Source: Thermoanaerobaculia bacterium (GTDB lineage: Bacteria > Acidobacteriota > Thermoanaerobaculia > Gp7-AA8). From it: a DNA stretch of 64,000 bases. The notes beneath the pieces were generated by a model. That model was not told where the DNA came from, did no database searches, and was given only the letters and a program-made list of their open reading frames with translations. Shown piece by piece: positions 1 to 64,000 of the stretch. A program made the position numbers and the translations under genes. The DNA lies in assembly GCA_017883205.1 (NCBI GenBank), contig JADGNZ010000004.1, positions 1 to 64,000 on the forward strand. The letters run 5' to 3'. How positions within the stretch are numbered: position 1 is the stretch's first letter; each line of letters begins with the position of its first letter.

Positions 1-555
1 CCCGATGAGAAGTTCTGCACCCCCGATGAGAAGTTCTGCACCCCCGATGAGAAGTTCTGCACCCCCGATGAGAAGTTCTGCACCCCCGATGAGAAGTTCC
101 GCACCCCCGATGAGAAGTTCTGCACCCCCGATGAGATGTTCTGCACCCCCGATGAGATGTTCCGCACCCCCGATGAGATGTTCTGCACCCCCGATGATGT
201 GGTCTGCACCCGCGATGCTGTGGTCTGCACTCACGATGCTGCGGCCTGCACCCACGATGCTGTGGCCTGCACCCACGATGCTGCGGCCTGCACCCCCGAT
301 GCTGCGGCCTGCACTCACGATGCTGTGGCCTGCACGCACGATGATGTGGTCTGCACTCACGATGCTGTGTTCTGTACCCACGATGCTGCGGTTTGCACTC
401 ACGATGCTGCGGTCTGCACCGATGACGCTCCGGTTTGCGGCCGCGGTGCTGTGTTTTGAACCATAGACGGTGCGTTTTGGGCCATCGATGGTGTGTTTCG
501 AACCGTCGACGCCTCGTTTGAACCATCGGTGGCGTGTTTCCAACCATGGATGCTT
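1..555. repeat. 21-bp tandem repeat array (minisatellite), array 1
   Basis: A 21-bp unit, best seen as CCCGATGAGAAGTTCTGCACC, is repeated from the window edge. The first nine or so units are nearly identical. Units from about 190 drift to GATGCTGTGGTCTGCACTCAC types, and a strongly diverged tail with cores like CCATCGATGG reaches about 555. Twenty-two units are countable to 460. Because 21 is a multiple of three, long stop-free frames occur (7-residue repeats such as MRSSAPP), but these are probably not genes: no ribosome binding site, and several frames are open together. The array continues beyond the left edge. Unit decay is directional, from identical on the left to degenerate on the right. 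Confidence 0.95.
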
Positions 556-674
556 CGTTTTCCTGGGTTCCTAAGAGAATCGAAGTGGTTACCGCGGTAG
601 GACTCCGCAGGTCGTTGGCCATGACACGAAACGATCGACGCCCCCGTTCCGCGAAACCTCGTTATCATTCCGGA

Positions 675-2150
675 ATGACGGATCACGAAACCTACTCCGG
701 CGGCCGCATCGACAAGGACGATCCTCGCTACGACACTCTGATCCGTGGATTCAACCTCCGATGGGTCGGCAGGCCGAAGTACATCGAAGTCTGCGGCGAT
801 GCCGCGCAGGTCGCGAAGACCGTGCAGCAGGCGGTCGATAAAAATCTTCGCATCACCGTTCGCAGCGGCGGGCATTGCTACGAAGACTTCGCGGTGGGCA
901 ACGATGGCGGCGTCATCGTCGACATGGCGCCGATGAACCGCGTCTATTACGACCGCGAGCGCGGCGCGTTCTGCATCGAGGCCGGCGCGACGCTTTGGAA
1001 CGTCATCTGGGCTCTCTACAAGGAATACGGACGCGCCATTCCGGGCGGCTCCTGCTACTCGGTCGGTGCGGGGGGACACATTACCGGCGGCGGATACGGC
1101 TTGTTGTCGCGCAAGCACGGTCTGATCGTCGACTGGCTCGACGCCGTCGAGATCGTTTGCGTCAACGCGGATCGCCGTGCCGAGGTGGTGATCGCGTCGC
1201 GCGACGGCAGCGCGGCGGAGCAGGATCTTCTGTGGGCCAACCAGGGGGGCGGCGGCGGGAACTTCGGCATCGTCACCCGTTTCTGGTTCAAGGAACTGCC
1301 GCCTGCGCCGCCCGAGGCGCATCTCGTCAATCTGGCGTGGAACTGGAGCGACATGACGCACGACCAGTTCGCGATGCTGGTCGACCTCTACGGAACGTTC
1401 TTTCAGAAGCACAGCGGCGTCGATAGTACTTATGACGGTTTGTTTGCGCTGCTCCACCTCACGCAAAAGGCTGCATCGCAAATTGTGCTGACGGCGCAGT
1501 ACGTCGGCGACGAACCGCAGCGGCTGCACGAGTTTGTGGCCTTCATGAAGAGCAACGCGCGCCTGGCGTCGCCGGTGCCGCAGACGAATACCGTCGGCCG
1601 CCATCACTTTCCGTCGCCCACAATGGAGGTTCAGCGCTTGCCGTGGCTCTACGTGACGCAAACGTTGGACGGCTCCGGCCAGAACCAGCGCGGCAAGTAC
1701 AAGTCCGCGTACATGCGCAAGCCCTTCCCCAAACACCAGATCGATACGATGTGGAAGTTCCTCAGCGACGGCTTCGATAATCCACAAGCCTTGCTGCAAG
1801 TCGATTCCTATGGCTGCCGCATTAACGCTATCCCCGCAGACGCCACGGCCGTCCCGCAGCGCTCATCGATCATGAAGCTGCAATACCAGACCTACTGGAC
1901 GACCGAGGCCGAGACGAAAAAGAACCTCGACTGGATCAACGCCTTCTATATCGCAATGTACGGCGACCGCGGCCCGCACCCCGACGGCACCATGGACGGC
2001 TGCTACGTCAACTATCCCGATGTCGATCTGAAGGATTGGGAGTACCTCTACTACCTCGACAACTACCCTCGGCTACAGAGTGTGAAGGCCGCCTGGGACC
2101 CGCACAACATCTTCCATCATCGGCAGTCGGTGAGGGTTCCGGGGGCGTAG
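675..2150 (+). CDS. FAD-binding oxidoreductase, berberine bridge enzyme (BBE) family
   Basis: 491 residues, from the ATG at 675; the frame is open further upstream but only through repeat-derived sequence. The N-terminal PCMH-type FAD domain has RSGGH, whose His is the usual 8-alpha-histidyl FAD site. It also has GSCYSVGAGGH followed by GGGYG, where the Cys sits at the position of the second covalent FAD link in bicovalent members. The C-terminus has the BBE domain (CYVNYPDVD, then YLDNYPRLQ and WDPHNIFHH). Such enzymes oxidise sugars, alcohols or alkaloid-like substrates with O2; the substrate cannot be read from sequence. There is no signal peptide, so it is probably cytoplasmic. It stands alone. 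Confidence 0.93.
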   Translation: MTDHETYSGGRIDKDDPRYDTLIRGFNLRWVGRPKYIEVCGDAAQVAKTVQQAVDKNLRITVRSGGHCYEDFAVGNDGGVIVDMAPMNRVYYDRERGAFCIEAGATLWNVIWALYKEYGRAIPGGSCYSVGAGGHITGGGYGLLSRKHGLIVDWLDAVEIVCVNADRRAEVVIASRDGSAAEQDLLWANQGGGGGNFGIVTRFWFKELPPAPPEAHLVNLAWNWSDMTHDQFAMLVDLYGTFFQKHSGVDSTYDGLFALLHLTQKAASQIVLTAQYVGDEPQRLHEFVAFMKSNARLASPVPQTNTVGRHHFPSPTMEVQRLPWLYVTQTLDGSGQNQRGKYKSAYMRKPFPKHQIDTMWKFLSDGFDNPQALLQVDSYGCRINAIPADATAVPQRSSIMKLQYQTYWTTEAETKKNLDWINAFYIAMYGDRGPHPDGTMDGCYVNYPDVDLKDWEYLYYLDNYPRLQSVKAAWDPHNIFHHRQSVRVPGA

Positions 2151-2185
2151 ACCGAATTGAGCGGAAAGCAGTCATCCTTGTCGCG

Positions 2186-2400
2186 ATGGACCCGAAGCAG
2201 ATCGTGCATTCCGACCCTGAGATCGTCAGCGGGACGCCCGTCATCGTGGGCACGCGCGTACCTGCGCAGGCCTTGCTCGACTACCTCGAAGGCGGCGAAA
2301 CGATCGAAGAGTTCCTCGACGACTTTCCAAGTGTCTCCCGGGAACAGGCAATCGCCTTTCTCGAAGGGCGGGGTGAGCGCTGCTCGCGCGCATCGCGTGA
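2186..2400 (+). pseudogene. DUF433-family antitoxin, 3' end frameshifted
   Basis: Starting at ATG 2186 (MDPKQIVHSDPEIVSGTP), about 60 residues match the DUF433 family, with the diagnostic SGTPVIVGTRVPAQ and DDFPSVSREQAIAFLE segments. These are small winged-helix antitoxins usually paired with a DUF5615 PIN-like toxin. After FLE the frame runs into non-homologous sequence. A different frame reads ALLARIA followed by TGA at 2398-2400, the kind of ending this family has, so an indel near 2365-2376 probably broke the gene. No DUF5615 toxin follows; the downstream DNA is REP-like hairpins. Calling it broken is inference: a readthrough product ending at 2677 is possible. Confidence 0.7.
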
Positions 2401-2519
2401 GCCTTCGCAGGCGGGCCGGGGTCTGCAAGTTTGTTCTAGGAGTTTGCGCGGCAGAAATTACGAACTCGTACTTCACACAAGTAAGAACGTCGACGGATTT
2501 CGACCTCCGCCCCTTACAG

Positions 2520-2618
2520 CACTCGGGCGAGGACGCCCGAGTGCCCGCGGTCGAGACGACCGCACTCCTTCCGACGTGCGTACCTCGCAGCGCCGAGGAG
2601 TGCGGGCGTCTCGCCCGC
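2520..2618. repeat. REP/BIME-like cluster of three hairpins
   Basis: Three short perfect hairpins lie side by side: CACTCGGGCG/CGCCCGAGTG (2520-2543, loop AGGA), GCGGTCG/CGACCGC (2547-2563, loop AGA) and GCGGGCG/CGCCCGC (2602-2618, loop TCT). The second and third are inverted versions of one unit (GAGTGCGGKCGTCTC), the arrangement of bacterial interspersed mosaic elements. They lie exactly where the ends of a DUF433 gene and a vapC gene would be. Confidence 0.8.
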
Positions 2619-2700
2619 GGCCATCGGGGCGTCCCGCCTCGGTGGTCGGGCCTGGCCTGATAGCTCCAATGGTTTGAAACGGGTCCAGATCTGAAAACAA

Positions 2701-2772
2701 GCCCCTTTTAACCAGAGCACTGGCGTCGAGATACAGCGGATCGGCCCAGACGCTCTCTTTCTGCGGGCTCAC
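2701..2772 (-). pseudogene. VapC-type PIN toxin, N-terminal remnant
   Basis: The ATG at 2772 overlaps the stop of the antitoxin gene by 4 bp (ATGA), as in an intact vapBC pair. The product begins MSPQKESVWADPLYLDASALVK; LYLDASALVK is the beta-1 strand of PIN ribonucleases, with the first catalytic Asp. After about 24 residues similarity ends and the frame enters the REP-like hairpins. The remaining roughly 110 residues of a PIN domain, including the other acidic residues, are missing. The toxin is therefore dead while its antitoxin remains. Confidence 0.75.
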
Positions 2773-2999
2773 AGGCGGCCGTTGCGGTCGTCGATCACGG
2801 CTTGTGACAGCGCGATCTCACGGCGTTTGAACAGACGACGTGTCCGCGACAGATCGGGAAAGCCCTGAGCGAGCTCCAGTGGCGCGAGGCGGGCCACAGC
2901 ACGGCCATGCTCCGTGATCACGACTTCCCGCCCTTTCTTTACGTCGTCGGGGAGAGCCGTCAGGTTTTGACGTGCTTCGCGTACACCGGCTCTTCGCAT
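2769..2999 (-). CDS. Phd/YefM-family type II antitoxin
   Basis: 76 residues (MRRAGVREARQNLTALPDDV...). The N-terminal half has the Phd/YefM fold signature: VREARQNL, then GREVVITEHGRAVARLAPL. The family binds DNA as a dimer through the N-terminal part and neutralises its toxin through the C-terminal tail. Its cognate toxin would be the VapC gene starting inside its stop codon, of which only the first two dozen codons survive. The antitoxin itself looks intact and full length; it may persist as an orphan or because it acts on a related toxin elsewhere. Confidence 0.85.
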   Translation of the reverse strand: MRRAGVREARQNLTALPDDVKKGREVVITEHGRAVARLAPLELAQGFPDLSRTRRLFKRREIALSQAVIDDRNGRL

Positions 3000-3053
3000 G
3001 ATGAAGATTATGGCAGATGTAGCACTTTGCCGGTGTGCGACAGGAACACCAAC

Positions 3054-5300
3054 TTACGGCTTTGCAGGTGCCTCATAGATACGCCGATACTCGTATCGGT
3101 TCCGGCTGACGGTTTTTACGTAGAGTCGCGTTTCCGCAAACGGAATTGATTCGACAAACAGGTCTTCATCATCGACGGGCGTTTGAGCAGTCCATTTGCC
3201 AACTGCGTCTTCGCCTGCGTTGTAAGCGGCGATTGCCAGCATCGGATTGCCTTGCACCGCGGCCAGTTTCTGGGTGTATTCGGCGACGCCGATGGCGATG
3301 TTGACCTTCGGATCGAAGAGTTGTTCGCGTGTCGGAGGCGGCAACCCCGCGGCCGTCGCGATCTTGGCGGCCTCTGCCGGCATGATCTGCATGATGCCGA
3401 CGGCATCGGCATTTGACACGGTCGTGGGCTCGAATCCGCTTTCCTGACGGATGATCGACGCCATGAGGTATGGATCGACCTGGCGTTTCTCGGATTCGCT
3501 TTTGATCGGGTCCCAGTAGTTCAGCGGGAAGAGAATCTCCCAGAAGCGATGCGGGACGTTCGTGCCGCCGTGGCGGACGAACTGGCGGAACTTCTTCTGC
3601 AGAACGTTGTTGGCAGAAAACGGCTCGCCGCCCTGCACGTAGAGATCGGCGAGCATGAACTGCATGCCGAGGTTTGCGGAGTAGGCGGCGGCGAGCGACT
3701 TCATCTCGCGCGTTGCGTCGCGATAGAGGCCGAGCCACGCCAGCTCGCGCACGGAGTCGAGGCGCGGCTCGTTGACAGATGCCAGTTGGCCATCGACGTC
3801 CGGAAAGACGTTGCCGTTGGTGACTTCGTTCGGCGCAAGCACCGGCTCGCCCGCGATCTGGCGTGCGCGAAAACTGAAGTAGCTGTACGGGTACCGCGTC
3901 TCGAGTTCATGGAACGCGGCGTCGCGGAGCTCGCGCTGCCCTAGGCGGTCGTGAATCTTGCCGGCCCAGAAGAGCGAGTTCGAGAGGTAGTCGCCGTCGG
4001 GGTACTGCGTCATGTAGCGGCCGAAGGTGCGAAGTGCGTCGTCATCGCGCTTCGCAAGGAAGTAGGTCCAGCCGAGCGTCCAGAGGTTCTCGCCTTCGTT
4101 GCCGAGAGCGCCGGCGGCGATGGCGGCTTCGAGGTTGGAGATCGCCTTGTGGTAGTCCACCTCGTCCGTCACGTAGTACTTCGCGCGAAGGATCTTCGCT
4201 TCGGCGGCCTCGCTCGTTTTCGGAAATCGCTTCTCGACTTGGCGCAATCCCGCCAGGAACGCGTCCGGTTGGTTGGCGCGCCAAGCGGCGCGCGCACGCG
4301 TGAGGATGAGCGACGGTTCGGTGAGCTTGACGTGCGTGGTCTCGGCGAGCAGGTCGGTGTAACGGCGCGAGTTGAAGAGCGCACGCAGGCGTACGCCGCG
4401 ATAGGCGTTCGATTTCCTGCTCTCGCTTGGGAAGCGGGAAGCGATGCGGGCGAGCAGATCGAAGGCGCGGCCGTAGCGGTCGTTGCGTCCGAGTTGTTGC
4501 GCGATTTTCAGCTCGTCATCGAAGGAAAGCGCATCGAGCGGCGACGGTGTGGCCATCGCGACGTGATCGTACGTGTCCTCGGTGAAGCGGCCTTGCGTGA
4601 GCTCGGTGAGAAGGCGCATGCGCAGCGGCGTGGCCAGATCCATCCGCCCCGCTTTTGCCATCGACTTCGCCAGCGCAACAAAGTCCTCCTCGGTCAACGC
4701 ATCAATTCCAATGCCGTTCGCGATTTGAAAGGATGCGTTCGTGTTCGCGGCGTCGCCGGAGGCCGCGTAGAACGCCGGCAGGCGCAAGCGGGCGATGGTC
4801 GCCGCGGAGCTGGCTGGCGTGTTTTGGATAAGGCGGTTCGCGTTGAGGATGGCATCCGGCCAGTTGGCGGCGTCGGCATCGATGGCGACGATGCGCAGAC
4901 GCAACCAGGGGGCGACGAGAGGATCGGCATCGGCGGCCTGCGCGAGTGCCGGCAGCGCCTCCGCGGTCCGCTTCTGATCGACATAGAAAAGCGCGAGAAG
5001 CGCGAGTGCGCGGCGTTGCGTGATCGCATCGGGCGATTGAGTCAGCGATTTGAGCCCGCTCTCGTAAAGGTCGAGCTGCTGACTTGTACGCAGGGCGCGC
5101 ACGTCATCGAGAGCCGGCAGCTTCGGCGGCTCGATGACGGGAGCGGGCGCGGGTTCGGGAGCCGGCGTGGCTGGGACGGGCGCGGGCGGGGGAGTGACCT
5201 CTGGCTTCGATCCGGTGCAGGAAGGCAGAAGAGTGAACGTTGAAAGCAGAAGTACCACGAACCACGACCGAACAGCCTTCTGACCTTTGCCTTCCATCAC
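3054..5300 (-). CDS. Soluble lytic murein transglycosylase (Slt-type) lipoprotein
   Basis: 748 residues. The N-terminus has a hydrophobic stretch ending in a lipobox (LLPSC at about 24-28), then a Pro/Ala/Glu-rich linker, so it is probably a lipoprotein tethered in the periplasm. A long alpha-superhelical U-domain of TPR-like repeats fills about 60-560. The C-terminal GH23 SLT domain carries IIRQESGFEPTT (catalytic Glu), SNADAVGIMQIMP and AIAAYNAGEDAV. It cleaves the MurNAc-GlcNAc bond to give 1,6-anhydro ends. It is about 100 residues longer than E. coli Slt70, mostly linker. The start overlaps the stop of the acetyltransferase gene (ATGA), so the two are translationally coupled. Confidence 0.95.
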   Translation of the reverse strand: MMEGKGQKAVRSWFVVLLLSTFTLLPSCTGSKPEVTPPPAPVPATPAPEPAPAPVIEPPKLPALDDVRALRTSQQLDLYESGLKSLTQSPDAITQRRALALLALFYVDQKRTAEALPALAQAADADPLVAPWLRLRIVAIDADAANWPDAILNANRLIQNTPASSAATIARLRLPAFYAASGDAANTNASFQIANGIGIDALTEEDFVALAKSMAKAGRMDLATPLRMRLLTELTQGRFTEDTYDHVAMATPSPLDALSFDDELKIAQQLGRNDRYGRAFDLLARIASRFPSESRKSNAYRGVRLRALFNSRRYTDLLAETTHVKLTEPSLILTRARAAWRANQPDAFLAGLRQVEKRFPKTSEAAEAKILRAKYYVTDEVDYHKAISNLEAAIAAGALGNEGENLWTLGWTYFLAKRDDDALRTFGRYMTQYPDGDYLSNSLFWAGKIHDRLGQRELRDAAFHELETRYPYSYFSFRARQIAGEPVLAPNEVTNGNVFPDVDGQLASVNEPRLDSVRELAWLGLYRDATREMKSLAAAYSANLGMQFMLADLYVQGGEPFSANNVLQKKFRQFVRHGGTNVPHRFWEILFPLNYWDPIKSESEKRQVDPYLMASIIRQESGFEPTTVSNADAVGIMQIMPAEAAKIATAAGLPPPTREQLFDPKVNIAIGVAEYTQKLAAVQGNPMLAIAAYNAGEDAVGKWTAQTPVDDEDLFVESIPFAETRLYVKTVSRNRYEYRRIYEAPAKP

Positions 5301-5680
5301 ACCCTCCGCTTCATCTGGCCGTCCGCTTCATGAAAACCGACACGCTCGAGAAACTCGCGATGCGCGACCGCGGCGACGAGCCATTCGCGCTTCATCGTCG
5401 TTGCCAGAATCGCGAGCTCGTTCAGCATGACGCGTGCGACGCGTTTGCGCCGTAACTCTTCGGCAACGACGAGGTCGAGGACGCGGATCGCGTCCGGCTC
5501 GATCTCCATCGTCAGCACTGCGGCGAGCTCGCCGACGAGCTTGCCGATGATGCCGGCAGACGGCGCGGGATCACCGCCGTGCTGCGATGCAAATGCGCGA
5601 AGTAGCGCGGCATCGTCAGCCTCAACCGCTCGGACAAAGAGCTTCTGACCCTTCACGTCACTGTCAACGGATGCGTACAA
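5297..5680 (-). CDS. GNAT-family N-acetyltransferase
   Basis: 127 residues with the GNAT core: beta-strands around AVLTMEIEPDAIRVLDLVVAE, the acetyl-CoA loop VVAEELRRKRVARVMLNEL (a variant of the Q/RxxGxG/A motif) and the C-terminal FLERVGFHE strand typical of the family. The substrate is unknown. It lies directly upstream of the lytic transglycosylase with a 4-bp overlap, so it may act on a cell-wall or protein substrate in the same process, but that is inference. It diverges from the recombinase gene. Confidence 0.8.
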   Translation of the reverse strand: MYASVDSDVKGQKLFVRAVEADDAALLRAFASQHGGDPAPSAGIIGKLVGELAAVLTMEIEPDAIRVLDLVVAEELRRKRVARVMLNELAILATTMKREWLVAAVAHREFLERVGFHEADGQMKRRV

Positions 5681-5753
5681 TTTACGCGCCCGCCATCCCT
5701 CAAACCCGCTCCTGTCATGCTTTTACAGCATACCAAGCTCGGGCAAATAATAC

Positions 5754-5781
5754 TTGACAATCAGAGGGGGGGAACTACACT
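5754..5781 (+). promoter_or_regulatory. Sigma70-type promoter for the recombinase gene
   Basis: TTGACA (5754-5759) and TACACT (5776-5781) are separated by 16 bp, with an AT-rich stretch just upstream in an otherwise GC-rich region. The ATG of the recombinase is about 50 bp downstream. Confidence 0.6.
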
Positions 5782-5832
5782 GCCGGAAGCCTCCCAGCAA
5801 CCAATTTAACAATTATTCCGTGAGTGTGAACG

Positions 5833-6807
5833 ATGAACGTGCAAGAAGCGATTGCTGATTTTCTGCAACATGGACATACGGTACGCAATCTCTCCGACCG
5901 CACGATTCGTGCTTACCAATCCGACCTCAGCCAGTTCCAGGTCCACGTGGACGGTGCGGCGATGGTCGACATCACGCCCGATCACCTCGAGCAATATCTC
6001 GACAAACTCGGCACGGGGCCATACCGCGACACGTCGATCCGCCGCAAGGTCGCCGCGCTCAAAGTCTTCTTCCGTTACCTCGAGGAGAAGGGGATGTTCC
6101 CCGAGTCACCGGCGCGAAGGCTGAAGATCCGCAAGCCGGTCGAGAACCGCGTTCCGACGGTGCTCTCCTCCCGCGAAGTGCGCGCGCTGCTTTCCGCGCC
6201 GAAGGATCAGATCGGCGCGCTGGCGGGAACACGCGATCACTCCGCCGGCGGCCGCAACCGCTATTTCTGTGCGATACGCGACAACGTCATCCTCGAGCTC
6301 CTCTTCTCCACCGGCATCCGCATCGGCGAGCTGGTGGCGCTGAACGTGAGCGACGTCGGCGTCGAGAACAACCAGATTCACATCATCGGCCGCGCCACGC
6401 GCGGACGTACGGTGACGATCACGTCGCGCGTTGTCATCGAAGCGTTGATGAACTATCTGGAGATGCGCAGCGAGCGCAGCCTGACCAACGATGCGCTCTT
6501 CGTCGGCCGTTCCGGAACGCGTCTGACGATCTATTCGATCGAGAACATCTTCAAGAAGCACGTTCGGCTCGCCGAGATCAAGCGCCACATCACGCCGCAC
6601 GCGCTGCGTCACACGATGGCTGCGATGCTGGTCTCCTCCGGCGCCGACATCCGCGACATCCAGGAAATCCTCGGGCACGCCTCGATCCTCTCGACGCAGG
6701 TCTATACGCGCCTGCCGATCCAGAAACGCCGCGGCCACACGCCCGCCGATCCTGCCCGCATCCTCGTCGAGTCGCATGGGGCGCGGATGTCGATCAAGAA
6801 GACGTAG
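5833..6807 (+). CDS. Tyrosine recombinase, XerC/XerD-like
   Basis: 324 residues. The N-terminal SAM-like core-binding domain (about 1-95, with LSDRTIRAYQSDLSQF) is followed by the catalytic domain. The catalytic set is visible: Arg in STGIRIGELVAL, HALRH (His-x-x-Arg), LGHAS and the nucleophile Tyr in TQVYTRL. The family resolves chromosome dimers at dif or acts as an integrase. The length and the GELVALNVSDV block fit Xer rather than phage integrases. About 20 extra residues (around 130-155, TRDHSAGGRNRYFCA) are inserted before the first catalytic segment. No phage or integron genes adjoin it. Confidence 0.9.
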   Translation: MNVQEAIADFLQHGHTVRNLSDRTIRAYQSDLSQFQVHVDGAAMVDITPDHLEQYLDKLGTGPYRDTSIRRKVAALKVFFRYLEEKGMFPESPARRLKIRKPVENRVPTVLSSREVRALLSAPKDQIGALAGTRDHSAGGRNRYFCAIRDNVILELLFSTGIRIGELVALNVSDVGVENNQIHIIGRATRGRTVTITSRVVIEALMNYLEMRSERSLTNDALFVGRSGTRLTIYSIENIFKKHVRLAEIKRHITPHALRHTMAAMLVSSGADIRDIQEILGHASILSTQVYTRLPIQKRRGHTPADPARILVESHGARMSIKKT

Positions 6808-6833
6808 GGGGGTTGGAAGTTTCTTGAAAGGCG

Positions 6834-6899
6834 TTTCACGCGGAGACGCGGGGAACACGGAGAAACCCCCTCCGCATCTCCGCGCCTCCGCGTGACAAA
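6834..6899. terminator. Large GC-rich inverted repeat between convergent genes
   Basis: The left arm TTTCACGCGGAGACGCGG and the right arm CCGCGCCTCCGCGTGACAAA form an imperfect stem of about 30 bp. It fills the gap between the recombinase stop (6807) and the peptidase stop (6900), so it is placed to end transcription from both sides. The TTTCACGCGGAG core is a widespread dispersed palindrome type in bacterial genomes. Confidence 0.7.
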
Positions 6900-8195
6900 T
6901 CACGGCAGCCTTTCTTCCGGCGTCCGCACCGGCGAACGGTTGCCGTCGCGATCGATCGCGCGAACTCCCATGAACACGTTGTCGATCGTGAAGTCTTTGA
7001 GCGTGTAGCGGCTGACTTTGCCGGCCGGGATCACTTTCTCCCAATCGTCGGACGTCGTTTCGCGGACGACGATCTCGTAGCCGGCCAGATCAGCATCCGT
7101 TCCCATGTCCCAGCTCAGCGTCGTGTCGTTCGTCACGGCTCCCGAGGCTTTCACGTTCCGCGGCGCAGCGGGAGCGCAGGCGGCAGTGACGAGGGCGACA
7201 GCGTTGACCGAGGCGACGACGCGCATGTAGTCGGGAGAGACGAATTGGGGGAGGTCGCCGTACTGCACGCCGTTCTCCACGCGCACGGTCTGGTGCTCGT
7301 GTTTGTAGTCCTCATTCGCCTCGCTGAAGCGGATGGCCGGGAAGCCCTTCTCGAAGAACGGCGTGTGATCGCCGCCGCGTCCGAATCGATCGAGACGGTA
7401 GATCAGGCGCGCGTTGACGTGCGGCAGCCAGACGCGCGCGCCGTCGCGTACGAAGCGCGCCCAGTGCCGCGCCGATCCTTCGCCCGCGCCTTTCGGATTC
7501 GCCGAGAAGATGCGCACTGTGTGATTGTCGACGTCGCCTTCGCCGCCGACCGCGCCGCCGACGATGTCGTTCGTGATCATTCCTTCCACGTTCCACTTCT
7601 TCGCCACTGCTTCCTCGGCTAGCCCCCGCGATCCCAGCAGTCCCTGTTCTTCGCCCTGAACGGCGGCCAGCATCACGGTGGCTTCGAGAGGATGCTGCGA
7701 GAGCACACGCGCCAGTTCCAGGATCACGGCAACACCCGAGGCGTCGTCGTCGGCACCGGGTGCATCGAGGGTGGCGTTCGAGTTGTCGGAGTTGATCGAG
7801 TCGTAGTGACCGGTGGCGATGTAGATGCGGTCGGGATCAGTCGTGCCTCTGATCGTGGCCACCACGTTGATCATCTCAACGGGCTCGTTCTTCGTGCGCA
7901 CGCTCTTCTGCATCGACGATTGATACGCGACCGTCATCCGGCCGCCGCTCGCCGCGGCGATGCGCGTCATCTCATCGAAGATCCACTTCCGCGCAGCGCC
8001 GATCCCGCGCGTTGGCGACGTCGTATCCGAGAGCGTGTGCCGCGTACCGAACGAGACGAGCTTCTCGACCGTCTGCTTCATCCTGGCTCCATCGAGCTGG
8101 CCGGTGATTGCGGCAACATCGGCGCACTGGGCGTGCAGGGTGGCGGTGAACAGAAAAAGGGCGGAGGCGATCAGTAGTCGGCGCATACCGAACAT
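6900..8195 (-). CDS. Secreted M28-family zinc aminopeptidase with C-terminal FN3-like domain
   Basis: 431 residues from the ATG at 8195, chosen because AGAGG precedes it by 4 bp; the frame is open to 8219. A signal peptide (MRRLLIASALFLFTATLHAQ) is followed by the M28 catalytic domain. Metal-binding motifs are ATGHYDSIN (His), GADDDASGVA (Asp), GEEQGLLGS (Glu pair) and a later His in HEHQ. From about 330 an FN3-like domain (PAAPRNVKASG... GYEIVVRET... VRAIDRDGNRS) closes the protein, as in many secreted bacterial M28 enzymes. It probably trims N-terminal residues from peptides outside the cytoplasm. Confidence 0.93.
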   Translation of the reverse strand: MFGMRRLLIASALFLFTATLHAQCADVAAITGQLDGARMKQTVEKLVSFGTRHTLSDTTSPTRGIGAARKWIFDEMTRIAAASGGRMTVAYQSSMQKSVRTKNEPVEMINVVATIRGTTDPDRIYIATGHYDSINSDNSNATLDAPGADDDASGVAVILELARVLSQHPLEATVMLAAVQGEEQGLLGSRGLAEEAVAKKWNVEGMITNDIVGGAVGGEGDVDNHTVRIFSANPKGAGEGSARHWARFVRDGARVWLPHVNARLIYRLDRFGRGGDHTPFFEKGFPAIRFSEANEDYKHEHQTVRVENGVQYGDLPQFVSPDYMRVVASVNAVALVTAACAPAAPRNVKASGAVTNDTTLSWDMGTDADLAGYEIVVRETTSDDWEKVIPAGKVSRYTLKDFTIDNVFMGVRAIDRDGNRSPVRTPEERLP

Positions 8196-8227
8196 CGTAC
8201 CTCTGCGCTGAGCTTGCAAACGTTTTT

Positions 8228-8294
8228 AACCACAGAGACACAGAGGTCACAGAGTAACGGTTTGAAACTCTGTGTCCTCAGTGTCTCTGTGGTT
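8228..8294. repeat. Long inverted repeat of the ACCACAGAGACACAGAG type
   Basis: Two 27-bp arms (8228-8254 and 8268-8294) match at 25 of 27 positions when one is reversed, with a 13-nt loop. The arms read AACCACAGAGACAC and GTGTCTCTGTGGTT at the outer ends. The element lies between two minus-strand genes; the last codons and TGA of the upstream gene (8278-8280) are made from its right arm. It could act as a terminator or be a dispersed palindromic element. Confidence 0.85.
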
Positions 8295-9249
8295 GATCTT
8301 TGTCTGATCTTCCGAAGATAGTCTGACTCAGAAACGAGAACCGCGGATCGCCGGCCGCCGCGCGGAGAAGCGCGTAGACGCCAGCGTTGACGATCGCGGC
8401 GACGACTAGTCCTCCGATCACGTTGCGGATGCACTTGCCCCACAACCCGCTCTCGACCTTCTGCGGATCGCCGCGCAGGAGTTGGATGACGCCGTCTGTG
8501 CCGCCGGGCACCAGCCCGTGTTTCGCCGCCGACCAACTGCCGATGACGCAAACCTGCTCGCCCGGCACCACGATCTGCTCGGTCAGCGTCTTGCCCGAAA
8601 GATCGCGCTCTTCCGTCATCTTCCAGTCCTTGCGAAGATGTCCGTCATCGTCGGTCAGCACGTCGCGGATCTGCTGGTAGATCTGGCCGGGATGGAAGCC
8701 CTGCATGTCGGTGAAGGGCGTCGACGCGATATATGCCGCGGCGTTCTGCCGTGCTGCATCGGTGTCCAGTGTCGTCTTTGGGAAACCTTCCAGCAGCGGA
8801 AACCCAAGGAGGTTGATCGATCCGCGCGAGGAATCGATGGCCGTCGGAGCCAATGCGAAGCCGGAGTAGTCCTTCGCAGTGCTCGTGCTCTCCCGGTCCT
8901 GCGAGATGTGCTCAATCTCATAGCTGTACAACACCGCCGGCTGATCGCTGAACGGAGCGCGCAGCGGCTCGCCCAGCGCGCGAACACGGCCAACGATCGT
9001 GACCGTCTCGCCGTCCGTCATCTCCTCGCCGCTGAATCCCGCGAACGACGACTGACTCGACACGCGCGACGCATCCCGCGCCGCCATCGCCGCCGTCCGC
9101 AGCGCCCCCGTCGAGATCCACATGAAGAAGCTGGCGATGCCCACGCTCCACCAGAGCACCGGCGGCTCGACATGGCCATGCAGCAGATACCAATAGCCGC
9201 CGATCAAGGCGAAGAGGATGAAGAGCGTGACGAAACAACCTCGCTTCAT
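8278..9249 (-). CDS. GIDE-domain-like membrane protein
   Basis: 323 residues. Two N-terminal membrane segments (about 5-25 and 33-50) precede a soluble domain with GRVRALGEPLRAPFSDQPAV then YSYEIEH. This pattern resembles the GIDE domain (PF12483), where a short PL-xAP-xS-x-xPxxxY motif is conserved. A further membrane segment lies near 285-305 (IGGLVVAAIVNAGVYALL). Bacterial GIDE proteins have no RING finger and their role is unknown. The last residues (QPQRH) are encoded by a palindromic repeat, so the C-terminus has been recently redefined. The assignment rests on motif memory only. Confidence 0.55.
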   Translation of the reverse strand: MKRGCFVTLFILFALIGGYWYLLHGHVEPPVLWWSVGIASFFMWISTGALRTAAMAARDASRVSSQSSFAGFSGEEMTDGETVTIVGRVRALGEPLRAPFSDQPAVLYSYEIEHISQDRESTSTAKDYSGFALAPTAIDSSRGSINLLGFPLLEGFPKTTLDTDAARQNAAAYIASTPFTDMQGFHPGQIYQQIRDVLTDDDGHLRKDWKMTEERDLSGKTLTEQIVVPGEQVCVIGSWSAAKHGLVPGGTDGVIQLLRGDPQKVESGLWGKCIRNVIGGLVVAAIVNAGVYALLRAAAGDPRFSFLSQTIFGRSDKDQPQRH

Positions 9250-9282
9250 GATGGCAATCCTAACGCCGAGACCACGGTTCGA

Positions 9283-9680
9283 GACATCGATGTGAAGGAG
9301 CTCGACTTCGATGTCGTGAATCGAGACTGCGATGTGGAAGATCTGGACATCGATGTCGTCGATCGAGACTGCGATGTGGCGAATCCCGACTTCGATGTCG
9401 TCAATCGAGACTGCGATGTGGAGAATCTGGACATCGAGGTCGTCAATCGAGACATCGATGTGGAAAATCTGGACTTCGATGTGGAAAATCTCGACATCGA
9501 TGTGGAAAACCGAGACATCGATGTGGAAAATCTGGACATCGCAGTTAGAGATCTGGACATCGATGTGGAAAACCGAGACATCGATGTGGAAAATCTGGAC
9601 ATCGCAGTTAGAGATCTGGACATCGCAGTTAGAAATCTGGACATCGATGTGGAGAACCTCGATGTCGTCGCAGCCAATCT
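9283..9680. repeat. 21-bp tandem repeat array (minisatellite), array 2
   Basis: About 18 units of a 21-bp sequence, typically GACATCGATGTGGAAAATCT, run from 9283 to about 9660 with a degenerate last unit. Adjacent units alternate between endings in CTG and CGA, so a 42-bp level is visible. One three-unit block is duplicated exactly in type order (9493-9555 and 9556-9618), a 63-bp higher-order repeat. All units keep a frame open on both strands (DIDVENL-like on plus, MSRFSTS-like on minus) with no sign of a gene. The array starts 34 bp upstream of the GIDE-like gene, so it may sit in or before its promoter. Confidence 0.95.
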
Positions 9681-9955
9681 GCCCTTCGAGACTGACACCC
9701 AGGCAGGGTTGAGATCCGTTCGAGCGCGATTGGGCAGCGGCAGGAACCGCCTTTGTCCGTCTTAGTCCTCTTTACGAGGCACATGCCAAGCGCGCGGCAA
9801 CTCGAGATCCTTCGCCGTCCTGCGGCTCCGAGGAAGGTTTGCGCGAGAGCAACGAGTAGCGCGGCGCCTCCGGCCGGCTCAGGATTGAAACGGCCAGCTC
9901 ATGAACACCCTTCCTCGTTGTACTCACGCCCTTCGTCCCCTACACTTCCCGCCAC

Positions 9956-11356
9956 ATGGCACTTCCGAAAGTTTCCCTCACGCAGAAGATCTTCATCGGT
10001 CTGGCCATCGGTGTGCTCGTCGGCTGGCTCTGGCCCGACTGGGGCACCGCGATGCGGCCCCTTTCGATGCTCTTCCTGAACCTGATCAAGTCGATCATCG
10101 CACCGCTGATCTTCGCCACGCTCGTCATCGGCATCGCCGGCACTGGCGACATCCGCCAGGTCGGCCGCATCGGTTTCAAGGCCCTGCTCTACTTCGAGAT
10201 CGTGACGACCTTCGCGCTCTTCATCGGACTCGCCGCCGTGAACCTCACCAAGCCCGGCGTCGGGGTGTCGCTCGCCGGCGTCCACACGGAAGTGAACAAA
10301 GCTGTCCTCGCGGATCGCGCGTCGAAGCTGGCGAAAGAAGCCAACGTCGCGGCCGCGCACGGCGACAGCGTCACTGCCGCGGCCAAAGCGTCGCAGGCCG
10401 CCGATGCCGTCGGACAGGGCCTCACCGCGCCCGATCCGCCCGCCAAGCCGCAGAAATTCGGGGAGATCATCGCCCACCTCGCGCCGGCCTCGATCCTCAA
10501 AGCGATGGCCGAGGGGGATGTGCTGCAGATCGTCGTCTTCTCGGTGCTGTTCGCTCTCGCGGTCGTGTCGATCGGCGAGAAAGCGCGTCCGGTCATCACC
10601 TGGTGCGAGTCGCTGGCGGACATCATGTTCCGCTTCACCGAGTTCGTGATGAAGTTCGCGCCCATTGGCGTCGGTGCGGCCATGGCGAATACGGTCGGCC
10701 ATTCGGGCCTCGGCGTTCTCAAGAACCTCGGCATGCTCGTGCTGACGTTGTACGGCGCGCTGGTCGTCTTCCTGCTGTGCGTGCTGCTGCCGGTCGCGCT
10801 CCTCTTCCGCGTTCCGCTGCGCGACTTTTTCCGAGCCGTCAAAGTGCCCGCAATGATCGCCTTCGCCACGACCTCCTCGGAGTCCGCGCTTCCGAAGGCG
10901 ATGGAGAACATGGAGCGCCTCGGCGTACCCCGCCGCATCGTCGGCTTCGTTCTCCCCACCGGCTACAGCTTCAACCTCGACGGCACCACGCTCTATCTGT
11001 CGCTGGCGTCGATCTTTGTCGCCCAGGCCGCCGGCGTCCATCTCTCGTGGCCGCAGCAGATCATCATGCTGCTGACCCTGATGCTGACGTCGAAGGGCGT
11101 TGCCGGTGTTCCCCGCGCATCGCTGGTCATCCTTCTGGGCACGCTGGCGTCGTTCAATCTTCCCGCCGAGGGCGTCATCGTCATTCTCGGCGTCGACGAA
11201 TTGATGGACATGGCCCGCACCTGCGTCAACGTCATCGGCAATTGCCTTGCAACAGTCGTGGTTGCACGATGGGAAGGCGCCTTCCGAACGAAGGAGTGGA
11301 TCGCCGAAGAGGCGGACCTGGAGCAGGCGATCGGTCTGCCGGCGATTGCCGGTTGA
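9956..11356 (+). CDS. Dicarboxylate/amino acid:cation symporter (DAACS family)
   Basis: 466 residues with the GltP/DctA architecture: eight helices plus two re-entrant hairpins. Visible motifs are FATTSSESALPKAME (HP1 serine-rich loop), GYSFNLDGTTLYLSLA (the TM7 NMDGT region, here NLDGT), SKGVAGVPRASLVIL (HP2) and ARTCVNVIGNCLATVV (TM8, with the Asp-Asn substrate/cation contacts near DELMDMARTCVNV). Between about 110 and 165 is an Ala-rich hydrophilic insertion absent from the compact members. It takes up C4-dicarboxylates or acidic amino acids with Na+ or H+. It stands alone. Confidence 0.95.
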   Translation: MALPKVSLTQKIFIGLAIGVLVGWLWPDWGTAMRPLSMLFLNLIKSIIAPLIFATLVIGIAGTGDIRQVGRIGFKALLYFEIVTTFALFIGLAAVNLTKPGVGVSLAGVHTEVNKAVLADRASKLAKEANVAAAHGDSVTAAAKASQAADAVGQGLTAPDPPAKPQKFGEIIAHLAPASILKAMAEGDVLQIVVFSVLFALAVVSIGEKARPVITWCESLADIMFRFTEFVMKFAPIGVGAAMANTVGHSGLGVLKNLGMLVLTLYGALVVFLLCVLLPVALLFRVPLRDFFRAVKVPAMIAFATTSSESALPKAMENMERLGVPRRIVGFVLPTGYSFNLDGTTLYLSLASIFVAQAAGVHLSWPQQIIMLLTLMLTSKGVAGVPRASLVILLGTLASFNLPAEGVIVILGVDELMDMARTCVNVIGNCLATVVVARWEGAFRTKEWIAEEADLEQAIGLPAIAG

Positions 11357-11432
11357 TGATGCCTAACCGCTGATCGCGAGTCGATGCCACTCCGACACCC
11401 GACTCCCGACAAGCGACCCCCGCGAGGTGATG

Positions 11433-11876
11433 ATGAAACGAACCTATGCATTCCTGGCCGCTGTTCTCCTTCTTGCCGGCTGCGCCTCCAGCGCTGACGA
11501 AGACCCGAACGCCTCGAAGATCACGCTGCACCTCGAGCAGGTCGACACGGGAGCGAATACGTTCGCGAGCCCCGGACCAGTCACGGTGCAGTTCGTCCTG
11601 ACCGGGACGAATACGACGACGGAGCCACTGACGCTCACACGCCTCGAAGTCCGCACGATCAGCGATGGCGCCTACAGCATTCCGCCGGTCACGAGGACCC
11701 TCAACGTGCAGCTCGCTCCCGGCCAGTCGCAGCAGACCCCGATCTCCGTCTTGGGCAACGCTCACGGCGGCCGGTGGTACTCCGACGCGCCGGTCACGAT
11801 GCGCAGCACGGGCTACCTGACCGGTTCGAAAGGCCCCTTCGTCAAACTCTTCACTGAGACCATCGTCCAACGCTGA
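11433..11876 (+). CDS. Small lipoprotein, first of a tandem pair
   Basis: About 147 residues. GAGG lies 5 bp before the ATG at 11433. A signal peptide ends in a lipobox LLAGC, so the mature protein should be a lipid-anchored periplasmic protein. The rest is a single beta-rich domain (ITLHLEQVDTGANTF, PVTVQFVLTGTNTTTEPLTL, RLEVRTISDGAYSI, TGYLTGSKGPFVKLF). I recognise no family. The next gene encodes a protein of the same layout with roughly 60-65 percent identical residues, so this is a tandem duplication. Confidence 0.8.
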   Translation: MKRTYAFLAAVLLLAGCASSADEDPNASKITLHLEQVDTGANTFASPGPVTVQFVLTGTNTTTEPLTLTRLEVRTISDGAYSIPPVTRTLNVQLAPGQSQQTPISVLGNAHGGRWYSDAPVTMRSTGYLTGSKGPFVKLFTETIVQR

Positions 11877-11967
11877 CGCACGGTATCGCTGCCGATTTGG
11901 AGGAATGATGTCCGCAGCAAGGGAGTTGCAGCCGATGACCGGGTGCCCCCGAGGTTGGGAGCTGACG

Positions 11968-12414
11968 ATGGCAAAACGAATCTATGCGCTGCTGGCTGTG
12001 CTGCTCCTCGTCGCAGGCTGTGCGTCGAGCGCGGATGACGACCCAAACGCTCCGAAGGTCGCGCTGCACCTCGAACAGGTCGACACGGGCGTGAACACCT
12101 TCACGTTCGCCGGTCCGGTGACCGTGCAGTTCGTGCTGACCTCCTCGAACACGACGAGCGATCCCGTGACGCTCACCCGTATCGAGATCCGCACCGTCAG
12201 CAGCGGCGCCTACAGCATCGCGCCGACCATGACGAACCTGAACCTGCAGCTCGGCCCCGGACAGACGCAACAATCGATGATCTCCCTCTGGGGCTACGCC
12301 AGAGGCGGCCGCCTCTACTCCGAGGAACCAGTCACCGTCCGCGGAACCGCATACCTGACCGGCCCGAAGGGCGCGTTCGTCAAACTCTTCACGGAGTACA
12401 TCGCGCAGCGGTAA
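11968..12414 (+). CDS. Small lipoprotein, second of a tandem pair
   Basis: 148 residues from ATG 11968; the frame opens at 11905 but the signal peptide MAKRIYALLAVLLLVAGC starts here. Like its neighbour it has a lipobox (LVAGC), CASSADDDPNAPK and the same beta-rich domain (VALHLEQVDTGVNTF, VTVQFVLTSSNTTSDPVTL, YLTGPKGAFVKLF). The pair lies immediately left of the tRNA-derived repeat that opens the accessory island. Function unknown; a periplasmic or outer-membrane lipoprotein is inferred from the signal only. Confidence 0.8.
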   Translation: MAKRIYALLAVLLLVAGCASSADDDPNAPKVALHLEQVDTGVNTFTFAGPVTVQFVLTSSNTTSDPVTLTRIEIRTVSSGAYSIAPTMTNLNLQLGPGQTQQSMISLWGYARGGRLYSEEPVTVRGTAYLTGPKGAFVKLFTEYIAQR

Positions 12415-12450
12415 CGCGCTCCATATGTACAATCCCCCTCCCAACCGCGA

Positions 12451-12518
12451 GCGGGCGTAGCTCGGTTGGTAGAGTAGGAGCTTCCCAAGCTCCATGCCGA
12501 TCATTTCCGATGACCGCG
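12451..12518 (+). pseudogene. tRNA-Gly(CCC)-derived element, copy 1 (possible attachment site)
   Basis: GCGGGCG, TA, a D-arm (GCTCGGTTGGTAGAGT) and a full anticodon arm (GGAGC, loop TTCCCAA, GCTCC) form the 5' half of a tRNA with anticodon CCC. The expected T-arm (GGTTCGANTCC) and 3' acceptor strand are missing; instead the sequence is CATGCCGATCATTTCCGATG. The same unusual 3' part recurs in the copy at 17629. It is not a functional tRNA as read. It ends 5 bp before the first island gene. Confidence 0.7.
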
Positions 12519-12523
12519 AAGGA

Positions 12524-13306
12524 TCACCTGGTCGCTCCTGATGTTCCATCCGCACGTGCATTTAACCATCTGACTTGGTTATCAAAGTTCTTCTTATAGG
12601 TGTCCATGTTATCGATCCCTGCCGCGATAGGTTCGACCACGGCAAACGTGACGCCATGCTTCCGGAAGACGGGGGACATGTGCTCGGGAAGGTTGCCGCT
12701 GCAGACGATCACGCTTTGTTCCACACCTCTCTGCTCCATCTCGGCTAAAAGCCCATCGGCCATCAGGGACGCACGCTCTTTTGTTTTTTCGTTGAACTGG
12801 AGAAATGCTTCATAGGAGTCGGAAAATCGCGATGGGATGCTTGCCGACTTTGTCTCCCTGACGTATTGAACCACCGGCAAGGCTTTCGCCCAGAGTCGAG
12901 AGCTCTCATCGTAAAGCGCCTTGTCCTCCGCGCCGAAAAGCCAAACTGTTCGGCCGCTGGAAATAGCGGTCGCCACGGCGTGTTCCGCTGGGGCGAGCTT
13001 TAAGTCGAGCAGCAGGTTATCGAGAATCGCCAAGCCCCCGTCGGCGTTGACACTATTCCGAAGAAACGTCAAGTCGACCTCGCCACCGCTGGCAGCTTCA
13101 GTGCCTACCAGCGATATCAGTCCTGTCTTTAGCAGTCGGCCGAGAAGCAGAGCCAGGGCCCAGCGGGCACTTGGATTCCACGGGATGTCATGGAACAGCA
13201 CAACAATCCTGGCGTCATCGGTTTCTTGGATATCTACGAGGGTCCCTCCGTATTCGGGCTTCAATCCCCTCAGTGCCGTTAGCAGAACGTGCTTATTGGA
13301 GTTCAT
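12524..13306 (-). CDS. TIKI/TraB/ChaN-like protein, third gene of the NACHT operon
   Basis: 260 residues, no signal peptide. I do not recognise it firmly. The N-terminal half has RIVVLFHDIPWNPSARWAL then LISLVGTEAASG. The C-terminal part has KERASLMADGLLAEMEQRG, then SVIVCSGNLPEHM and FRKHGVTFAVVEPI. This order resembles TIKI-superfamily proteins (TraB, ChaN), in which a Glu/His pair near the N-terminus and an ER-x-x-x-M helix precede a GGFH-like strand. Here the GGFH His is not in place (SGNLPEH), so it may be non-catalytic. It starts 6 bp after the NACHT gene, so it is probably co-transcribed with it. Coordinates are firm; function is not. Confidence 0.6.
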   Translation of the reverse strand: MNSNKHVLLTALRGLKPEYGGTLVDIQETDDARIVVLFHDIPWNPSARWALALLLGRLLKTGLISLVGTEAASGGEVDLTFLRNSVNADGGLAILDNLLLDLKLAPAEHAVATAISSGRTVWLFGAEDKALYDESSRLWAKALPVVQYVRETKSASIPSRFSDSYEAFLQFNEKTKERASLMADGLLAEMEQRGVEQSVIVCSGNLPEHMSPVFRKHGVTFAVVEPIAAGIDNMDTYKKNFDNQVRWLNARADGTSGATR

Positions 13307-13312
13307 CGGTCG

Positions 13313-14830
13313 CTATATCTCCTCATTCAGTTCTCTCTGTTCTAGGTAGAACTGGCTGACATCACATTCATACGCAGACTTTTCGCCCAAGAATCTTGAG
13401 AGGTAGTCATTCTCATCAAACGCCTTTCCAATGTTTCGCTGAACCCAGTTCCTCGCAACGAAAAACGCGGCGAACTTGGGATGCGAGAACCGGCAATAGC
13501 CATCACGTGGTTCCGTCAGCAGAGCGCTTCTCTTCACAATGTGATCAATCCAGTCAGCTGCAGTCGCAATGGGACGATTCAGGTGCGCAGCGACAAATTT
13601 CTCCAATTCACGTCTCGCGAAATCAGTAGACGCCGACAAGCAGTATTTCGCGGCGACCTCTCCGAGAATCGCCAGCTCGTCTTCTAAACTCATCGTTTCA
13701 ATGGCAGGAGCACTGGGCGGCACATTTTGGGCGCGGTCCCGTTCTCTTACCATGACCCGGGCAAACCGTTCAAATAGCCCTGCCTGATCCGGCGGCATGA
13801 CGGCATCCTGGTCGGCGCGTTCATAGACGACACACATCATGGTCAGGAAAAGAGGATTGGCGGCAAGCGATCCCAGGTGTTCCTTTTTGATCATCCCAAC
13901 CAACGCATCTGCCTTTGCCGGCCTGACGCGCCCGAACCACCGACCGATGTACTCAATAACCTCGCGTTCGGAAAACTCCTTCAGCCGGTAGAGCACGGTA
14001 CTTGGCATGCTCTCGACATAGTCAGTGCCGGGACGGGTTGTTATTGCCATCGGGCAGTCCGCGCCGGCGTGCAGCACATCGTCAAGCCACCGCCGGACCG
14101 CGGCCCTTTTTTCGCCCTCCACCTCGTCGGCCCCATCCAGAAGAATAATGGCGCAGCCGCGTTTGACGCAGTCGTTCAGCGCCTTTTCGAGTGCCTCGGG
14201 CCCGCCGGGAAACGACCCGCCGCAACCTTGGGCCGCCGCGCTCACCAGATATTCTGTGGCCAAGTTCACCCTTCGATCCCAATCAACCAGCTGGCGAATC
14301 TGCAGGTAGATCGGTACGCGGCCAAGGCGTCGATCCTTGGCGAGCCGGATGGCCCAATTGCGCAGAAGTGTGGTCTTACCGCCGCCCGCCGGACCAGTGA
14401 TCACGAGTTTCCAGGCACTCTCCTGAAACAGGTCGAGGAGTTCAGACTCCCCCATGCAGTGCCGGTCAGTCGCCGCCTCGACACCCGGGGAGATGTAGAG
14501 ATTCTCGACATCAATATCTCTTCGCAGGCCCAATCCGCGCCAGTATCGGCATTTTTCGCGCAAATCCTCTAGGTAAGCGCCCAGGCCATAGCCCAGCTGC
14601 TCCTGCTGAAGCGAGGTGATTTCGCTAATGACCGTTAACAGCTTCAGGTGTTTCGGACGCTTCTTTATCCAAGTGGCAGCCTCCTGGGATAGCTCCTGAA
14701 GCCTGCTGTATGACAAGTTCGGCCCGATCTCTTCCTGTGTCGTGCGAATCCACTTACGTAGCGCCATTCTCGCGAGAATAGGCTCCTTTATCAGCACCCA
14801 TGTGCTTATGATGTCGCCGATCAGGCTCAT
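13313..14830 (-). CDS. NACHT-domain STAND NTPase
   Basis: 505 residues. An N-terminal helical region (about 1-110) precedes the NACHT module: Walker A GPAGGGKTT (146-154), Walker B IILLDGADE (228-236), sensor ITTRPG (263-268), the LAANPLFLTMMC motif and a winged-helix end with CRFSHPKFAAFFVARNW near 460-476. Unlike most NACHT sensors it has no long C-terminal LRR, TPR or WD40 array; the protein ends about 30 residues later. NACHT proteins oligomerise on ligand sensing, and bacterial ones are known anti-phage factors. The tight spacing to both neighbours (18 and 6 bp) suggests sensor or effector functions are supplied in trans. Confidence 0.9.
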   Translation of the reverse strand: MSLIGDIISTWVLIKEPILARMALRKWIRTTQEEIGPNLSYSRLQELSQEAATWIKKRPKHLKLLTVISEITSLQQEQLGYGLGAYLEDLREKCRYWRGLGLRRDIDVENLYISPGVEAATDRHCMGESELLDLFQESAWKLVITGPAGGGKTTLLRNWAIRLAKDRRLGRVPIYLQIRQLVDWDRRVNLATEYLVSAAAQGCGGSFPGGPEALEKALNDCVKRGCAIILLDGADEVEGEKRAAVRRWLDDVLHAGADCPMAITTRPGTDYVESMPSTVLYRLKEFSEREVIEYIGRWFGRVRPAKADALVGMIKKEHLGSLAANPLFLTMMCVVYERADQDAVMPPDQAGLFERFARVMVRERDRAQNVPPSAPAIETMSLEDELAILGEVAAKYCLSASTDFARRELEKFVAAHLNRPIATAADWIDHIVKRSALLTEPRDGYCRFSHPKFAAFFVARNWVQRNIGKAFDENDYLSRFLGEKSAYECDVSQFYLEQRELNEEI

Positions 14831-14848
14831 ATGGTTCTTGTGCTCGCT

Positions 14849-15661
14849 CTACTTGGTCATCAGGTACTCTACCAGAGCAATGCGCTTATTCACAGCCGAT
14901 TTATAGTCCGGCACCGTCGTTTCTGCGAAGCGTGTTATACGCTTCATGACCGTCAGGGCTGGCGCTGAGATCAGGTAAGATGCATCCTTTAGTATGCGTT
15001 CCGCTTCGGCATCGGATGGGGTCAGCAGGAATGATTCCAGGACTTTGAAAGGGTCTGGTTTATCAGGGCCCTCCACCTTCTCGCAGAGTGCGATTCCCTC
15101 GTTGACTCCTTGCTTCTTACAATTCTTGACGACCCATAACCGATGGGCAAAGCGAAAGGCAGTTGGGCAGTCGCCCGCGTCGTTAACAGAGTGCATGACA
15201 AAGCCCAGCATGGACATCCCCACTACAGACATCAGAACGGGGTTCGCGTCCAAAACAAGCCGAAGCCCGTCCCACGTTTCGGTAGTAGCCTGCGTGGCGA
15301 TGAGTTGACTGAATGAGTCCGGCAGCGACACCGAGGAGCGATCGTTCGGCCATTTCAATACCTCCGCAGCACGGAACCCTTGTATCCAGTGCATCCTCTG
15401 GCGAAAGTACTCAGCCGGAAGCGGGTCTTTGATTTTTGCGTCCGATTCCGCTCGGAGTTGCCCAAGCAAATTCAGTGTTTTGTCGCCCAGCAAACCGGGG
15501 TGCGCGTATACCACCTTGAGAGCTTCTGGCAGCGATTTACAGTTCATGAACTCGCCGAAGGACCCATCAAGAACGGAGGCGGGTTTTGCAGCCCCAGACG
15601 CCCGTAGAAACTGGGTCAATTTCCGGAATAAGGACATCGCAGAAGGGTTAGGGAAAAGCAT
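14849..15661 (-). CDS. Helical-repeat protein, first gene of the NACHT operon
   Basis: 270 residues from ATG 15661 (GGAG 11 bp upstream; the open frame extends to 15886 through Pro-rich sequence, and ATG 15637 is an alternative). No signal peptide or membrane segment. Two related helical segments are visible. One near 45-96 reads PEALKVVYAHPGLLGDKTLN, then LLGQLRAESD. The other, at the C-terminus, reads ERILKDASYLISAPALTVMK, then AVNKRIALVEYL. The HP-x-LL-(N10)-L-(N2)-L pattern is one I associate with repeats flanking CHAT and STAND conflict proteins. It may be the sensor or adaptor of the downstream NACHT protein; that is inference from position and fold. Confidence 0.65.
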   Translation of the reverse strand: MLFPNPSAMSLFRKLTQFLRASGAAKPASVLDGSFGEFMNCKSLPEALKVVYAHPGLLGDKTLNLLGQLRAESDAKIKDPLPAEYFRQRMHWIQGFRAAEVLKWPNDRSSVSLPDSFSQLIATQATTETWDGLRLVLDANPVLMSVVGMSMLGFVMHSVNDAGDCPTAFRFAHRLWVVKNCKKQGVNEGIALCEKVEGPDKPDPFKVLESFLLTPSDAEAERILKDASYLISAPALTVMKRITRFAETTVPDYKSAVNKRIALVEYLMTK

Positions 15662-15890
15662 TTCCCGTTCGACTCCACGGCGCGTGAGATTCCGAGCTTC
15701 TCGCTCCTTCTCCCATGCTCGCTGGCGATTCTGGCCGATTCTGGGCTGATCTTCGAAGGAAGTAAAGGGGGTTTCGGCGGCCCTGACGCATGGAGGCGGC
15801 GGGAAAGGCTGCGTTGGAGGTGTCTGCGCTGCAGCGTCTGCCTGAACGAGCAGCCTGAACGAGCAGGCTTGGCCTCGTCCGGTCATCGCG

Positions 15891-16152
15891 TCAACCTGTT
15901 GCCGAGGGTTCAGTTGACGGAGGGATCGGGCGCCGGCCCGGGGGCGGGTGGCTGGAAGGGCCGGGGCCCGATCCCTCCGTCGCGGTTGCTACGCCCGCTT
16001 TCGCGAGGTACGCGAGAATCTTCGTGATGACGCGCCTCTCGGTGATGATTGCGACGATCCGCATGGTCGCGCCGCACGCGAGAGAGCAGCGGGTCGACCT
16101 CGTAGACGCGGCGGATCAACTCGGCCCAGCGCTTCCGGAGCAGCTTGCGCTC
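15891..16152 (-). pseudogene. IS91-type transposase, C-terminal remnant
   Basis: On the minus strand the segment KLLRKRWAELIRRVYEVDPL is the conserved block of IS91-like transposases that normally runs on into LLCPRCGGTMRI. Here the frame shifts, and a neighbouring frame continues CGATMRIVAIITERRVITKI and then LAYLAKAG to a TGA at 15891-15893. The catalytic Tyr/His domain is missing. The remnant points away from the N-terminal remnant at 16443. Confidence 0.75.
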
Positions 16153-16174
16153 GGTCGTATCGGGCTCGGAGCAA

Positions 16175-16440
16175 ACCGCAGAACGGACGGCGACACTCCT
16201 TGGCGACGACGGGACGGCCGTCACTCCCGTGCCGGCGCTGATTGTCGCCGCACTCTGTCTCGTGGCATTCGCACGTCTCGACTTCGCACGCCTGCCGTTG
16301 CTGGCGATCGCGACGTGCGCCGCAGCGGCGGTCACGATCCATGCCGTCGCTTCGGCGATCAGCGTCGGCGGCGAGGGTACGCACGCACTCGTGCGAACGA
16401 TCATCCTCGCCGCGGCAGCGGTCGCTCTGGTATCGTCTTC
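16175..16440 (+). pseudogene. Membrane-protein fragment between two IS91 remnants
   Basis: About 75 residues of two to three hydrophobic helices (VPALIVAALCLVAFARLD, LPLLAIATCAAAAVTIHAVA, LVRTIILAAAAVALV) in plus frame, without a start signal, ending at the junction with the transposase N-terminal remnant. I cannot name the parent protein. It may belong to the same disrupted gene as the fragment at 16771-17055. Confidence 0.45.
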
Positions 16441-16442
16441 TG

Positions 16443-16775
16443 GAGAGCCCCTACGAGCCGGTCAAGCAAGCGTGGAAAGATCGATTCGAGGATCGCTACG
16501 GCTTCTGGCGCGGGATGGTGGACGGGGCGGTGGCGCGGTATCTGGACTGCGGGATCTTCGAGAACGGCTTCGCCCGGCGCCATTGCAACGGCTGCCAGCG
16601 TGATGTCCTGGTAGCGTTTTCGTGCAAGGGGCGGGGTCTGTGCCCGTCCTGCGGCGCGAAGCGTGGAGCGGCAGCGGCGGCGCGTTTGCGGGAAGAGGTT
16701 CTTGAGGCTGTAGGCCATGCGCAATGGGTCTTCACCGCTCCGAAGATGCTGCGGCCGTACTTCCTTCGCCACCGC
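16443..16775 (+). pseudogene. IS91-type transposase, N-terminal zinc-binding remnant
   Basis: About 110 residues match the transposase zinc-binding domain (PF14319): CGIFENGFARRHCNGCQRD, AFSCKGRGLCPSCGAKRG, then HAQWVFTAPKMLRPYF. The four cysteines of the zinc ribbon are present. It has no start codon context and stops at LRHR, where sequence of a membrane protein begins. With the oppositely oriented C-terminal remnant this marks at least one decayed insertion. Confidence 0.8.
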
Positions 16776-17055
16776 GTGGGCCGTGGTCGTTCTGATGTGG
16801 GGTCTGCCTTTCTTCGTTCTGCTGTCCGAAAAGACGAAGCGGAACCGGACGATCATGTCGCGCATCGCCGTAGCCGTCCTGATCGGCCACTGGCTCGACC
16901 TCTACGTGTCGATCGTTCCGGCGCACGCGCCTGAGCCGCAACTCACCGGCTGGGACCTGGCCCTGGCCCTCGGCGCCTTCGCAGCGGTCGGGTGGGCGGC
17001 CACGCGGCGGGAGCCGCTCGCGCCCGTGCCGGTGTTGCAGCCGGTCGCGGACTAG
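16771..17055 (+). pseudogene. C-terminal fragment of an ActF-like membrane subunit
   Basis: About 95 residues, FATAWAVVVLMWGLPFFVLL, then EKTKRNRTIMSRIAVAVLI and WLDLYVSIVPAH, ending at TAG 17053-17055. The pattern (aromatic helix, LLS-x-x-x-KRN linker, then a WLDLY helix) resembles the C-terminus of ActF, the quinone-binding membrane subunit of alternative complex III. The rest of the gene is absent, replaced by transposase debris. Confidence 0.5.
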
Positions 17056-17071
17056 GTTGTATGCTCCTGCC

Positions 17072-17397
17072 ATGAGCGACAAGTTACCGAAGCCTCCCCG
17101 CACGTACGACGAGTTCAGCGAGACGTTCCCGAAGTTGCGTGAAGCCTGGGACCTTCTCGGCCATGCGGCGAAGGACGGGCCGTTGGACGATCGCACTGCC
17201 CGTCTGATCAAGCTCGGCGTTTCCATCGGCGCGATGCGCGAAGGAGCCGTGCACACTCGAGCGGGCGGAAAGCCGTTGCACTCGGCGTCTCGCGCGAGGA
17301 GATGAATCAGGTCGTGGCCATTGCGGCGAGCATCATAGGTATGCCCTCAGCCGTCGCCGTCTGGACATGGCTTCGCGATGCAAAATCAAAGGAGTAG
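17072..17397 (+). pseudogene. Carboxymuconolactone decarboxylase-family protein, frameshifted
   Basis: ATG 17072 opens MSDKLPKPPRTYDEFSETFP with the CMD/AhpD-like LIKLGVSIGAMREGAVH segment, but the frame then reads HTRAGGKPLHS and stops at 17305. A neighbouring frame picks up the rest, RKAVALGVSREEMNQVVAIA followed by SIIGMPSAVAVWTWL, to TAG 17395-17397. A small indel around 17253-17265 thus split a gene of about 108 codons. The family typically performs peroxidase or decarboxylase chemistry with a CxxC motif. That Cys pair is not visible here. Confidence 0.8.
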
Positions 17398-17628
17398 CAC
17401 GTCATCGCCATCATCATGGACGTGCGCGGCAATCGTTCTTCTCGCCCTGATCTAACGTTCTGAGTCTCTATTTGGTCTCAATCACGTCTCTATTTCGGTC
17501 TCTATTTGGTTCTCTTGGACACTCGTTGATACCCGTGGACAGACAGGAACGTGGTAAGCTACCTTTCGCACTTTGTGTTCGTCTCAGGTGGCAGTATCTA
17601 TCGGAGAACGCAGGGGTTGCGGCATCAA

Positions 17629-17700
17629 GCGGATGTAGCTCAGTTGGTAGAGTAGGAGCTTCCCAAGCTCCATTCCGTACTGATTCCGATGCATTCCGCT
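17629..17700 (+). pseudogene. tRNA-Gly(CCC)-derived element, copy 2 (possible attachment site)
   Basis: GCGGATG, TA, D-arm (GCTCAGTTGGTAGAGT) and the anticodon arm GGAGC/TTCCCAA/GCTCC repeat copy 1 almost base for base, and the unusual CAT-K-CCG ... TTCCGATG 3' part is also shared. Here the end CATTCCGCTTG can pair with the upstream CAAGCGGATG, so an acceptor-like stem exists, but there is no T-loop. The element closes the 5.1-kb accessory segment in the same orientation as copy 1. Confidence 0.7.
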
Positions 17701-17916
17701 TGACGGATCGAACGGAGTCGGCAGCCTAAAGGGATCACCGCCTCGAATCCCGTGAGGCTGCTTCTGCCGCATCGCTGTGCGGCGGACCACCGCCCGCCAT
17801 ACAGAATGATCGCTGCGCCCACCAGACAGACGGCGGCTCCGGCGAAGTCGGTCGCGCAAGAACGAACAGCCAGGCGCGCCTTTCCCTGCGCAGCTCGTTT
17901 CGCTAAGGTGTGCGAG

Positions 17917-19194
17917 ATGGCGAAGGCGAAGCCTCACACGCGGAAACACTCGCTCCTGCGCCGACTCGTGTCGGTTCTCGGCCCCGGCCTCATTTCCGGC
18001 GCGGCGGATGACGACCCTTCGGGAATCGCGACGTATTCGATCGCCGGGGCGCAACTCGGCACGACGATGCTCTGGACGGCGTTCGCCACGTGGCCGCTCA
18101 TGGCGGCGGTGCAGATGATGTGCGCGCGGATCGGCATGGTGTCGGGCAACGGTCTCGCCCAAGCCTTCCGCAAGAAATTTCCGCGCTGGCTGGTCGTCCT
18201 CGCGTCTCTTGCGCTCCTCGCGGCAAACACGATGAACATCGGCGCCGACCTCTCCGGCATGGCCGACGCCGTGGGGATGCTCACCGGCATCAACTCGCAT
18301 GTGTACATCGTTCTCTTTGGCATCGGTATCAGTGCGGCGACGGTGTGGCTCCCGTACGCGCAGATCGCGAAGACGCTCAAGTGGCTCGCACTCTTCCTCT
18401 TCGCGTACGTTCTCACCGCGTTCGTCGTTCACCCGAACTGGTCCGCCATCTTCGGCGACATCGTGCGGCCCGCCGCCTTCCACGGAAAAGCCGCATGGGC
18501 GACGCTGGTCGCCATTCTCGGCACGACGATCAGTCCGTACCTCTTCTTCTGGCAGGCATCACAGGAGGTAGAGGAAGAGAAGACCATCGGCCGATCGAAG
18601 ACGATCGAGCGACTCGGCGCCTCCGACCGCGAGATCGTCGATCGAAAGCTCGATGTCGGCATCGGCACCTTCTTCTCGAATGCGGTGATGTTCTTCATCA
18701 TCGTCACGACGGCGCTCACGCTCCACCGCCACGGAATCACGAACATCGAAACATCGCGCCAGGCTGCGGAAGCGCTGCGCCCGCTCGCGGGAGCGGCCTG
18801 CTATTACCTCTACACCTTTGGCGTGATCGGCGTCGGGCTGCTGGCAATTCCAACACTCTCCGGCTCCGCGGCGTATGCGCTCGCGGAAACCTTCGGCTGG
18901 AGAGAGGGACTCGACGAAAAGGCCGGCAAGGCTCGCGCGTTTTACGCAGTGGTGCTGCTCTCGATGGCGGTCGGGATCGCGATCGACTTTGGACACATCA
19001 ATCCGGTACGCGCCCTCTACTGGAGCGCAATCGTGAACGGCGTGCTCGCTCCCTTTCTTCTGACCGGCATCCTGCTTGTTGCAACGGACCGCGCGATCAT
19101 GCAGAACCAGCCGAGCTCGCTGCTCGGCCGTGCCACCGTCGCGCTCACAACGCTGCTTATGTTCACCGCCGCGGCCGGGATGTTCCTGCTCTAA
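17917..19194 (+). CDS. NRAMP-family divalent metal transporter
   Basis: 425 residues from ATG 17917, preceded by the short GTGCGAG; the open frame upstream has no family similarity. The first helix carries GPGLISGAADDDPSGIATYS, where DPSG replaces the DPGN metal-site motif of canonical MntH, as in a large bacterial NRAMP-related group (COG1914). Eleven hydrophobic segments follow, with TTISPYLFFWQASQEVEEE and GLLAIPTLSGSAAYALAE as landmarks. The changed metal site makes Mn2+ specificity uncertain; Mg2+ or other divalent ions are possible. It lies just right of the island-closing repeat. Confidence 0.88.
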   Translation: MAKAKPHTRKHSLLRRLVSVLGPGLISGAADDDPSGIATYSIAGAQLGTTMLWTAFATWPLMAAVQMMCARIGMVSGNGLAQAFRKKFPRWLVVLASLALLAANTMNIGADLSGMADAVGMLTGINSHVYIVLFGIGISAATVWLPYAQIAKTLKWLALFLFAYVLTAFVVHPNWSAIFGDIVRPAAFHGKAAWATLVAILGTTISPYLFFWQASQEVEEEKTIGRSKTIERLGASDREIVDRKLDVGIGTFFSNAVMFFIIVTTALTLHRHGITNIETSRQAAEALRPLAGAACYYLYTFGVIGVGLLAIPTLSGSAAYALAETFGWREGLDEKAGKARAFYAVVLLSMAVGIAIDFGHINPVRALYWSAIVNGVLAPFLLTGILLVATDRAIMQNQPSSLLGRATVALTTLLMFTAAAGMFLL

Positions 19195-19314
19195 CCACAT
19201 TCGACGCATTTGTTAACGGCGTCGACAGGCTCGCTGATGTTGAACGGCTTCCGCAATTTGATCTTCACGTTGGCGACTCGATCTTGTCGATGTTCGGCTG
19301 CGAGGTCGCCGAGA

Positions 19315-19524
19315 TCACCACGACGCACTTCTGTTGGGCCGCTCAACCGCGAGCGCATGGAGCACATCCGGGCCGGTGCCGCTGCCCATCATGGTGTCGA
19401 GGACGACGGCCCGTATTGTTTTTCCCGGATGCGGGCGATGGCTTGATTCCCGCTGTAATACTGCGCGGACCATCGTTCTGAGGGATGCGTCGTCATCGAC
19501 GACCAGAACTGACCTGAGAGACAC
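19315..19524 (-). pseudogene. Response-regulator receiver domain, decayed
   Basis: The start MSLRSVLVVDDDASLRTMVR has the acidic pair and first strand of a receiver domain. After about 24 residues the frame shifts; a neighbouring frame carries QAIARIREKQYG, and the original frame resumes with RAVVLDTMMGSGTGPDVLHA (phosphoacceptor Asp strand). Roughly 15 residues of the normal spacing are missing. The rest of the receiver and any output domain are absent. Confidence 0.75.
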
Positions 19525-19633
19525 TGCTTCGAGGCGGAGCAGGCCCGCATCGAACCGGGCACCCTTCGAAAGAACAGATCATCAACCACCCTGAGCCACC
19601 CTCGGTAAGCAAAACCTTCGCGACGGTGCCGCT

Positions 19634-19783
19634 CTAACTCGTCCGTCGTCCGCGAACGAAGTGCAGGACGAATAGAACGACGGCGACCACGACGAGCAGG
19701 TGAATGAGACCGCTCGCGACGTGAAATACGAGAAACCCAAGTAACCACGCCACGAGTAGGATGATCGCGAGAATGAGCAGCAT
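19634..19783 (-). CDS. lmo0937-family small membrane protein
   Basis: 49 residues from ATG 19783, with AGGAGA 7 bp upstream. MLLILAIILLVAWLLGFLVF and LIHLLVVVAVVLFVLHF form two hydrophobic helices with a short basic tail (RGRRTS). This is the layout of the lmo0937 family, small stress-associated inner-membrane proteins of unknown mechanism. The gene stands alone, divergent from the lipid kinase gene. Confidence 0.85.
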   Translation of the reverse strand: MLLILAIILLVAWLLGFLVFHVASGLIHLLVVVAVVLFVLHFVRGRRTS

Positions 19784-19888
19784 GATGTTTTCTCCTTCAG
19801 ATTGGCGATTGCACATTACATACCTGTTGGGGCCGCCTCACGTCCGATGGCTGGTACGTGTCAGAGTGTCTGACGGCGAGGCGAGTTC

Positions 19889-20776
19889 GTGATAGTCATT
19901 GCGGTCGTGGTCCATGCCGGCAAGACGTTTGGCGGCGGCCTCAACGAGTTGCGGAAGGTGCTCGTTGAAGCGGGCCACGGGAAACCGCTGTGGTACGAGG
20001 TTTCCAAGAGCCGCAATGCGCCCAAGGCAGTGCACAGAGCTGTGAATGAGGGCGCTGAGCTGGTATTCGTCTGGGGTGGGGACGGCATGGTACAGCTTTG
20101 CATTGACGCGCTGAGCGGCTCCGAAGTGCCGATCGCGATTCTTCCGGCCGGTACCGGAAATCTCCTGGCTACGAGTCTTGGGATTCCTAAGGATGTGGCC
20201 AAGGCGGTGGACATCGGCTTGAACGGTACGCGCCGCAAACTCGATCTCGGGGTCATGAACGGAGAACGCTTCGCGGCGATGGCAGGCACCGGCTTCGACG
20301 CCATCATGGTGGGTGACACCGACAGTGCCGAAAAGGAGAAACTAGGCCGTATGGCCTACTTCCGCAGCAGCCTGAAGGCGATGCGAGCCAAGGGTGTCCG
20401 CATGCGTATCCGTCTTGACGACGAAGTGTGGTTCGCCGGCAAGGCCAGCTGTGTCCTGATCGGGAATATTGGCACGGTGACCGGCGGGCTCGAGGTATTT
20501 GCCGAGGCTTCCCCCTCGGATGGGCAGCTCGATCTCGGGGTGATCACCGCAAAGAACGCATGGCAGTGGTTGCGGGTCTTCTCCGAGATGGCGATGGGTC
20601 GGAACGACGAATCCCACCTCATCGAGAAAGCGCGCGGCAAGAGGATCGATGTAAAGCTGAAGCGCAGGCGGCGCTATGAGCTCGATGGAGGGGTTCGCCC
20701 GCGGACGAAGCGCCTCAAGGTCCGCATCGAAGCTGGCGCCATCACGGTCTGTGTGCCAGCGCCCGCGGCTCCGTGA
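19889..20776 (+). CDS. Diacylglycerol-kinase-family lipid kinase
   Basis: 295 residues from a GTG start. The DAGK catalytic domain shows VFVWGGDGMVQLCIDAL (GGDG nucleotide motif) and ILPAGTGNLLATSLGIP, followed by the C-terminal sphingosine-kinase-like domain (GTGFDAIMV, VLIGNIGTVTGGLEVF, LDLGVI, ELDGGV). It is the size of YegS/BmrU proteins, which phosphorylate diacylglycerol or related lipids at the membrane surface. The true substrate is unknown. Its stop codon lies inside the repeat element that recurs at 23424. Confidence 0.93.
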   Translation: MIVIAVVVHAGKTFGGGLNELRKVLVEAGHGKPLWYEVSKSRNAPKAVHRAVNEGAELVFVWGGDGMVQLCIDALSGSEVPIAILPAGTGNLLATSLGIPKDVAKAVDIGLNGTRRKLDLGVMNGERFAAMAGTGFDAIMVGDTDSAEKEKLGRMAYFRSSLKAMRAKGVRMRIRLDDEVWFAGKASCVLIGNIGTVTGGLEVFAEASPSDGQLDLGVITAKNAWQWLRVFSEMAMGRNDESHLIEKARGKRIDVKLKRRRRYELDGGVRPRTKRLKVRIEAGAITVCVPAPAAP

Positions 20777-20819
20777 CAAACGAGAAGAGCTTTTCTCCCT
20801 ACAGCGTGGCGGATTGAAC
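20768..20819 (+). repeat. 52-bp dispersed repeat, copy A
   Basis: GCTCCGTGACAAACGAGAAG then AGCTTT and GTGGCGGATTGAAC closely match copy B at 23424-23474, with a single-base length difference. With that base removed it would encode RDKREELSPYSVAD plus stop, matching RDKRGELSPLSLAD plus stop in copy B, so it is probably the 3' end of a former gene. It lies 75 bp upstream of the glycine-zipper gene. Confidence 0.8.
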
Positions 20820-20892
20820 TGTAGGCAGGTGTCGGCACACCAATTGCTGCGCGAGCAAGTGTCAGCTACTAGCAGCGGACATAGGAGGCAGT

Positions 20893-21414
20893 ATGAACGA
20901 AAGAACAGATATCAGTAAGCATGACAATCCCGATCCGATCACTGGTGAGCCTGGTGCCCACCCAGTGGGTGTTGCGGGTGGTGGTACGGGCGGCGCTCTT
21001 GCGGGCGCTGCCATTGGTGCAGCCGTTGGCGGCCCGGTAGGCGCTGTCGTCGGTGGAGCGATTGGTGCGGTTGCTGGTGGCTATGCCGGTAAGGGTGCAG
21101 CCGAAGCGGTCAATCCGACTGAAGAGGACGCATATTGGCGCAAAGAGCACACGTCGCGTCCGTATGTTCGCAAAGACACCCCCTACGAGACGTACCAGCC
21201 AGCCTATCGCTACGGGTGGGAAACGGCCTCGCAGCCGAGCTATGCGAATCGTAGCTTCAAGGACGTCGAGCCTGATCTCGAGCGGAACTGGAGCACCTAT
21301 CGTGGTCCCTCAACGACCCCATGGGGTGATGTGCGCGACGCGACACGCGACTCGTTCGATCGTGTCCGCAGCCGTACCGTGAAGACCACCGAGACGACAA
21401 AGAACAAGAACTGA
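20893..21414 (+). CDS. Glycine-zipper protein
   Basis: 173 residues with GGAGG ahead of the ATG. A short acidic N-terminus is followed by a glycine-zipper region (about 27-75; GGALAGAAIGAAVGGPVGAV, GGAIGAVAGGYAGKG) able to form a membrane hairpin. A hydrophilic Tyr-, Arg- and Thr-rich C-terminus (YETYQPAYRYGWE, SFKDVEPDLERNW) follows. There is no signal peptide. Proteins of this layout are common in Acidobacteriota and Proteobacteria near stress genes, but their role is not known. Confidence 0.85.
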   Translation: MNERTDISKHDNPDPITGEPGAHPVGVAGGGTGGALAGAAIGAAVGGPVGAVVGGAIGAVAGGYAGKGAAEAVNPTEEDAYWRKEHTSRPYVRKDTPYETYQPAYRYGWETASQPSYANRSFKDVEPDLERNWSTYRGPSTTPWGDVRDATRDSFDRVRSRTVKTTETTKNKN

Positions 21415-21492
21415 CAGGGAAAGACGCTCGAAGATGTTTTTCCTCGCGCACGAATCTTGGGCTCCTTCGATTGAAAACAATAGCGGCGTGCG

Positions 21493-21542
21493 TTTGTGGA
21501 GGTGTGAGAAACCCGCGGGTGGCGTTTCTCACCCTCCGCAAA
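21493..21542. terminator. Bidirectional hairpin terminator
   Basis: TTTGTGGAGGTGTGAGAAAC and GTTTCTCACCCTCCGCAAA pair over about 19 bp with an 11-nt loop (CCGCGGGTGGC). It lies between the convergent glycine-zipper and PAP2 genes. Confidence 0.85.
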
Positions 21543-21550
21543 TCATGTAA

Positions 21551-23131
21551 CTACTTGGTCATCAGCAAAAGCGCCTGCGGAAAAAGAACGACGTGGGCTC
21601 GTCCATCGGTGACGAACGCGTCGCCTCCGGCGTTGCTGCCGCGGCGTGGGCCGGTGACGGTCACGAGGCCGTAGTCCTGCGCGCCGGCGTCGCGGAGCTG
21701 TGAGGCAATCATCTCGCGCTCGACATCGATGCGCGGGTCGATGCGGTGGGTAACGAGATATGGCTTCCGTACGAACTTCACTCCCTCGTCGTAGCTGCAG
21801 GTGGCGACCCACAAAGGGATAGCCGGCGCGAGGTTCAGCGGCGCTCGCCAGATGCGGATGTGATGGCGTTGGCGGATCGATCCGCTCGCGGTGCCGGGCC
21901 GTTCGAACGTGAGGTCCTGGGGCTGGGCGTCGTAGTACGACGGCGTTGCCGGACCGTGAGGATCGGGGGCGTCGCGAATCACGCACGTCAGCTCATGCAG
22001 CAGACCGGTGGCCGATGGCGTGTCGGCGAGGGACCATCCGGCTCGCTCGAACGCCCGTTCGAGTTGTAGGGCGTTGCCGCCGAAGACGAACGCCGGCGGC
22101 TCCATCGGACCTCCGGCGAGATCTTCGGAGTTGAGCTTGAGACCCGACGGGAACTGCCGGCGCAAGAGATCGAGCGGGACCGCTCCAGTTGCGCGGGGCG
22201 ACGGTGGCCGCACCTCGCGCTCGAGGCGCGCATTCACGTAGAAGGCCGCTGCAACAACCGATAACACCGTGAACGCGACCACGCTCTTCGCGAACCATGG
22301 CGCGCTCTCGCGTTGCAGCCGCCCCAGCCACTCGCTTTTCATTGCTTCGATCAACACAGCAAGCAGCGCAATGCCGAGGGCGAGACTCGCCAGCGTGTCA
22401 TACGGCCAGTGGACACCGAGGTAAACGCGCGAGAGCGGCACGAGGGCGATGTACACGAGCAGCCCCAGAACGAGTATCAGTGCCGGTCGGCGCTTCGGCG
22501 CATCCACGAAGATGATGTACGCGAGGAATCCGTAGACCACCGCCGCCGTCAACGTGTGTCCGGACGGGAAACTCGGACCGGCGACAAACGCGCGCGCCTC
22601 CACGGGGCGGGGGCGGTTCACGAGATACTTCAGTACGACCGCAAACATGGACGGGAGCACGACCCCGGCGATCAGCACGAGCGCGTCGCGGCGCCGCCGC
22701 GCAGCGTAAAGCAGCGCGGACAGCGCAACGGCGAGGGGTCCGACGAACCAGAGGCTCGCCAGCCGTGTGATCGCCGAGTAGCGGCGATGCAGCCGCTCCG
22801 ATTGGAAAATCCGCAGCGTGTTGTGTAGGCGGATGTCGGCCGCAGCCAGCTTCGAGTCGGTCAACACCCCTCGCAGGATGTGCACGAACACGTAACCTGC
22901 CGTTGCGACGACGACGATCCCGATCGCGAGACGCACCAGCGACCGCTCGTGGCTGATGAAGTGCCGGCGAACGAAGGCTCCTATGCGCGAATGATGCGCA
23001 TAGCGCCGGGTCCAGCGCCTCAGCCATTCGTGGCCGCGATGCGGCGCCGTCGCGAAGACGAAAAAACCGAATGCCGCCGTCGCAAGCAGAGCGGCGTTCA
23101 CCAGCAGAAACTTCGCCGCATGCCAGGTCAT
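21551..23131 (-). CDS. PAP2-family phosphatase with LssY-type C-terminal domain
   Basis: 526 residues. Six membrane helices in about 1-275 carry the type 2 phosphatidic acid phosphatase motifs: KYLVNRPRP (motif 1), PSFPSGHT (motif 2) and SRVYLGVHWPYD (motif 3). These are the residues of phospholipid or undecaprenyl pyrophosphate phosphatases. After a linker, about 310-520 matches the LssY C-terminal domain (GGNALQLERAFERAGW, TPSYYDAQPQDLTFE, RQRHHIRIWRA). The PAP2-LssY fusion is found in membrane proteins of unknown exact role, probably lipid A or lipid head-group remodelling. It stands alone. Confidence 0.92.
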   Translation of the reverse strand: MTWHAAKFLLVNAALLATAAFGFFVFATAPHRGHEWLRRWTRRYAHHSRIGAFVRRHFISHERSLVRLAIGIVVVATAGYVFVHILRGVLTDSKLAAADIRLHNTLRIFQSERLHRRYSAITRLASLWFVGPLAVALSALLYAARRRRDALVLIAGVVLPSMFAVVLKYLVNRPRPVEARAFVAGPSFPSGHTLTAAVVYGFLAYIIFVDAPKRRPALILVLGLLVYIALVPLSRVYLGVHWPYDTLASLALGIALLAVLIEAMKSEWLGRLQRESAPWFAKSVVAFTVLSVVAAAFYVNARLEREVRPPSPRATGAVPLDLLRRQFPSGLKLNSEDLAGGPMEPPAFVFGGNALQLERAFERAGWSLADTPSATGLLHELTCVIRDAPDPHGPATPSYYDAQPQDLTFERPGTASGSIRQRHHIRIWRAPLNLAPAIPLWVATCSYDEGVKFVRKPYLVTHRIDPRIDVEREMIASQLRDAGAQDYGLVTVTGPRRGSNAGGDAFVTDGRAHVVLFPQALLLMTK

Positions 23132-23253
23132 CGTTGTTGTTGGTGCTCAGCCGCGCGGACGCACGAGACTGCTCGTGAACAGGCCGTTTATGACTTGGAA
23201 GTTTACCAGCTACTACATGTTTCCCACGTTGCTCCTATCGAGATCTGTCTTTA

Positions 23254-23472
23254 TTGACGGAGCAGCCCGGCCCGGAACTCCTCGGAGATACCGGGAGCCT
23301 GGCGCCCGGAGACGGTCGTCGCTCGCCGAGCTGGCCTCGCTCCGCACTCTACGCCGCGGCGGCGATTCCGCTTTTCTACCTGCCCGCGCTCCTCTTCGGC
23401 GCCGGCCCGAACTTGCGCCTGCTGCTCCGTGACAAACGAGGAGAGCTTTCCCCCTTGAGCCTGGCGGATTGA
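23254..23472 (+). pseudogene. Membrane-protein fragment ending in the 52-bp repeat
   Basis: A 72-codon frame with SALYAAAAIPLFYLPALLFG, one hydrophobic helix that faintly recalls a helix of quinol-dependent nitric oxide reductase (NorB type), then RDKRGELSPLSLAD and stop. The start has no ribosome binding site, and neither half resembles a complete protein. I read it as gene debris. The NorB resemblance is weak and unchecked. Confidence 0.3.
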
Positions 23473-23474
23473 AC
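23424..23474 (+). repeat. 52-bp dispersed repeat, copy B
   Basis: GCTCCGTGACAAACGAGGAG, AGCTTTCCCC and CTGGCGGATTGAAC match copy A at 20768 at about 42 of 51 aligned positions. It encodes RDKRGELSPLSLAD and a TGA. It precedes the small lysine-rich gene by about 110 bp. Confidence 0.8.
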
Positions 23475-23585
23475 CGTTGTAATACATTTGCATAGGGTGG
23501 CACGTTGGCCTCATGCGTGCGCCGAGTCGAACGGCGACACGCAGCTTGGCACAGCCGTTGCTCCCGATGCACTCGGAGGCATACC

Positions 23586-23735
23586 ATGGCTGAAGAGAAA
23601 AGAGTGACTGAGACCAAGACAAAGAACGACTCATTCGGCGATCCCAAAGAACAGAAGACCACCTCGAAGGAAACGAAGGTCGACTCTTCTGGGAACAAGC
23701 AAGAAACAAAGACCGAGTACAAAGAGAAGCGGTAG
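23586..23735 (+). CDS. Small lysine/glutamate-rich hydrophilic protein
   Basis: 49 residues from ATG 23586 with GGAGG 6 bp upstream. The sequence MAEEKRVTETKTKNDSFGDP, then KEQKTTSKETKVDSSGNKQE, has no hydrophobic core and repeats a K-x-T-K-x-E theme. It is probably disordered or a coiled-coil-like stress protein. I recognise no family. The clear ribosome binding site is the main support for it being real. Confidence 0.65.
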   Translation: MAEEKRVTETKTKNDSFGDPKEQKTTSKETKVDSSGNKQETKTEYKEKR

Positions 23736-23776
23736 GGTTCGTCGCTGCCGCCTCCGTCGGGCGACCGCCCGACGCG

Positions 23777-25015
23777 TTGAGGTATCGCGTCGCGACGACG
23801 AAGTTGTGGTACGGCCAGCGTGGTCCGTGTGTCTTCATCGCTCGCGCTTGGGGTGAGGTGCACATCGCTGGCCGGCAACAGACCCGGAGCCCGCCAGATT
23901 GGGAGGCCGCCGGAGTGACCTGGCAGCAGCTCGCCACGATGGCGCCCGATGAGATCAGGCACCGCAATCTCTGGCCGCTGGGCTTCATGCCCCTCCCTCA
24001 TCCGAACCATCCGGAGGGAGGAATGCTCTTCCCACAATTTCACATCGATGAAGTCAAGAAGCAGACTGGTCGTGACCTAACGCGATTCGACCTCGACTTC
24101 GACATTCCTGACGCTTTCCTGCCCGAGTTTCCACCGCCGATTTTTCTGACCACCCGGCCCGACCTTGGTGACGTGTCGCAGGGGAAGGTCCTTACCAGCG
24201 AAAACTTCTACGACGTGCTGGCTCCATTGCTCAATCCTAAGCAGATCGAGGGTTTGCGGCTGCTGGTCACGCCATTTCCGCAGCAGCAATTCAATGCCAC
24301 CGAGGACCGGCGATCAGTTAGGCCGAGTCTTGGCGTGACCTGTTTGGACTGCCATGTGAACGGTCATACGAATGGCGCGACGCATCTGGCCGGCGACACG
24401 CGTCCGCAGGCGTTTCGCCACCGCATCGATACGCCCAGTCTGCGCGGCGTCAATATCCAGAGACTGTTCGGCTCCCAGCGAGCGCTCAAGTCAGTCGAAG
24501 ACTTCACGGAGTTCGAGCAGCGCGGCGCCTATTTCGATGGGGATCCGTCACTGGCCACCAAGAAAGGTGTGAACATCCTGGAGCGAGGCAGTCAGGTGCA
24601 CTTCATGGCCGAGATGGAGGACATCTTCGATTTTCCACCGGCGCCGAAGCTGGGAGTGGATGGCAAGCTCGATCCGGAGAAAGCGTCGCCCCAGGAGATG
24701 CGAGGACAGGCGCTCTTCTTTGGAAAGGCTCAGTGCTCGACTTGTCACACGCCGCCTTATTACACGGACAACACGATGCACGATCTGCAGACCGGACGGT
24801 TCTTCGAGCCGCGCTTGATCCGCGATCACATGGCCGTTACCGACGGGAAGATCAAGACGTTCCCGCTGCGAGGGATCAAGGACTCTCCCCCCTACCTGCA
24901 CGATGGACGTCTTCTGACGCTGGACGATACGGTCGAGTTCTTCAATCTCATACTCCGAACGAGGCTGAGCGACGAGGAGAAGAAGGATCTGGTGGTGTTT
25001 CTGCAGGCGCTCTGA
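23777..25015 (+). CDS. Di-haem cytochrome of the cytochrome c peroxidase/MauG group
   Basis: About 412 residues from a TTG, but the real start is unclear. Two CxxCH haem c sites are present: CLDCH (about residue 197) and CSTCH (about residue 321). The C-terminal part (FPLRGIKDSPPYLHDGRLLT, DDTVEFFNLIL) is typical of di-haem peroxidase-like proteins. The body GLKP/HPNHPEGGMLFPQFHI is strongly conserved in a group annotated as cytochrome B6 in soil bacteria. Haem attachment needs export, yet no signal peptide is encoded, so the 5' end has probably been lost or frameshifted. Confidence 0.8.
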   Translation: MRYRVATTKLWYGQRGPCVFIARAWGEVHIAGRQQTRSPPDWEAAGVTWQQLATMAPDEIRHRNLWPLGFMPLPHPNHPEGGMLFPQFHIDEVKKQTGRDLTRFDLDFDIPDAFLPEFPPPIFLTTRPDLGDVSQGKVLTSENFYDVLAPLLNPKQIEGLRLLVTPFPQQQFNATEDRRSVRPSLGVTCLDCHVNGHTNGATHLAGDTRPQAFRHRIDTPSLRGVNIQRLFGSQRALKSVEDFTEFEQRGAYFDGDPSLATKKGVNILERGSQVHFMAEMEDIFDFPPAPKLGVDGKLDPEKASPQEMRGQALFFGKAQCSTCHTPPYYTDNTMHDLQTGRFFEPRLIRDHMAVTDGKIKTFPLRGIKDSPPYLHDGRLLTLDDTVEFFNLILRTRLSDEEKKDLVVFLQAL

Positions 25016-25047
25016 GAGGCAGAGTAGAACGGTGTACAGAGTGACCC

Positions 25048-26397
25048 TTAGGTTGAGAACTTGTTCATGACGAAGAGTCCTGCGCAGGCGAGGAGAACCG
25101 TGAGAATCATCAGTCCGACGAAGCTCAGCGTCGGGCCGCCAGTCGGTGGAAGGGCCGGCAGGATCGCCAGGGAGTAAGCGCGGTTGCCCTGACAGCCGGC
25201 TGCATCCGTCGCCCGGATTGTAACGTTGAAGATGCCTGACACCTGAGGCGTCCCGCTGATGAGTCCCGTGGCCGGGTTGAGAAAGAGGCCGGCCGGCAGC
25301 GCTCCGCCGGCGACGGTGAAGGTATACGGCGCGGTTCCGCCCGAGGCCGTGATCGTCTGTACGTAAGGGACCAGGACCGTACCCGGCGGAAGCGTGGTCG
25401 GGCTCAGGAGGACGGCCGGGCAGCCAGGGCTGACGATGGTGACCGTGTACAGGCGGCTGCCCGAGCAGCCGTTCGCGTCGGTCGCTGTGATCGTGAAAGT
25501 GAACGTCCCGGCGGTGGTTGGCGTTCCTGCAATCGCCCCGGTAGCACTGTTGAGGAGCAGACCTGTGGGCAGCACACCGCTTGATACGGAAAACGTGTAC
25601 GGCGCCGTCCCGCCGGAAGCGGACACGGTCTGATTGTACGGAGTACCTACCGAGCCGTTCGGCAGCGTCGCCGGATTCACGGTGATGATCGGACAGACCG
25701 AAACGCCGCAGGTATTGACGTTGTTGGTATCGAGTGTCACGGCCCCATTGCGCGCCAGCGCTCTGCCGTTGGTGTTTGACCCGGTCGTGAGCGTGATGCT
25801 GGTGAGAGCCAGGATGTCTCCCACGAACGACGAGCCTGTGCCGAGGGTCGCGGAGCTGCCGGCCTGCCAGAAGACTTTGTTGCAGCTGCTGCCGCCGTTG
25901 TTGATGACCGTGACTGACGAGCTGGTCGCCGTCGTGAGCGTGCTCCCGATTTTGAACAGGAACAGCGCGTTCGCGTTGCCGAGGGCATCGAGGGTCAGGG
26001 CGCCGGTGAGCTGCGCGGATGACGTGAAGCAATAGACGCCGGGTGTCAGCGTCAGTCCTCCGAGATTCTGACCGGTCAGATCCACCGTACACGGTGTGGA
26101 CGCGATGTTGTTGTAGGCGGTGGTGAGGTCGTTCTGCGCCTGCATGGCCACCGCATCGTTGCTGTGGATCGCTCCTCCGACGACGGTGCCGGGAGGGAAG
26201 CCGGTTACGGCGCTACCGGGGCTGACACCGACGTTGCCGTTGACGGTGGTCGCGCCCGTATTGGTGACGGTGGACCCGCCGAGGACGGCGAAGTTCTGCG
26301 CGGTACCGAGGGAGATCTGAGCGCATGCCGGTGAGGGGCTGAAAAGAAACGCCGCGAGCCCGATGATCGTGAGAGGGCCGATGGACTTCCGCTTCAT
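25048..26397 (-). CDS. Ice-binding-family (DUF3494) surface protein with Ig-like repeats
   Basis: 449 residues from ATG 26397 (AGGGA 7 bp upstream). Signal peptide, then a DUF3494 beta-helix domain (about 30-225: SLGTAQNFAVLGGSTVTNTG, GNVGVSPGSAVTGFPPG, LTGQNLGGLTLTPGVYCF). Two putative-Ig (He_PIG) repeats of about 90 residues follow (GTPYNQTVSASGGTAPYTFS; LVPYVQTITASGGTAPYTFT). The C-terminus (PPTGGPTLSFVGLMILTVLL) is a PTL-plus-helix tail resembling IPTL-CTERM sorting signals. It is therefore a surface-displayed adhesive or ice-binding protein. Ice binding itself is not shown, since many DUF3494 proteins are adhesins. Confidence 0.9.
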   Translation of the reverse strand: MKRKSIGPLTIIGLAAFLFSPSPACAQISLGTAQNFAVLGGSTVTNTGATTVNGNVGVSPGSAVTGFPPGTVVGGAIHSNDAVAMQAQNDLTTAYNNIASTPCTVDLTGQNLGGLTLTPGVYCFTSSAQLTGALTLDALGNANALFLFKIGSTLTTATSSSVTVINNGGSSCNKVFWQAGSSATLGTGSSFVGDILALTSITLTTGSNTNGRALARNGAVTLDTNNVNTCGVSVCPIITVNPATLPNGSVGTPYNQTVSASGGTAPYTFSVSSGVLPTGLLLNSATGAIAGTPTTAGTFTFTITATDANGCSGSRLYTVTIVSPGCPAVLLSPTTLPPGTVLVPYVQTITASGGTAPYTFTVAGGALPAGLFLNPATGLISGTPQVSGIFNVTIRATDAAGCQGNRAYSLAILPALPPTGGPTLSFVGLMILTVLLACAGLFVMNKFST

Positions 26398-26485
26398 ATC
26401 GAATTCCCTTTTCATCAGGTCGGATGGAAGATATCAGAAGCCAGACTGGAATCGCGGCGAGCGGCAGGCGCGGTATTCTTTGCAT

Positions 26486-27802
26486 ATGAACTTCGTCGAG
26501 AACCTGGTCGATGGAAATCGACTGCTACCCGTACTTCTCCAGGATCTCGAATCCGCGGAGAGATCGATTCACATCGCCATCTTTCTCTTCTTCGACGACC
26601 CGATCGGCGAGGAGATCTCGGCCCTCCTCGAGGCGAAAGCGCGCTCAGGCGTCTCCGTCCGCGTCCTACTCAACGTTGAGAAGACCGATATGGGCGACCC
26701 CTTCGGGACCGGCGAGAAGGAGATGATGAAGGAGGATCCGAGCTTCGCCCGTGATCCGACCGACGTCTCGAAGATGCGTCAACGCCTCTTGGACGCCGGC
26801 GTCGCCGTTGTCGACACTGAGCTCGACTACGACAAGATTGTCGAGACGGGAGAGCCCGAGCTTGACGCCCTCGCCGGCGAGATCAGGCAGACCGTGAAGG
26901 TCAACGCGCTCCACGTCGATCACCGGAAGATCGTGACCATCGACGGGCGGGTCGCGTACTGCGGCTCAGCGAACTTTGGGGTGCAGTACCTGTATCGCCT
27001 GCCCTTCGATCCGGCGAAGAGCGACCACGATGAGGCGACCGCGGTGCGGGAAGCAGGGCAACCGGAGCCATGGTGGAAGTGGCACGACGGTCTCGCGCGG
27101 TTCGAGGGACCGATCGTCTTCGATCTGGACAGGGTCTTCCGCGAGCGCTGGCGGCTTGGAGGAGGAGCGAACTTCGAGTGCCTCGAAGCCGTGATCCCGG
27201 CAGCGCCCCGCGGCATCTCTGTTCGGTCGGCACGAGTGATTAAGAACGAACCAAGCTCGCGAACGAACGAGATCCGCGAGGCCTTCCTCGACCGCATCCA
27301 TGCTGCGGAGCGTTCGATCTTCATCGAGAACCCTTTCCTCTATCACCCAGCGATCGTGGATGCACTCGTTGTGGCGAAGCGCCAGCGACCACTTCTTGAC
27401 GTAACGGTCATTGTCCCGGCAGCCACGTGGACCCCTAACAAATTGACGTACGACGCCCAGCAGCACCACTACTCGGCGTACCTCGACGCAGGGTTGGAGG
27501 TCTTCGAATACCAGAACCACTTCAACCATTTGAAGCTCGCGACGTTCGACATGCGATGGGTCATCGCCGGCTCCGCGAACCTGAATTTCAGGAGCCTCGA
27601 GGACGACAAGGATTTCGAGGCCTGCGTTCTCATCGAGAGCGAGCAGCTCGCGCGGAACATCGATCGTGAAGTTCGCGCCGAGGACATCCGCTGGTCGAGG
27701 CGCATTGCGCCGGAGGATGTTCACGGCGCGTCGTTGCATGCGCTCCGCGCGCGCTCGCGGGGTCCGCGCACGCTAATGATGATCGCAGCGCGAGAGCTCT
27801 AA
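26486..27802 (+). CDS. Phospholipase D-family protein, cardiolipin synthase-like
   Basis: 438 residues from ATG 26486. Two HKD motifs are intact: HRKIVTID (His at about 146, followed by GRVAYCGSANFG) and HLKLATFD (His at about 348, followed by GSANLNFRSLEDD). The two halves form one active site, with a phosphohistidine intermediate. There is no N-terminal membrane anchor, unlike Cls, so it may be a soluble phospholipase/transphosphatidylase. It diverges from the ice-binding gene with a shared 88-bp intergenic region. The exact lipid reaction is not resolvable. Confidence 0.9.
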   Translation: MNFVENLVDGNRLLPVLLQDLESAERSIHIAIFLFFDDPIGEEISALLEAKARSGVSVRVLLNVEKTDMGDPFGTGEKEMMKEDPSFARDPTDVSKMRQRLLDAGVAVVDTELDYDKIVETGEPELDALAGEIRQTVKVNALHVDHRKIVTIDGRVAYCGSANFGVQYLYRLPFDPAKSDHDEATAVREAGQPEPWWKWHDGLARFEGPIVFDLDRVFRERWRLGGGANFECLEAVIPAAPRGISVRSARVIKNEPSSRTNEIREAFLDRIHAAERSIFIENPFLYHPAIVDALVVAKRQRPLLDVTVIVPAATWTPNKLTYDAQQHHYSAYLDAGLEVFEYQNHFNHLKLATFDMRWVIAGSANLNFRSLEDDKDFEACVLIESEQLARNIDREVRAEDIRWSRRIAPEDVHGASLHALRARSRGPRTLMMIAAREL

Positions 27803-27965
27803 GACGGTCTTCTACGCAAAGGCTCGTTCGTGGCATACGGGAATCCAAGCACGACGCGGGCTCGCTTCCACGCAGACCTTGTGAGCTTATAATTCTCGCC
27901 CGTCCGACTCAAGTCGGGTAGCCGTCAGTACGATCTGAGGGGCGCGGACGCCGGAGAGAAAAGGG

Positions 27966-28859
27966 ATGACGCCAAAGAGTATCTGGATTCTGACTAAAGC
28001 AGCGGCATCATCCTGGGTCGACGACTACGCGCAAAGCATGGGAGCGGCACTGGCCTACTACACCATGTTCTCGATCGCACCGTTATTGCTGATTGTGATT
28101 TCTGTCGCCGGACTCATCTTCGGGGCCGAAGCCTCGCGTGGCGAGATTGTCGGGCAGTTGCAGGGCCTGATGGGGCAGCAGGGCGCCGAGGCCGTTCAGG
28201 GACTACTCGAAAGCGCGAAAAAGCCGGCCGAAAGCGTCACCGGCGCGCTGGCCGGTGGAATTCTACTGTTGATCGGTGCGACATCGGTGTTTGCCGAATT
28301 GCAGGATGCGTTTGATCGCATATGGCGCACACCCAAAAGACGCAACGGTGGAATCTGGAGCTTGCTGCGCTCCCGCCTGCTGTCTTTCGGCTTGATCATC
28401 AGCATAGGTTTCCTATTGATGGTGTCACTCGTGGCCAGCGCGGCCGCACTGGGGAAATTGTGGGGGCCGCTGTTCGCAAACTGGACAATCCTCGCGAACG
28501 TGACCACCTTGCTGTTCAGTTTCGCGCTCACTACGATTGTGTTTGCAATGATCTATAAGATCATGCCGCGTGCGAAAGTTGACTGGGCGGACGTGTGGAT
28601 CGGCGCCTGCGTGACTGCGGTGCTCTTTACGATCGGCAAATCCCTGATCGGGCTCTACATCGGCAGGAGCGGTGTGACCTCAGGATTTGGTGCCGCCGGT
28701 TCGCTGGTCGTCTCGCTGGTGTGGGTGTACTACTCCGCCCAGATCTTTCTGATGGGCGCGGAATTTACGTGGGCTTATGCGCTGACATTCGGATCGCGCA
28801 AGGAACAGCCGGTGCCCCTCGCTACGCCCGTCGTCCCCAGTTCAGACCAGGAGAAATGA
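27966..28859 (+). CDS. YihY/BrkB-family membrane protein
   Basis: 297 residues with GGAGAG-AAAAGGG ahead of the ATG. Six hydrophobic helices with family landmarks: MGAALAYYTMFSIAPLLLIV, ELQDAFDRIWRTP and GAAGSLVVSLVWVYYSAQIF. The family is of unresolved function despite an old RNase BN label; transporter or scaffold roles are suspected. A second BrkB gene lies at 61592, and in both places sequence of a P-type ATPase is nearby. Confidence 0.92.
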   Translation: MTPKSIWILTKAAASSWVDDYAQSMGAALAYYTMFSIAPLLLIVISVAGLIFGAEASRGEIVGQLQGLMGQQGAEAVQGLLESAKKPAESVTGALAGGILLLIGATSVFAELQDAFDRIWRTPKRRNGGIWSLLRSRLLSFGLIISIGFLLMVSLVASAAALGKLWGPLFANWTILANVTTLLFSFALTTIVFAMIYKIMPRAKVDWADVWIGACVTAVLFTIGKSLIGLYIGRSGVTSGFGAAGSLVVSLVWVYYSAQIFLMGAEFTWAYALTFGSRKEQPVPLATPVVPSSDQEK

Positions 28860-28902
28860 GAAACTTTTTCCCCGAGGAGTTCTTGACGAGGTTTGAAAAA
28901 CG

Positions 28903-30006
28903 TCAATGTCCGTGAAGCACTTCGTCGACAGCGGCATCCTCTGCTTGAGTGTCAGTGGCGCCAGCGAGCGCTGCGTGTTCGGCGATGACCTCGCTCCGCA
29001 TGTAATCCTGAAGCCAGATCCGCTCGATGATGGGGTACGCGGCGACGATCGGGAGCGCGAGGAGGATACCGAGAATCCCCTGAAGGCTGCCGCCGACGAT
29101 GAGAGCGAGGAGGACGGCGAGCGTCGAAAGACGGAGGTTGTGACCATAGATGCGCGGAACAATGATGTAGTTCTCGAGCACGTGGTACAGAAGATACGCG
29201 ATAAGAACGACAATCGCCGCCGTGCCGGAGACACTCAAGGCCATCAGAACCGCAGGTATGGTCATGAGGATGGTGCCGAGAATGGGAAGAATATCGAAGA
29301 CCGCCGCCAGGAACGCCAGGGGCAAAGCTGCGGGAACCCCCACCGCAGTCAAGACGACGAAGACCCAGAGGCCGCAGATGCACGAGGTCAGGAGCTGTCC
29401 GCGCATGTACTCGCGGATGACTGCTTGCACCTCGGGGAGCGTTTCCGCGACTTTTGCGCGATGCTTGCGCGGGGCATAGCTCAGCATCCAGGCATATAGG
29501 CGCCGGCCATCGAGGAGCAGGTAGAGGCTCAAAACAAGAATGAGAATCATAGTGCCGGTCGCCTCGATGGTCGCCTGCGCCCAGATCAGCGGAGTCTGGA
29601 GCCAGCGAACATCGAGGTTAGGCGCAGAAAACATAGCGTCGATGACATGGGGGATGGATGGATAATGAGAGAGAGCGCCCTTGCGCAACTGGCCCCAAGA
29701 CGCTTCGAGGTCGACGAGGAGCGCGGCAATATCCGTGAACATCGCGGGGAGCACGACGCCAAAGAGCAGTACTACAAGAACGAGCATGATGAGACCGACG
29801 ACGAGCACGCCGATCTGTCTCGGTATTCTGCGACGTTCCATCATTACGACGAACGAGTCGAAGGTGACCGCAAGGAGAACAGCCACGATGAGAAGAAGGA
29901 ACGGTGTCCAGAGTCTCACGAGGATGAACAGCAGGAGAACCGTGACGAGAATCTTCACAATCGTTATCGTGGGGATGTGGAGCTCGACACGTTGCGGATC
30001 AGCCAT
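28903..30006 (-). CDS. AI-2E family transporter
   Basis: 367 residues from ATG 30006 (MADPQRVELHIP); the frame reaches 30099 without family similarity. Eight hydrophobic helices with the conserved blocks LSLYLLLDGRRLYAWML, VIREYMRGQLLTSCICGL, AFLAAVFDILPILGTILM and ENYIIVPRIYGHNLRLSTLA. Members export the AI-2 signal (TqsA) or act as Na+/H+ antiporters, so the substrate is open. The C-terminal 20 residues are acidic and hydrophilic. It is convergent with the BrkB gene. Confidence 0.92.
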   Translation of the reverse strand: MADPQRVELHIPTITIVKILVTVLLLFILVRLWTPFLLLIVAVLLAVTFDSFVVMMERRRIPRQIGVLVVGLIMLVLVVLLFGVVLPAMFTDIAALLVDLEASWGQLRKGALSHYPSIPHVIDAMFSAPNLDVRWLQTPLIWAQATIEATGTMILILVLSLYLLLDGRRLYAWMLSYAPRKHRAKVAETLPEVQAVIREYMRGQLLTSCICGLWVFVVLTAVGVPAALPLAFLAAVFDILPILGTILMTIPAVLMALSVSGTAAIVVLIAYLLYHVLENYIIVPRIYGHNLRLSTLAVLLALIVGGSLQGILGILLALPIVAAYPIIERIWLQDYMRSEVIAEHAALAGATDTQAEDAAVDEVLHGH

Positions 30007-30128
30007 GAGTCGGAGTCGCTCCTGCGAGTATGCAGTGTTTTTCAGCAGATTCTCAAGATGTTTTCCCGTAGCGAGGTCGACCGACCGGCGCAACAGCACG
30101 CGCCCGATCTGGGCCGACTGCCCATCAG

Positions 30129-30671
30129 TTGTTACCGTTTCTCCCGCTGCTGCCGAAACAGATCCTGCTTACGAACATGCTCACTGACATGCCGGCCATG
30201 ACCATATCGAGCGACGGCGTCAACGACGAGATGCTGGCCAGACCGCGACGGTGGGATATCGGTTTCATCCGCTCGTTCATGCTGACGTTCGGCGTGCTGA
30301 GCTCCGTGTTCGACTACCTGACGTTCGGCGCGCTGCTGTACCTCTTCCACGCGAACACCGACCAGTTCCGCACGGCGTGCTTCGTGGAGTCTGTGCTCTC
30401 CGCCTCTCTGATTCTCCTGGTGGTACGCAGCCGGCGGCCGTTCTTCCGCAGCAAACCGAGTGGACGCCTGCTGCTGGCGACGCTTGGTGTGGTGGTGGTG
30501 ACTGTGGCTTTGCCCGACCTTCCCTTCGCCCCGATCCTCGGCTTCACTCCACTCCCGCTGAAGTACCTCGGCGTAGCGGCGGTGATCGTGACGCTCTACA
30601 TCGTTTCGGGAGAGCTGGCGAAACGGCTCTTCTATCGACGGTTCGATCGTGCGCCTTCGCTGGCGGGGTGA
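30129..30671 (+). pseudogene. C-terminal fragment of a Mg-type P-ATPase
   Basis: 181 codons from LPFLPLLPKQILLTNMLTDM to the stop. They align over their whole length with the last quarter of the intact ATPase at 59061-61595: LPFLPMLPTQILLNNF there, RPRRWDIGFIRSFMLTFG versus KPQRWDIATIRRFMLFIG, and both end in a VEIVKRR/ELAKRLFYRR helix. The catalytic domain with DKTGT is absent. There is no start or promoter; the upstream 120 bp belong to the AI-2E gene promoter side. Confidence 0.85.
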
Positions 30672-31195
30672 GCTGCGGCTCGATCGCGATTGCAACAAGC
30701 CTGCATGATTCGAGCAATGGTCGAGAGTGCTTTGCATCGTCTTGAGACCCGATCCTCAGATCCTTACTCGTCCAAATGACCCAATCGCAAGTAACCCGAC
30801 AAACGGTCCGTTCTGCCGGAATGGCGCTGGTGGCAGCGTACCAAAAGGTGCTACGGGGCCTGATGCGGTCGGAAAACGGTAGAGGGCAACGCGAATCGGT
30901 TCGATCGGCACCCCCTCAGGCATCACGCCTGATCTCTTCGGGCGCCATCGGGTGGCGTCCGCGGGGGCAGCTTTGATGGTCGGACGTAGCTCGCCTGAAC
31001 AATCCCCGGAGTTGAGCAACCGCCATGAGTTACTCGACACATAGCCGTGGTTTTGGGGCCGGCGAACGAATGTCTGACCCCTCGGGCCGATGTACGCGTG
31101 CGCCGCTAAGAAGGCGCGACCTTGTGTCTGGAGCATTTCGAAGCGCTCCGCTTGCAAATCCGCCGAGCGCCTTGGGTGCTAATATCCAGCCCATC
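30672..31195. other. Intergenic region without recognised genes
   Basis: Frames on both strands are short or lack any protein-like pattern or ribosome binding site. The sequence has no clear hairpin or repeat. It separates the P-ATPase fragment from the Uma2 gene and may be old gene debris. Confidence 0.5.
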
Positions 31196-31801
31196 ATGTC
31201 GTTCGCATCGGAGCACCCAGCGCGGCCCCATCTCGGTCGCCCCATGACGTTCGAGGAATGGGCTGCCATGCCCGAGGATGAGCCAGGCGAGTTGGTCGAC
31301 GGTCGCGTCGAGGAGGAGGAGGTGCCCGATCTCGTCCATGAGTTAGTCGTGTCCTGGCTGGTTCACGTGCTCAGGACCTGGTTGGGCCGGGAAGGCTTCG
31401 TGTTCGGCTCCGAAGCCAAGTATGCCGTACGTGCAGACCGCGGCCGGAAGCCGGATGTCGCTGTGTACCTTGGCTCCGACGGCAGCCATTTGCCGAAGCA
31501 CGGAATCGTGCGTGTACCGCCTGACATCGTTGTGGAGGTGGTCTCTCCGTCGCCCCGCGACGAGCGGCGTGACCGCATCGAGAAGATGGACGAGTACGCG
31601 GCGTTTGGAGTGCGGTACTACTGGATTCTCGACCCGAGCCTGCAGTCGCTCGAGGTGTTCGAGCTGCTTGGCGGGCGTTACGCACGCGCTGCGCGGGCCA
31701 CCGAGGGCCGGATGGATCCCGTACCGGGTTGCCGCGAACTAGTGATCGAGCTCGATGCCCTCTGGGAAGAGCTCTCCCGGCTCGGTCCGCGTGAACGATG
31801 A
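31196..31801 (+). CDS. Uma2-family (DUF820) restriction-endonuclease-like protein
   Basis: 201 residues from ATG 31196. The PD-(D/E)xK core is visible: VDGRVEEEEVPDLVHELVV at the N-terminus, GSEAKYAVRADRGRKPDVAV (Asp of the motif) and DIVVEVVSPSPRDERRDRIE (Glu, then Lys in KMDEYAAFGVRYYWILDP). Uma2 proteins are widespread in cyanobacteria, Acidobacteriota and Planctomycetes; their biological role is unproven though they have a nuclease fold. The upstream frame to 31025 is not family-like. Confidence 0.9.
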   Translation: MSFASEHPARPHLGRPMTFEEWAAMPEDEPGELVDGRVEEEEVPDLVHELVVSWLVHVLRTWLGREGFVFGSEAKYAVRADRGRKPDVAVYLGSDGSHLPKHGIVRVPPDIVVEVVSPSPRDERRDRIEKMDEYAAFGVRYYWILDPSLQSLEVFELLGGRYARAARATEGRMDPVPGCRELVIELDALWEELSRLGPRER

Positions 31802-32546
31802 CGTGGGCAACACATCCGTGACAGTTCGCGTCCAGGCGTACGGCGGCAAGTTTGTCGGCAACAAGATGAACCCGGCGCTGACGGTGAACATCGTTGGCGG
31901 CGGCACGCCGGTTCTCAATCAGCCGATTCCGAGTCCGAGCACCGGTACCGTCACGCAGCCGTTCCATGTGAGCGCGGCCCGAGACACGATCGTGGTGCAG
32001 CCTCCTTCGCAGAAGGCGGGCGAATGGTGGGTCATCCCCGACCCGGCGCCGGGTCAACTGACGGTCTCGTTCGATCTCGAGGCGCCCTCGCTCGTCGAAT
32101 TCACCGCAACTGCCGGGCCGCAGTCGGTGACAGGGATGGCGTCGATGTTTCTCATTCCCGGCCTGCAGCTCACCGGCGTCGATCCTGGCCTGGTCATCAC
32201 TCTGCACGGGCTGGCGGTTTTCACTCCGGTGTGGAAGCCGGCTACGCCGGGCACCGTCGCGATCAGCGCGGAAGTGACGATGATGTGCGGCTGTCCCATC
32301 ACGCCGCTTCCGCCGCCGCCCGGCGTGGAGGCGTACTGGCCGGACAACGAGTTCCTGGTGTTCGCCCAGTATTGGGGCGACGACGGGACCGCCGGTCAGG
32401 CGGGGATGACCTGCGGCGCGAACAGCACGTACGCCGGAACGATCACCGGCCTTACGCCGGGCAACACCTACAACTTCTTCGTCGTGGCGCTGCAGCATGC
32501 CGAAATGAACGTCGGAGCCTCGGGGGCCATCACCTTCAGAGCCTGA
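31755..32546 (+). CDS. Beta-rich hypothetical protein, probably 5'-truncated
   Basis: 263 residues if started at ATG 31755, inside the Uma2 gene; a GTG at 31791 is another option. The sequence is rich in beta strands and Pro/Gly (AYGGKFVGNKMNPALTVNIV, SARDTIVVQPPSQKAGEWW, YWPDNEFLVFAQYWGDDG) and ends in an FN3-like TGLTPGNTYNFFVVAL. Two cysteines in MMCGCPITPLPPPP. No signal peptide, although such folds are normally secreted, so the 5' end may have been replaced by the Uma2 gene. I recognise no family. Confidence 0.55.
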   Translation: MPSGKSSPGSVRVNDDVGNTSVTVRVQAYGGKFVGNKMNPALTVNIVGGGTPVLNQPIPSPSTGTVTQPFHVSAARDTIVVQPPSQKAGEWWVIPDPAPGQLTVSFDLEAPSLVEFTATAGPQSVTGMASMFLIPGLQLTGVDPGLVITLHGLAVFTPVWKPATPGTVAISAEVTMMCGCPITPLPPPPGVEAYWPDNEFLVFAQYWGDDGTAGQAGMTCGANSTYAGTITGLTPGNTYNFFVVALQHAEMNVGASGAITFRA

Positions 32547-32639
32547 CTACTTTAGGGAGTGAAACCGATTGGATCTGCCTCAGAGCGCCCAAAGCAGATG
32601 CATGTGCGTGATCCGCCGCGTTGATCGAAAGCGGGTCCT

Positions 32640-32655
32640 CGTGACTCGCGTCACA
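32640..32655. promoter_or_regulatory. Crp/Fnr-type operator candidate (CGTGA-N6-TCACA)
   Basis: CGTGACTCGCGTCACA matches the TGTGA-N6-TCACA palindrome at 9 of 10 positions. It lies about 100 bp before the CDP-archaeol synthase-like gene. Confidence 0.5.
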
Positions 32656-32755
32656 AACTGTCGGTGCGTTGCGTCCACGCAAGACTCGTAGAGGCGCAGC
32701 AACATGACGAAGGAAAACGGCGGAGGTCACCGACGCTCTGCCGTCATCATGGTCC

Positions 32756-33247
32756 ATGATTCCTATCGTGCTCACTGCATCACGGTGCATCTGGCTGCTT
32801 CTTCCCGCAGGAGCAGCGAACGCGGTACCGCCGATCGCGACTCGTATCCTTGGCCCGGGCCGCCCGATCTCGATGCGCCTGTTCGGTGCGCACAAGACCT
32901 GGCAAGGTCTCATCAGCGGGGGTCTCGCCGGCGCCGCGACGTTTCTGCTACAGCGGTGGATCGACCACGAGAATCTTCCGTTCGTTGCGGCCATTGCCAT
33001 GAGCGCCGGCGCCCTTGGTGGCGATCTCGTGAAGAGCTTCGCAAAGCGCCGTGCCGGCATCGCACCGGGAAAAGCGTGGATTCCATTCGACCAGCTCGAC
33101 TATGTGATCGGCGCTTTGATCCTGACATTTCCATTCGTTCACTTCGGCGCCGTGGAAGGGTTGATCACAATTGGTGCGTTCGTTCTTCTTCACCTGTTGT
33201 TCAGTGTCGCCGGCTACTTTCTCGGCGTGAAAGAACAACCGATCTGA
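32756..33247 (+). CDS. CDP-archaeol synthase (CarS/DUF46)-like protein
   Basis: 163 residues. Conserved blocks of the CarS family are present: LLPAGAANAVPPIATR, FGAHKTWQGLISG, AGALGGDLVKSFAKRRAGIA, then PGKAWIPFDQLDYVIGALIL. In archaea CarS activates an unsaturated archaetidic acid with CTP; bacterial members probably form CDP-activated lipids of another kind. Four to five membrane helices are visible. The protein is short at the N-terminus and the start lacks a ribosome binding site, so an upstream start is possible. Confidence 0.8.
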   Translation: MIPIVLTASRCIWLLLPAGAANAVPPIATRILGPGRPISMRLFGAHKTWQGLISGGLAGAATFLLQRWIDHENLPFVAAIAMSAGALGGDLVKSFAKRRAGIAPGKAWIPFDQLDYVIGALILTFPFVHFGAVEGLITIGAFVLLHLLFSVAGYFLGVKEQPI

Positions 33248-33464
33248 CAGACGTTCGGTGACGGCCTGCAAGCTGGCGCTGGCCGCTTCCCTCATTACCT
33301 TGTTCAAAGCAGCCACACACGTCAACGTGATCTGCGCACCTGCGCTGTGTGAGGTGCGTCCTACTCATTCCTCGTGCGGCGCGCATGCTTGCGATCGTGA
33401 GAAACCGCGAGATCGAAAACGCGAAGCTCGTTGATGGCATCGTCGTTTAGGCAATGAGGGGACT

Positions 33465-35081
33465 ATGAACTACACACAACTCACATTTGGCGACAAGGCA
33501 CGCGCGAGAGTATTGACCGGTGCCACTCTGCTGGCGGACGCCGTTCGCGTCACGCTTGGACCGCGCTCCAAGAGCGTGTTGATTGAAAAGAAGTTCGGTG
33601 CGCCGATCGTGTGCGATGACGGCGTGACGATCGTGAAAGAGATTCATCTCAAAGATGCGGAGGAGAATCTTGGTGCGCAGATGTTGCGCGAATCCGCCAT
33701 TCGTACCGGCGACGAGGTCGGTGACGGTACGACCACGGCCACGATTCTCGCGCACGCGATGTACTCCGAAGGTCTCCGCAACGTCGTGGCCGGATCGAGT
33801 GCCATCGATCTGAGGCACGGAATCGATCGTGGTGTGTCGATCGCGGTGTCAGAGCTGAAGAAGATCGCGCGGCCGGTGGCGACGCCGATCGAGAGCGAGC
33901 ACGTTGCGAGCGTCTCCGCGCATAACGACCGAACGATCGGGAAACTCGTCGCCGATGCCGTGAATCGGGTCGGCCACGAAGGTGTCGTTTCGGTCGAAGA
34001 AGCCAAGGGCACCGAGACGACCGTCGATGTCGTCGAAGGACTGCAGTTCGACCGCGGATTCCTCTCCGCGTACTTCGTCACGAATCCGGAGAAGATGGAG
34101 GTCGTTCTCGAACAACCGCGGATCTTGCTTTACGACCGGAAGATCTCGCAGCTCACCGATCTTCTACCCTTGCTTCAGGAGCTTGCCAAGGAGGGAAGTT
34201 CACTACTCGTCGTTGCCGAAGACGTCGATGGAGAGGCGCTGGCGACGCTGGTGATCAACAAGCTGCGCGGTGTTCTTGCGGCTGCCGCAGTGAAGGCACC
34301 GGGCTTTGGAGACCGGCGCAAGGACATGCTGAGCGACATCGCCATCGTCACGGGTGGGAAGGTCATCTCGCAGGAAATCGGCATGAAGCTCGAAGCAGCA
34401 AAGATCGAGGACCTCGGCCGTGCCGCTCGCGTTGTGATCGACAAAGAGACGACGACTGTGGTCGGAGGAGAAGGTGCAAAAGACGCGATCAGCGCACGAT
34501 GCACGGATCTGCGGAAGCAGATTGAGGAGACGACGTCCGACTACGATCGGGAGAAGCTCGAGGAACGTCTGGCGAAGCTGTCTGGCGGAGTTGCCGTCAT
34601 CCGTGTCGGGGCACATTCCGAGGCGGAGTTGAAAGCTCGTAAAGAGGCATTCGATGATGCGATCAGCGCCACCAAAGCGGCGATGGCCGAAGGCATCGTG
34701 CCCGGTGGAGGCGTGGCATTGCTGCGCGCCATCCCCGCGATCGCATCGGCGGAAGCAGCGGCGACGGGCGACGAAAAGATCGGATTGCGCGTCGTGCGGA
34801 TGGCGCTCGAAACACCGGTCAGGCAACTGGCGGAGAATAGTGGTGCGGACGCCGGAGTGGTTGTCGACCGCGTCAAGAACGCACCGCTGAACAACGGCTT
34901 CGACGCAGCCACGGGCGAGTACGTGGACATGCTCGAGCGCGGAATCATCGATCCGGTGAAAGTTGTCCGGATCGCTCTGGAAAATGCGGCATCGGTTGCC
35001 GGCGTGCTGCTGCTCAGTGAGGCGACACTGATTGAAATCGAGAACGAGACGGACAAACGCGAGCCGGCGCTCGTGGAGTGA
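33465..35081 (+). CDS. GroEL-type chaperonin, second-copy type
   Basis: 538 residues with GAGGGGA before the ATG. Group I chaperonin signatures: CDDGVTIVKEI (Asp52 position), EVGDGTTTATILA (Asp87 position), VKAPGFGDRRKDMLSDIA, TKAAMAEGIVPGGGVALLRA (with catalytic Asp in DDAISATKAAM). The C-terminus ends in NETDKREPALVE rather than a GGM repeat, and no groES adjoins it. The N-terminus (MNYTQLTFGDKARARVLTGA) differs from the usual MAAKDVKFG. It is therefore probably a specialised paralogue. No CIRCE inverted repeat is seen; a weak TGTGA-type site lies at 33348. Confidence 0.95.
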   Translation: MNYTQLTFGDKARARVLTGATLLADAVRVTLGPRSKSVLIEKKFGAPIVCDDGVTIVKEIHLKDAEENLGAQMLRESAIRTGDEVGDGTTTATILAHAMYSEGLRNVVAGSSAIDLRHGIDRGVSIAVSELKKIARPVATPIESEHVASVSAHNDRTIGKLVADAVNRVGHEGVVSVEEAKGTETTVDVVEGLQFDRGFLSAYFVTNPEKMEVVLEQPRILLYDRKISQLTDLLPLLQELAKEGSSLLVVAEDVDGEALATLVINKLRGVLAAAAVKAPGFGDRRKDMLSDIAIVTGGKVISQEIGMKLEAAKIEDLGRAARVVIDKETTTVVGGEGAKDAISARCTDLRKQIEETTSDYDREKLEERLAKLSGGVAVIRVGAHSEAELKARKEAFDDAISATKAAMAEGIVPGGGVALLRAIPAIASAEAAATGDEKIGLRVVRMALETPVRQLAENSGADAGVVVDRVKNAPLNNGFDAATGEYVDMLERGIIDPVKVVRIALENAASVAGVLLLSEATLIEIENETDKREPALVE

Positions 35082-35090
35082 CGCGGCGGA

Positions 35091-36422
35091 CTACATGCCG
35101 GTCGGATAAAGATCGGGAATCTCTCCTCTCTCCCAGATCGCATTCTTCTCGAGCGGCTCGACCGCGCGCGTCGTATCGAAATGAATCAAAGCGTCGAATT
35201 GCCGCGCCAGGCGTGTAAGGAAGTAATGGCTCTGCCTCTCCGTCTCGGGCCGGTAGATCACACCGATCGCGCGCTGCAGCCGCCGCTCGTTGAGCTCGGC
35301 AATCCCTGCCTTGTCCTGCAACGTCACATAGAACGCGGGTGAATCGACTTTGTAGAAGAGCTCTTCATAGCTTCCGGCAAGCGCAGGCCGCACAATCTTC
35401 CGCTCTGCGGGCGCGTCCCAGTCCGACGCTGCCGTCACCGTCCCGGTGTATGTCGAGAATCCGATGAGAAACGCATCGGCGGCGTATCTCTCGCGCGCGA
35501 GCTGTCCGACATTCCACTCGCCGGCCGCGGCGCGATCGGTCGCTCTCGCATCGCCGACGTGTGAGTTGTGTTCCCACACCACGATCTTCGGCCGGCGGCC
35601 TGCTCGTGTGAGGTGACGTTCGAGCGAGACGAGCGTCTCGATCATGTGCGCGTCGCGGAGGTTCCAGGTATTCACATGTCCGCTGAACATTGCTCTGTAG
35701 TAGCTCTCGGCATTGCGGACCAGCCGCGCGTTTTCCAAAGCATAGAACCACTCATCGGCGGGAATGCTGCCGTTGCGTGTTGCATATGCCGCCGCACTGC
35801 GGCGAAATTCGACGAGTTGGTTGAGCACCTCGCGCTCGCACGACTCCGACAGTCCCAGTCCAGCCGCGTAGCCGTACTCCTGTTCCCCGCCGAAGTGATC
35901 GAAGCATGCGTAGCGCTTTCGCGCGCGCATGGCGCCCTCCGGATCGACTCTTTCCAGATATTCGATGACCACTTTCATCGACGCATTCAGGCTGTAGAGA
36001 TCGAGACCGTAGAACGCGATCTTCGAGGCCCGCGGCGGCAACGCTTCGTTGTGCTCGCGCAACCAGCCGACGAAGTCGAGGACATCCGCGTTGCGCCACA
36101 TCCACTGCGGGAAGCGCCGGAAATCGCGCAGCGCTTCCTCGGCCGAGGTGTCGCTGCCATCGCCGCGTACGTACCGGTTGACGCGATATGCATCGGGCCA
36201 GTCGCCTTCGATGGCTACGGCATCGAAACCAAGCTCCTCGATCAGTCTTCGGGTGATCGCCGCTCGCTCTCGATAGAACTCGTGCGTGCCGTGAGACGCT
36301 TCGCCGATGAGGACGAAATGAGCATCGCCGATGGCGCGGATCAGCGGGTCGTAATCCGTCGCGGCGCCGGTGAGCGGCTCGATGACGTCGTGGATGGTGT
36401 CGGATGCGAGGCTGACGGGCAT
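35091..36422 (-). CDS. Erythromycin esterase-like protein
   Basis: 443 residues with AAGGAGAA ahead of the ATG. The N-terminal motif FVLIGEASHGTHEFYRERAA is the hallmark of the PF05139 family, with the catalytic His/Glu pair; further conserved parts are AIEGDWPDAYRVNRYVRG, VVWEHNSHVGDA and AIGVIYRPETERQSHYF. True EreA/EreB hydrolyse macrolide lactones, but most chromosomal members of this subgroup (EreA-like, in stress-protein clusters) have not been shown to. It is convergent with groEL with only 9 bp between stops. Confidence 0.92.
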   Translation of the reverse strand: MPVSLASDTIHDVIEPLTGAATDYDPLIRAIGDAHFVLIGEASHGTHEFYRERAAITRRLIEELGFDAVAIEGDWPDAYRVNRYVRGDGSDTSAEEALRDFRRFPQWMWRNADVLDFVGWLREHNEALPPRASKIAFYGLDLYSLNASMKVVIEYLERVDPEGAMRARKRYACFDHFGGEQEYGYAAGLGLSESCEREVLNQLVEFRRSAAAYATRNGSIPADEWFYALENARLVRNAESYYRAMFSGHVNTWNLRDAHMIETLVSLERHLTRAGRRPKIVVWEHNSHVGDARATDRAAAGEWNVGQLARERYAADAFLIGFSTYTGTVTAASDWDAPAERKIVRPALAGSYEELFYKVDSPAFYVTLQDKAGIAELNERRLQRAIGVIYRPETERQSHYFLTRLARQFDALIHFDTTRAVEPLEKNAIWERGEIPDLYPTGM

Positions 36423-36747
36423 AAATTCTCCTTATCGGCCGCGGTCAAGGAAGTCGCGATAACGAGACTCCCCGACCGCGCACCCTCATCACTTTGATTC
36501 CCTTCGAGAACGGCGTCGACATCTCGCATCACATCGCGAACGTGCGTTGGATCACTGGCAGACTCAGATCGTCATCCTGTGTGCAGGCGGGGCGATGTGC
36601 CGTCGCAGTCCCTGCATCTCGTCATCGCTGACCGGCCGCGCGGGTACTCCGCCCAGCGTTGGGGTAGCGGCGATCACACTCGTCATGGATTCTCGTCACA
36701 GACGATCGAACGCCCGAAGCGCATCAGTGCCTATGGAGGAACATGCG
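36423..36747. other. Intergenic region between divergent esterase-like and UspA genes
   Basis: No gene recognised. It should contain the promoters of both flanking genes. A weak palindrome CGTGC-N6-TCACT (36541-36556) has 7 of 10 matches to the TGTGA-N6-TCACA motif seen elsewhere in the block, too few to call. Confidence 0.5.
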
Positions 36748-37659
36748 ATGCGACCCTTTCAGATCAAACGAATTCTGGTTCCGACGGATCTGAGTCAGCC
36801 GGGCTTGGTCGCGCTGCGCTACGCGCGCCTGTTCGCGGAGCGCTTTTCGGCGGGCGTGATGATCTTCTATGCTGATCCGATTTTCTTTCCAGCTTCAGGG
36901 GTGGGCGGCGACATGCCGTCCTACGTTGCCGCAACGCCCGCTCAGTTGGGTGAGCTCGAGAAGGAGATCCGAGCGTATGCAGCGGAAACGCTCGCCGGAC
37001 TTCCCCATGAGGTATTGGCCGTCGGCGGAGATCCTGTACCAAGCATCGTTCTCGAAGCGAACGAACGCCGGGCCGATCTCATCGTGATGGCGACACACGG
37101 ACTGCGCGGCTGGCGCCGCGCGATTCTTGGATCAGTCACGGAAGGCGTTTTGCATCAGGGAAAGTGTCCTGTGCTCAGCGTGAGCAGACCGGAGGAGCGT
37201 CCCAGTGCGGCGGCAGGCGTGACGAAGATTCTCTGCCCGATCAATTTCACCGATGCCGCGCGCGATGCGCTCGACTATGCCGCACAGCTCGCTGTCACAT
37301 TCAATTGCGAGCTTATCGTCGTCCATGTCGTCGAGGAACCTGATCCGATACGTGCGGCCGTTGCCGAAGAGGACGTGCGCAGTTGGATTGAGCCGTCGAT
37401 TCAAAATCGTTGCACGGTGCGCGAGATCGTACTCCGCGGAGGAGCGGCAGAGCGAGTACTCGACTGCGCGGAAGACATCGGCGCTGACCTGCTCGTCATC
37501 GGCGCCCAGCACAAGCTCTTCCGTGATGTGACCACGATCGGCACGACCTCGGAACGCGTCGTGCGATTTGCTCGGATGCCGGTTCTTACGGTTCCTCACG
37601 CCGTGGAAACCGCGGCCACCGCAGCGCCGAAGGAGGCATTGAAAGTCCGGGCCGGATGA
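36748..37659 (+). CDS. Tandem universal stress protein (two UspA domains)
   Basis: 303 residues from ATG 36748, with GGAGG 8 bp upstream. Domain 1 (about 1-145) has KRILVPTDLSQPGLVALRYA and MATHGLRGWRRAILGSVTEG, the G-2x-G-9x-GS ATP-binding loop. Domain 2 (about 155-285) has TKILCPINFTDAARDALDYA but its loop is GAQHKLFRDVTTIGTTSERV, lacking the first glycines, so only domain 1 is likely to bind ATP strongly. Such tandem Usp proteins respond to low oxygen and starvation. It lies beside the GroEL and esterase genes. Confidence 0.94.
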   Translation: MRPFQIKRILVPTDLSQPGLVALRYARLFAERFSAGVMIFYADPIFFPASGVGGDMPSYVAATPAQLGELEKEIRAYAAETLAGLPHEVLAVGGDPVPSIVLEANERRADLIVMATHGLRGWRRAILGSVTEGVLHQGKCPVLSVSRPEERPSAAAGVTKILCPINFTDAARDALDYAAQLAVTFNCELIVVHVVEEPDPIRAAVAEEDVRSWIEPSIQNRCTVREIVLRGGAAERVLDCAEDIGADLLVIGAQHKLFRDVTTIGTTSERVVRFARMPVLTVPHAVETAATAAPKEALKVRAG

Positions 37660-37674
37660 GATTCTCTCTTTGCG

Positions 37675-38028
37675 TCACGCCGTGACGGCGGCGGGCGGTG
37701 TCTCTCGATGATCGTGACGTGATCCGTGGCGGAGGGTCCCGACAAGCTCCTGAAGCTCGATGATGGCACTCCTTCGAACGATCTCCGATGGCCAGTGCGC
37801 TTCACAACCCCTGGCGGGCAGTCGTCTGACAAGGCCGCAAAGGGACGCCACATCCCTGCGGGCGGGAGGTGATCCGACCGCAATGGAGCGCTTCATTCGA
37901 TCAATGACGAGGCTGATCTTCGCAAACCGATCGTGAATGCGGTCTGCAGCCTCGTCTTCGCGTGCTCGTAAGACCAGGAGTGCAATGCGCCGTAACGTCA
38001 AGATGTCGGCGCCGTTGTAGTTGACCAT
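37675..38028 (-). CDS. Hypothetical protein downstream of paired operators
   Basis: About 117 residues from ATG 38028 (MVNYNGADILTLRRIALLVL, then RAREDEAADRIHDRFAKISL). The first 60 residues look protein-like with amphipathic helices; the C-terminal half is Arg- and Pro-rich and less convincing. No family recognised. Two Crp/Fnr-type palindromes lie 56-96 bp upstream of the start, which is the main argument for a real gene. Confidence 0.4.
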   Translation of the reverse strand: MVNYNGADILTLRRIALLVLRAREDEAADRIHDRFAKISLVIDRMKRSIAVGSPPARRDVASLCGLVRRLPARGCEAHWPSEIVRRSAIIELQELVGTLRHGSRHDHRETPPAAVTA

Positions 38029-38083
38029 TGGAACAGTTTGGCTGCCCCGGGAGCACACGACCGTGTTGCTCAAACCTTCCAGT

Positions 38084-38124
38084 CGTGACGGCGCTCACAA
38101 CTGGCTCACGTGAGCGGCGTCACA
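38084..38124. promoter_or_regulatory. Paired Crp/Fnr-type operator candidates
   Basis: CGTGACGGCGCTCACA (38084-38099) and CGTGAGCGGCGTCACA (38109-38124) each match TGTGA-N6-TCACA at 9 of 10 positions. Their centres are 25 bp apart. They lie between divergent genes, 56 bp from the minus-strand start and about 130 bp from the TTG of the RIC-like gene. Confidence 0.6.
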
Positions 38125-38257
38125 CCGCCTTGGCTCGCCCAGCACTGAAGCGAAATTAAGATGAGGACATCGTTGTGAACGTGAGGGATCACGGCCAATC
38201 GACGAACGCGAAGTGTTTCGATATGGGTCATGTCTGGCGATATCGAAGGAGGGCGTC

Positions 38258-38953
38258 TTGACGACGAGATTTCGAGATCAACCTATATCCGCCGTGATCG
38301 CGAGCACCTCCAATGCTGAAGACCTGCTTGAAGACTGCGGGATCGACTACTGGTTCGGATGTGATCAAACACTGGCCACCGCCTGCTCCGCCGCCCACGT
38401 CGATGTCGCCGCTTTAGAAAAGCGACTGCTCGCCTCGGCACCGATTGCCAGCTCAGAGCCGGAGCGCCAGGGCGTTTCAGTTCTCATTGAAGAGTTGAAT
38501 TCTCATCTCGATACCGCGATCCGGCCTGCCATTCTCCATATCAGGACGGCCGCCGCTGACGTTTCCGATGCGCGAATCAGCAAAGTCTTGCAGATCGTTG
38601 ACCAGATCGAAGCGATGATCTCGGTTCATATCGCGCTCCTTCGGCGAGTGATGCCTGCTATCACCAGTGCTGCCGCCGCGGGCACTTCAAAAGGCAACCG
38701 CGCGACTCTGGAGCAGCGAGTTGTCCGCGATCTCGCGCTCCAGCACGCTTTGTTCGCTGTTCGAGTGAAGAAGGTCGTGGATCTCTGTTCGATGCTTGCA
38801 ACAGACGGAGCTCTGGAAGGCGCGGCGCTCGCACGTGCCGCGCGGCAGCTCTCGAAAGAGATTCATCATCACATCCGAATCTCGTATCAAGCGGTGATGC
38901 CGCATCTCTTCGAAGTTGCGTCGAGAAAGGCGCAGATCGTCGAGCCGTGGTGA
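38258..38953 (+). CDS. RIC-like protein with DUF542 domain and degenerate hemerythrin part
   Basis: 231 residues from a TTG start, chosen because AAGGAGGG lies 5 bp upstream. The N-terminus (RDQPISAVIASTSNAEDLLE, CGIDYWFGCDQTLATACSAA) matches the DUF542/ScdA_N domain of iron-centre repair proteins, where GIDFCCGG is usual; here the Cys pair is split. The following four-helix part (ELNSHLDTAIRPAIL, SVHIALLRRVMPAI, IHHHIRISYQAVMPHLFE) lacks most of the hemerythrin His/Glu iron ligands. It may be a regulatory or scaffold relative of the RIC protein at 57367. Confidence 0.7.
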   Translation: MTTRFRDQPISAVIASTSNAEDLLEDCGIDYWFGCDQTLATACSAAHVDVAALEKRLLASAPIASSEPERQGVSVLIEELNSHLDTAIRPAILHIRTAAADVSDARISKVLQIVDQIEAMISVHIALLRRVMPAITSAAAAGTSKGNRATLEQRVVRDLALQHALFAVRVKKVVDLCSMLATDGALEGAALARAARQLSKEIHHHIRISYQAVMPHLFEVASRKAQIVEPW

Positions 38954-39021
38954 GGCCTGTGACATCGAGACGCTTGACGCACGTGAGAGCGCGCAGCGCC
39001 GGCTGATTGAGGCGAAGGTTC

Positions 39022-39087
39022 ATTGTCGTGGCCACCGACGATCAGAAGCGCCGGCGCGTGGACGGCTTCCAGATCAGGACGCAATGA
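39022..39087 (-). pseudogene. Alpha/beta-hydrolase fragment
   Basis: On the minus strand, 21 codons read LRPDLEAVHAPALLIVGGHD, the strand-plus-Asp segment of dienelactone-hydrolase-like enzymes (usually RPDLA-x-VxAPTLLIVGG-x-D). Nothing of the family surrounds it, so it is a small remnant. Confidence 0.55.
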
Positions 39088-39129
39088 CCCAGTCATGGAG
39101 CTCAGTGACATCTGCCGGGAAACGCCGGT

Positions 39130-39145
39130 TGTGCGCCACGTCACT
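39130..39145. promoter_or_regulatory. Weak Crp/Fnr-type operator candidate
   Basis: TGTGCGCCACGTCACT has 8 of 10 matches to TGTGA-N6-TCACA. It lies about 40 bp before the likely start of the macB-like gene. Confidence 0.35.
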
Positions 39146-39183
39146 CATTGAGTGTGGGCTCGCACGTAGCGCGGACCGCTGGC

Positions 39184-41268
39184 ATGGCGCACGATCAATG
39201 CGTGACAGCACTGATTTCGTTGCAGGCACCTGATCGTAATCTGGTACCAACGGCACATCCGCGAAGAGCCATCATCGAAGTGCGAGCCCTCCGGAAGACC
39301 TACCGAAGCGGCAACGAAGAGCTGCACGCGCTCGACGGAATCAACCTGACGATCGAGGAAGGCGAGCTCGTCGCCATCATGGGACCTTCCGGCTCCGGCA
39401 AGTCGACGTTGATGAACATCATCGGGTGTCTCGACAGGCCAACGAGCGGTTCCTGTCTCCTCGGCGGAGTGGATGTCGCGGACCTCGACTCGAATGCGCG
39501 CGCCGAAATCGCCAACGCCAGAGTCGGGTTCGTGTTCCAGAGCTTTCATCTTCTCCCGCGGACGTCCTCGATCGAAAATGTGGAGCTGCCGCTTCTATAC
39601 AGCGATCGTGGATGGCCAGCGCGGCAACGACGCGCGGCCGCACGCGAAGCTCTGAAGCGCGTCAGTCTGTCCGGCTCTGAAAGGCAACTTCCCTCACAGC
39701 TTTCAGGAGGGCAGCAGCAGCGAGTGGCCATCGCCCGGGCACTCGTCACGGATCCCCACATCGTGCTCGCTGACGAACCGACCGGGAATCTCGATACCCG
39801 TACGTCGGAAGAGATCATGCGTCTGTTTCAGCAGCTCAACGACGCGGGCAAGACGATCGTACTGATCACGCATGAACCCGATGTCGCACGCTTTGCGAAA
39901 CGCATCATTCGCATGCGTGACGGAAAGATCGTGAGCGATGAGAAAACCGAGCAATATCGTCCCGAGCCGGGCGATGCTGGCCGAGGCGAGATAATGATCG
40001 CTGAACCGTCAACTTCCCCGTCGCGAATGCGTGCTGTGCTCGGCATGACGCAGCGCACAGCAAACACGATCCGCATCGCCTCGCGGGCGATTATTCGTAA
40101 CGCCACTCGCTCGCTGCTGACGATGCTCGGTATTGTCATCGGCGTCGGCTGCGTCATCGTCGTTCTTGCGATTGGCAGCGGAGCAACCGCTTCGATCAAC
40201 ACGACGATCAATTCACTCGGTTCAAACTTCATCATGATCATCCCCGGCGCGGCCACTCAAAGCGGTGCAAGAGTCTTTACGGGTGAGACGACGTTGACAC
40301 CCGCTGACGCCGACGCGGTGAAGTCGGAGTGCCCGGCCGTGGCGTATGTCTCGCCAGGTGTTCGTACGAGCGGGCAGGCAGTTGCCGGTGAGTTGAATTG
40401 GGGGACACAGATCAACGGCGTCGGGGTCGAATGGCCGAATATCCGAGCGTGGAATGTCGCTGAAGGCGAGTTCTTCACAGATGCCGATGTTCGCGGCGCA
40501 ACAACGGTCTGCATCATCGGAGATACCGTCGCTCAGAACCTTTTCGCATCGCGTGCGGAAGCTGTCGGAGCGATCATCCGGATCAGAAACGTGCCCTTCC
40601 ATGTCGCCGGCGTGCTCGAACGAAAGGGCGGGAGCATCATGGGAGCGGATCAGGACGATCAGATCATCGTGCCCTACAGCACCGCGATGAAACGGCTGAC
40701 CGGCAGGACCAGGCTCAGCCTCATCTATGCTTCCGCGCTTTCCGCCGATCGGATCGGCGAAGCGAGACGAGAGATCGATTCGCTGCTGCGACAGCGGCAT
40801 CGCATTCAGCCGTCTGCTGATTCCGATTTCCTGCTGTTCTCGCAGGACGAGATCGCGAAGGCTGCCGCGTCGCAGATGAATACGCTGCGTCTTTTACTGC
40901 TGGCGATCGCGACGATCTCGCTGGTCATCGGCGGCATCGGGATCATGAACATCATGCTTGCCTCGGTGACACAACGGACTCGCGAGATCGGTCTGAGGAT
41001 CGCGATTGGGGCGAAGAGACGCCACGTCCTCATGCAGTTCCTATTCGAGTCGGTCGCGCTGACGATCGCCGGTGGCGCGCTCGGAGCCATTCTCGGCTTC
41101 GTTGCCTCGCGGCTAGTCGCTCACTTCACCGGCTGGCCGATTACAGTAAGCGTTGCGTCAGTCGTCTTGTCGTTTGCCAGTGCCGCAGTCATTGGCGTCT
41201 TTTTCGGTTTCTATCCCGCGCGCCGTGCCTGCCATCTCGATCCAATCGAGGCCCTGCGATATGAATGA
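39184..41268 (+). CDS. macB: MacB-type ABC exporter (fused ATPase and permease)
   Basis: About 694 residues from ATG 39184; the frame opens at 39148. The N-terminal nucleotide-binding domain has GPSGSGKST (Walker A), [15 protein letters not shown] (signature) and [11 protein letters not shown] (Walker B). After a linker come the first membrane helix ([20 protein letters not shown]), a periplasmic MacB_PCD domain (about 330-560) and three C-terminal helices with [20 protein letters not shown]. MacB complexes export toxins, siderophores or peptides with a MacA adaptor and TolC; neither is encoded here. Its stop overlaps the start of the next ABC gene. Confidence 0.94.
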
Positions 41269-42079
41269 CACGATGAGTGAGTCACGGGTCGTCGTTGAGA
41301 CCCTTCACCTCCGGCGCGAGTTCGGCGATGTCGTCGCTGTCAGCGATCTCTCACTCTCGATCCGCGGCGGTTCGATCTTCGGTCTTCTCGGACCGAACGG
41401 CGCCGGAAAGAGCAGCGCGATCAAGATGCTCACGACGCTGATGCCGCCAACATCGGGGACCGGGCTCGTCGCCGGTTTCGACATCGTCCGCCAGGCCTCG
41501 AGTGTGCGCCGCCGGATTGGATACGTTCCGCAGCTTCTATCCGCCGATGGTGCTCTCACTGCGAGAGAGAACCTGACACTGTCCGCCCGTCTTTACGGGA
41601 TTCCGCACCGCATGCGGCGCCAGAGAATCGACGAGACGCTTTCGTTCATGGGCTTGTCCGACGTCGCCAATCATCTCGTGCGCACGTATTCGGGAGGAAT
41701 GATCCGGCGACTCGAGCTTGCGCAGGCAATGCTGCACACGCCGGAGGTTCTCTTTCTCGATGAGCCGACGGTTGGTCTCGACCCTCTGGCGCGTCATGCC
41801 GTCTGGGAGCGCCTCATGATGTTGAGAAAGACTAGCGCTGCGACGATTCTCCTTACGACACATGACATGGAAGAAGCAGACGAGCTTTGCGACACGATTG
41901 CAATCCTGCACCACGGCGAGATGGCCATCAGCGGCTCGCCGGCGCAACTGAAGGGGGCTATCGGCCCGGAAGCAACGCTCGAAGACGTGTTCGCCCGCTA
42001 CGCCGGCGGCACCATCGCCGAGGGAGGGAACTACCACGATGTTCGCCAGACTCGTAGAACCGCTCACCGGCTGGGCTGA
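41261..42079 (+). CDS. ABC transporter ATP-binding protein (DrrA type)
   Basis: 272 residues from ATG 41261, overlapping macB by 8 bp. Walker A GPNGAGKSS, signature YSGGMIRRLELAQAM, Walker B VLFLDEPTVGLDP and the switch His in LLTTHDMEEADEL. This is the type that pairs with ABC-2 permeases in drug or polysaccharide export. Its 3' end overlaps the permease gene by 41 bp. The last 20 residues (NYHDVRQTRRTAHRLG) are encoded in the overlap. Confidence 0.93.
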   Translation: MNDTMSESRVVVETLHLRREFGDVVAVSDLSLSIRGGSIFGLLGPNGAGKSSAIKMLTTLMPPTSGTGLVAGFDIVRQASSVRRRIGYVPQLLSADGALTARENLTLSARLYGIPHRMRRQRIDETLSFMGLSDVANHLVRTYSGGMIRRLELAQAMLHTPEVLFLDEPTVGLDPLARHAVWERLMMLRKTSAATILLTTHDMEEADELCDTIAILHHGEMAISGSPAQLKGAIGPEATLEDVFARYAGGTIAEGGNYHDVRQTRRTAHRLG

Positions 42080-42860
42080 CCGCTCGTCTGTTTGTGCATT
42101 TGCGGAACAGACGTTTGCTGCCATTGATGTAGAGAGCCGTAAGCTTCTGCGCGACCCGTCGGAGCTCTTGAGCCGCGCCGTGCAGCCGATCCTGTGGTTG
42201 CTGGTGTTCGGTCAGGTATTCAGCCGCGTGCGCGGCATCGCCACAGGCGGCATGAGCTACATCGAGTTCATGGCACCGGGCGTTCTGGCACAGAGCATTC
42301 TGTTCAGTGCCATCTTCTATGGGATCGCCGTGATCTGGGAGCGCGATCTCGGAATCATTCACAAGCTGCTCGTGAGCCCGGCTTCGCGCCTGGCGCTGGT
42401 CCTGGGCAAAGCACTAGCGGCCGGAATTCGAGGTCTGTCACAAGCGGTGATCATCTATGTCCTTGCCATGATGATGGGCGTTCACCTCAAGTTCGCGCCG
42501 AAAGCGGTCATCGCCGTACTGCTCGTCGTCATCTTTGGCTCTGCGACGTTCTCGACGTTCTCGCTTGTGATCGCGTGCATAGTCAAGACCCGCGAACGCT
42601 TCATGGGCATCGGTCAGGTGCTGACAATGCCTCTCTTCTTTGCGAGCAATGCCATCTACCCTTTGACTCTGATGCCACGCTGGCTTCATGCCGTCGCGCT
42701 CTTCAATCCACTCTCGTATGTTGTCGATGCGCTCCGAGCCTGCATGCTGCAGCAAGGCACCAGTGCCTTTGGCCTCGGCGTCGATGCGATCGTCGTGGCC
42801 GCCGCATTTACCATTCTGCTCGCGGTCGCAGCATGGCGCTACCCCTCACTTGCCCAGTGA
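42039..42860 (+). CDS. ABC-2-type permease (DrrB type)
   Basis: 273 residues. Six membrane helices in the ABC-2 pattern, with RDPSELLSRAVQPILWLLVF, GMSYIEFMAPGVLAQSILFS, IWERDLGIIHKLLVSPASRL and the pre-helix NAIYPLTLMPRWLHAVALFN followed by PLSYVVDALRACML. It forms an exporter with the preceding ATPase. The substrate is unknown. Start ATG 42039 lies within the ATPase gene, indicating translational coupling. Confidence 0.93.
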   Translation: MFARLVEPLTGWADRSSVCAFAEQTFAAIDVESRKLLRDPSELLSRAVQPILWLLVFGQVFSRVRGIATGGMSYIEFMAPGVLAQSILFSAIFYGIAVIWERDLGIIHKLLVSPASRLALVLGKALAAGIRGLSQAVIIYVLAMMMGVHLKFAPKAVIAVLLVVIFGSATFSTFSLVIACIVKTRERFMGIGQVLTMPLFFASNAIYPLTLMPRWLHAVALFNPLSYVVDALRACMLQQGTSAFGLGVDAIVVAAAFTILLAVAAWRYPSLAQ

Positions 42861-42871
42861 CGGCACGCACA
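42856..42871. promoter_or_regulatory. Weak Crp/Fnr-type operator candidate
   Basis: AGTGACGGCACGCACA matches TGTGA-N6-TCACA at 8 of 10 positions. It lies 57 bp before pfkB and overlaps the stop codon of the permease gene. Confidence 0.35.
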
Positions 42872-42927
42872 AAATGTTTGTGATGCCGGTCCTTGCCGTC
42901 ATCCCCAAACCGGCCTTTCATGTGCCT

Positions 42928-43887
42928 ATGCCCTCAACGATCGTGACTCTGACGATGAACCCGGCGCTCGACATGTTTATCGAGGTTCCGAAGATGGAGC
43001 CCGATCACAAGTTGCGGACCTCGCGTCCGGCCTATCGTGCCGGCGGCGGCGGGATCAATGTCAGCCGCGCGATCGGACATCTTCGCGGAACGTCGGTAGC
43101 TCTCTTTCCGTCTGGCGGCTCGACTGGTGAGATGGTCGCGACACTCCTGCAGCGCGAGTCGATCGCGACAAACTGCGTGCGCGTCGCGGACCCGACGCGC
43201 GAAAACATCAATGTGACTGAGGCCACGACCGCGAAGGAGTATCGGTTCATCGTTCCTGGCCCCGACCTTGGCATGGACGAATGGCAGCATTGCCTGCGAG
43301 CGCTGAAGTCGATCTCACCCAAGCCGGACTATGTGGTTGCCAGCGGAAGCCTGCCGCCCGGAGTACCTGTCGACTTCTTTGCCCGCCTCGCCAGCCTTGC
43401 CGTCGAAATGCGGTTTCGTCTGATCGTCGATACGTCAGGCGAGCCGTTGCGTTACGCGGCCGCAAAAGGGACGTTCATCCTCAAACCCAGCCTGCGTGAA
43501 CTGGCAGTGATCAACGGAACCGAGCGCCTGAGCAGCGAAGGGATTGCCGAGGTCGCGCGCCTGCTCGTGAACAGGAACGGAGTGGAAGCGGTCGTGGTCT
43601 CCGCCGGAGCCGGCGGAGTCATTCTCATCGACCGGCATCGCGTCCTTCGGATTGCTGCACCGGTAGTTCCCGTCGTCAGCCGTATCGGCGCGGGTGACAG
43701 CATGGTCGCGGGGATGACGCTCGCGCTCGCTCGCGGAGAGGATCTCGAGGATGCCGTGCGCTATGGCGTGGCGGCGGGCGCTGCCGCGGTGATGGCACCG
43801 GGGCACCGCCTCTGCACGTACGACGACACGGAACGTCTCTTCGCCGCGATGGGCCATGCTTCCAGCGGCGCTTTGGCAGTCGCCTGA
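42928..43887 (+). CDS. pfkB: 6-phosphofructokinase II (PfkB family)
   Basis: 319 residues from ATG 42928. The sequence follows E. coli PfkB closely: LTMNPALDMFIEVP, PAYRAGGGGINVSRAIGHL, VASGSLPPGVPVDFFARLA, IVDTSGEPLRYAAAKGTFIL, then RIGAGDSMVAGMTLALARGE with the catalytic Asp and GVAAGAAAVMAPGHRLC. It phosphorylates fructose 6-phosphate; tagatose 6-phosphate kinase activity is the main alternative. A glycolytic kinase among stress genes recalls low-oxygen regulons where PfkB-type enzymes are induced. Confidence 0.9.
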   Translation: MPSTIVTLTMNPALDMFIEVPKMEPDHKLRTSRPAYRAGGGGINVSRAIGHLRGTSVALFPSGGSTGEMVATLLQRESIATNCVRVADPTRENINVTEATTAKEYRFIVPGPDLGMDEWQHCLRALKSISPKPDYVVASGSLPPGVPVDFFARLASLAVEMRFRLIVDTSGEPLRYAAAKGTFILKPSLRELAVINGTERLSSEGIAEVARLLVNRNGVEAVVVSAGAGGVILIDRHRVLRIAAPVVPVVSRIGAGDSMVAGMTLALARGEDLEDAVRYGVAAGAAAVMAPGHRLCTYDDTERLFAAMGHASSGALAVA

Positions 43888-43989
43888 ACGTCCCGGATAG
43901 GTGCGCAGATCACAACTGAGCTGTGACCGCGCTCCTCGGCGCGCGGCTTGGCGACTCCTCAACATGCCAGGGACAAAAGGAGGTCGCTC

Positions 43990-44649
43990 ATGACCAAAGG
44001 CAAAGGATTTGATCTGAAACAGGACGTACTGGACGAGTTGGAGTGGGATCCCGAAGTGGACGCGTCGCGAATCGGCGTGTCGGTAGAGGGCGACGTGGTC
44101 ACGCTGACGGGCCACGCCCGCAGCTATGCGGAAAAGTGGAACGCGGAAAAAATCGCCAAGCACGTTCACGGCGTGAAGGCGCTGGCGAACGACATCGAAG
44201 TCGGTCTCGCCGTTGGCGATCAGCGAGATGACACCGAGATCGCGCAGTCGGTTCTGAACGCTTTCAACTGGCACGCCAGCATTCCGAAAGATCGCATCAC
44301 GGTGACCGTGGCGAAGGGGTTTGTCACCCTCGAGGGGCAGCTCGAATGGAACTACCAGAAGCGCGCGGCGGAAGATTCGGTGCGTAATCTGCGCGGCATC
44401 CGCGGTGTAAGCAATCAGATCACGCTCAAACCGCGCGTGCAGGCCGCCGACGTGAAGAACAAGATCGAAGCGGCCCTGCGCAGGAATGCCGAGTTCGACG
44501 CGAAGAAGATCGTGGTCGAGACCAGTGATGGCAGCGTGACTCTGCGCGGCAACGTCCGTTCGTGGGTCGAGCGCCAGGACGCCTTGAACGCCGCGTGGGC
44601 GGCTCCCGGCGTGACGAAGGTCGTCGACCGGATCGCGATCCTGGTTTGA
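43990..44649 (+). CDS. Protein with three BON domains
   Basis: 219 residues from ATG 43990, with AAAGGAGG upstream. Three BON repeats of about 65 residues each are visible: ASRIGVSVEGDVVTLTGHAR, KDRITVTVAKGFVTLEGQLE and KKIVVETSDGSVTLRGNVRS. Unlike OsmY it has no signal peptide, so it is probably cytoplasmic or exported another way. BON domains bind phospholipid or protect against envelope stress. It lies 30 bp after a weak TGTGA-like half site (43922). Confidence 0.9.
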   Translation: MTKGKGFDLKQDVLDELEWDPEVDASRIGVSVEGDVVTLTGHARSYAEKWNAEKIAKHVHGVKALANDIEVGLAVGDQRDDTEIAQSVLNAFNWHASIPKDRITVTVAKGFVTLEGQLEWNYQKRAAEDSVRNLRGIRGVSNQITLKPRVQAADVKNKIEAALRRNAEFDAKKIVVETSDGSVTLRGNVRSWVERQDALNAAWAAPGVTKVVDRIAILV

Positions 44650-44694
44650 GTGCGTGCCCAGCAGTGACCTGCATCCGCGGTCGGAGGCTCCTCG

Positions 44695-46457
44695 ATGAAA
44701 CTGACGGTTGTCGCTCTCGACTATGACGGCACCGTCACAAACGCCGGCGGGAAGCTCGAAGACGCGGTGCGGAAGTCGATCGAAGACCTCCGCCACCGTG
44801 GGATTGCCGTTCTCTTCGTGACGGGCCGGCGGCTCGAGCACCTCCGCGAAGGCGTCGGCGATCTGCGGATCGCCGACGCCATCGTGGCGGAGAATGGTGC
44901 GGTTGTCGTCTTTCCGGCGAGCGGCCGAACGTTGTCTCTCGGGCATAGACCCTCCCAGGCGTTTCTCGACGAGCTCACACGTGCCAAAGTGCCATTCATC
45001 ACGGGCGATTGCGTGGTGGAGATGGACGCCGTCCATGCGCCCATAGCTCTCACGGCAATCCGGCGGCTCGAGCTTCCGCTGGTGCTCCTGTTCAATCGCG
45101 GCCGCGTGATGGTCTTGCCGCAGTCGATCAGCAAAGGAACGGGCCTGCGGGAAGCGCTTACAGCGATGCGACTCTCCGTCCACAACACGGTTGCGATCGG
45201 AGACGCCGAAAACGATCATGAGATGCTTGCCGTCGCGGAGGTGGGTGCAGCCGTCGCGTGGGGAAGCGCGACTCTGCGGCGCGTCGCGGACGAAGTGGTT
45301 CATGGCGATGCGCCTCCAGCGGTCGCGACGTATCTGCAGGAGGTAGCTGCCCGAATCCGCCTCGCATCAAAGGGTCAGATCAGACGGCCGATCATCCTCG
45401 GCCGCGACGTCAGCGGTAACAATGTTTTTCTCACTCCCGGCGGCCGGAACATTCTGATTTCCGGAGATCCACGCTCGGGGAAGTCGTGGATCGGGGGGCT
45501 TCTCGCAGAGCAACTCATCATCCAGCGCTACTCGGTCTGCCTCATCGATCCGGAAGGCGACTATCGCGGACTCGAGACACTGCCGGGCGTTCTCCTTTTC
45601 GGAGGCGACGATCCGCCGACTCGTCCGCGAGAGTGATGCAGGCATTGCGCAATGCGGATTTCAGCACCGTCATCGACCTCTCCAAGCTGCCCTTTGATGA
45701 GAAGCGCGAATATGTGACGCAACTCCTCACGATGCTCAACACGGTCAGGCGGCAGACCGGCCTGCCCCATCGCATCGTTCTCGATGAAGCGCACTATTTC
45801 CTCGACGAGTCGAACGCTGCGCGGCTGATCGATTTCGAGCTTGGCGGATACACGATTGTCACGTATCGCGCGTCTCAATTGCCTGCCAGCGTGATTGCAG
45901 CGACCGAGTCAATCATCGCTACGCGGCATACAGACGGGCATGAGGTCCACGCGCTGCAGAAGATTCACTCGGCGGGCATGTTCTCGCTGGAGATGTTAGG
46001 CAATCTACGGATCGACCAGGCCATCCTGCTCAGCGGAATCGAAGGCCCTGCTGAAACGCCGGTCCAATTTCAGATCGCGCCCCGGATCACATTCCATGTG
46101 CGTCATCAGCACAAGTACCTCGATGTACCGGTTTCGGAGAGGCAGGCGTTTGTGTTCCGAACGGACAGCGTATCTGGTCTGCGCGCTCGATCGTTTCGCG
46201 AGTTTTCTGACGTTCTTGCGCGGGTCGGAGGTCACGCTCTTGCCGAGCACCTTCGGCGCAACGATTTCTCGCGCTGGATCGCGGATGTTTTCGGTGACCG
46301 CCCGCTCGCGGCGCAGGTGCGTGAGGTCGAGCGGCGTTACCAGCTCGAAGCAACGCCTGACGTGAACGATGAGCTCCTCCGGCTGATTCGAGAACGCTAC
46401 ACGTGCGAGGGGGAAGAGCTCCCTTCGCCAACGGCGCTGGTTCATTCGCACGATTAG
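44695..46457 (+). pseudogene. HAD hydrolase fused to HerA/DUF87-type ATPase, frameshifted
   Basis: The frame from ATG 44695 holds a HAD-IIB-like phosphatase (LDYDGTVTN near 8-16; GDAENDHEML) and then a Walker A region (GRNILISGDPRSGKSW, about residue 256). It stops at 45636 after GGDDPPTRPRE. A second frame continues without a gap: VMQALRNADFSTVIDLSKLP, then HRIVLDEAHYFLDE (Walker B) and a C-terminal part to 46457. Loss of one base around 45615-45625 would explain it. Intact, the protein would be about 587 residues. A programmed frameshift or a sequencing error cannot be excluded. Confidence 0.8.
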
Positions 46458-46551
46458 CGGCTGTTTCTTGAACCGAAGAATGCTTCGCCTGGCAATGGCA
46501 AGAGATTCGTATCCGAATGCCCTCGCCCGCATTTACGGCTGACTTGCTTCA

Positions 46552-46567
46552 TGTGTCCCCTGTCACA
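46552..46567. promoter_or_regulatory. Crp/Fnr-type operator candidate
   Basis: TGTGTCCCCTGTCACA matches TGTGA-N6-TCACA at 9 of 10 positions, in the 316-bp gap before the acetyl-CoA synthetase operon. It lies about 210 bp upstream of the first gene; a second TCACA half site follows at 46578. Confidence 0.5.
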
Positions 46568-46773
46568 ACGAGAGCGATCACAGGGCACGGATTCGCGGTT
46601 GAGTACAACCCAACATGCATCATGGCTCGTACTCCCCCGGGCAAGGCATCGAGGCAACTCTCCAAACCTCCTCTCCACGATCATGAGCGAGAGCCACAAG
46701 CCTCTTCCGACACATCCTGCCAGTGTCGCCTCGATGCCCGCCCTCCTCTCGGTGTCAACGGAATGGGGGATCG

Positions 46774-48450
46774 ATGATGACGATCACGGAGACCGGCACG
46801 GACACGAAGCAGTTCTGGTTGCAGGAACGTGCGGCGCTGACGGGGCTGCCGCGAGGCAAGGGTCTCAACATCGCGTTCGAGGCGGTCGACCGCCACGTGG
46901 CACGGCGTGGTGAGCACATCGCACTTCGCTTCCGCCGCAAAGACCGTACCTCGCTTGACCTGACGTATTCTGATCTTCACCGCGCGACGAATCGTTTCGC
47001 AAACGCACTGAAACGGCTCGGCATCGGTCCCAGTGATGTCGTGGCTACCGTACTCGGCCGGACGCCAGCGCTGTTCATCACCGCGATGGGGTCTTTGAAG
47101 AACCGCAGCGTCTTCTGCCCGCTATTCTCAGCGTTCGGACCAGAGCCGATTCGCGAACGTCTTCGCCTGGGAAAAGCGCGCGTGGTCGTCACCACCGAAG
47201 CGCTCTACCGAAAGAAGATCGCTCCGATCATCGCGGATTTGCCGGATCTGAGGCGGGTCATCTACGCTGACGGCGACTTCGATGGACTCCTCGCCGCCGA
47301 AAGTGACGACTTCACGATTCCGCCGACGAGTCCCGAAGATCCTGCACTTCTCCATTTTACGAGCGGCACGACCGGCAAGCCGAAAGGTGCGCTTCACGTC
47401 CATGAAGCCGTTGTGGCCCACCACGCGACAGCTCGGCTCGCACTCGATCTGAGGGCGGAGGATCGCTTCTGGTGTACCGCCGATCCGGGGTGGGTCACCG
47501 GTACGTCGTACGGCATCATCGCCCCACTTACACACGGCGTCACGACCATTGTCGATGAGGGCGAATTCGACGCGGATCGCTGGTATCGACTGTTACAGGA
47601 AGAAAAGGTCACTGTCTGGTACACGGCACCGACCGCCGTTCGGATGCTGATGAAGGCCGGAAGGGAGATCGTGCGGAACTACGACCTCTCGCATCTCCGA
47701 TTCATTGCCAGCGTCGGCGAACCGCTGAATCCCCAAGCCGTGATCTGGTCGAATCAGGTCTACGGCATTCCGATTCACGATAACTGGTGGCAGACCGAAA
47801 CGGGCGGAATCATGATCGCCAATATCCGAGGGATGGAAGTTCGGCCAGGTTCGATGGGCCGGCCGCTTCCAGGTGTCGAGGCCGCGATCGTTCGCCATTC
47901 GGACGACCGTGTGGAGATCATCAGCGATCCCAACGTCGAGGGTGAGATTGCCCTCCGCAAAGGATGGCCATCGATGTTCCGCGCATATCTCGGCGAAGAA
48001 GAACGCTATCGCAAGTGCTTCGCCGGCGACTGGTACCTGACGGGCGATCTGGCGAAGCGTGACGCCGGCGGCTATTACTGGTTCGTCGGCCGCATGGACG
48101 ATGTCATCAAGACTTCGGGCCATCTGATCGGGCCGTTCGAGGTGGAGAGTGCGCTGCTCGATCATCCCGCCGTCGCCGAGTCAGCGGTCATCGGTAAGCC
48201 GGATCCAGTGGCTGGAGAGATCATCAAAGCATTCGTTGCGCTCAAGCCTGGGTTTGCCGCCTCTCCTGAGCTTCACGACGAGCTGCTCGGATTCGCGCGA
48301 AAGAAGCTCGGCGCTGTTGTCGCGCCGAAAGAAATTGCGTTCCTTGATGCGCTGCCGAAAACCGGAAGCGAGAAGATCATGCGGCGACTCCTCAAGGCAC
48401 GCGAGCTGGGGTTACCGGAAGGCGACATCTCGACGGTGAAAGCATCATGA
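46774..48450 (+). CDS. acsA: AMP-forming acetyl-CoA synthetase
   Basis: 558 residues; GGGGA lies before the paired ATGs 46774/46777. Adenylate-forming motifs: [20 protein letters not shown] (P-loop-like), [42 protein letters not shown] and [20 protein letters not shown]. The C-terminal [19 protein letters not shown] carries the catalytic, acetylatable Lys. It makes acetyl-CoA from acetate, ATP and CoA; propionate is a possible alternative substrate. First gene of a seven-gene operon; its stop overlaps pdhA by 4 bp. Confidence 0.93.
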
Positions 48451-49439
48451 GCGGCGACATCCCTCGCGAGCACGCACTGCATCTCCTTCGCGAGATGCTC
48501 CGTATCCGTCTCTTTGAAGAAAAGTGCGCCGAGCTCTATGGGGAAGAGAAGATCCGGGGATTTCTCCACCTCTACATCGGCGAGGAAGCGGTAGCGGCCG
48601 GAGCGATGCAATCGCTCACGAAGGACGACGCGATCGTGGCCACCTATCGCGAACACGGTCATGCGCTCGTCCGCGGAATCAGCGCGAACGCCGTGATGGC
48701 GGAGATGTATGGAAAGGTCGAGGGCTGCAGCCGCGGGCGCGGCGGATCGATGCACATCTTCTCGGCCGCGCATCGTTTCTACGGCGGCAATGCCATCGTC
48801 GGCGGAGGGCTGCCGCTCGCAGCCGGCATCGCGCTCGCTGACAAGTTGCGAGGCGTCTCGCACGTGACCGCCTGCTTCTTCGGCGACGGCGCCGTGGCGG
48901 AGGGCGCGTTCCACGAAACGGCAAACCTCGCCGCTCTTTGGAAACTGCCCCTGCTGCTCCTCTGCGAGAACAACCTGTATGCAATGGGAACGGCGTTGGA
49001 GCGTGCGCAGTCGGAGACTGATCTCGCGCGAAAGGCGGCCGCGTATCGGATTCCATCGACGTCTGTCGACGGGATGGACGTTCTCGCCGTGGAGGCGGCC
49101 ACGCGCGCGGCATGCGACGCGATCCGAGCCGGAGCCGGACCGCAATTCGTCGAGCTCCGGACGTACCGCTTTCGCGCTCACTCGATGTTCGATCCCGATC
49201 GCTATCGGGACAAGAGCGAAGTGGGGCGCTGGAAAGAGCGCGATCCGATCATGACCTTCACCGCGTTTCTGCGCGGCCGCGGCGACATCGACGATGCGGG
49301 CCTCGACGCGCTCCGCAAGGAGATCGAAAGCGAGATCGCCACCGCGGTTGCATTCGCCGAAGCGGGGCAGTGGGAGGCCGTCTCCGATCTGACGAAGTTC
49401 GTCTACAGCGAGCGGCCGCTGGCGGGGAGGGCGTCATGA
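48447..49439 (+). CDS. pdhA: Pyruvate dehydrogenase E1 component, alpha subunit
   Basis: 330 residues. TPP-binding motif [20 protein letters not shown] ending in CENN (146-176), with the phosphorylation-loop region [19 protein letters not shown]. This is the heterotetramer (alpha2beta2) type E1 found in Gram-positives and many other bacteria, or an acetoin dehydrogenase alpha subunit, which looks alike. ATGA overlaps join it to acsA before and pdhB after. With E2 it converts pyruvate (or acetoin) to an acetyl group on lipoyl-E2. Confidence 0.92.
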
Positions 49440-50464
49440 CGGCGATCGCTGCGGCGGTTCCTCCAGCAGCGATGCCGGGCGTCGTGAAGACAACCTATCG
49501 CGATGCGCTACGCGCTGCACATCGCGATGCGCTCCGGCGCGACGATCGCGTCTTCCTCATGGGAGAAGACGTTGGACGGTACGGCGGCTGTTATGCGGTG
49601 AGCCTTGGGCTGCTCGAGGAGTTCGGCCCGGAGCGCGTTCGCGACACACCGCTCTCCGAGCTTGCGTTCGTCGGCGCAGGAATCGGCGCAGCGGCCGCGG
49701 GAATGCGTCCGATCGTCGAAGTGATGACGGTCAACTTCAGTCTTCTCGCTCTCGATCAGATCGTGAACAGCGCGGCAACGCTGCTTCACATGTCCGGTGG
49801 CCAATGCGCCGTTCCGCTGGTGATCCGGATGGCTACAGGTGCGGGACGACAGGTGGCGGCGCAGCACTCGCACAGTCTCGAGGTCTGGTATGCACACGTT
49901 CCGGGCATTCGGGTCGTGGCCCCCGCGACGATCGAAGATGCGCGGGGAATGTTGTGGACGGCGCTTCAGGATCCTGATCCCGTCGTGATGTTCGAGCACG
50001 TGATGCTCTACAACCTTGAAGGCGAGATTGCCGAAACCGCAGGCGCGACGGATCTCGATCATGCCGCGGTGCGTCGCGAGGGCAGCGACATCTCGATCGT
50101 CACCTACGGCGGTTGTCTGCCCAAGTCGATGCGCGCCGCCGAAACGCTTGCCGCGGACGGCATCTCCGCCGAAGTCATCGATCTGCGAACACTCCGGCCG
50201 CTCGATGACGAGACCATTCTGAAATCGGTTGCAAAGACGCATCGCGCGGTCATCGTTGACGAAGGTTGGCGAAGCTGCGGGTTGTCCGCGGAAATTGCGG
50301 CACGGATCGCCGAGTCGGCGTTGTACGAGCTCGATGCTCCGGTCGTGCGCGTTTGCACTGTGGAAGTACCGATACCCTATCCGCGCCACCTCGAGGAAGC
50401 GGCGCTGCCGCAGGCGGCCTCGATCGCCGATGCCGCACGCCGTCTTGTGAATCATCATGGCTGA
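49436..50464 (+). CDS. pdhB: Pyruvate dehydrogenase E1 component, beta subunit
   Basis: 342 residues from ATG 49436. [60 protein letters not shown], then [20 protein letters not shown] and [16 protein letters not shown] are the conserved transketolase-pyrimidine and C-terminal parts of E1 beta. MLYNLEGEI carries the region contacting TPP. It partners with the alpha subunit encoded just upstream. The 3' end overlaps the E2 gene by 8 bp. Confidence 0.93.
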
Positions 50465-51668
50465 ATTTCGAATGCCGTCGCTCGGCGCCGACATGGAAGC
50501 GGGAACGCTCGTCGAGTGGAGGGTGAAGCCCGGCGATGCCATCCACCGCGGGGACATCATTTGTGAAGTCGTCACGGAAAAGGGCGATATCGAAGTCGAG
50601 AGCTGGCTCACAGGTACCGTTGAGCAACTTCTCGTACAGGTCGGACAGAAAGTGCCGGTCAAGACTCTGATGGCGCTCATTCGTACTGAGGGGGAGGGGG
50701 CCGCAGCGGTCCCACCCGCTCCAGCTCCGTCTGCTCCAGCTCCGTCTGCTCCAGCTCCGTCTGCTCCAGCGCCGCCTGCGCCAACGCCGCCTGCGCCAAC
50801 CCCGTCTGCGCCACTTCCTGCGCCACAACCGTCCTCCGAACGCACCCGCATTTCGCCGGCCGCACGAAAACGGATCGAGGCAGCGGGTCTCGACGCGAGC
50901 ACGATCGTCGGGAGCGGCATTGGCGGAGCCATCACGATCGCCGATGTGGAGAAGGCCATGAGTGCCTCACAACCCGCTGCTCGCGCGGAATCAGAAGCAA
51001 CGTCCGTCACAGCCATCCGCCGCGCCATCGCGCGGGCGATGGCCCGCTCGAAACGCGAGATCCCGCACTATTACCTTTCGCAGACGATCGACATGTCGCG
51101 CGCCCTCTCCTGGCTCGAGCGCGAGAACAGCGCTCGCGAGCTGCCGCGCCGGCTCTTGTATTCCGTGCTTCTGTTGAAAGCGGTGGCGCTGGCGGTGCGC
51201 GAGGTGCCGGAGATGAACGGCTTCTGGCAGGACGACCACTGGATTGGGAGCGACGCAGTGCATGCCGGCGTAGCGACGTCGCTCCGTAGCGGTGGCCTCA
51301 TCGCCCCGGCGATTCACGATGTGGGGGGGAAGAGCCTCGATGAAGTCATGCACGCGCTGCAGGATCTCGTGAATCGAGCTCGTAGCAGCGGTCTGCGCAG
51401 TTCTGAGCTCTCCGATCCGACGATCACGGTCACGAGCCTCGGTGAACGCGGCTGCGACAGTGTCATGCCGATCATCTATCCGCCGCAGGTTGCGATCGTT
51501 GGATTCGGCCGTGTTGTCGAACAGGCATGGGCCGAGAACGGCATGGTGGGAGCGCGACGCGTCATCCACGCAACTCTTGGCGGAGATCATCGCGCCAGCG
51601 ATGGCCATCGCGGAGCACTCTTTCTTCGCGCCGTCGATTCCCTGATGCAGTCTCCGGAGCAGTTATGA
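50457..51668 (+). CDS. pdhC: Dihydrolipoamide acetyltransferase E2 component
   Basis: 403 residues. One lipoyl domain (about 1-78) with lipoyl Lys42 in [13 protein letters not shown] Pro/Ala linker (about 82-125) is encoded by imperfect 15-bp repeats (SAPAP units). A peripheral-subunit-binding domain (about 128-166: [32 protein letters not shown]) follows, then the catalytic domain with [20 protein letters not shown] and [13 protein letters not shown] (HxxxDG). It moves acetyl groups to CoA. The expected E3 (lipoamide dehydrogenase) gene is not in the operon. Confidence 0.94.
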
Positions 51669-51916
51669 ACGAACAGGAACTGCGCGAGATCGTCAAGCGT
51701 ACTTTGCATCGCATTGCGCCGGAGGTCGATCTCGACTCGATCGACGGAAAAACCGATCTGCGGGAGGAAATCGATCTCGACTCGATGGATCTCCTCAACT
51801 TCTTTGTCGCGCTTCACGAGCAATTGAAGGTCGACATCGCGGAAACGGACTACAGCCGGCTGACGACGCTCGATGGCTGCGTTCAGTATCTTCGGGAGAA
51901 GACAGGAGCAGTATGA
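51665..51916 (+). CDS. Acyl carrier protein
   Basis: 83 residues. The phosphopantetheine site is LDSMDLLNFF (Ser40); the N-terminal helix (ELREIVKRTLHRIAPEVDLD) and LREEIDLDSMD are those of type II ACPs. The LNFFVALHEQLKVDIAETDY part resembles stand-alone specialised ACPs more than the housekeeping AcpP. It is coupled by ATGA overlaps to E2 before it and ftsH after it. A separate ACP inside a PDH operon suggests that acetyl units are passed to a carrier or that a fatty or lipoyl precursor is handled here. Confidence 0.9.
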   Translation: MNEQELREIVKRTLHRIAPEVDLDSIDGKTDLREEIDLDSMDLLNFFVALHEQLKVDIAETDYSRLTTLDGCVQYLREKTGAV

Positions 51917-53817
51917 CCGGCCGCGGCGAAACGTCGAATAAGGCTTCGCCGCGCCGGTGGCGCTGGCCAGCCGTTCCATCGATCGTCTATCTCATCTTCG
52001 TTGTTCTCGTCCTGACGCTCGCTCCGAGACTCTTCGAGTCGATGCGGCAGCCGCCACCAAGCCGTGTCACGTACAACGAGTTTCTTGCTGCTGTGGACCG
52101 CGGTGAGCTTTCCGAGGTCGTGATCACGGAAACCGAGCTGTCAGGAACGTTGAAGAAAAACAAGGCGGCCTCTAACGGCATCGCAACGACACGGCTGCCA
52201 TCGATCGACGAGACGCAGCTCATCGCAAAACTCGAGCAGCGCGGCGTCCGATTCTCCGGCCGGATTACCGGACACTCTCTCTGGATCGACTCTCTCATCA
52301 CCTGGCTGCTGCCACTGGCCCTCCTCGCGGCGCTGTGGGGCTTTGGCGCCCGCCGTTTTGGCAAGACGGCGGCGATGACCTTCGGCAGAAACCGCGCAAA
52401 GCTGTACGACCGCTCCGGCGAACAACACGTCACGTTCGCAGATGTTGCCGGAGTCGACGAAGCGGAGGCGGAGCTGATCGAGATCATCGATTTTCTCCGC
52501 GACCCGAAAAAGTACGGCAGGCTCGGCGGCCGGATGCCAAAGGGCGCTCTGCTCGTGGGACCGCCCGGAACCGGCAAGACATTGCTGGCGAAGGCGGTCG
52601 CAGGGGAGTCGGGGGTGCCCTTCTTCTCGATGTCGGGCGCGGAGTTTGTGGAAATGTTCGTCGGTGTGGGCGCCGCGCGCGTGCGGGATCTCTTCGGACA
52701 AGCCAAAGAGAATGCGCCGTGCATCATCTTCATCGACGAGCTCGACGCGGTCGGCCGTTCGCGCATCGCGGGCCGCGGCGCGATCCTGGCAAATGATGAG
52801 CGGGAGCAGACCCTCAATCAATTGCTCGCCGAGATGGACGGATTCGATTCGTCGAGCGGTGTGATCATCATGGCCGCGACGAATGCGCCGGAGGTACTCG
52901 ATCCGGCACTTCTGCGTGCCGGCCGCTTCGACCGGCAGATCGTCGTCGACCGGCCGGATGTGGCAGGCCGCGAGGCAATCCTCAAAGTTCATGCGCGCGG
53001 GATGACGCTCGGGGATGATGTCCGGTTGAGCATAATCGCCGCGAGGACGCCGGGGATGGTTGGCGCGGACCTGGCGAACATCGTCAATGAGGCTGCGCTC
53101 CTCGCCGCGCGACGAAACGCCGAGCAGGTCGAGATGCGCGATCTCGAGGAGGCGATCGATCGCGTGACGCTCGGCCTGCAGCGGCGCAGCCACGTGATGA
53201 CCCAGACCGAGAAGACACGCGTCGCCTATCACGAAACAGGACACGCCCTGGTCGCGCTCTCCCTGCCGAATGCTGATCCGGTCCATCGCCTCTCCATCGT
53301 GCCACGCTCAGTCGGCGCGCTCGGACACACGCTTCAGTTGCCGACGGAAGAGCGGTTCCTGATGACGAAGCCGGAGATCGAAGACCACATCGCCGTGTTT
53401 CTCGGTGGGCGCGTGGCGGAGGAGATCGCGTTCAATGGAGTCGTTTCCACCGGAGCGGTCGACGATCTCGAGAAAGCATCCGCTCTCGCGCGCCTGATGA
53501 TCACCCGCTTCGGAATGAGCGACGAGCTCGGGCCACTGACGTGGGAAGGCGCGCCATCATCACGATTCCTGGAATCGTTGCTGCTGGCGACCCCGAAAGA
53601 GATGAGCGAGCGAACGCGCGAGTCGATCGACCTCGAAGCCAGGACCCTCGTCAAAGCAGCGCACAACCGGGTAACCACAATCCTCACTGAGCGCCGCGAT
53701 GACCTCGACGCGATCGCGCGCAAGCTGATCGAGCGCGAGACACTGTCGCGTCCTGACATCGATCAGCTGCTGCAACGGCCGCCGGCGCCTTCACTCGCCG
53801 CCGTCGGTCATGCGTAA
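51913..53817 (+). CDS. ftsH: ATP-dependent zinc metalloprotease FtsH
   Basis: 634 residues. Two membrane helices (about 22-38 and 127-145) flank a periplasmic domain. AAA+ module: GPPGTGKT (216-223), Walker [11 protein letters not shown] (271-280), second region of homology [20 protein letters not shown]. Zinc site HETGH (440-444) instead of the common HEAGH, with the third ligand Asp near [17 protein letters not shown]. It degrades membrane and soluble regulatory proteins. Being in this metabolic operon and not near folate or tilS genes, it is probably an additional, specialised FtsH. Confidence 0.95.
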
Positions 53818-55282
53818 CGAACGCATGCGGCAGTGGCTGCCGCTCGTGATCCTTCCAGCGTTGTTCTATGCCGGCGCGAAGATGAGCCTTGCGTTTGCCG
53901 TCATGCCGGAAGTGCTGGTGATGTTGTGGATCCCGAACAGCTTTCTGCTGGCGGCTCTTCTGCAGGATCGCGCGCGCTGGTACGGCGCTGTGGCCGGCCT
54001 GATCATCGCTGCCGAGATCGCAGCCGACTATCCGACGTTCTCGATCGCCGAGGCAGCCCTGTTCGGATCAATCAATGTGCTCGAGGTGACGATCGCCTAT
54101 CTGCTGCTCCGGCGATGGCGCTTCAATACGCATTTCGGCACACCGGTGGACATCGCGAAGTTCATCTTCGCCGGGCCGGTGATTGCTGCCTCGGTGTCGG
54201 CGTGCGCCGCGGCGGCGGTCTACAGTCACTTCCGCGGTCTACAGACGACCTTCCTCGAATTCCTGCGTGTCTGGTGGTTCAGCGACGGTCTTGGGTTGTT
54301 GGTCCTCACCCCGTTCCTCTTCACCTTCAGGGATTCGGAGCTTCCCGTCGCCGATAAGCAGACGGTGATGCGCTGGTATGACGGGGTCGCCGCATTGGCG
54401 TCCTTCGTGGTGCTCATTGCCGTCGCACTCTCCCACGAGCGCATGTTCCACGGCGTTACGGTGCGTCCATTCCTGCTGATCCCAATCGTCGTGTATGCGG
54501 CAGCGCGATTCAGTATGCGTGTCACGACCGCAGTCGTCATGGCCGTCGCGGCACTGATCCTTTACGTCACGCGGAACGGCCAGCAGCCATTCGGTGATCT
54601 GTCTCTTCGCGAGACGGTGATCTCGACGCAGGAGCTGATCGCCATTATGAGCACGATGGCGCTCGGGATTGCGGCATTGCTGTCGCAGCATCGCCGCGAT
54701 GTCCGCGACCTTGCGACGCGCGTTCGAGAACGAACCGCCGAGTTGAGCGCGGCAAATGACCAGCTCCAGCACCTCGCGATCACCGACCCGCTCACCGGTA
54801 TTCTCAATCGCCGGGCCCTGTTCGAGTCGATGCAGCGCGAGATGAACAGGAACCAACGCTATGGTGGCGCGTTATCGATGATCATGTTCGACCTCGATCA
54901 CTTCAAGGAGGTCAACGACCGCTATGGTCACGAGGTGGGAGATGCTGTGCTGCAGCACGTTGTGACTATAGCCAGCAAACTGCTCCGAGCGGCTGATGCG
55001 ATTGCGCGGTATGGCGGTGAGGAGTTCGTGATCATCGCGCCCGAAACCAGCGGGGCGAAAGCACTGCAGCTCGCGGAGCGGCTGCGCGCCGAGCTTGCAT
55101 CGTCCGAGATTGTCGTGGGCGGCCAGACATTGCACGTGACCGCGAGCTACGGTGTGGCCACGCAGCAGCCGTCGGACGAGCGGCCCGAGCAGATTCTGCG
55201 GCGCGCCGATGAGGCGCTCTATGGCGCGAAAGCTGCGGGTCGGGATCGGGTCGCCTCAGCCGCCGCCGTTTCTGTCATATGA
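53810..55282 (+). CDS. MASE1-GGDEF diguanylate cyclase
   Basis: 490 residues. An N-terminal MASE1-type membrane sensor of about eight helices (about 10-300; MLWIPNSFLLAALLQDRARW, VWWFSDGLGLLVLTPFLF) is joined by a short coiled coil (RVRERTAELSAANDQLQHLA) to a GGDEF domain. The active site is YGGEEF (about 402-406), with LDHFKEVNDRYGHEVGD upstream. An RxxD I-site is not in the usual place. It makes cyclic di-GMP in response to an unknown membrane cue. Last gene of the operon; it overlaps ftsH by 8 bp. Confidence 0.94.
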   Translation: MRNERMRQWLPLVILPALFYAGAKMSLAFAVMPEVLVMLWIPNSFLLAALLQDRARWYGAVAGLIIAAEIAADYPTFSIAEAALFGSINVLEVTIAYLLLRRWRFNTHFGTPVDIAKFIFAGPVIAASVSACAAAAVYSHFRGLQTTFLEFLRVWWFSDGLGLLVLTPFLFTFRDSELPVADKQTVMRWYDGVAALASFVVLIAVALSHERMFHGVTVRPFLLIPIVVYAAARFSMRVTTAVVMAVAALILYVTRNGQQPFGDLSLRETVISTQELIAIMSTMALGIAALLSQHRRDVRDLATRVRERTAELSAANDQLQHLAITDPLTGILNRRALFESMQREMNRNQRYGGALSMIMFDLDHFKEVNDRYGHEVGDAVLQHVVTIASKLLRAADAIARYGGEEFVIIAPETSGAKALQLAERLRAELASSEIVVGGQTLHVTASYGVATQQPSDERPEQILRRADEALYGAKAAGRDRVASAAAVSVI

Positions 55283-55407
55283 GGGACGACGAACGGCGTG
55301 GGTACCGGTATGCAGCATCACCGCGAACAATTCGCGCCATCAGTCACGTCGCCGAGTGACAGGCGACATATGCCTTCACTCCAATTAGACGCATGCTATT
55401 CATTGTC

Positions 55408-55833
55408 ATGCGTAAGTCGCGCCGTCCCTTTCTTCTGATGTTGTTACTCGTGGCTTGTTCGACCCCTGTGCCGGTCCGCTTCGGCGCGCATGCTCGATCC
55501 GCGCCGGTGGTTGCGTTCTCGAATCCTGATTTCGCCGACGGCGATCAGCTTGCGGGACGCCGCGCATTCATCGCGCTGCAATGCATCGATTGCCATCGCG
55601 TCGCCGAAGATCCCGATCTCCCGAGAGGAGCGCGAGCGATTGCGGGTCCCCTCCTCAGTGGAATGAATCGATATGCGCCGAAAGAAGTCGCTGGGAAAAT
55701 CACCAGCCGCTCAACCGGCGACGGTGAAGCGCTCTTCGATCGCACGATGAAGGATTACGCACAGCCGGTCACGGCGAGGAATCTCGTCGATCTTGTCGCG
55801 TATCTGCGCAATCCACGCGTCCATCGTGATTGA
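55408..55833 (+). CDS. Class I cytochrome c, lipoprotein
   Basis: 141 residues from ATG 55408. A signal sequence ends in LLVACS (lipobox), so the protein is probably lipid-anchored outside the inner membrane. One haem c site, CIDCH, with distal Met candidates in LLSGMNRYAP or DRTMKDYA. The fold is that of small electron-transfer cytochromes (LVDLVAYLRNP end). It follows the diguanylate cyclase gene by 125 bp, probably a separate unit. The electron partner is unknown. Confidence 0.88.
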   Translation: MRKSRRPFLLMLLLVACSTPVPVRFGAHARSAPVVAFSNPDFADGDQLAGRRAFIALQCIDCHRVAEDPDLPRGARAIAGPLLSGMNRYAPKEVAGKITSRSTGDGEALFDRTMKDYAQPVTARNLVDLVAYLRNPRVHRD

Positions 55834-55894
55834 TAGCGCCGCACCTTCGGGTTCGCGTATCGCTCTCAGATCGGGACACGAGCGCGAGGTCTGA

Positions 55895-56677
55895 TCAGAC
55901 AAGAAGCGCGCCGCCGTCGACCACCACGTGCGCGCCGGTCATGTAGTCGCTCATCGGCGAGGCGAGGAAGAGCGCCACCTTCGCAATGTCGTCCGGCACA
56001 CCCATATGGCCAAGCGGGATTTTCCTGGTGAACGCCTCGAGCATCTCCTTCGTCTGCGACTCGGTCATTCCTTCAAGCGGGTGTGCAGTGCCTTCCGTAG
56101 TGATTCCGCCCGGCAGGATCGCGTTCACCTGTACGGCATGCGGTGCCATCTCCAACGCCAAACTTCGTGTGAACATAAGAACGCCGCCTTTGGAGGTGTC
56201 ATACGCCGCGAGCCCGACCGTCGAGGGACGGAGACTGTCGATGGAGCCGATGTTGATGATCTTTCCGCCCCGGCCCTGTTTCACCATCTGCAGTCCAGCC
56301 GCTTTCGAGAGAAGCACGAGCCCGCGTAGATTAATGCGCAGAACACGGTCGAACAGCTCCGGCGGCATCTGCAAGAGCGGGACGGTCGGGAAGATACCCG
56401 CATTGTTGACGAGAATGTCGAGGCCGCCAAAGCTCTCGACGCACCTCGCCACGATCGTGTCCGCCGCCGTGTCGCTCCCGACGTCGACCGCGAGCGGCAC
56501 GATACGTCCGCTCAGACGCGCGGCCGCGGCTTCCGCGGCCTTTCCGTCGACGTCGGCCAGGAGAACGCTTGCCCCAGCTTCAACGAAGCGCTTCACGATT
56601 CCGAAGCCGATACCCATCGCGCCACCGGTGACGACGGCACTCTTCCCTGCCAGAGAACAGAGTTCCTTGCATTCCAT
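55895..56677 (-). CDS. Short-chain dehydrogenase/reductase
   Basis: 260 residues from ATG 56677, with GAGGGG 9 bp upstream; ATG 56686 is an alternative. Classical SDR motifs: VVTGGAMGIGFGIVKRF (cofactor-binding TGxxxGIG), ILVNNAGIF, active site Ser in NIGSIDSLRPS and YDTSK (Tyr-x-x-x-Lys), and the C-terminal DYMTGAHVVVDGGALL. It may be a 3-oxoacyl-ACP reductase or a sugar/alcohol dehydrogenase. It lies upstream of no clear partner; the neighbour on the same strand encodes a lipoprotein. Confidence 0.92.
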   Translation of the reverse strand: MECKELCSLAGKSAVVTGGAMGIGFGIVKRFVEAGASVLLADVDGKAAEAAAARLSGRIVPLAVDVGSDTAADTIVARCVESFGGLDILVNNAGIFPTVPLLQMPPELFDRVLRINLRGLVLLSKAAGLQMVKQGRGGKIINIGSIDSLRPSTVGLAAYDTSKGGVLMFTRSLALEMAPHAVQVNAILPGGITTEGTAHPLEGMTESQTKEMLEAFTRKIPLGHMGVPDDIAKVALFLASPMSDYMTGAHVVVDGGALLV

Positions 56678-56700
56678 CGCGCTCATCCCCTCGACCCGAT

Positions 56701-57336
56701 TCAATCGCGCTTGATCAAACCGTCCTTCTCCATTCGTTCCGAGACTGCTGTCGCAAGCTCGGCGATGAAATCGTTGATCTTTCCAGGGTCGAACGTCTTG
56801 CTCACGCCGGCCCACACCAGTTCGTCCCGCTCGAGTGAGTAGACCAACGTCTCGACCTTGACGATCTTGTCGACGGTGAGATATCCGGGCTCCCAGACCC
56901 TTCCCCAACCCCAGCCCCAGTAACCGCCCCAGAAGCGGCCATACTGCGGGCCGGCCCAAATGACAGCAGGCCTGCGCCCGTAGACGGTCTGGCTCCCCAC
57001 GACCCGCATGACGACCGCACCCGCGAATCCCAGCGACTCGGCCTTCGCTTTCGCAGCATCGCGATCGTTGATTTGCTGATCGGAAAGAAACGTATACGCA
57101 GCAACGCCCTCTGCGCCTCGCGCGATGATCTCCCGCACCATTGCGTCCTCGGCCCGCCGCCTCAACACCGGATCGCGGCTGACAAAGACGGCCACGACCT
57201 TCCGGCCTTTCAGGTGCAGTGGTTGCGCGTTGGGACTCTTCCAGGTGGATTGAAACGATGTCGTCGTCCCGCAAGCAAAGGATGCGACGGTTAACACCGA
57301 AACCAACAGCAAACGAACCGCGTTTTTTCTTCTCAT
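56701..57336 (-). CDS. DUF4136-like lipoprotein
   Basis: 211 residues. Signal peptide with a lipobox-like SFACG near residue 22. The mature part has QSTWKSPNAQPLHLKGRKVV, AVFVSRDPVLRRRAEDAMVR, EGVAAYTFLSDQ and a Gly/Trp/Tyr-rich loop (GRFWGGYWGWGWGRVWEPGY). The overall pattern (lipoprotein, beta-alpha-beta, aromatic loop) resembles DUF4136 and similar envelope proteins, but I am not sure of the family. It lies 23 bp upstream of the SDR gene on the same strand and may be co-transcribed. Confidence 0.7.
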   Translation of the reverse strand: MRRKNAVRLLLVSVLTVASFACGTTTSFQSTWKSPNAQPLHLKGRKVVAVFVSRDPVLRRRAEDAMVREIIARGAEGVAAYTFLSDQQINDRDAAKAKAESLGFAGAVVMRVVGSQTVYGRRPAVIWAGPQYGRFWGGYWGWGWGRVWEPGYLTVDKIVKVETLVYSLERDELVWAGVSKTFDPGKINDFIAELATAVSERMEKDGLIKRD

Positions 57337-57366
57337 GGCTTTGTCCTCGACAACAACGGGCGAACG

Positions 57367-58068
57367 TTAGCTCGCCCGCTGGAGCTCGTTCTCCATCTCG
57401 ATGGCGCGTGGATAAAGGATGTTGTTCTCCAGATGCATGTGGAAATGCACGGTGCGCGTGAAGCGATCCAACTCGGCTAGAAGTTCGCCTGCTAAATCAG
57501 CGGGAAGCCGCGAGCAGATCTCCTGCATCGTTCGGAGCTGTTCGTTGAATGACTCGTGTTCGACAAATTCGCGAAGGACCCGCTGACTCAGTCGCGTCTT
57601 GGCCGCCCCCCTGTTGACGGAATCGCCCGCACCAAGAGGCGCGAATAGGTCACGCTCCTCATGGTCAATGTGGGTAAAAATTGCGGTTGAAAGGCTGGAA
57701 AACAGCGCGGCAATCCTCCGAAAACCGGTGATCGAAGGGTGGCGGTCGATCATCGTGGCGATCGATTTGGCCACGCCTGGAACGACGTTCGTCGTAAAGT
57801 CCTCGTGATCGGCGACGAGGAACGAAGTCAAATCATCCAGTGACTGCTGCGACCATTGAGCGGGTTTCGCGACCTGCGGTGCCGCTTCCACGAGCGCGCG
57901 CAAATCATCCACTTCGTATCCGGCGGCAGCGGCTGCGTCGGCGATCGATCGAAGGCCTTTGCAGCTGTAGTCGATGCCTGCATCTTCGAAAACGGCAACC
58001 GCTTGCGGAAAGGCATCCGCAATATCAGCAACGGTGCGCTCAGCAAAACCTGAATAGTCATTCACCAT
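57367..58068 (-). CDS. ric: RIC-family iron-sulphur cluster repair di-iron protein
   Basis: 233 residues. DUF542 N-terminal domain (TVADIADAFPQAVAVFEDAG, GIDYSCKGLRSIADAAAAAG, where one Cys of the usual CC pair is Ser). The hemerythrin-like domain has the iron ligands in VADHEDF, FTHIDHEERDLF, FVEHESFNEQL and FHMHLENNILYPRA. YtfE/ScdA proteins repair Fe-S clusters damaged by NO or peroxide. Its promoter region holds a perfect TGTGA-N6-TCACA palindrome (58137), and the Crp/Fnr gene is next upstream on the same strand. Confidence 0.92.
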   Translation of the reverse strand: MVNDYSGFAERTVADIADAFPQAVAVFEDAGIDYSCKGLRSIADAAAAAGYEVDDLRALVEAAPQVAKPAQWSQQSLDDLTSFLVADHEDFTTNVVPGVAKSIATMIDRHPSITGFRRIAALFSSLSTAIFTHIDHEERDLFAPLGAGDSVNRGAAKTRLSQRVLREFVEHESFNEQLRTMQEICSRLPADLAGELLAELDRFTRTVHFHMHLENNILYPRAIEMENELQRAS

Positions 58069-58104
58069 TTGACACTCCCTCGGCCAAGGATGACTTCCAC
58101 CGGT

Positions 58105-58152
58105 TGTGTTAGCGCGGACGGCGTTAACACAGCAGTTGTGAGCGACGTCACA
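58105..58152. promoter_or_regulatory. Perfect TGTGA-N6-TCACA operator with an adjacent TGTGTTA/TAACACA palindrome
   Basis: TGTGAGCGACGTCACA (58137-58152) is an exact match to the palindrome in the gap between the Crp/Fnr stop and ric, 69 bp from the ric start. A second inverted repeat, TGTGTTA (58105-58111) and TAACACA (58125-58131), lies between it and ric, perhaps a second site. This is the anchor site for the proposed regulon. Confidence 0.75.
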
Positions 58153-58156
58153 TACT

Positions 58157-58873
58157 TCACAGAAGAACCAGAGCTCTGAGGGCGGCGGGGTTGTGAACAG
58201 TGAGTGTCGCGCCCTTCATCGAGATCAGTTTCTTTTCGCGAAAGTCCTTGAACAACCTTGTGACCGTCTCGCGTGAGGTTCCGATCATCTGCGAGACATC
58301 CTCATGCGTGAGAAGCATCTGGCAACGGCATGGCTTGTCAGGTCCTTCATGCGGGCACCATGAAAGGATCAGATTCGCCAGCTTTTCGGCCGCTGAATGG
58401 GAAAGCTCGATCGCGCGAATGTGATCGGCTTCCGCCTCGCATTCCTCTGTCAATTGCCGGACGACGCTCGCATAGGCCGGGTGATGAGTACCGAGAAAAC
58501 GGTGCAAATCGTCGCGCCGGATGAAGTTCACTTGTGAAGGCTCGATGGTTTCGGCCGTCGCCTTGTACGGATGTCCCGAAAGCGCACTACTCAACCCGAG
58601 CACCTCTCCCGCCTTGGCGATCTTCGTAATGAGCGTCTTGCCGTCAGCCGAGGAGATGCTCAGCTTTGCGCCGCCGTGGCAGATGAGGAATGCTCCTCGC
58701 GGTGCATCTCCCTCCGAGTAGAGCACGGCGCCTTTCGGATAGGCGCTCGTGAAAGCAATGGCATCGAACGCTTCCAGAGTTGGCTGTCCCATGTTGCAGA
58801 AGAAGCTTTCCTGACGCCACGTGCAGGAGATGCAGTTGTCGAACAGATCAAAACCATAAGGGCTTCCGCGCAT
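58157..58873 (-). CDS. Crp/Fnr-family regulator with FNR-like cysteines and CRP-like recognition helix
   Basis: 238 residues from ATG 58873 (GGGGAG 8 bp upstream). The N-terminus has Cys14, Cys17 and Cys26 (CX2CX8C; FNR has CX2CX5C), and the effector domain has GDAPRGAFLICHGGAKLSIS. The winged helix is LLTHEDVSQMIGTSRETVTR with Arg201, Glu202 and Arg206, the residues that in CRP contact TGTGA; FNR uses E-x-x-S-R for TTGAT. It is thus predicted to sense oxygen or NO through an Fe-S cluster and bind TGTGA-type sites, including the one 5 bp beyond its own stop codon. Confidence 0.9.
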   Translation of the reverse strand: MRGSPYGFDLFDNCISCTWRQESFFCNMGQPTLEAFDAIAFTSAYPKGAVLYSEGDAPRGAFLICHGGAKLSISSADGKTLITKIAKAGEVLGLSSALSGHPYKATAETIEPSQVNFIRRDDLHRFLGTHHPAYASVVRQLTEECEAEADHIRAIELSHSAAEKLANLILSWCPHEGPDKPCRCQMLLTHEDVSQMIGTSRETVTRLFKDFREKKLISMKGATLTVHNPAALRALVLL

Positions 58874-59060
58874 CGTAGTAACTCCCCACGGCCATCAAAG
58901 AGGGCTTGCCTCCGATTCGGATCTGGCCGGGCGACTCTTCCTCGGAAGTCAGGGCTGATCCGAGAAAAGGTTGAGAGCGTCGGTGCTGCCCTCGCGGAGG
59001 TTCCTCGTGTATTGCATCCTGCATCGACATGCCTTCTTCGACGGTGGGGGAAATCACACG

Positions 59061-61595
59061 ATGGGGTGTGGAAGATCACGGCGAAAGGTGTATGCAAACC
59101 TCGACGCTCGTGTAGTGGCGACGATCCCGGATACGCAGCAGGTCATCGCGATCACTCCCGCGCGACAGCCGATCGATGAATTGCTGCGCGCTTTGCAGAC
59201 TTCAGCCACGGGTCTGACGAGCGATGAAGCGGCAATCCGCCTTCGCATTGCCGGGCCGAATGAACCAAAGATCGAGCGCCTTCCAGCGTGGAAGACGATC
59301 CTTCCGCTGGTCGCTGATCCACTCGTCATCATTCTCTTCATTGCCAGCATCGTAGCGGCAGCGGCCGGCGAACTGACCGATGCAGTGATCATCCAGACGA
59401 TGGTCTTGCTCAGTGTCATCCTCAACTTCACGCAGACCTTTCGCTCTCATCGCGCCGCGGAACGTTTGCGAGATACGGTCGGGCCGACCGCCGCCGTGTT
59501 GCGCGACGGCAAGTGGACAGTTCTTTCGCGCGCCGATCTCGTGCCGGGCGACATTATCCGGCTGGCCGCCGGCGATCTGATTCCGGCCGATGCGCGACTG
59601 TTCGTCAGCCGCGATCTCCACGTTTACGAAGCGGCGCTGACGGGCGAGTCGATGCCGGCGGAGAAAGAGGCCGAAGATGTCGAGCGCAACTCGGTCTTCA
59701 TGGGAACCTCGGTCGTCAGCGGAACCGCCGAAGCCGTCGTCGTCCGGACCGGCCGCGAGACGGCGTTCGGTGATGTTGTGGCCAGGCTCTCAGCGCAGCG
59801 GCCCGAATCCGAATTCGAGCGCGGGACGCGCCACTTCAGCACGTTCATCGTGCAGACCATCTTCGTGCTCGTCATGTTCGTGATGCTCGTCAGCATCATT
59901 CTTCATCGAGATCCCCTTCAGTCGATTCTCTTTGCGCTGGCGCTGGCAGTGGGGCTGGCGCCCGAGTTCTTCCCGATGATTCGCTCCGTTACGCTGGCGC
60001 GGGGGGCGGTGCGGATGGCGCGGCGAAGCGTCATCGTCAAGCATCTTCCGGCCATCCAGAACTTCGGCAGCATCGATATCCTCTGCAGCGACAAGACCGG
60101 CACGCTCACCAGCGGGAAGATGTCGCTCATCGATACCGTCGATCCAGCCGGCGCACATAGTGACGAAGTCCTGCGACTGGCTGCAATCAACAGTTCACTG
60201 CAGACGGGCATCCGTGGTCCATTCGATGAAGCGATCGCCCGCGCCTTTACTCTCGATTGCGCTCCAATCAAGAAGCTAGACGAAATCCCTTTCGACTTCG
60301 AGCGGCGGATCGTGTCTGTCGTCATCGAAGAAGAGGGACAGCGCTATCTAATCGCGAAAGGAGCGCCAGAAAGCGTCATCGATCGTTGTCCGCTTGCCAC
60401 TCGTGAAACTGCGATCGCCACTGCCAAACGCCTCGGCTCGAGCGGATCGCGAGTCCTGGCTGTTGCACGTCGCGCGGTTCCAGTCGCTGACCGCTACGAC
60501 CGCACGAGCGAATCCAACCTCGATCTGGTTGGCTACCTCACCTTCAATGATCCTCCGCTGGCAACGGCGGCAACGGCGCTGGCGGCACTGCGCGATGACG
60601 GCGTGGAGGTGAAGATCCTCACCGGCGACAGCGAGCTCGTGACGAGAAACGTCTGCGCTGCGGTTGGCATCCCGGCCGCCTCCGTGCTGCTCGGAAGCGA
60701 TATCGAGCGGATGACCGACGGCGCGCTTGGGAGCGCCGCCGAGGAAACGTCCGTGTTTGCGCGGCTCAACCCAGCGCAGAAGACGCGCATCGTTCTGGCG
60801 CTCAAGGCGCGGGGTCACGTCGTAGGTTTCCTCGGCGATGGCATCAACGATGCGCCATCGTTGCGCGCATCGGACGTCGGCATCTCGGTAGCGAACGCAG
60901 TGGGAGTGGCCAGGGAGGCTGCTGAGATCATCCTCCTCGAGCCCGGTCTCGAGGTACTTCATCGCGGGATCCGCGAGGGACGCGCGGCATTCGGCAATGT
61001 CATGAAGTACGTTCTCATGGAGACGAGCTCGAACTTCGGCAACATGTTCAGCATGGCCGCGGCATCGATCGTGTTGCCGTTCCTGCCGATGCTGCCGACG
61101 CAGATTCTTCTGAACAATTTTCTTTACGATCTCTCGCAGATCACAATCCCTGGCGACCGTGTCGATGCGACATACATGCAGAAGCCGCAACGATGGGATA
61201 TCGCCACGATCAGACGGTTCATGCTGTTCATCGGCCCCATCAGCTCCATCTTCGACTTCACCACGTTCTGGGTTCTTCTCGCGGTCTTTCATTCGTCCGC
61301 CGCGACGTTCCAGACCGGCTGGTTCGTCGAATCGCTGGCAACACAAACCCTAGTCCTCTTCGTAATCCGCACTGCAGCCAATCCCTTGCGGAGCCGTCCG
61401 AGCCCTGCACTGCTCATCACCGGGATCTCGATTGTTCTGGTCGCGATCGCGATTCCCTTCACGGCGCTCGGAGCACGCGTCGGACTCGTCCCGCTTCCGG
61501 CGCGCTATTTCGTGTTTCTCAGCGCAGTGACGGCGTGCTACCTCGTTCTCGTGGAGATCGTGAAGCGGCGCGTGATGGGGGTCAAGGTGAAATGA
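59061..61595 (+). CDS. mgtA: Mg2+-type P-type ATPase (MgtA/MgtB-like)
   Basis: 844 residues from ATG 59061; the frame runs to 58971 without family match. P-type motifs: EAALTGESMPAEKEA, SDKTGTLTSGKM (phosphoacceptor Asp344), KGAPESVIDRC, TGDSELVTRNVC and GDGINDAPSLRASDVGISV. Ten membrane helices; TM4 reads VGLAPEFFPMI, as in the type IIIB Mg importers. It imports Mg2+ (Ni2+ or other divalent ions as alternatives). It diverges from the Crp/Fnr gene. A truncated relative lies at 30129. The stop overlaps the BrkB gene by 4 bp. Confidence 0.94.
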   Translation: MGCGRSRRKVYANLDARVVATIPDTQQVIAITPARQPIDELLRALQTSATGLTSDEAAIRLRIAGPNEPKIERLPAWKTILPLVADPLVIILFIASIVAAAAGELTDAVIIQTMVLLSVILNFTQTFRSHRAAERLRDTVGPTAAVLRDGKWTVLSRADLVPGDIIRLAAGDLIPADARLFVSRDLHVYEAALTGESMPAEKEAEDVERNSVFMGTSVVSGTAEAVVVRTGRETAFGDVVARLSAQRPESEFERGTRHFSTFIVQTIFVLVMFVMLVSIILHRDPLQSILFALALAVGLAPEFFPMIRSVTLARGAVRMARRSVIVKHLPAIQNFGSIDILCSDKTGTLTSGKMSLIDTVDPAGAHSDEVLRLAAINSSLQTGIRGPFDEAIARAFTLDCAPIKKLDEIPFDFERRIVSVVIEEEGQRYLIAKGAPESVIDRCPLATRETAIATAKRLGSSGSRVLAVARRAVPVADRYDRTSESNLDLVGYLTFNDPPLATAATALAALRDDGVEVKILTGDSELVTRNVCAAVGIPAASVLLGSDIERMTDGALGSAAEETSVFARLNPAQKTRIVLALKARGHVVGFLGDGINDAPSLRASDVGISVANAVGVAREAAEIILLEPGLEVLHRGIREGRAAFGNVMKYVLMETSSNFGNMFSMAAASIVLPFLPMLPTQILLNNFLYDLSQITIPGDRVDATYMQKPQRWDIATIRRFMLFIGPISSIFDFTTFWVLLAVFHSSAATFQTGWFVESLATQTLVLFVIRTAANPLRSRPSPALLITGISIVLVAIAIPFTALGARVGLVPLPARYFVFLSAVTACYLVLVEIVKRRVMGVKVK

Positions 61596-62461
61596 GCGAG
61601 CGCGTGCAGCCACCGCTCAGCACAGCAACGCTTTTCAGACGGACGATCACTGCCTTTCGGAGAGACAACGCCTCGCGTTTCGGTGCGGCGTTGGCGTTCT
61701 ACATCGTATTTTCCATTTCGCCGATTCTTCTCATCGTCATTTCTGTTGCCGGTCTGGCCTTCGGACGAACTGCTGCTCAGGGTGAGATCTTCGGCGTCCT
61801 CAGCAGCGCATTCGGGTCGGCGACGGCGACGGCCATTTCCGAGATGATTAGAGATGCCGCCACGCCCACTGTCGGCTGGCTGGCCAGCACGGTAAGTCTG
61901 GTCACTCTGTTCTTCGGCGCCAGTGGTGTCTTCCGGCAGATCGATGACGCACTCCATACCATCTGGGTCACGCCACGCCCCCCATACCGCGGACCAATGG
62001 ACGCGATTCGAAGGGAGGTGTTATCGATCGCACTGGTCGTTGGCGTTGGCTCCTGGCTCCTGGTTCTGGCGGCCGCCGATGCCGCGGTCGCATTCACGGG
62101 CAGATACGCCGCTTCCCATGTCCCCGGTGGCGTCGTGCTGTGGCAGACGGCGCAACTGATCGTTTCCGTGGCAGTCCAGGCCCTGATGTTCGCGGCGCTG
62201 TTCCGTTACGTGCCGGATACGCGCGTTCCGTGGCGCGACGTGCGCATCAGCGCCCTCTCCACGGCTCTGCTCTTCGTCCTGGGCAAGCTCGCGCTCGGCC
62301 TCTATCTGCGAAAGGCCGCCGTCGGGTCGATGTTCGGCGCCGCCGGTTCCATCGTGGTGGTGCTGGTCTGGGCGTATTGGTCGGCGCAGATCTTGTTCTT
62401 CGGCCTCGAGCTCACGCACGAATACGCGACCGCGGGGAGAGCGAGGGAAGTGAGTCCATGA
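61592..62461 (+). CDS. YihY/BrkB-family membrane protein, coupled to the P-ATPase
   Basis: 289 residues from ATG 61592, overlapping the mgtA stop (ATGA). Six helices with FGAALAFYIVFSISPILLIV, FRQIDDALHTIWVTPRPPYR and GAAGSIVVVLVWAYWSAQIL. It is a paralogue of the BrkB protein at 27966. Coupling to a Mg ATPase suggests a role in ion or membrane homeostasis, which fits the suspected transporter function of the family. Function is not established. Confidence 0.92.
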   Translation: MSERVQPPLSTATLFRRTITAFRRDNASRFGAALAFYIVFSISPILLIVISVAGLAFGRTAAQGEIFGVLSSAFGSATATAISEMIRDAATPTVGWLASTVSLVTLFFGASGVFRQIDDALHTIWVTPRPPYRGPMDAIRREVLSIALVVGVGSWLLVLAAADAAVAFTGRYAASHVPGGVVLWQTAQLIVSVAVQALMFAALFRYVPDTRVPWRDVRISALSTALLFVLGKLALGLYLRKAAVGSMFGAAGSIVVVLVWAYWSAQILFFGLELTHEYATAGRAREVSP

Positions 62462-62479
62462 GTCCGATGCGTATGGCGC

Positions 62480-64000
62480 TCACGACGCCGCGAGGTAGAC
62501 CTCAGCCGCATATCGACGAAGCGTTCGATGGCTATTGAAGAGCGATGCATTGTGCACGATCGTTCCCTTCATGACTTCGACCCAGCCCTGCCGGTCTGAG
62601 AAATAGAGAGGAAGGATGACTTCTCGCAGTTTGCGATAAAGCCGGTCTCTGTGATTGCCTGAGCCCTCTTCATCGATTGCCCAGCCGGTAACTCCTTCGA
62701 TCCATCCCTGAATCCACCACCCATCGAGTACGCTCAGGCTCGGGACCCCATTGTGCGCCGCTTTCATTCCGCTCGTTCCTGATGCCTCCATCGGTGGCAA
62801 CGGAGTGTTCAACCAGACGTCGCTGCCTGCGGTCAGGACTTTCGCAAGGTCAAGGTCATATTGCGGCAGGAATACCGTGGGGATATCGCCGCCAAGCTGG
62901 TTTGCATACTCATGCAGCGAGTGAATGGCGCGCTTTCCTTCCTCGTCATGAGGGTGAGCCTTGCCGGCCAGGACGATCTGAAACCTGTGCTCGCGCGCGA
63001 TCTGGCGAAGCGCGCCCAAGTCCTGGAACAACAGGTCAGGGCGTTTGTAGCCGGTCATTCTCCGCGCGAATCCGATGATTGGTATCGATGAATCCAGCAC
63101 GGTTCCGGTGCGCGCTCGCACCGTGTCGATGAGTGCCCGTTTCGCCTCGCCGTGCGCCTGCAGGATCTCTTCGCCTGGAATACGCATGGCGCGCGTCAGG
63201 AGTGCCGGCTCATGACGCCACTCGGGGATGTAGCGGTCGTAGAGGTGCGCAAACGAAGGGAACGTCCAGAAGACTGAGTGCACTCCGTTCGCGATTTCCT
63301 TCGCATGGGGCATGCGCTCCTTTGTCGCGACGCCATTGACCACACCACTCGTCGCCCGTGCAAGTCCGGTCAGGTTCAATTCATCGTTGCCGCCGATCCG
63401 GCGCAACAGCGGCTGGTCGACGGTGTCTCCGAATACGGCCCGTACCAACTCGTATGAGAAATGGTCGTGCGCAGCCTCGACCGGAGTGTGCGTCGTGAAG
63501 TTGATTCGAAGCCGCACTTCCTCGAGCGCTCGATCGACGTTCGACCCAAGTGCGGTTTGTTCTCGCAGCAGCTCGAGAGCGAGGAGCGCCGAGTGTCCTT
63601 CGTTCATGTGGTACTCACGAATCCTGAAACCGAGCGCGCGCAGCATTCGGACACCGCCAATGCCAAGAATCGCCTCTTGCTTCAGCCGGTAGGATTCATC
63701 CCCGCCGTACAGAACATCGGTCAGAGTACGGTCCTCACTCGTGTTCCGCGCATCCATCGAGTCGAGAAGAACAACAGGCACACTCCCTCCGAGGCCGGAC
63801 TCGACGTACAGCCAACCGTGAATCCATACGTCATGTCCGTTCAGTCGGATGGTGACAGCCGTCCCGAGAGGTGCCGCAAACGCTGCCGGGTCCCACTCTT
63901 CCGGCGACTCGATCTGATTGCCGTCAGGTGTGATCTGTTGGCGAAAGTAGCCATGCCGGCTTGCCAACGTGACTCCGACCATCGCTACACCCAGGTCGGC
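62480..64000 (-). CDS. glgP: Alpha-glucan phosphorylase, 5' end beyond the window
   Basis: At least 506 codons of a glycogen/maltodextrin phosphorylase. The frame enters from the right edge (ADLGVAMVGVTLASRHGYFR). YRLKQEAILGIGGVRMLRAL, YHMNEGHSALLALELL, TTHTPVEAAHDHFSYELV and HSVFWTFPSFAHLYDRYIPE belong to the family. The C-terminal part has the pyridoxal-phosphate site PMEASGTSGMKAAHNGVPSL (Schiff-base Lys in SGMKA). It releases glucose 1-phosphate from glycogen. The architecture is the shorter, DUF3417-type phosphorylase of many bacteria. Confidence 0.94.
   Translation of the reverse strand, partial: ADLGVAMVGVTLASRHGYFRQQITPDGNQIESPEEWDPAAFAAPLGTAVTIRLNGHDVWIHGWLYVESGLGGSVPVVLLDSMDARNTSEDRTLTDVLYGGDESYRLKQEAILGIGGVRMLRALGFRIREYHMNEGHSALLALELLREQTALGSNVDRALEEVRLRINFTTHTPVEAAHDHFSYELVRAVFGDTVDQPLLRRIGGNDELNLTGLARATSGVVNGVATKERMPHAKEIANGVHSVFWTFPSFAHLYDRYIPEWRHEPALLTRAMRIPGEEILQAHGEAKRALIDTVRARTGTVLDSSIPIIGFARRMTGYKRPDLLFQDLGALRQIAREHRFQIVLAGKAHPHDEEGKRAIHSLHEYANQLGGDIPTVFLPQYDLDLAKVLTAGSDVWLNTPLPPMEASGTSGMKAAHNGVPSLSVLDGWWIQGWIEGVTGWAIDEEGSGNHRDRLYRKLREVILPLYFSDRQGWVEVMKGTIVHNASLFNSHRTLRRYAAEVYLAAS

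Follow-up and report, generated by a model that had tools for sequence, protein, structure and literature searches.

The window analysed here is a stretch of 64,000 bp from contig C49 of the 6.37-Mb genome of a Thermoanaerobaculia bacterium, and it carries two tandem arrays with a 21-bp period close to its beginning. The features concerned are listed below, the array at 9283-9680 being the subject of this study.

1..420, no strand assigned: orphan 21-bp array at the contig end, of a different family comprising 15 arrays in the stretches examined (Tandem Repeats Finder, clustering)
451..560, no strand assigned: short adjoining 21/41-bp array with a CCATCGATGG core, in the same family component as 1..420 (Tandem Repeats Finder, clustering)
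8278..9249, minus strand: conserved gene, earlier called GIDE-like (congener homologues; neither Pfam nor NCBIfam match)
9251..9917, no strand assigned: likely insertion of ~667 bp comprising the array with its flanks and missing from both congeners at the orthologous position (blastn)
9283..9680, no strand assigned: orphan 21-bp tandem array of ~18-19 units in 42/63-bp order with core ACATCGATGT (Tandem Repeats Finder, unit print, three relatives)
9493..9618, no strand assigned: exact tandem duplication of a 63-bp three-unit block (sequence)
9772..9885, no strand assigned: piece of the insert matching another dispersed repeat, C100:124929-125042, at 89% (blastn)
9956..11356, plus strand: sodium:dicarboxylate symporter PF00375, the divergent neighbour (Pfam, E 1.6e-115)

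The array at 9283-9680 is a real one. Tandem Repeats Finder (TRF) places it at 9279-9653 with periods of 21, 42 and 63 bp (scores 228, 331 and 322), and when the units are printed in register the first is found at 9283 (GACATCGATGTG...) and the last at about 9681. The first-pass annotation, which was made from the letters of the window, had described here about 18 units with 21/42/63-bp order, an alternation of unit types and a duplicated block of three units, and it proves right in these respects: the two types GACTTCGATGTCGTGAATCGA and GACTGCGATGTGGAAGATCTG alternate from 9304 to about 9450, and 9493-9555 is identical to 9556-9618. The unit has dyad symmetry at p=0.02 by column permutation. 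The other array that had been pointed out, at 1-420, is likewise recovered by TRF; two members of its family in the stretches examined (C16:65675-66319 and C20:67833-68315) are linked to a gene of the kind described below.

The minus-strand gene has its start codon at 9249, with the array beginning 33 bp upstream of it, and the divergent symporter begins 275 bp beyond the array. Homologues with 63-67% identity in two congeners mark the former as a conserved gene, though its designation as GIDE-like could not be upheld, no Pfam or NCBIfam family being matched even at E 10. As side observations in the vicinity, a long near-perfect inverted repeat of the type AACCACAGAGACACAGAG...CTGTGTCTCTGTGGTT lies between two genes at 8228-8300, its motif being also present 3' of a gene of the protein family introduced below (G002:C1 near 112,500), and a tandem pair of paralogous lipoprotein-like genes occupies 11427-12414, the homologue in the congener G002 having an array in the adjoining gap.

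In blastn comparison with the two congeners (G001:C181 and G002:C166), homology ends at 9250-9252 and restarts at 9918, and the congeners have 8-17 bp instead. The window's copy is probably an insertion, which separates the minus-strand gene from the short intergenic region common with the symporter in the congeners. Regulation of the so-called GIDE-like gene, as a conserved feature, was considered as the reason for the array and rejected, since both congeners are without the segment; a connection between array and gene as such is not supported, the array being an orphan copy. Its relatives, 82-85% identical, are two further orphans (C40:3244-3571 and C41:93216-93557) and one gene-linked array (C45:5052-5334), which lies 0.9 kb upstream of the family gene C45:3611-4128 on the minus strand with a small ORF in between. 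An ORF in this position is also present at two loci of G002, and the intervening small ORFs (C45:4200-4900, G002:C193:16637-17158 and G002:C1:113257-113778) have a similar C-terminal part.

Arrays of this period are found throughout the sampled parts of the genome. Six contig stretches with a total of 1,183,752 bp contain 66 tandem arrays with a minimum length of 90 bp. The period is about 21 bp, or a multiple of this, in 52 of them, which together make up 17.6 kb with a median length of 349 bp; the density of arrays in this 1.18-Mb sample is an upper estimate, because the six contigs are non-random and several were known from array matches. The array sequences are very diverse and many are unrelated, though they can be grouped into sequence families. 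The suggestion of the first-pass annotation that it is the period, and not the sequence, which is selected thus gains support: periods elsewhere in the genome are not random, and the 21-bp period recurs among arrays of unrelated sequence. In a count of 66 arrays which includes 14 of the congener G002, the unit length is 21 bp in 54, 22 bp in 11 and 20 bp in one.

Each array consists of about 6-44 units in direct tandem, head-to-tail, with none of the unique spacers by which CRISPR repeats are separated, and the G+C content of many arrays is below the genome value. Nearly all are intergenic, only one of 66 overlapping a predicted gene by more than 20%, in a count for which gene calls mostly within arrays were excluded beforehand and genes were called by a codon-usage script and not by a standard gene finder. 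The orientation of the flanking genes (+- in 18, -- in 17, -+ in 15 and ++ in 11 of 61 cases) is near that of large gaps, and a general promoter preference of the arrays was dropped on this ground; an earlier, smaller count had given a convergent excess. Dyad symmetry of the unit is in excess, with 30 of 66 arrays at p<0.05 by column permutation where about three are expected, while it is non-significant in about half of the arrays; these figures come from a test on all units, and a first test on consensus units gave 7 of 40 at p<0.05.

A second class of intergenic repeats has units of 7 and 14 bp (AGAGATC and GGGAGTC types, at L031, L042, L050 and other loci), the 7-bp units occurring in seven of 66 arrays; the 21-bp arrays have no general 7-bp sub-period. 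At C1:226895, repeats of the 7-/14-bp class stand in inverted orientation on both sides of a 21-bp array, and a different hairpin occupies this place in the congeners.

A 7-residue periodic peptide encoded by the arrays might be thought of, 21 being a multiple of 3 and some frames being open, as might intrinsically curved DNA; we regard both as extremely improbable. The stop-free frames reported earlier on both strands do exist, but they are only a by-product of repetition, for 25 of 93 arrays of the window's genome have no stop-free frame at all in an open-frame scan and units of 20 and 22 bp occur, so that the open frame of a coding tandem repeat is not kept. The curvature which the first-pass annotation had proposed to check is not apparent either: a 10.5-bp periodicity of AA/TT reaches p<0.05 in only 5 of 54 arrays (p=0.29 in the window array).

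Less remote, and a serious rival though improbable in our judgment, is that the arrays are minisatellites, a by-product of slippage which has passed on the 21-bp period from one ancestral array while the sequence was subject to concerted turnover. The exact 63-bp duplication and the higher-order blocks fit such a process, as they indicate ongoing slippage or unequal exchange, and within array families sequence is shared by descent. Against this, units stay at 20-22 bp in spite of single-base indels, beyond a single species and also in a second genus, and slippage alone leaves unexplained the one-sided placement of arrays beside a single gene family, to which we now turn.

Comparison of the genes around arrays yields two recurrent groups, which can be aligned as one family of basic proteins of 150-240 aa with a proline-rich tail, present in multiple copies (~60 paralogues). 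Their median pI is 9.4, against 6.8 for 436 other proteins of similar size, and a basic cluster near the C-terminus is seen in 25 of 30 members compared with 16% of the others. No convincing match was obtained in Pfam, NCBIfam, PHROG or PDB sequences, no transposase model is matched, and a search of viral contigs did not find the family. AlphaFold2, run on eight close sequences, gave an all-helical model of six helices that is unusable at pLDDT 42, and no DNA-binding fold could be recognised. The family profile has 65 matches in the window's genome, 55 in G002, 28 in G009 (another genus), 8 in G001 and 2 in G016; the remaining 35 of 40 relatives have none. Of 148 genomes of the class Thermoanaerobaculia, 5 contain the family. 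From these searches the family appears to be previously undescribed, and in the open literature searched no account of such an array-protein system came up.

The association of arrays with this family is strong. In the window's genome, where 59 family hits lie in the stretches examined, 47 members could be followed upstream for 1 kb or more, and 37 of these 47 have an array within 1 kb upstream, in comparison with 53 of 986 other genes (Fisher p 6e-34), whereas only one of 43 has an array downstream. With the distance extended to 3.6 kb, arrays based on 20-23 bp precede 41 of 48 members having at least 500 bp upstream and are absent from the remaining 7 of 48; a scan of 29 out of 30 family loci gave an upstream array in 21 of 27 testable. 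The same holds beyond this genome, where 14 of 20 testable loci have an upstream array (G001 4/6, G002 5/5, G009 5/7, G016 0/2), with periods of 21, 22 or 43 bp and differing sequences; same-period arrays, which the earlier note had recommended to look for in related genomes, are hence found in other species of the genus as well as in a second genus. At L068 (C100:100742-102647), a single array lies between two divergent family members, such that one array can face two genes.

The number of arrays in the sampled stretches tracks the copy number of the family. The window's genome has 52 in its 1.18-Mb sample and G002 has 14 in 0.41 Mb, while no array with a period of about 21 bp was found in 0.11 Mb (105 kb) of G001 or in 0.37 Mb sampled from five genomes without the family. 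A 100-kb sample of G009 had none either in spite of 28 family copies, and this, like the lack in G001 with its 8 copies, speaks against the pairing. As a side observation, contigs end within arrays or beside family genes at several places (C49:1, C91:1, C37:1, C92:1, the end of C70 and others), and short-read assemblies probably break there, with the system being under-counted.

Array similarity correlates with protein identity (r=0.52, permutation p=0.0005, 56 pairs). Below 50% protein identity, however, r is 0.12 and the arrays resemble each other less than the leaders do; the correlation thus seems to hold mostly among close paralogues, and co-descent would account for much of it. Such a pattern fits co-descent with fast turnover of the arrays as well as recognition of the array by the protein.

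The order in the gene-linked unit is the array, a promoter-like motif, a leader, a Shine-Dalgarno sequence with the ORF and a terminator-like hairpin, the last placed directly 3' of the stop codon in most members printed. One subgroup has the motif NACCTY-N12-17-CGTC[TG]NA close to where the array ends; it was seen in 9 of the 32 upstream regions and occurs 29 times in 1.18 Mb. In another, promoters resembling TTGACA-17-TATAAT were seen by eye in nine regions; since these motifs lie between array and gene, the transcript of the gene should begin downstream of the array. In the second group, conservation of the leader is strong across four species, its consensus fold having 74 pairs with 11 double changes, and CCTCC pairs in this fold with the GGAGG ahead of the start codon. 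This leader of about 250 nt with compensatory changes (alignment A5: L185:1180-1497, L162, L166, L171, L182, L161, L194, L134, L225) has no Rfam match, Rfam giving only a tRNA in positions 1-20000 of the window, and each of its 22 distinct blastn sites is directly followed by a family gene. The CCTCC/GGAGG pairing could hide the ribosome site, and the leader may be considered a candidate for a new cis-regulatory RNA.

A function at the RNA level could also be imagined for the arrays themselves, which when transcribed would form chains of small hairpins bound by the basic protein. The dyads are in line with it, and in some arrays the loops are short and variable and the arms, as judged by eye, change in pairs from unit to unit. 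But the promoter-like motifs would leave the array out of the gene transcript, and a hand tally of mismatches in linked arrays gave no clear excess of G-U over A-C on the gene-sense strand; we hold this to be very unlikely.

Beside the gene-linked units there are arrays which belong to the same sequence families and have neither leader nor gene. A set of 93 arrays with a length of 100 bp or more divides into 41 gene-linked ones and 52 such orphans, although its gene-linked share is inflated by stretches chosen for family genes; a less biased share is 15 of 70 arrays within 3.6 kb of a family hit, from contig samples of both species and four further arrays. Direct matches to a gene-linked array were found for 35 of the 52 orphans and not for the other 17, in a comparison giving 306 directed matches as against 6 with reversed queries as the control. 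The window's insertion is not the only site that differs between species: C1:226895 and C1:306901 are empty in both congeners, the latter inside a larger missing segment, the orphan sites C1:230448 and C1:61542 are empty in G002, and the congeners have other sequence of ~150-250 bp in the gaps of C1:226895 and C1:61542. As the reverse case also occurs, with an array in G002 where the window has a gap of ~35 bp, arrays evidently come and go.

It is here that a selfish, REPIN-like dispersal has to be weighed, in which the arrays are non-autonomous mobile DNA, helped in its spread by the linked protein or by a trans-acting transposase, the period having no function for the host. Array-only copies at sites empty in congeners speak for it, as do families in which several orphans accompany one gene-linked member or a few, and two complete units on C1 which are 87% identical over 1.2 kb, a stretch running from the array to shortly beyond the terminator, and have unrelated flanks; moreover, the genome has 15 Y1_Tnp matches. 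Yet none of these 15 falls within the six contig stretches holding 52 arrays, the linked protein matches no transposase model, the arrays are direct tandems and not REP doublets, and at the insertions examined neither a target-site duplication nor a terminal structure was clearly seen. By eye, the 6-base sequence TCATGA recurs on either side of the window insert and C1:230448 has an imperfect repeat; both were tried as target-site duplications and discarded as too weak. We take this dispersal to be unlikely, though a serious rival and less improbable than the alternatives above.

The explanation we favour, with a probability of about one half, is that the window array belongs, as an array-only orphan, to a two-part array-protein system limited to a few Thermoanaerobaculia (Acidobacteriota). 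A protein partner for the arrays is strongly suggested, because the basic family is encoded just downstream of the gene-linked arrays. The phased protein binding of the first-pass annotation has thereby obtained a candidate protein, and we infer the binding itself from the high pI of the family and the dyads of the units. Each array would be a DNA platform for its partner protein; with units of two helical turns, and a dyad in about half of the arrays, the bound protein would be placed on one face and could bind cooperatively. At its own gene, binding would set the protein's own promoter, and the orphan copies would provide further binding sites elsewhere on the chromosome. Selection would act on the two-turn spacing, the unit sequence drifting along with the protein. 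More tentatively, and at somewhat less than even odds, there may be ~60 paralogous array-protein pairs, each protein acting on a private two-turn-phased array with satellites several times the gene number in intergenic DNA, which would make mutually orthogonal nucleoid or regulatory networks.

To our knowledge, bacterial genomes with so many tandem arrays of one period and many sequences are rare. If the period is read by the protein family, ~60 diverged protein-site pairs would form a natural series in which to follow how recognition specificity evolves; if the arrays are instead selfish, they would represent non-autonomous DNA of a new class whose partner is not a transposase. In both cases, what looks like a minisatellite in raw sequence can be tied to one gene family and tested.

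Regarding known systems, cyanobacterial STRR are heptanucleotide short tandem repeats and find a parallel in the second repeat class with 7-/14-bp units. Borg archaeal extrachromosomal elements are reported to have pervasive, fast-evolving tandem repeats (PMC9879509). The arrays here differ from those of Borgs in the fixed 21-bp period and the linked gene family.

Iteron-Rep systems have a similar layout, with a repeat array upstream of the gene of an autorepressing, array-binding protein. In ParR/parC and TubR/tubC, an array of short direct repeats precedes the gene for a small DNA-binding protein, which binds the array and represses its own promoter (PMC5016525). The family genes are likewise preceded by an array, the DNA binding of their products being supposed by us. 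ParR/parC-like binders have an RHH or winged-helix fold; the family has no Pfam hit, and its low-confidence model has six helices. As differences, no recurrent motor gene (ParM, TubZ, ParA) appears among the flanking genes in an all-against-all comparison; and in contrast to both systems, the one here is chromosomal, with ~60 copies and a large excess of orphan arrays.

REPIN/RAYT systems comprise many dispersed extragenic and partly palindromic repeats, in families tied to one or a few protein genes and at non-orthologous positions (PMC3116915, PMC8266576). The dispersed extragenic copies that share sequence with a gene-linked copy, and the array-only copies elsewhere, are alike in organisation. 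Distinct from REPIN/RAYT are the linked protein, which is no HUH/Y1 transposase by any profile (Pfam, NCBIfam, PHROG), the direct tandem units of 20-22 bp in place of two inverted REPs forming one hairpin, and the ~60 paralogues, most with a private array. The defining protein features of REPIN/RAYT were looked for and are absent, those of ParR/parC or TubR/tubC would be putative at most, and the system is assigned to neither group; its closest analogues appear to be REPIN/RAYT in organisation and ParR/parC or TubR/tubC in local anatomy.
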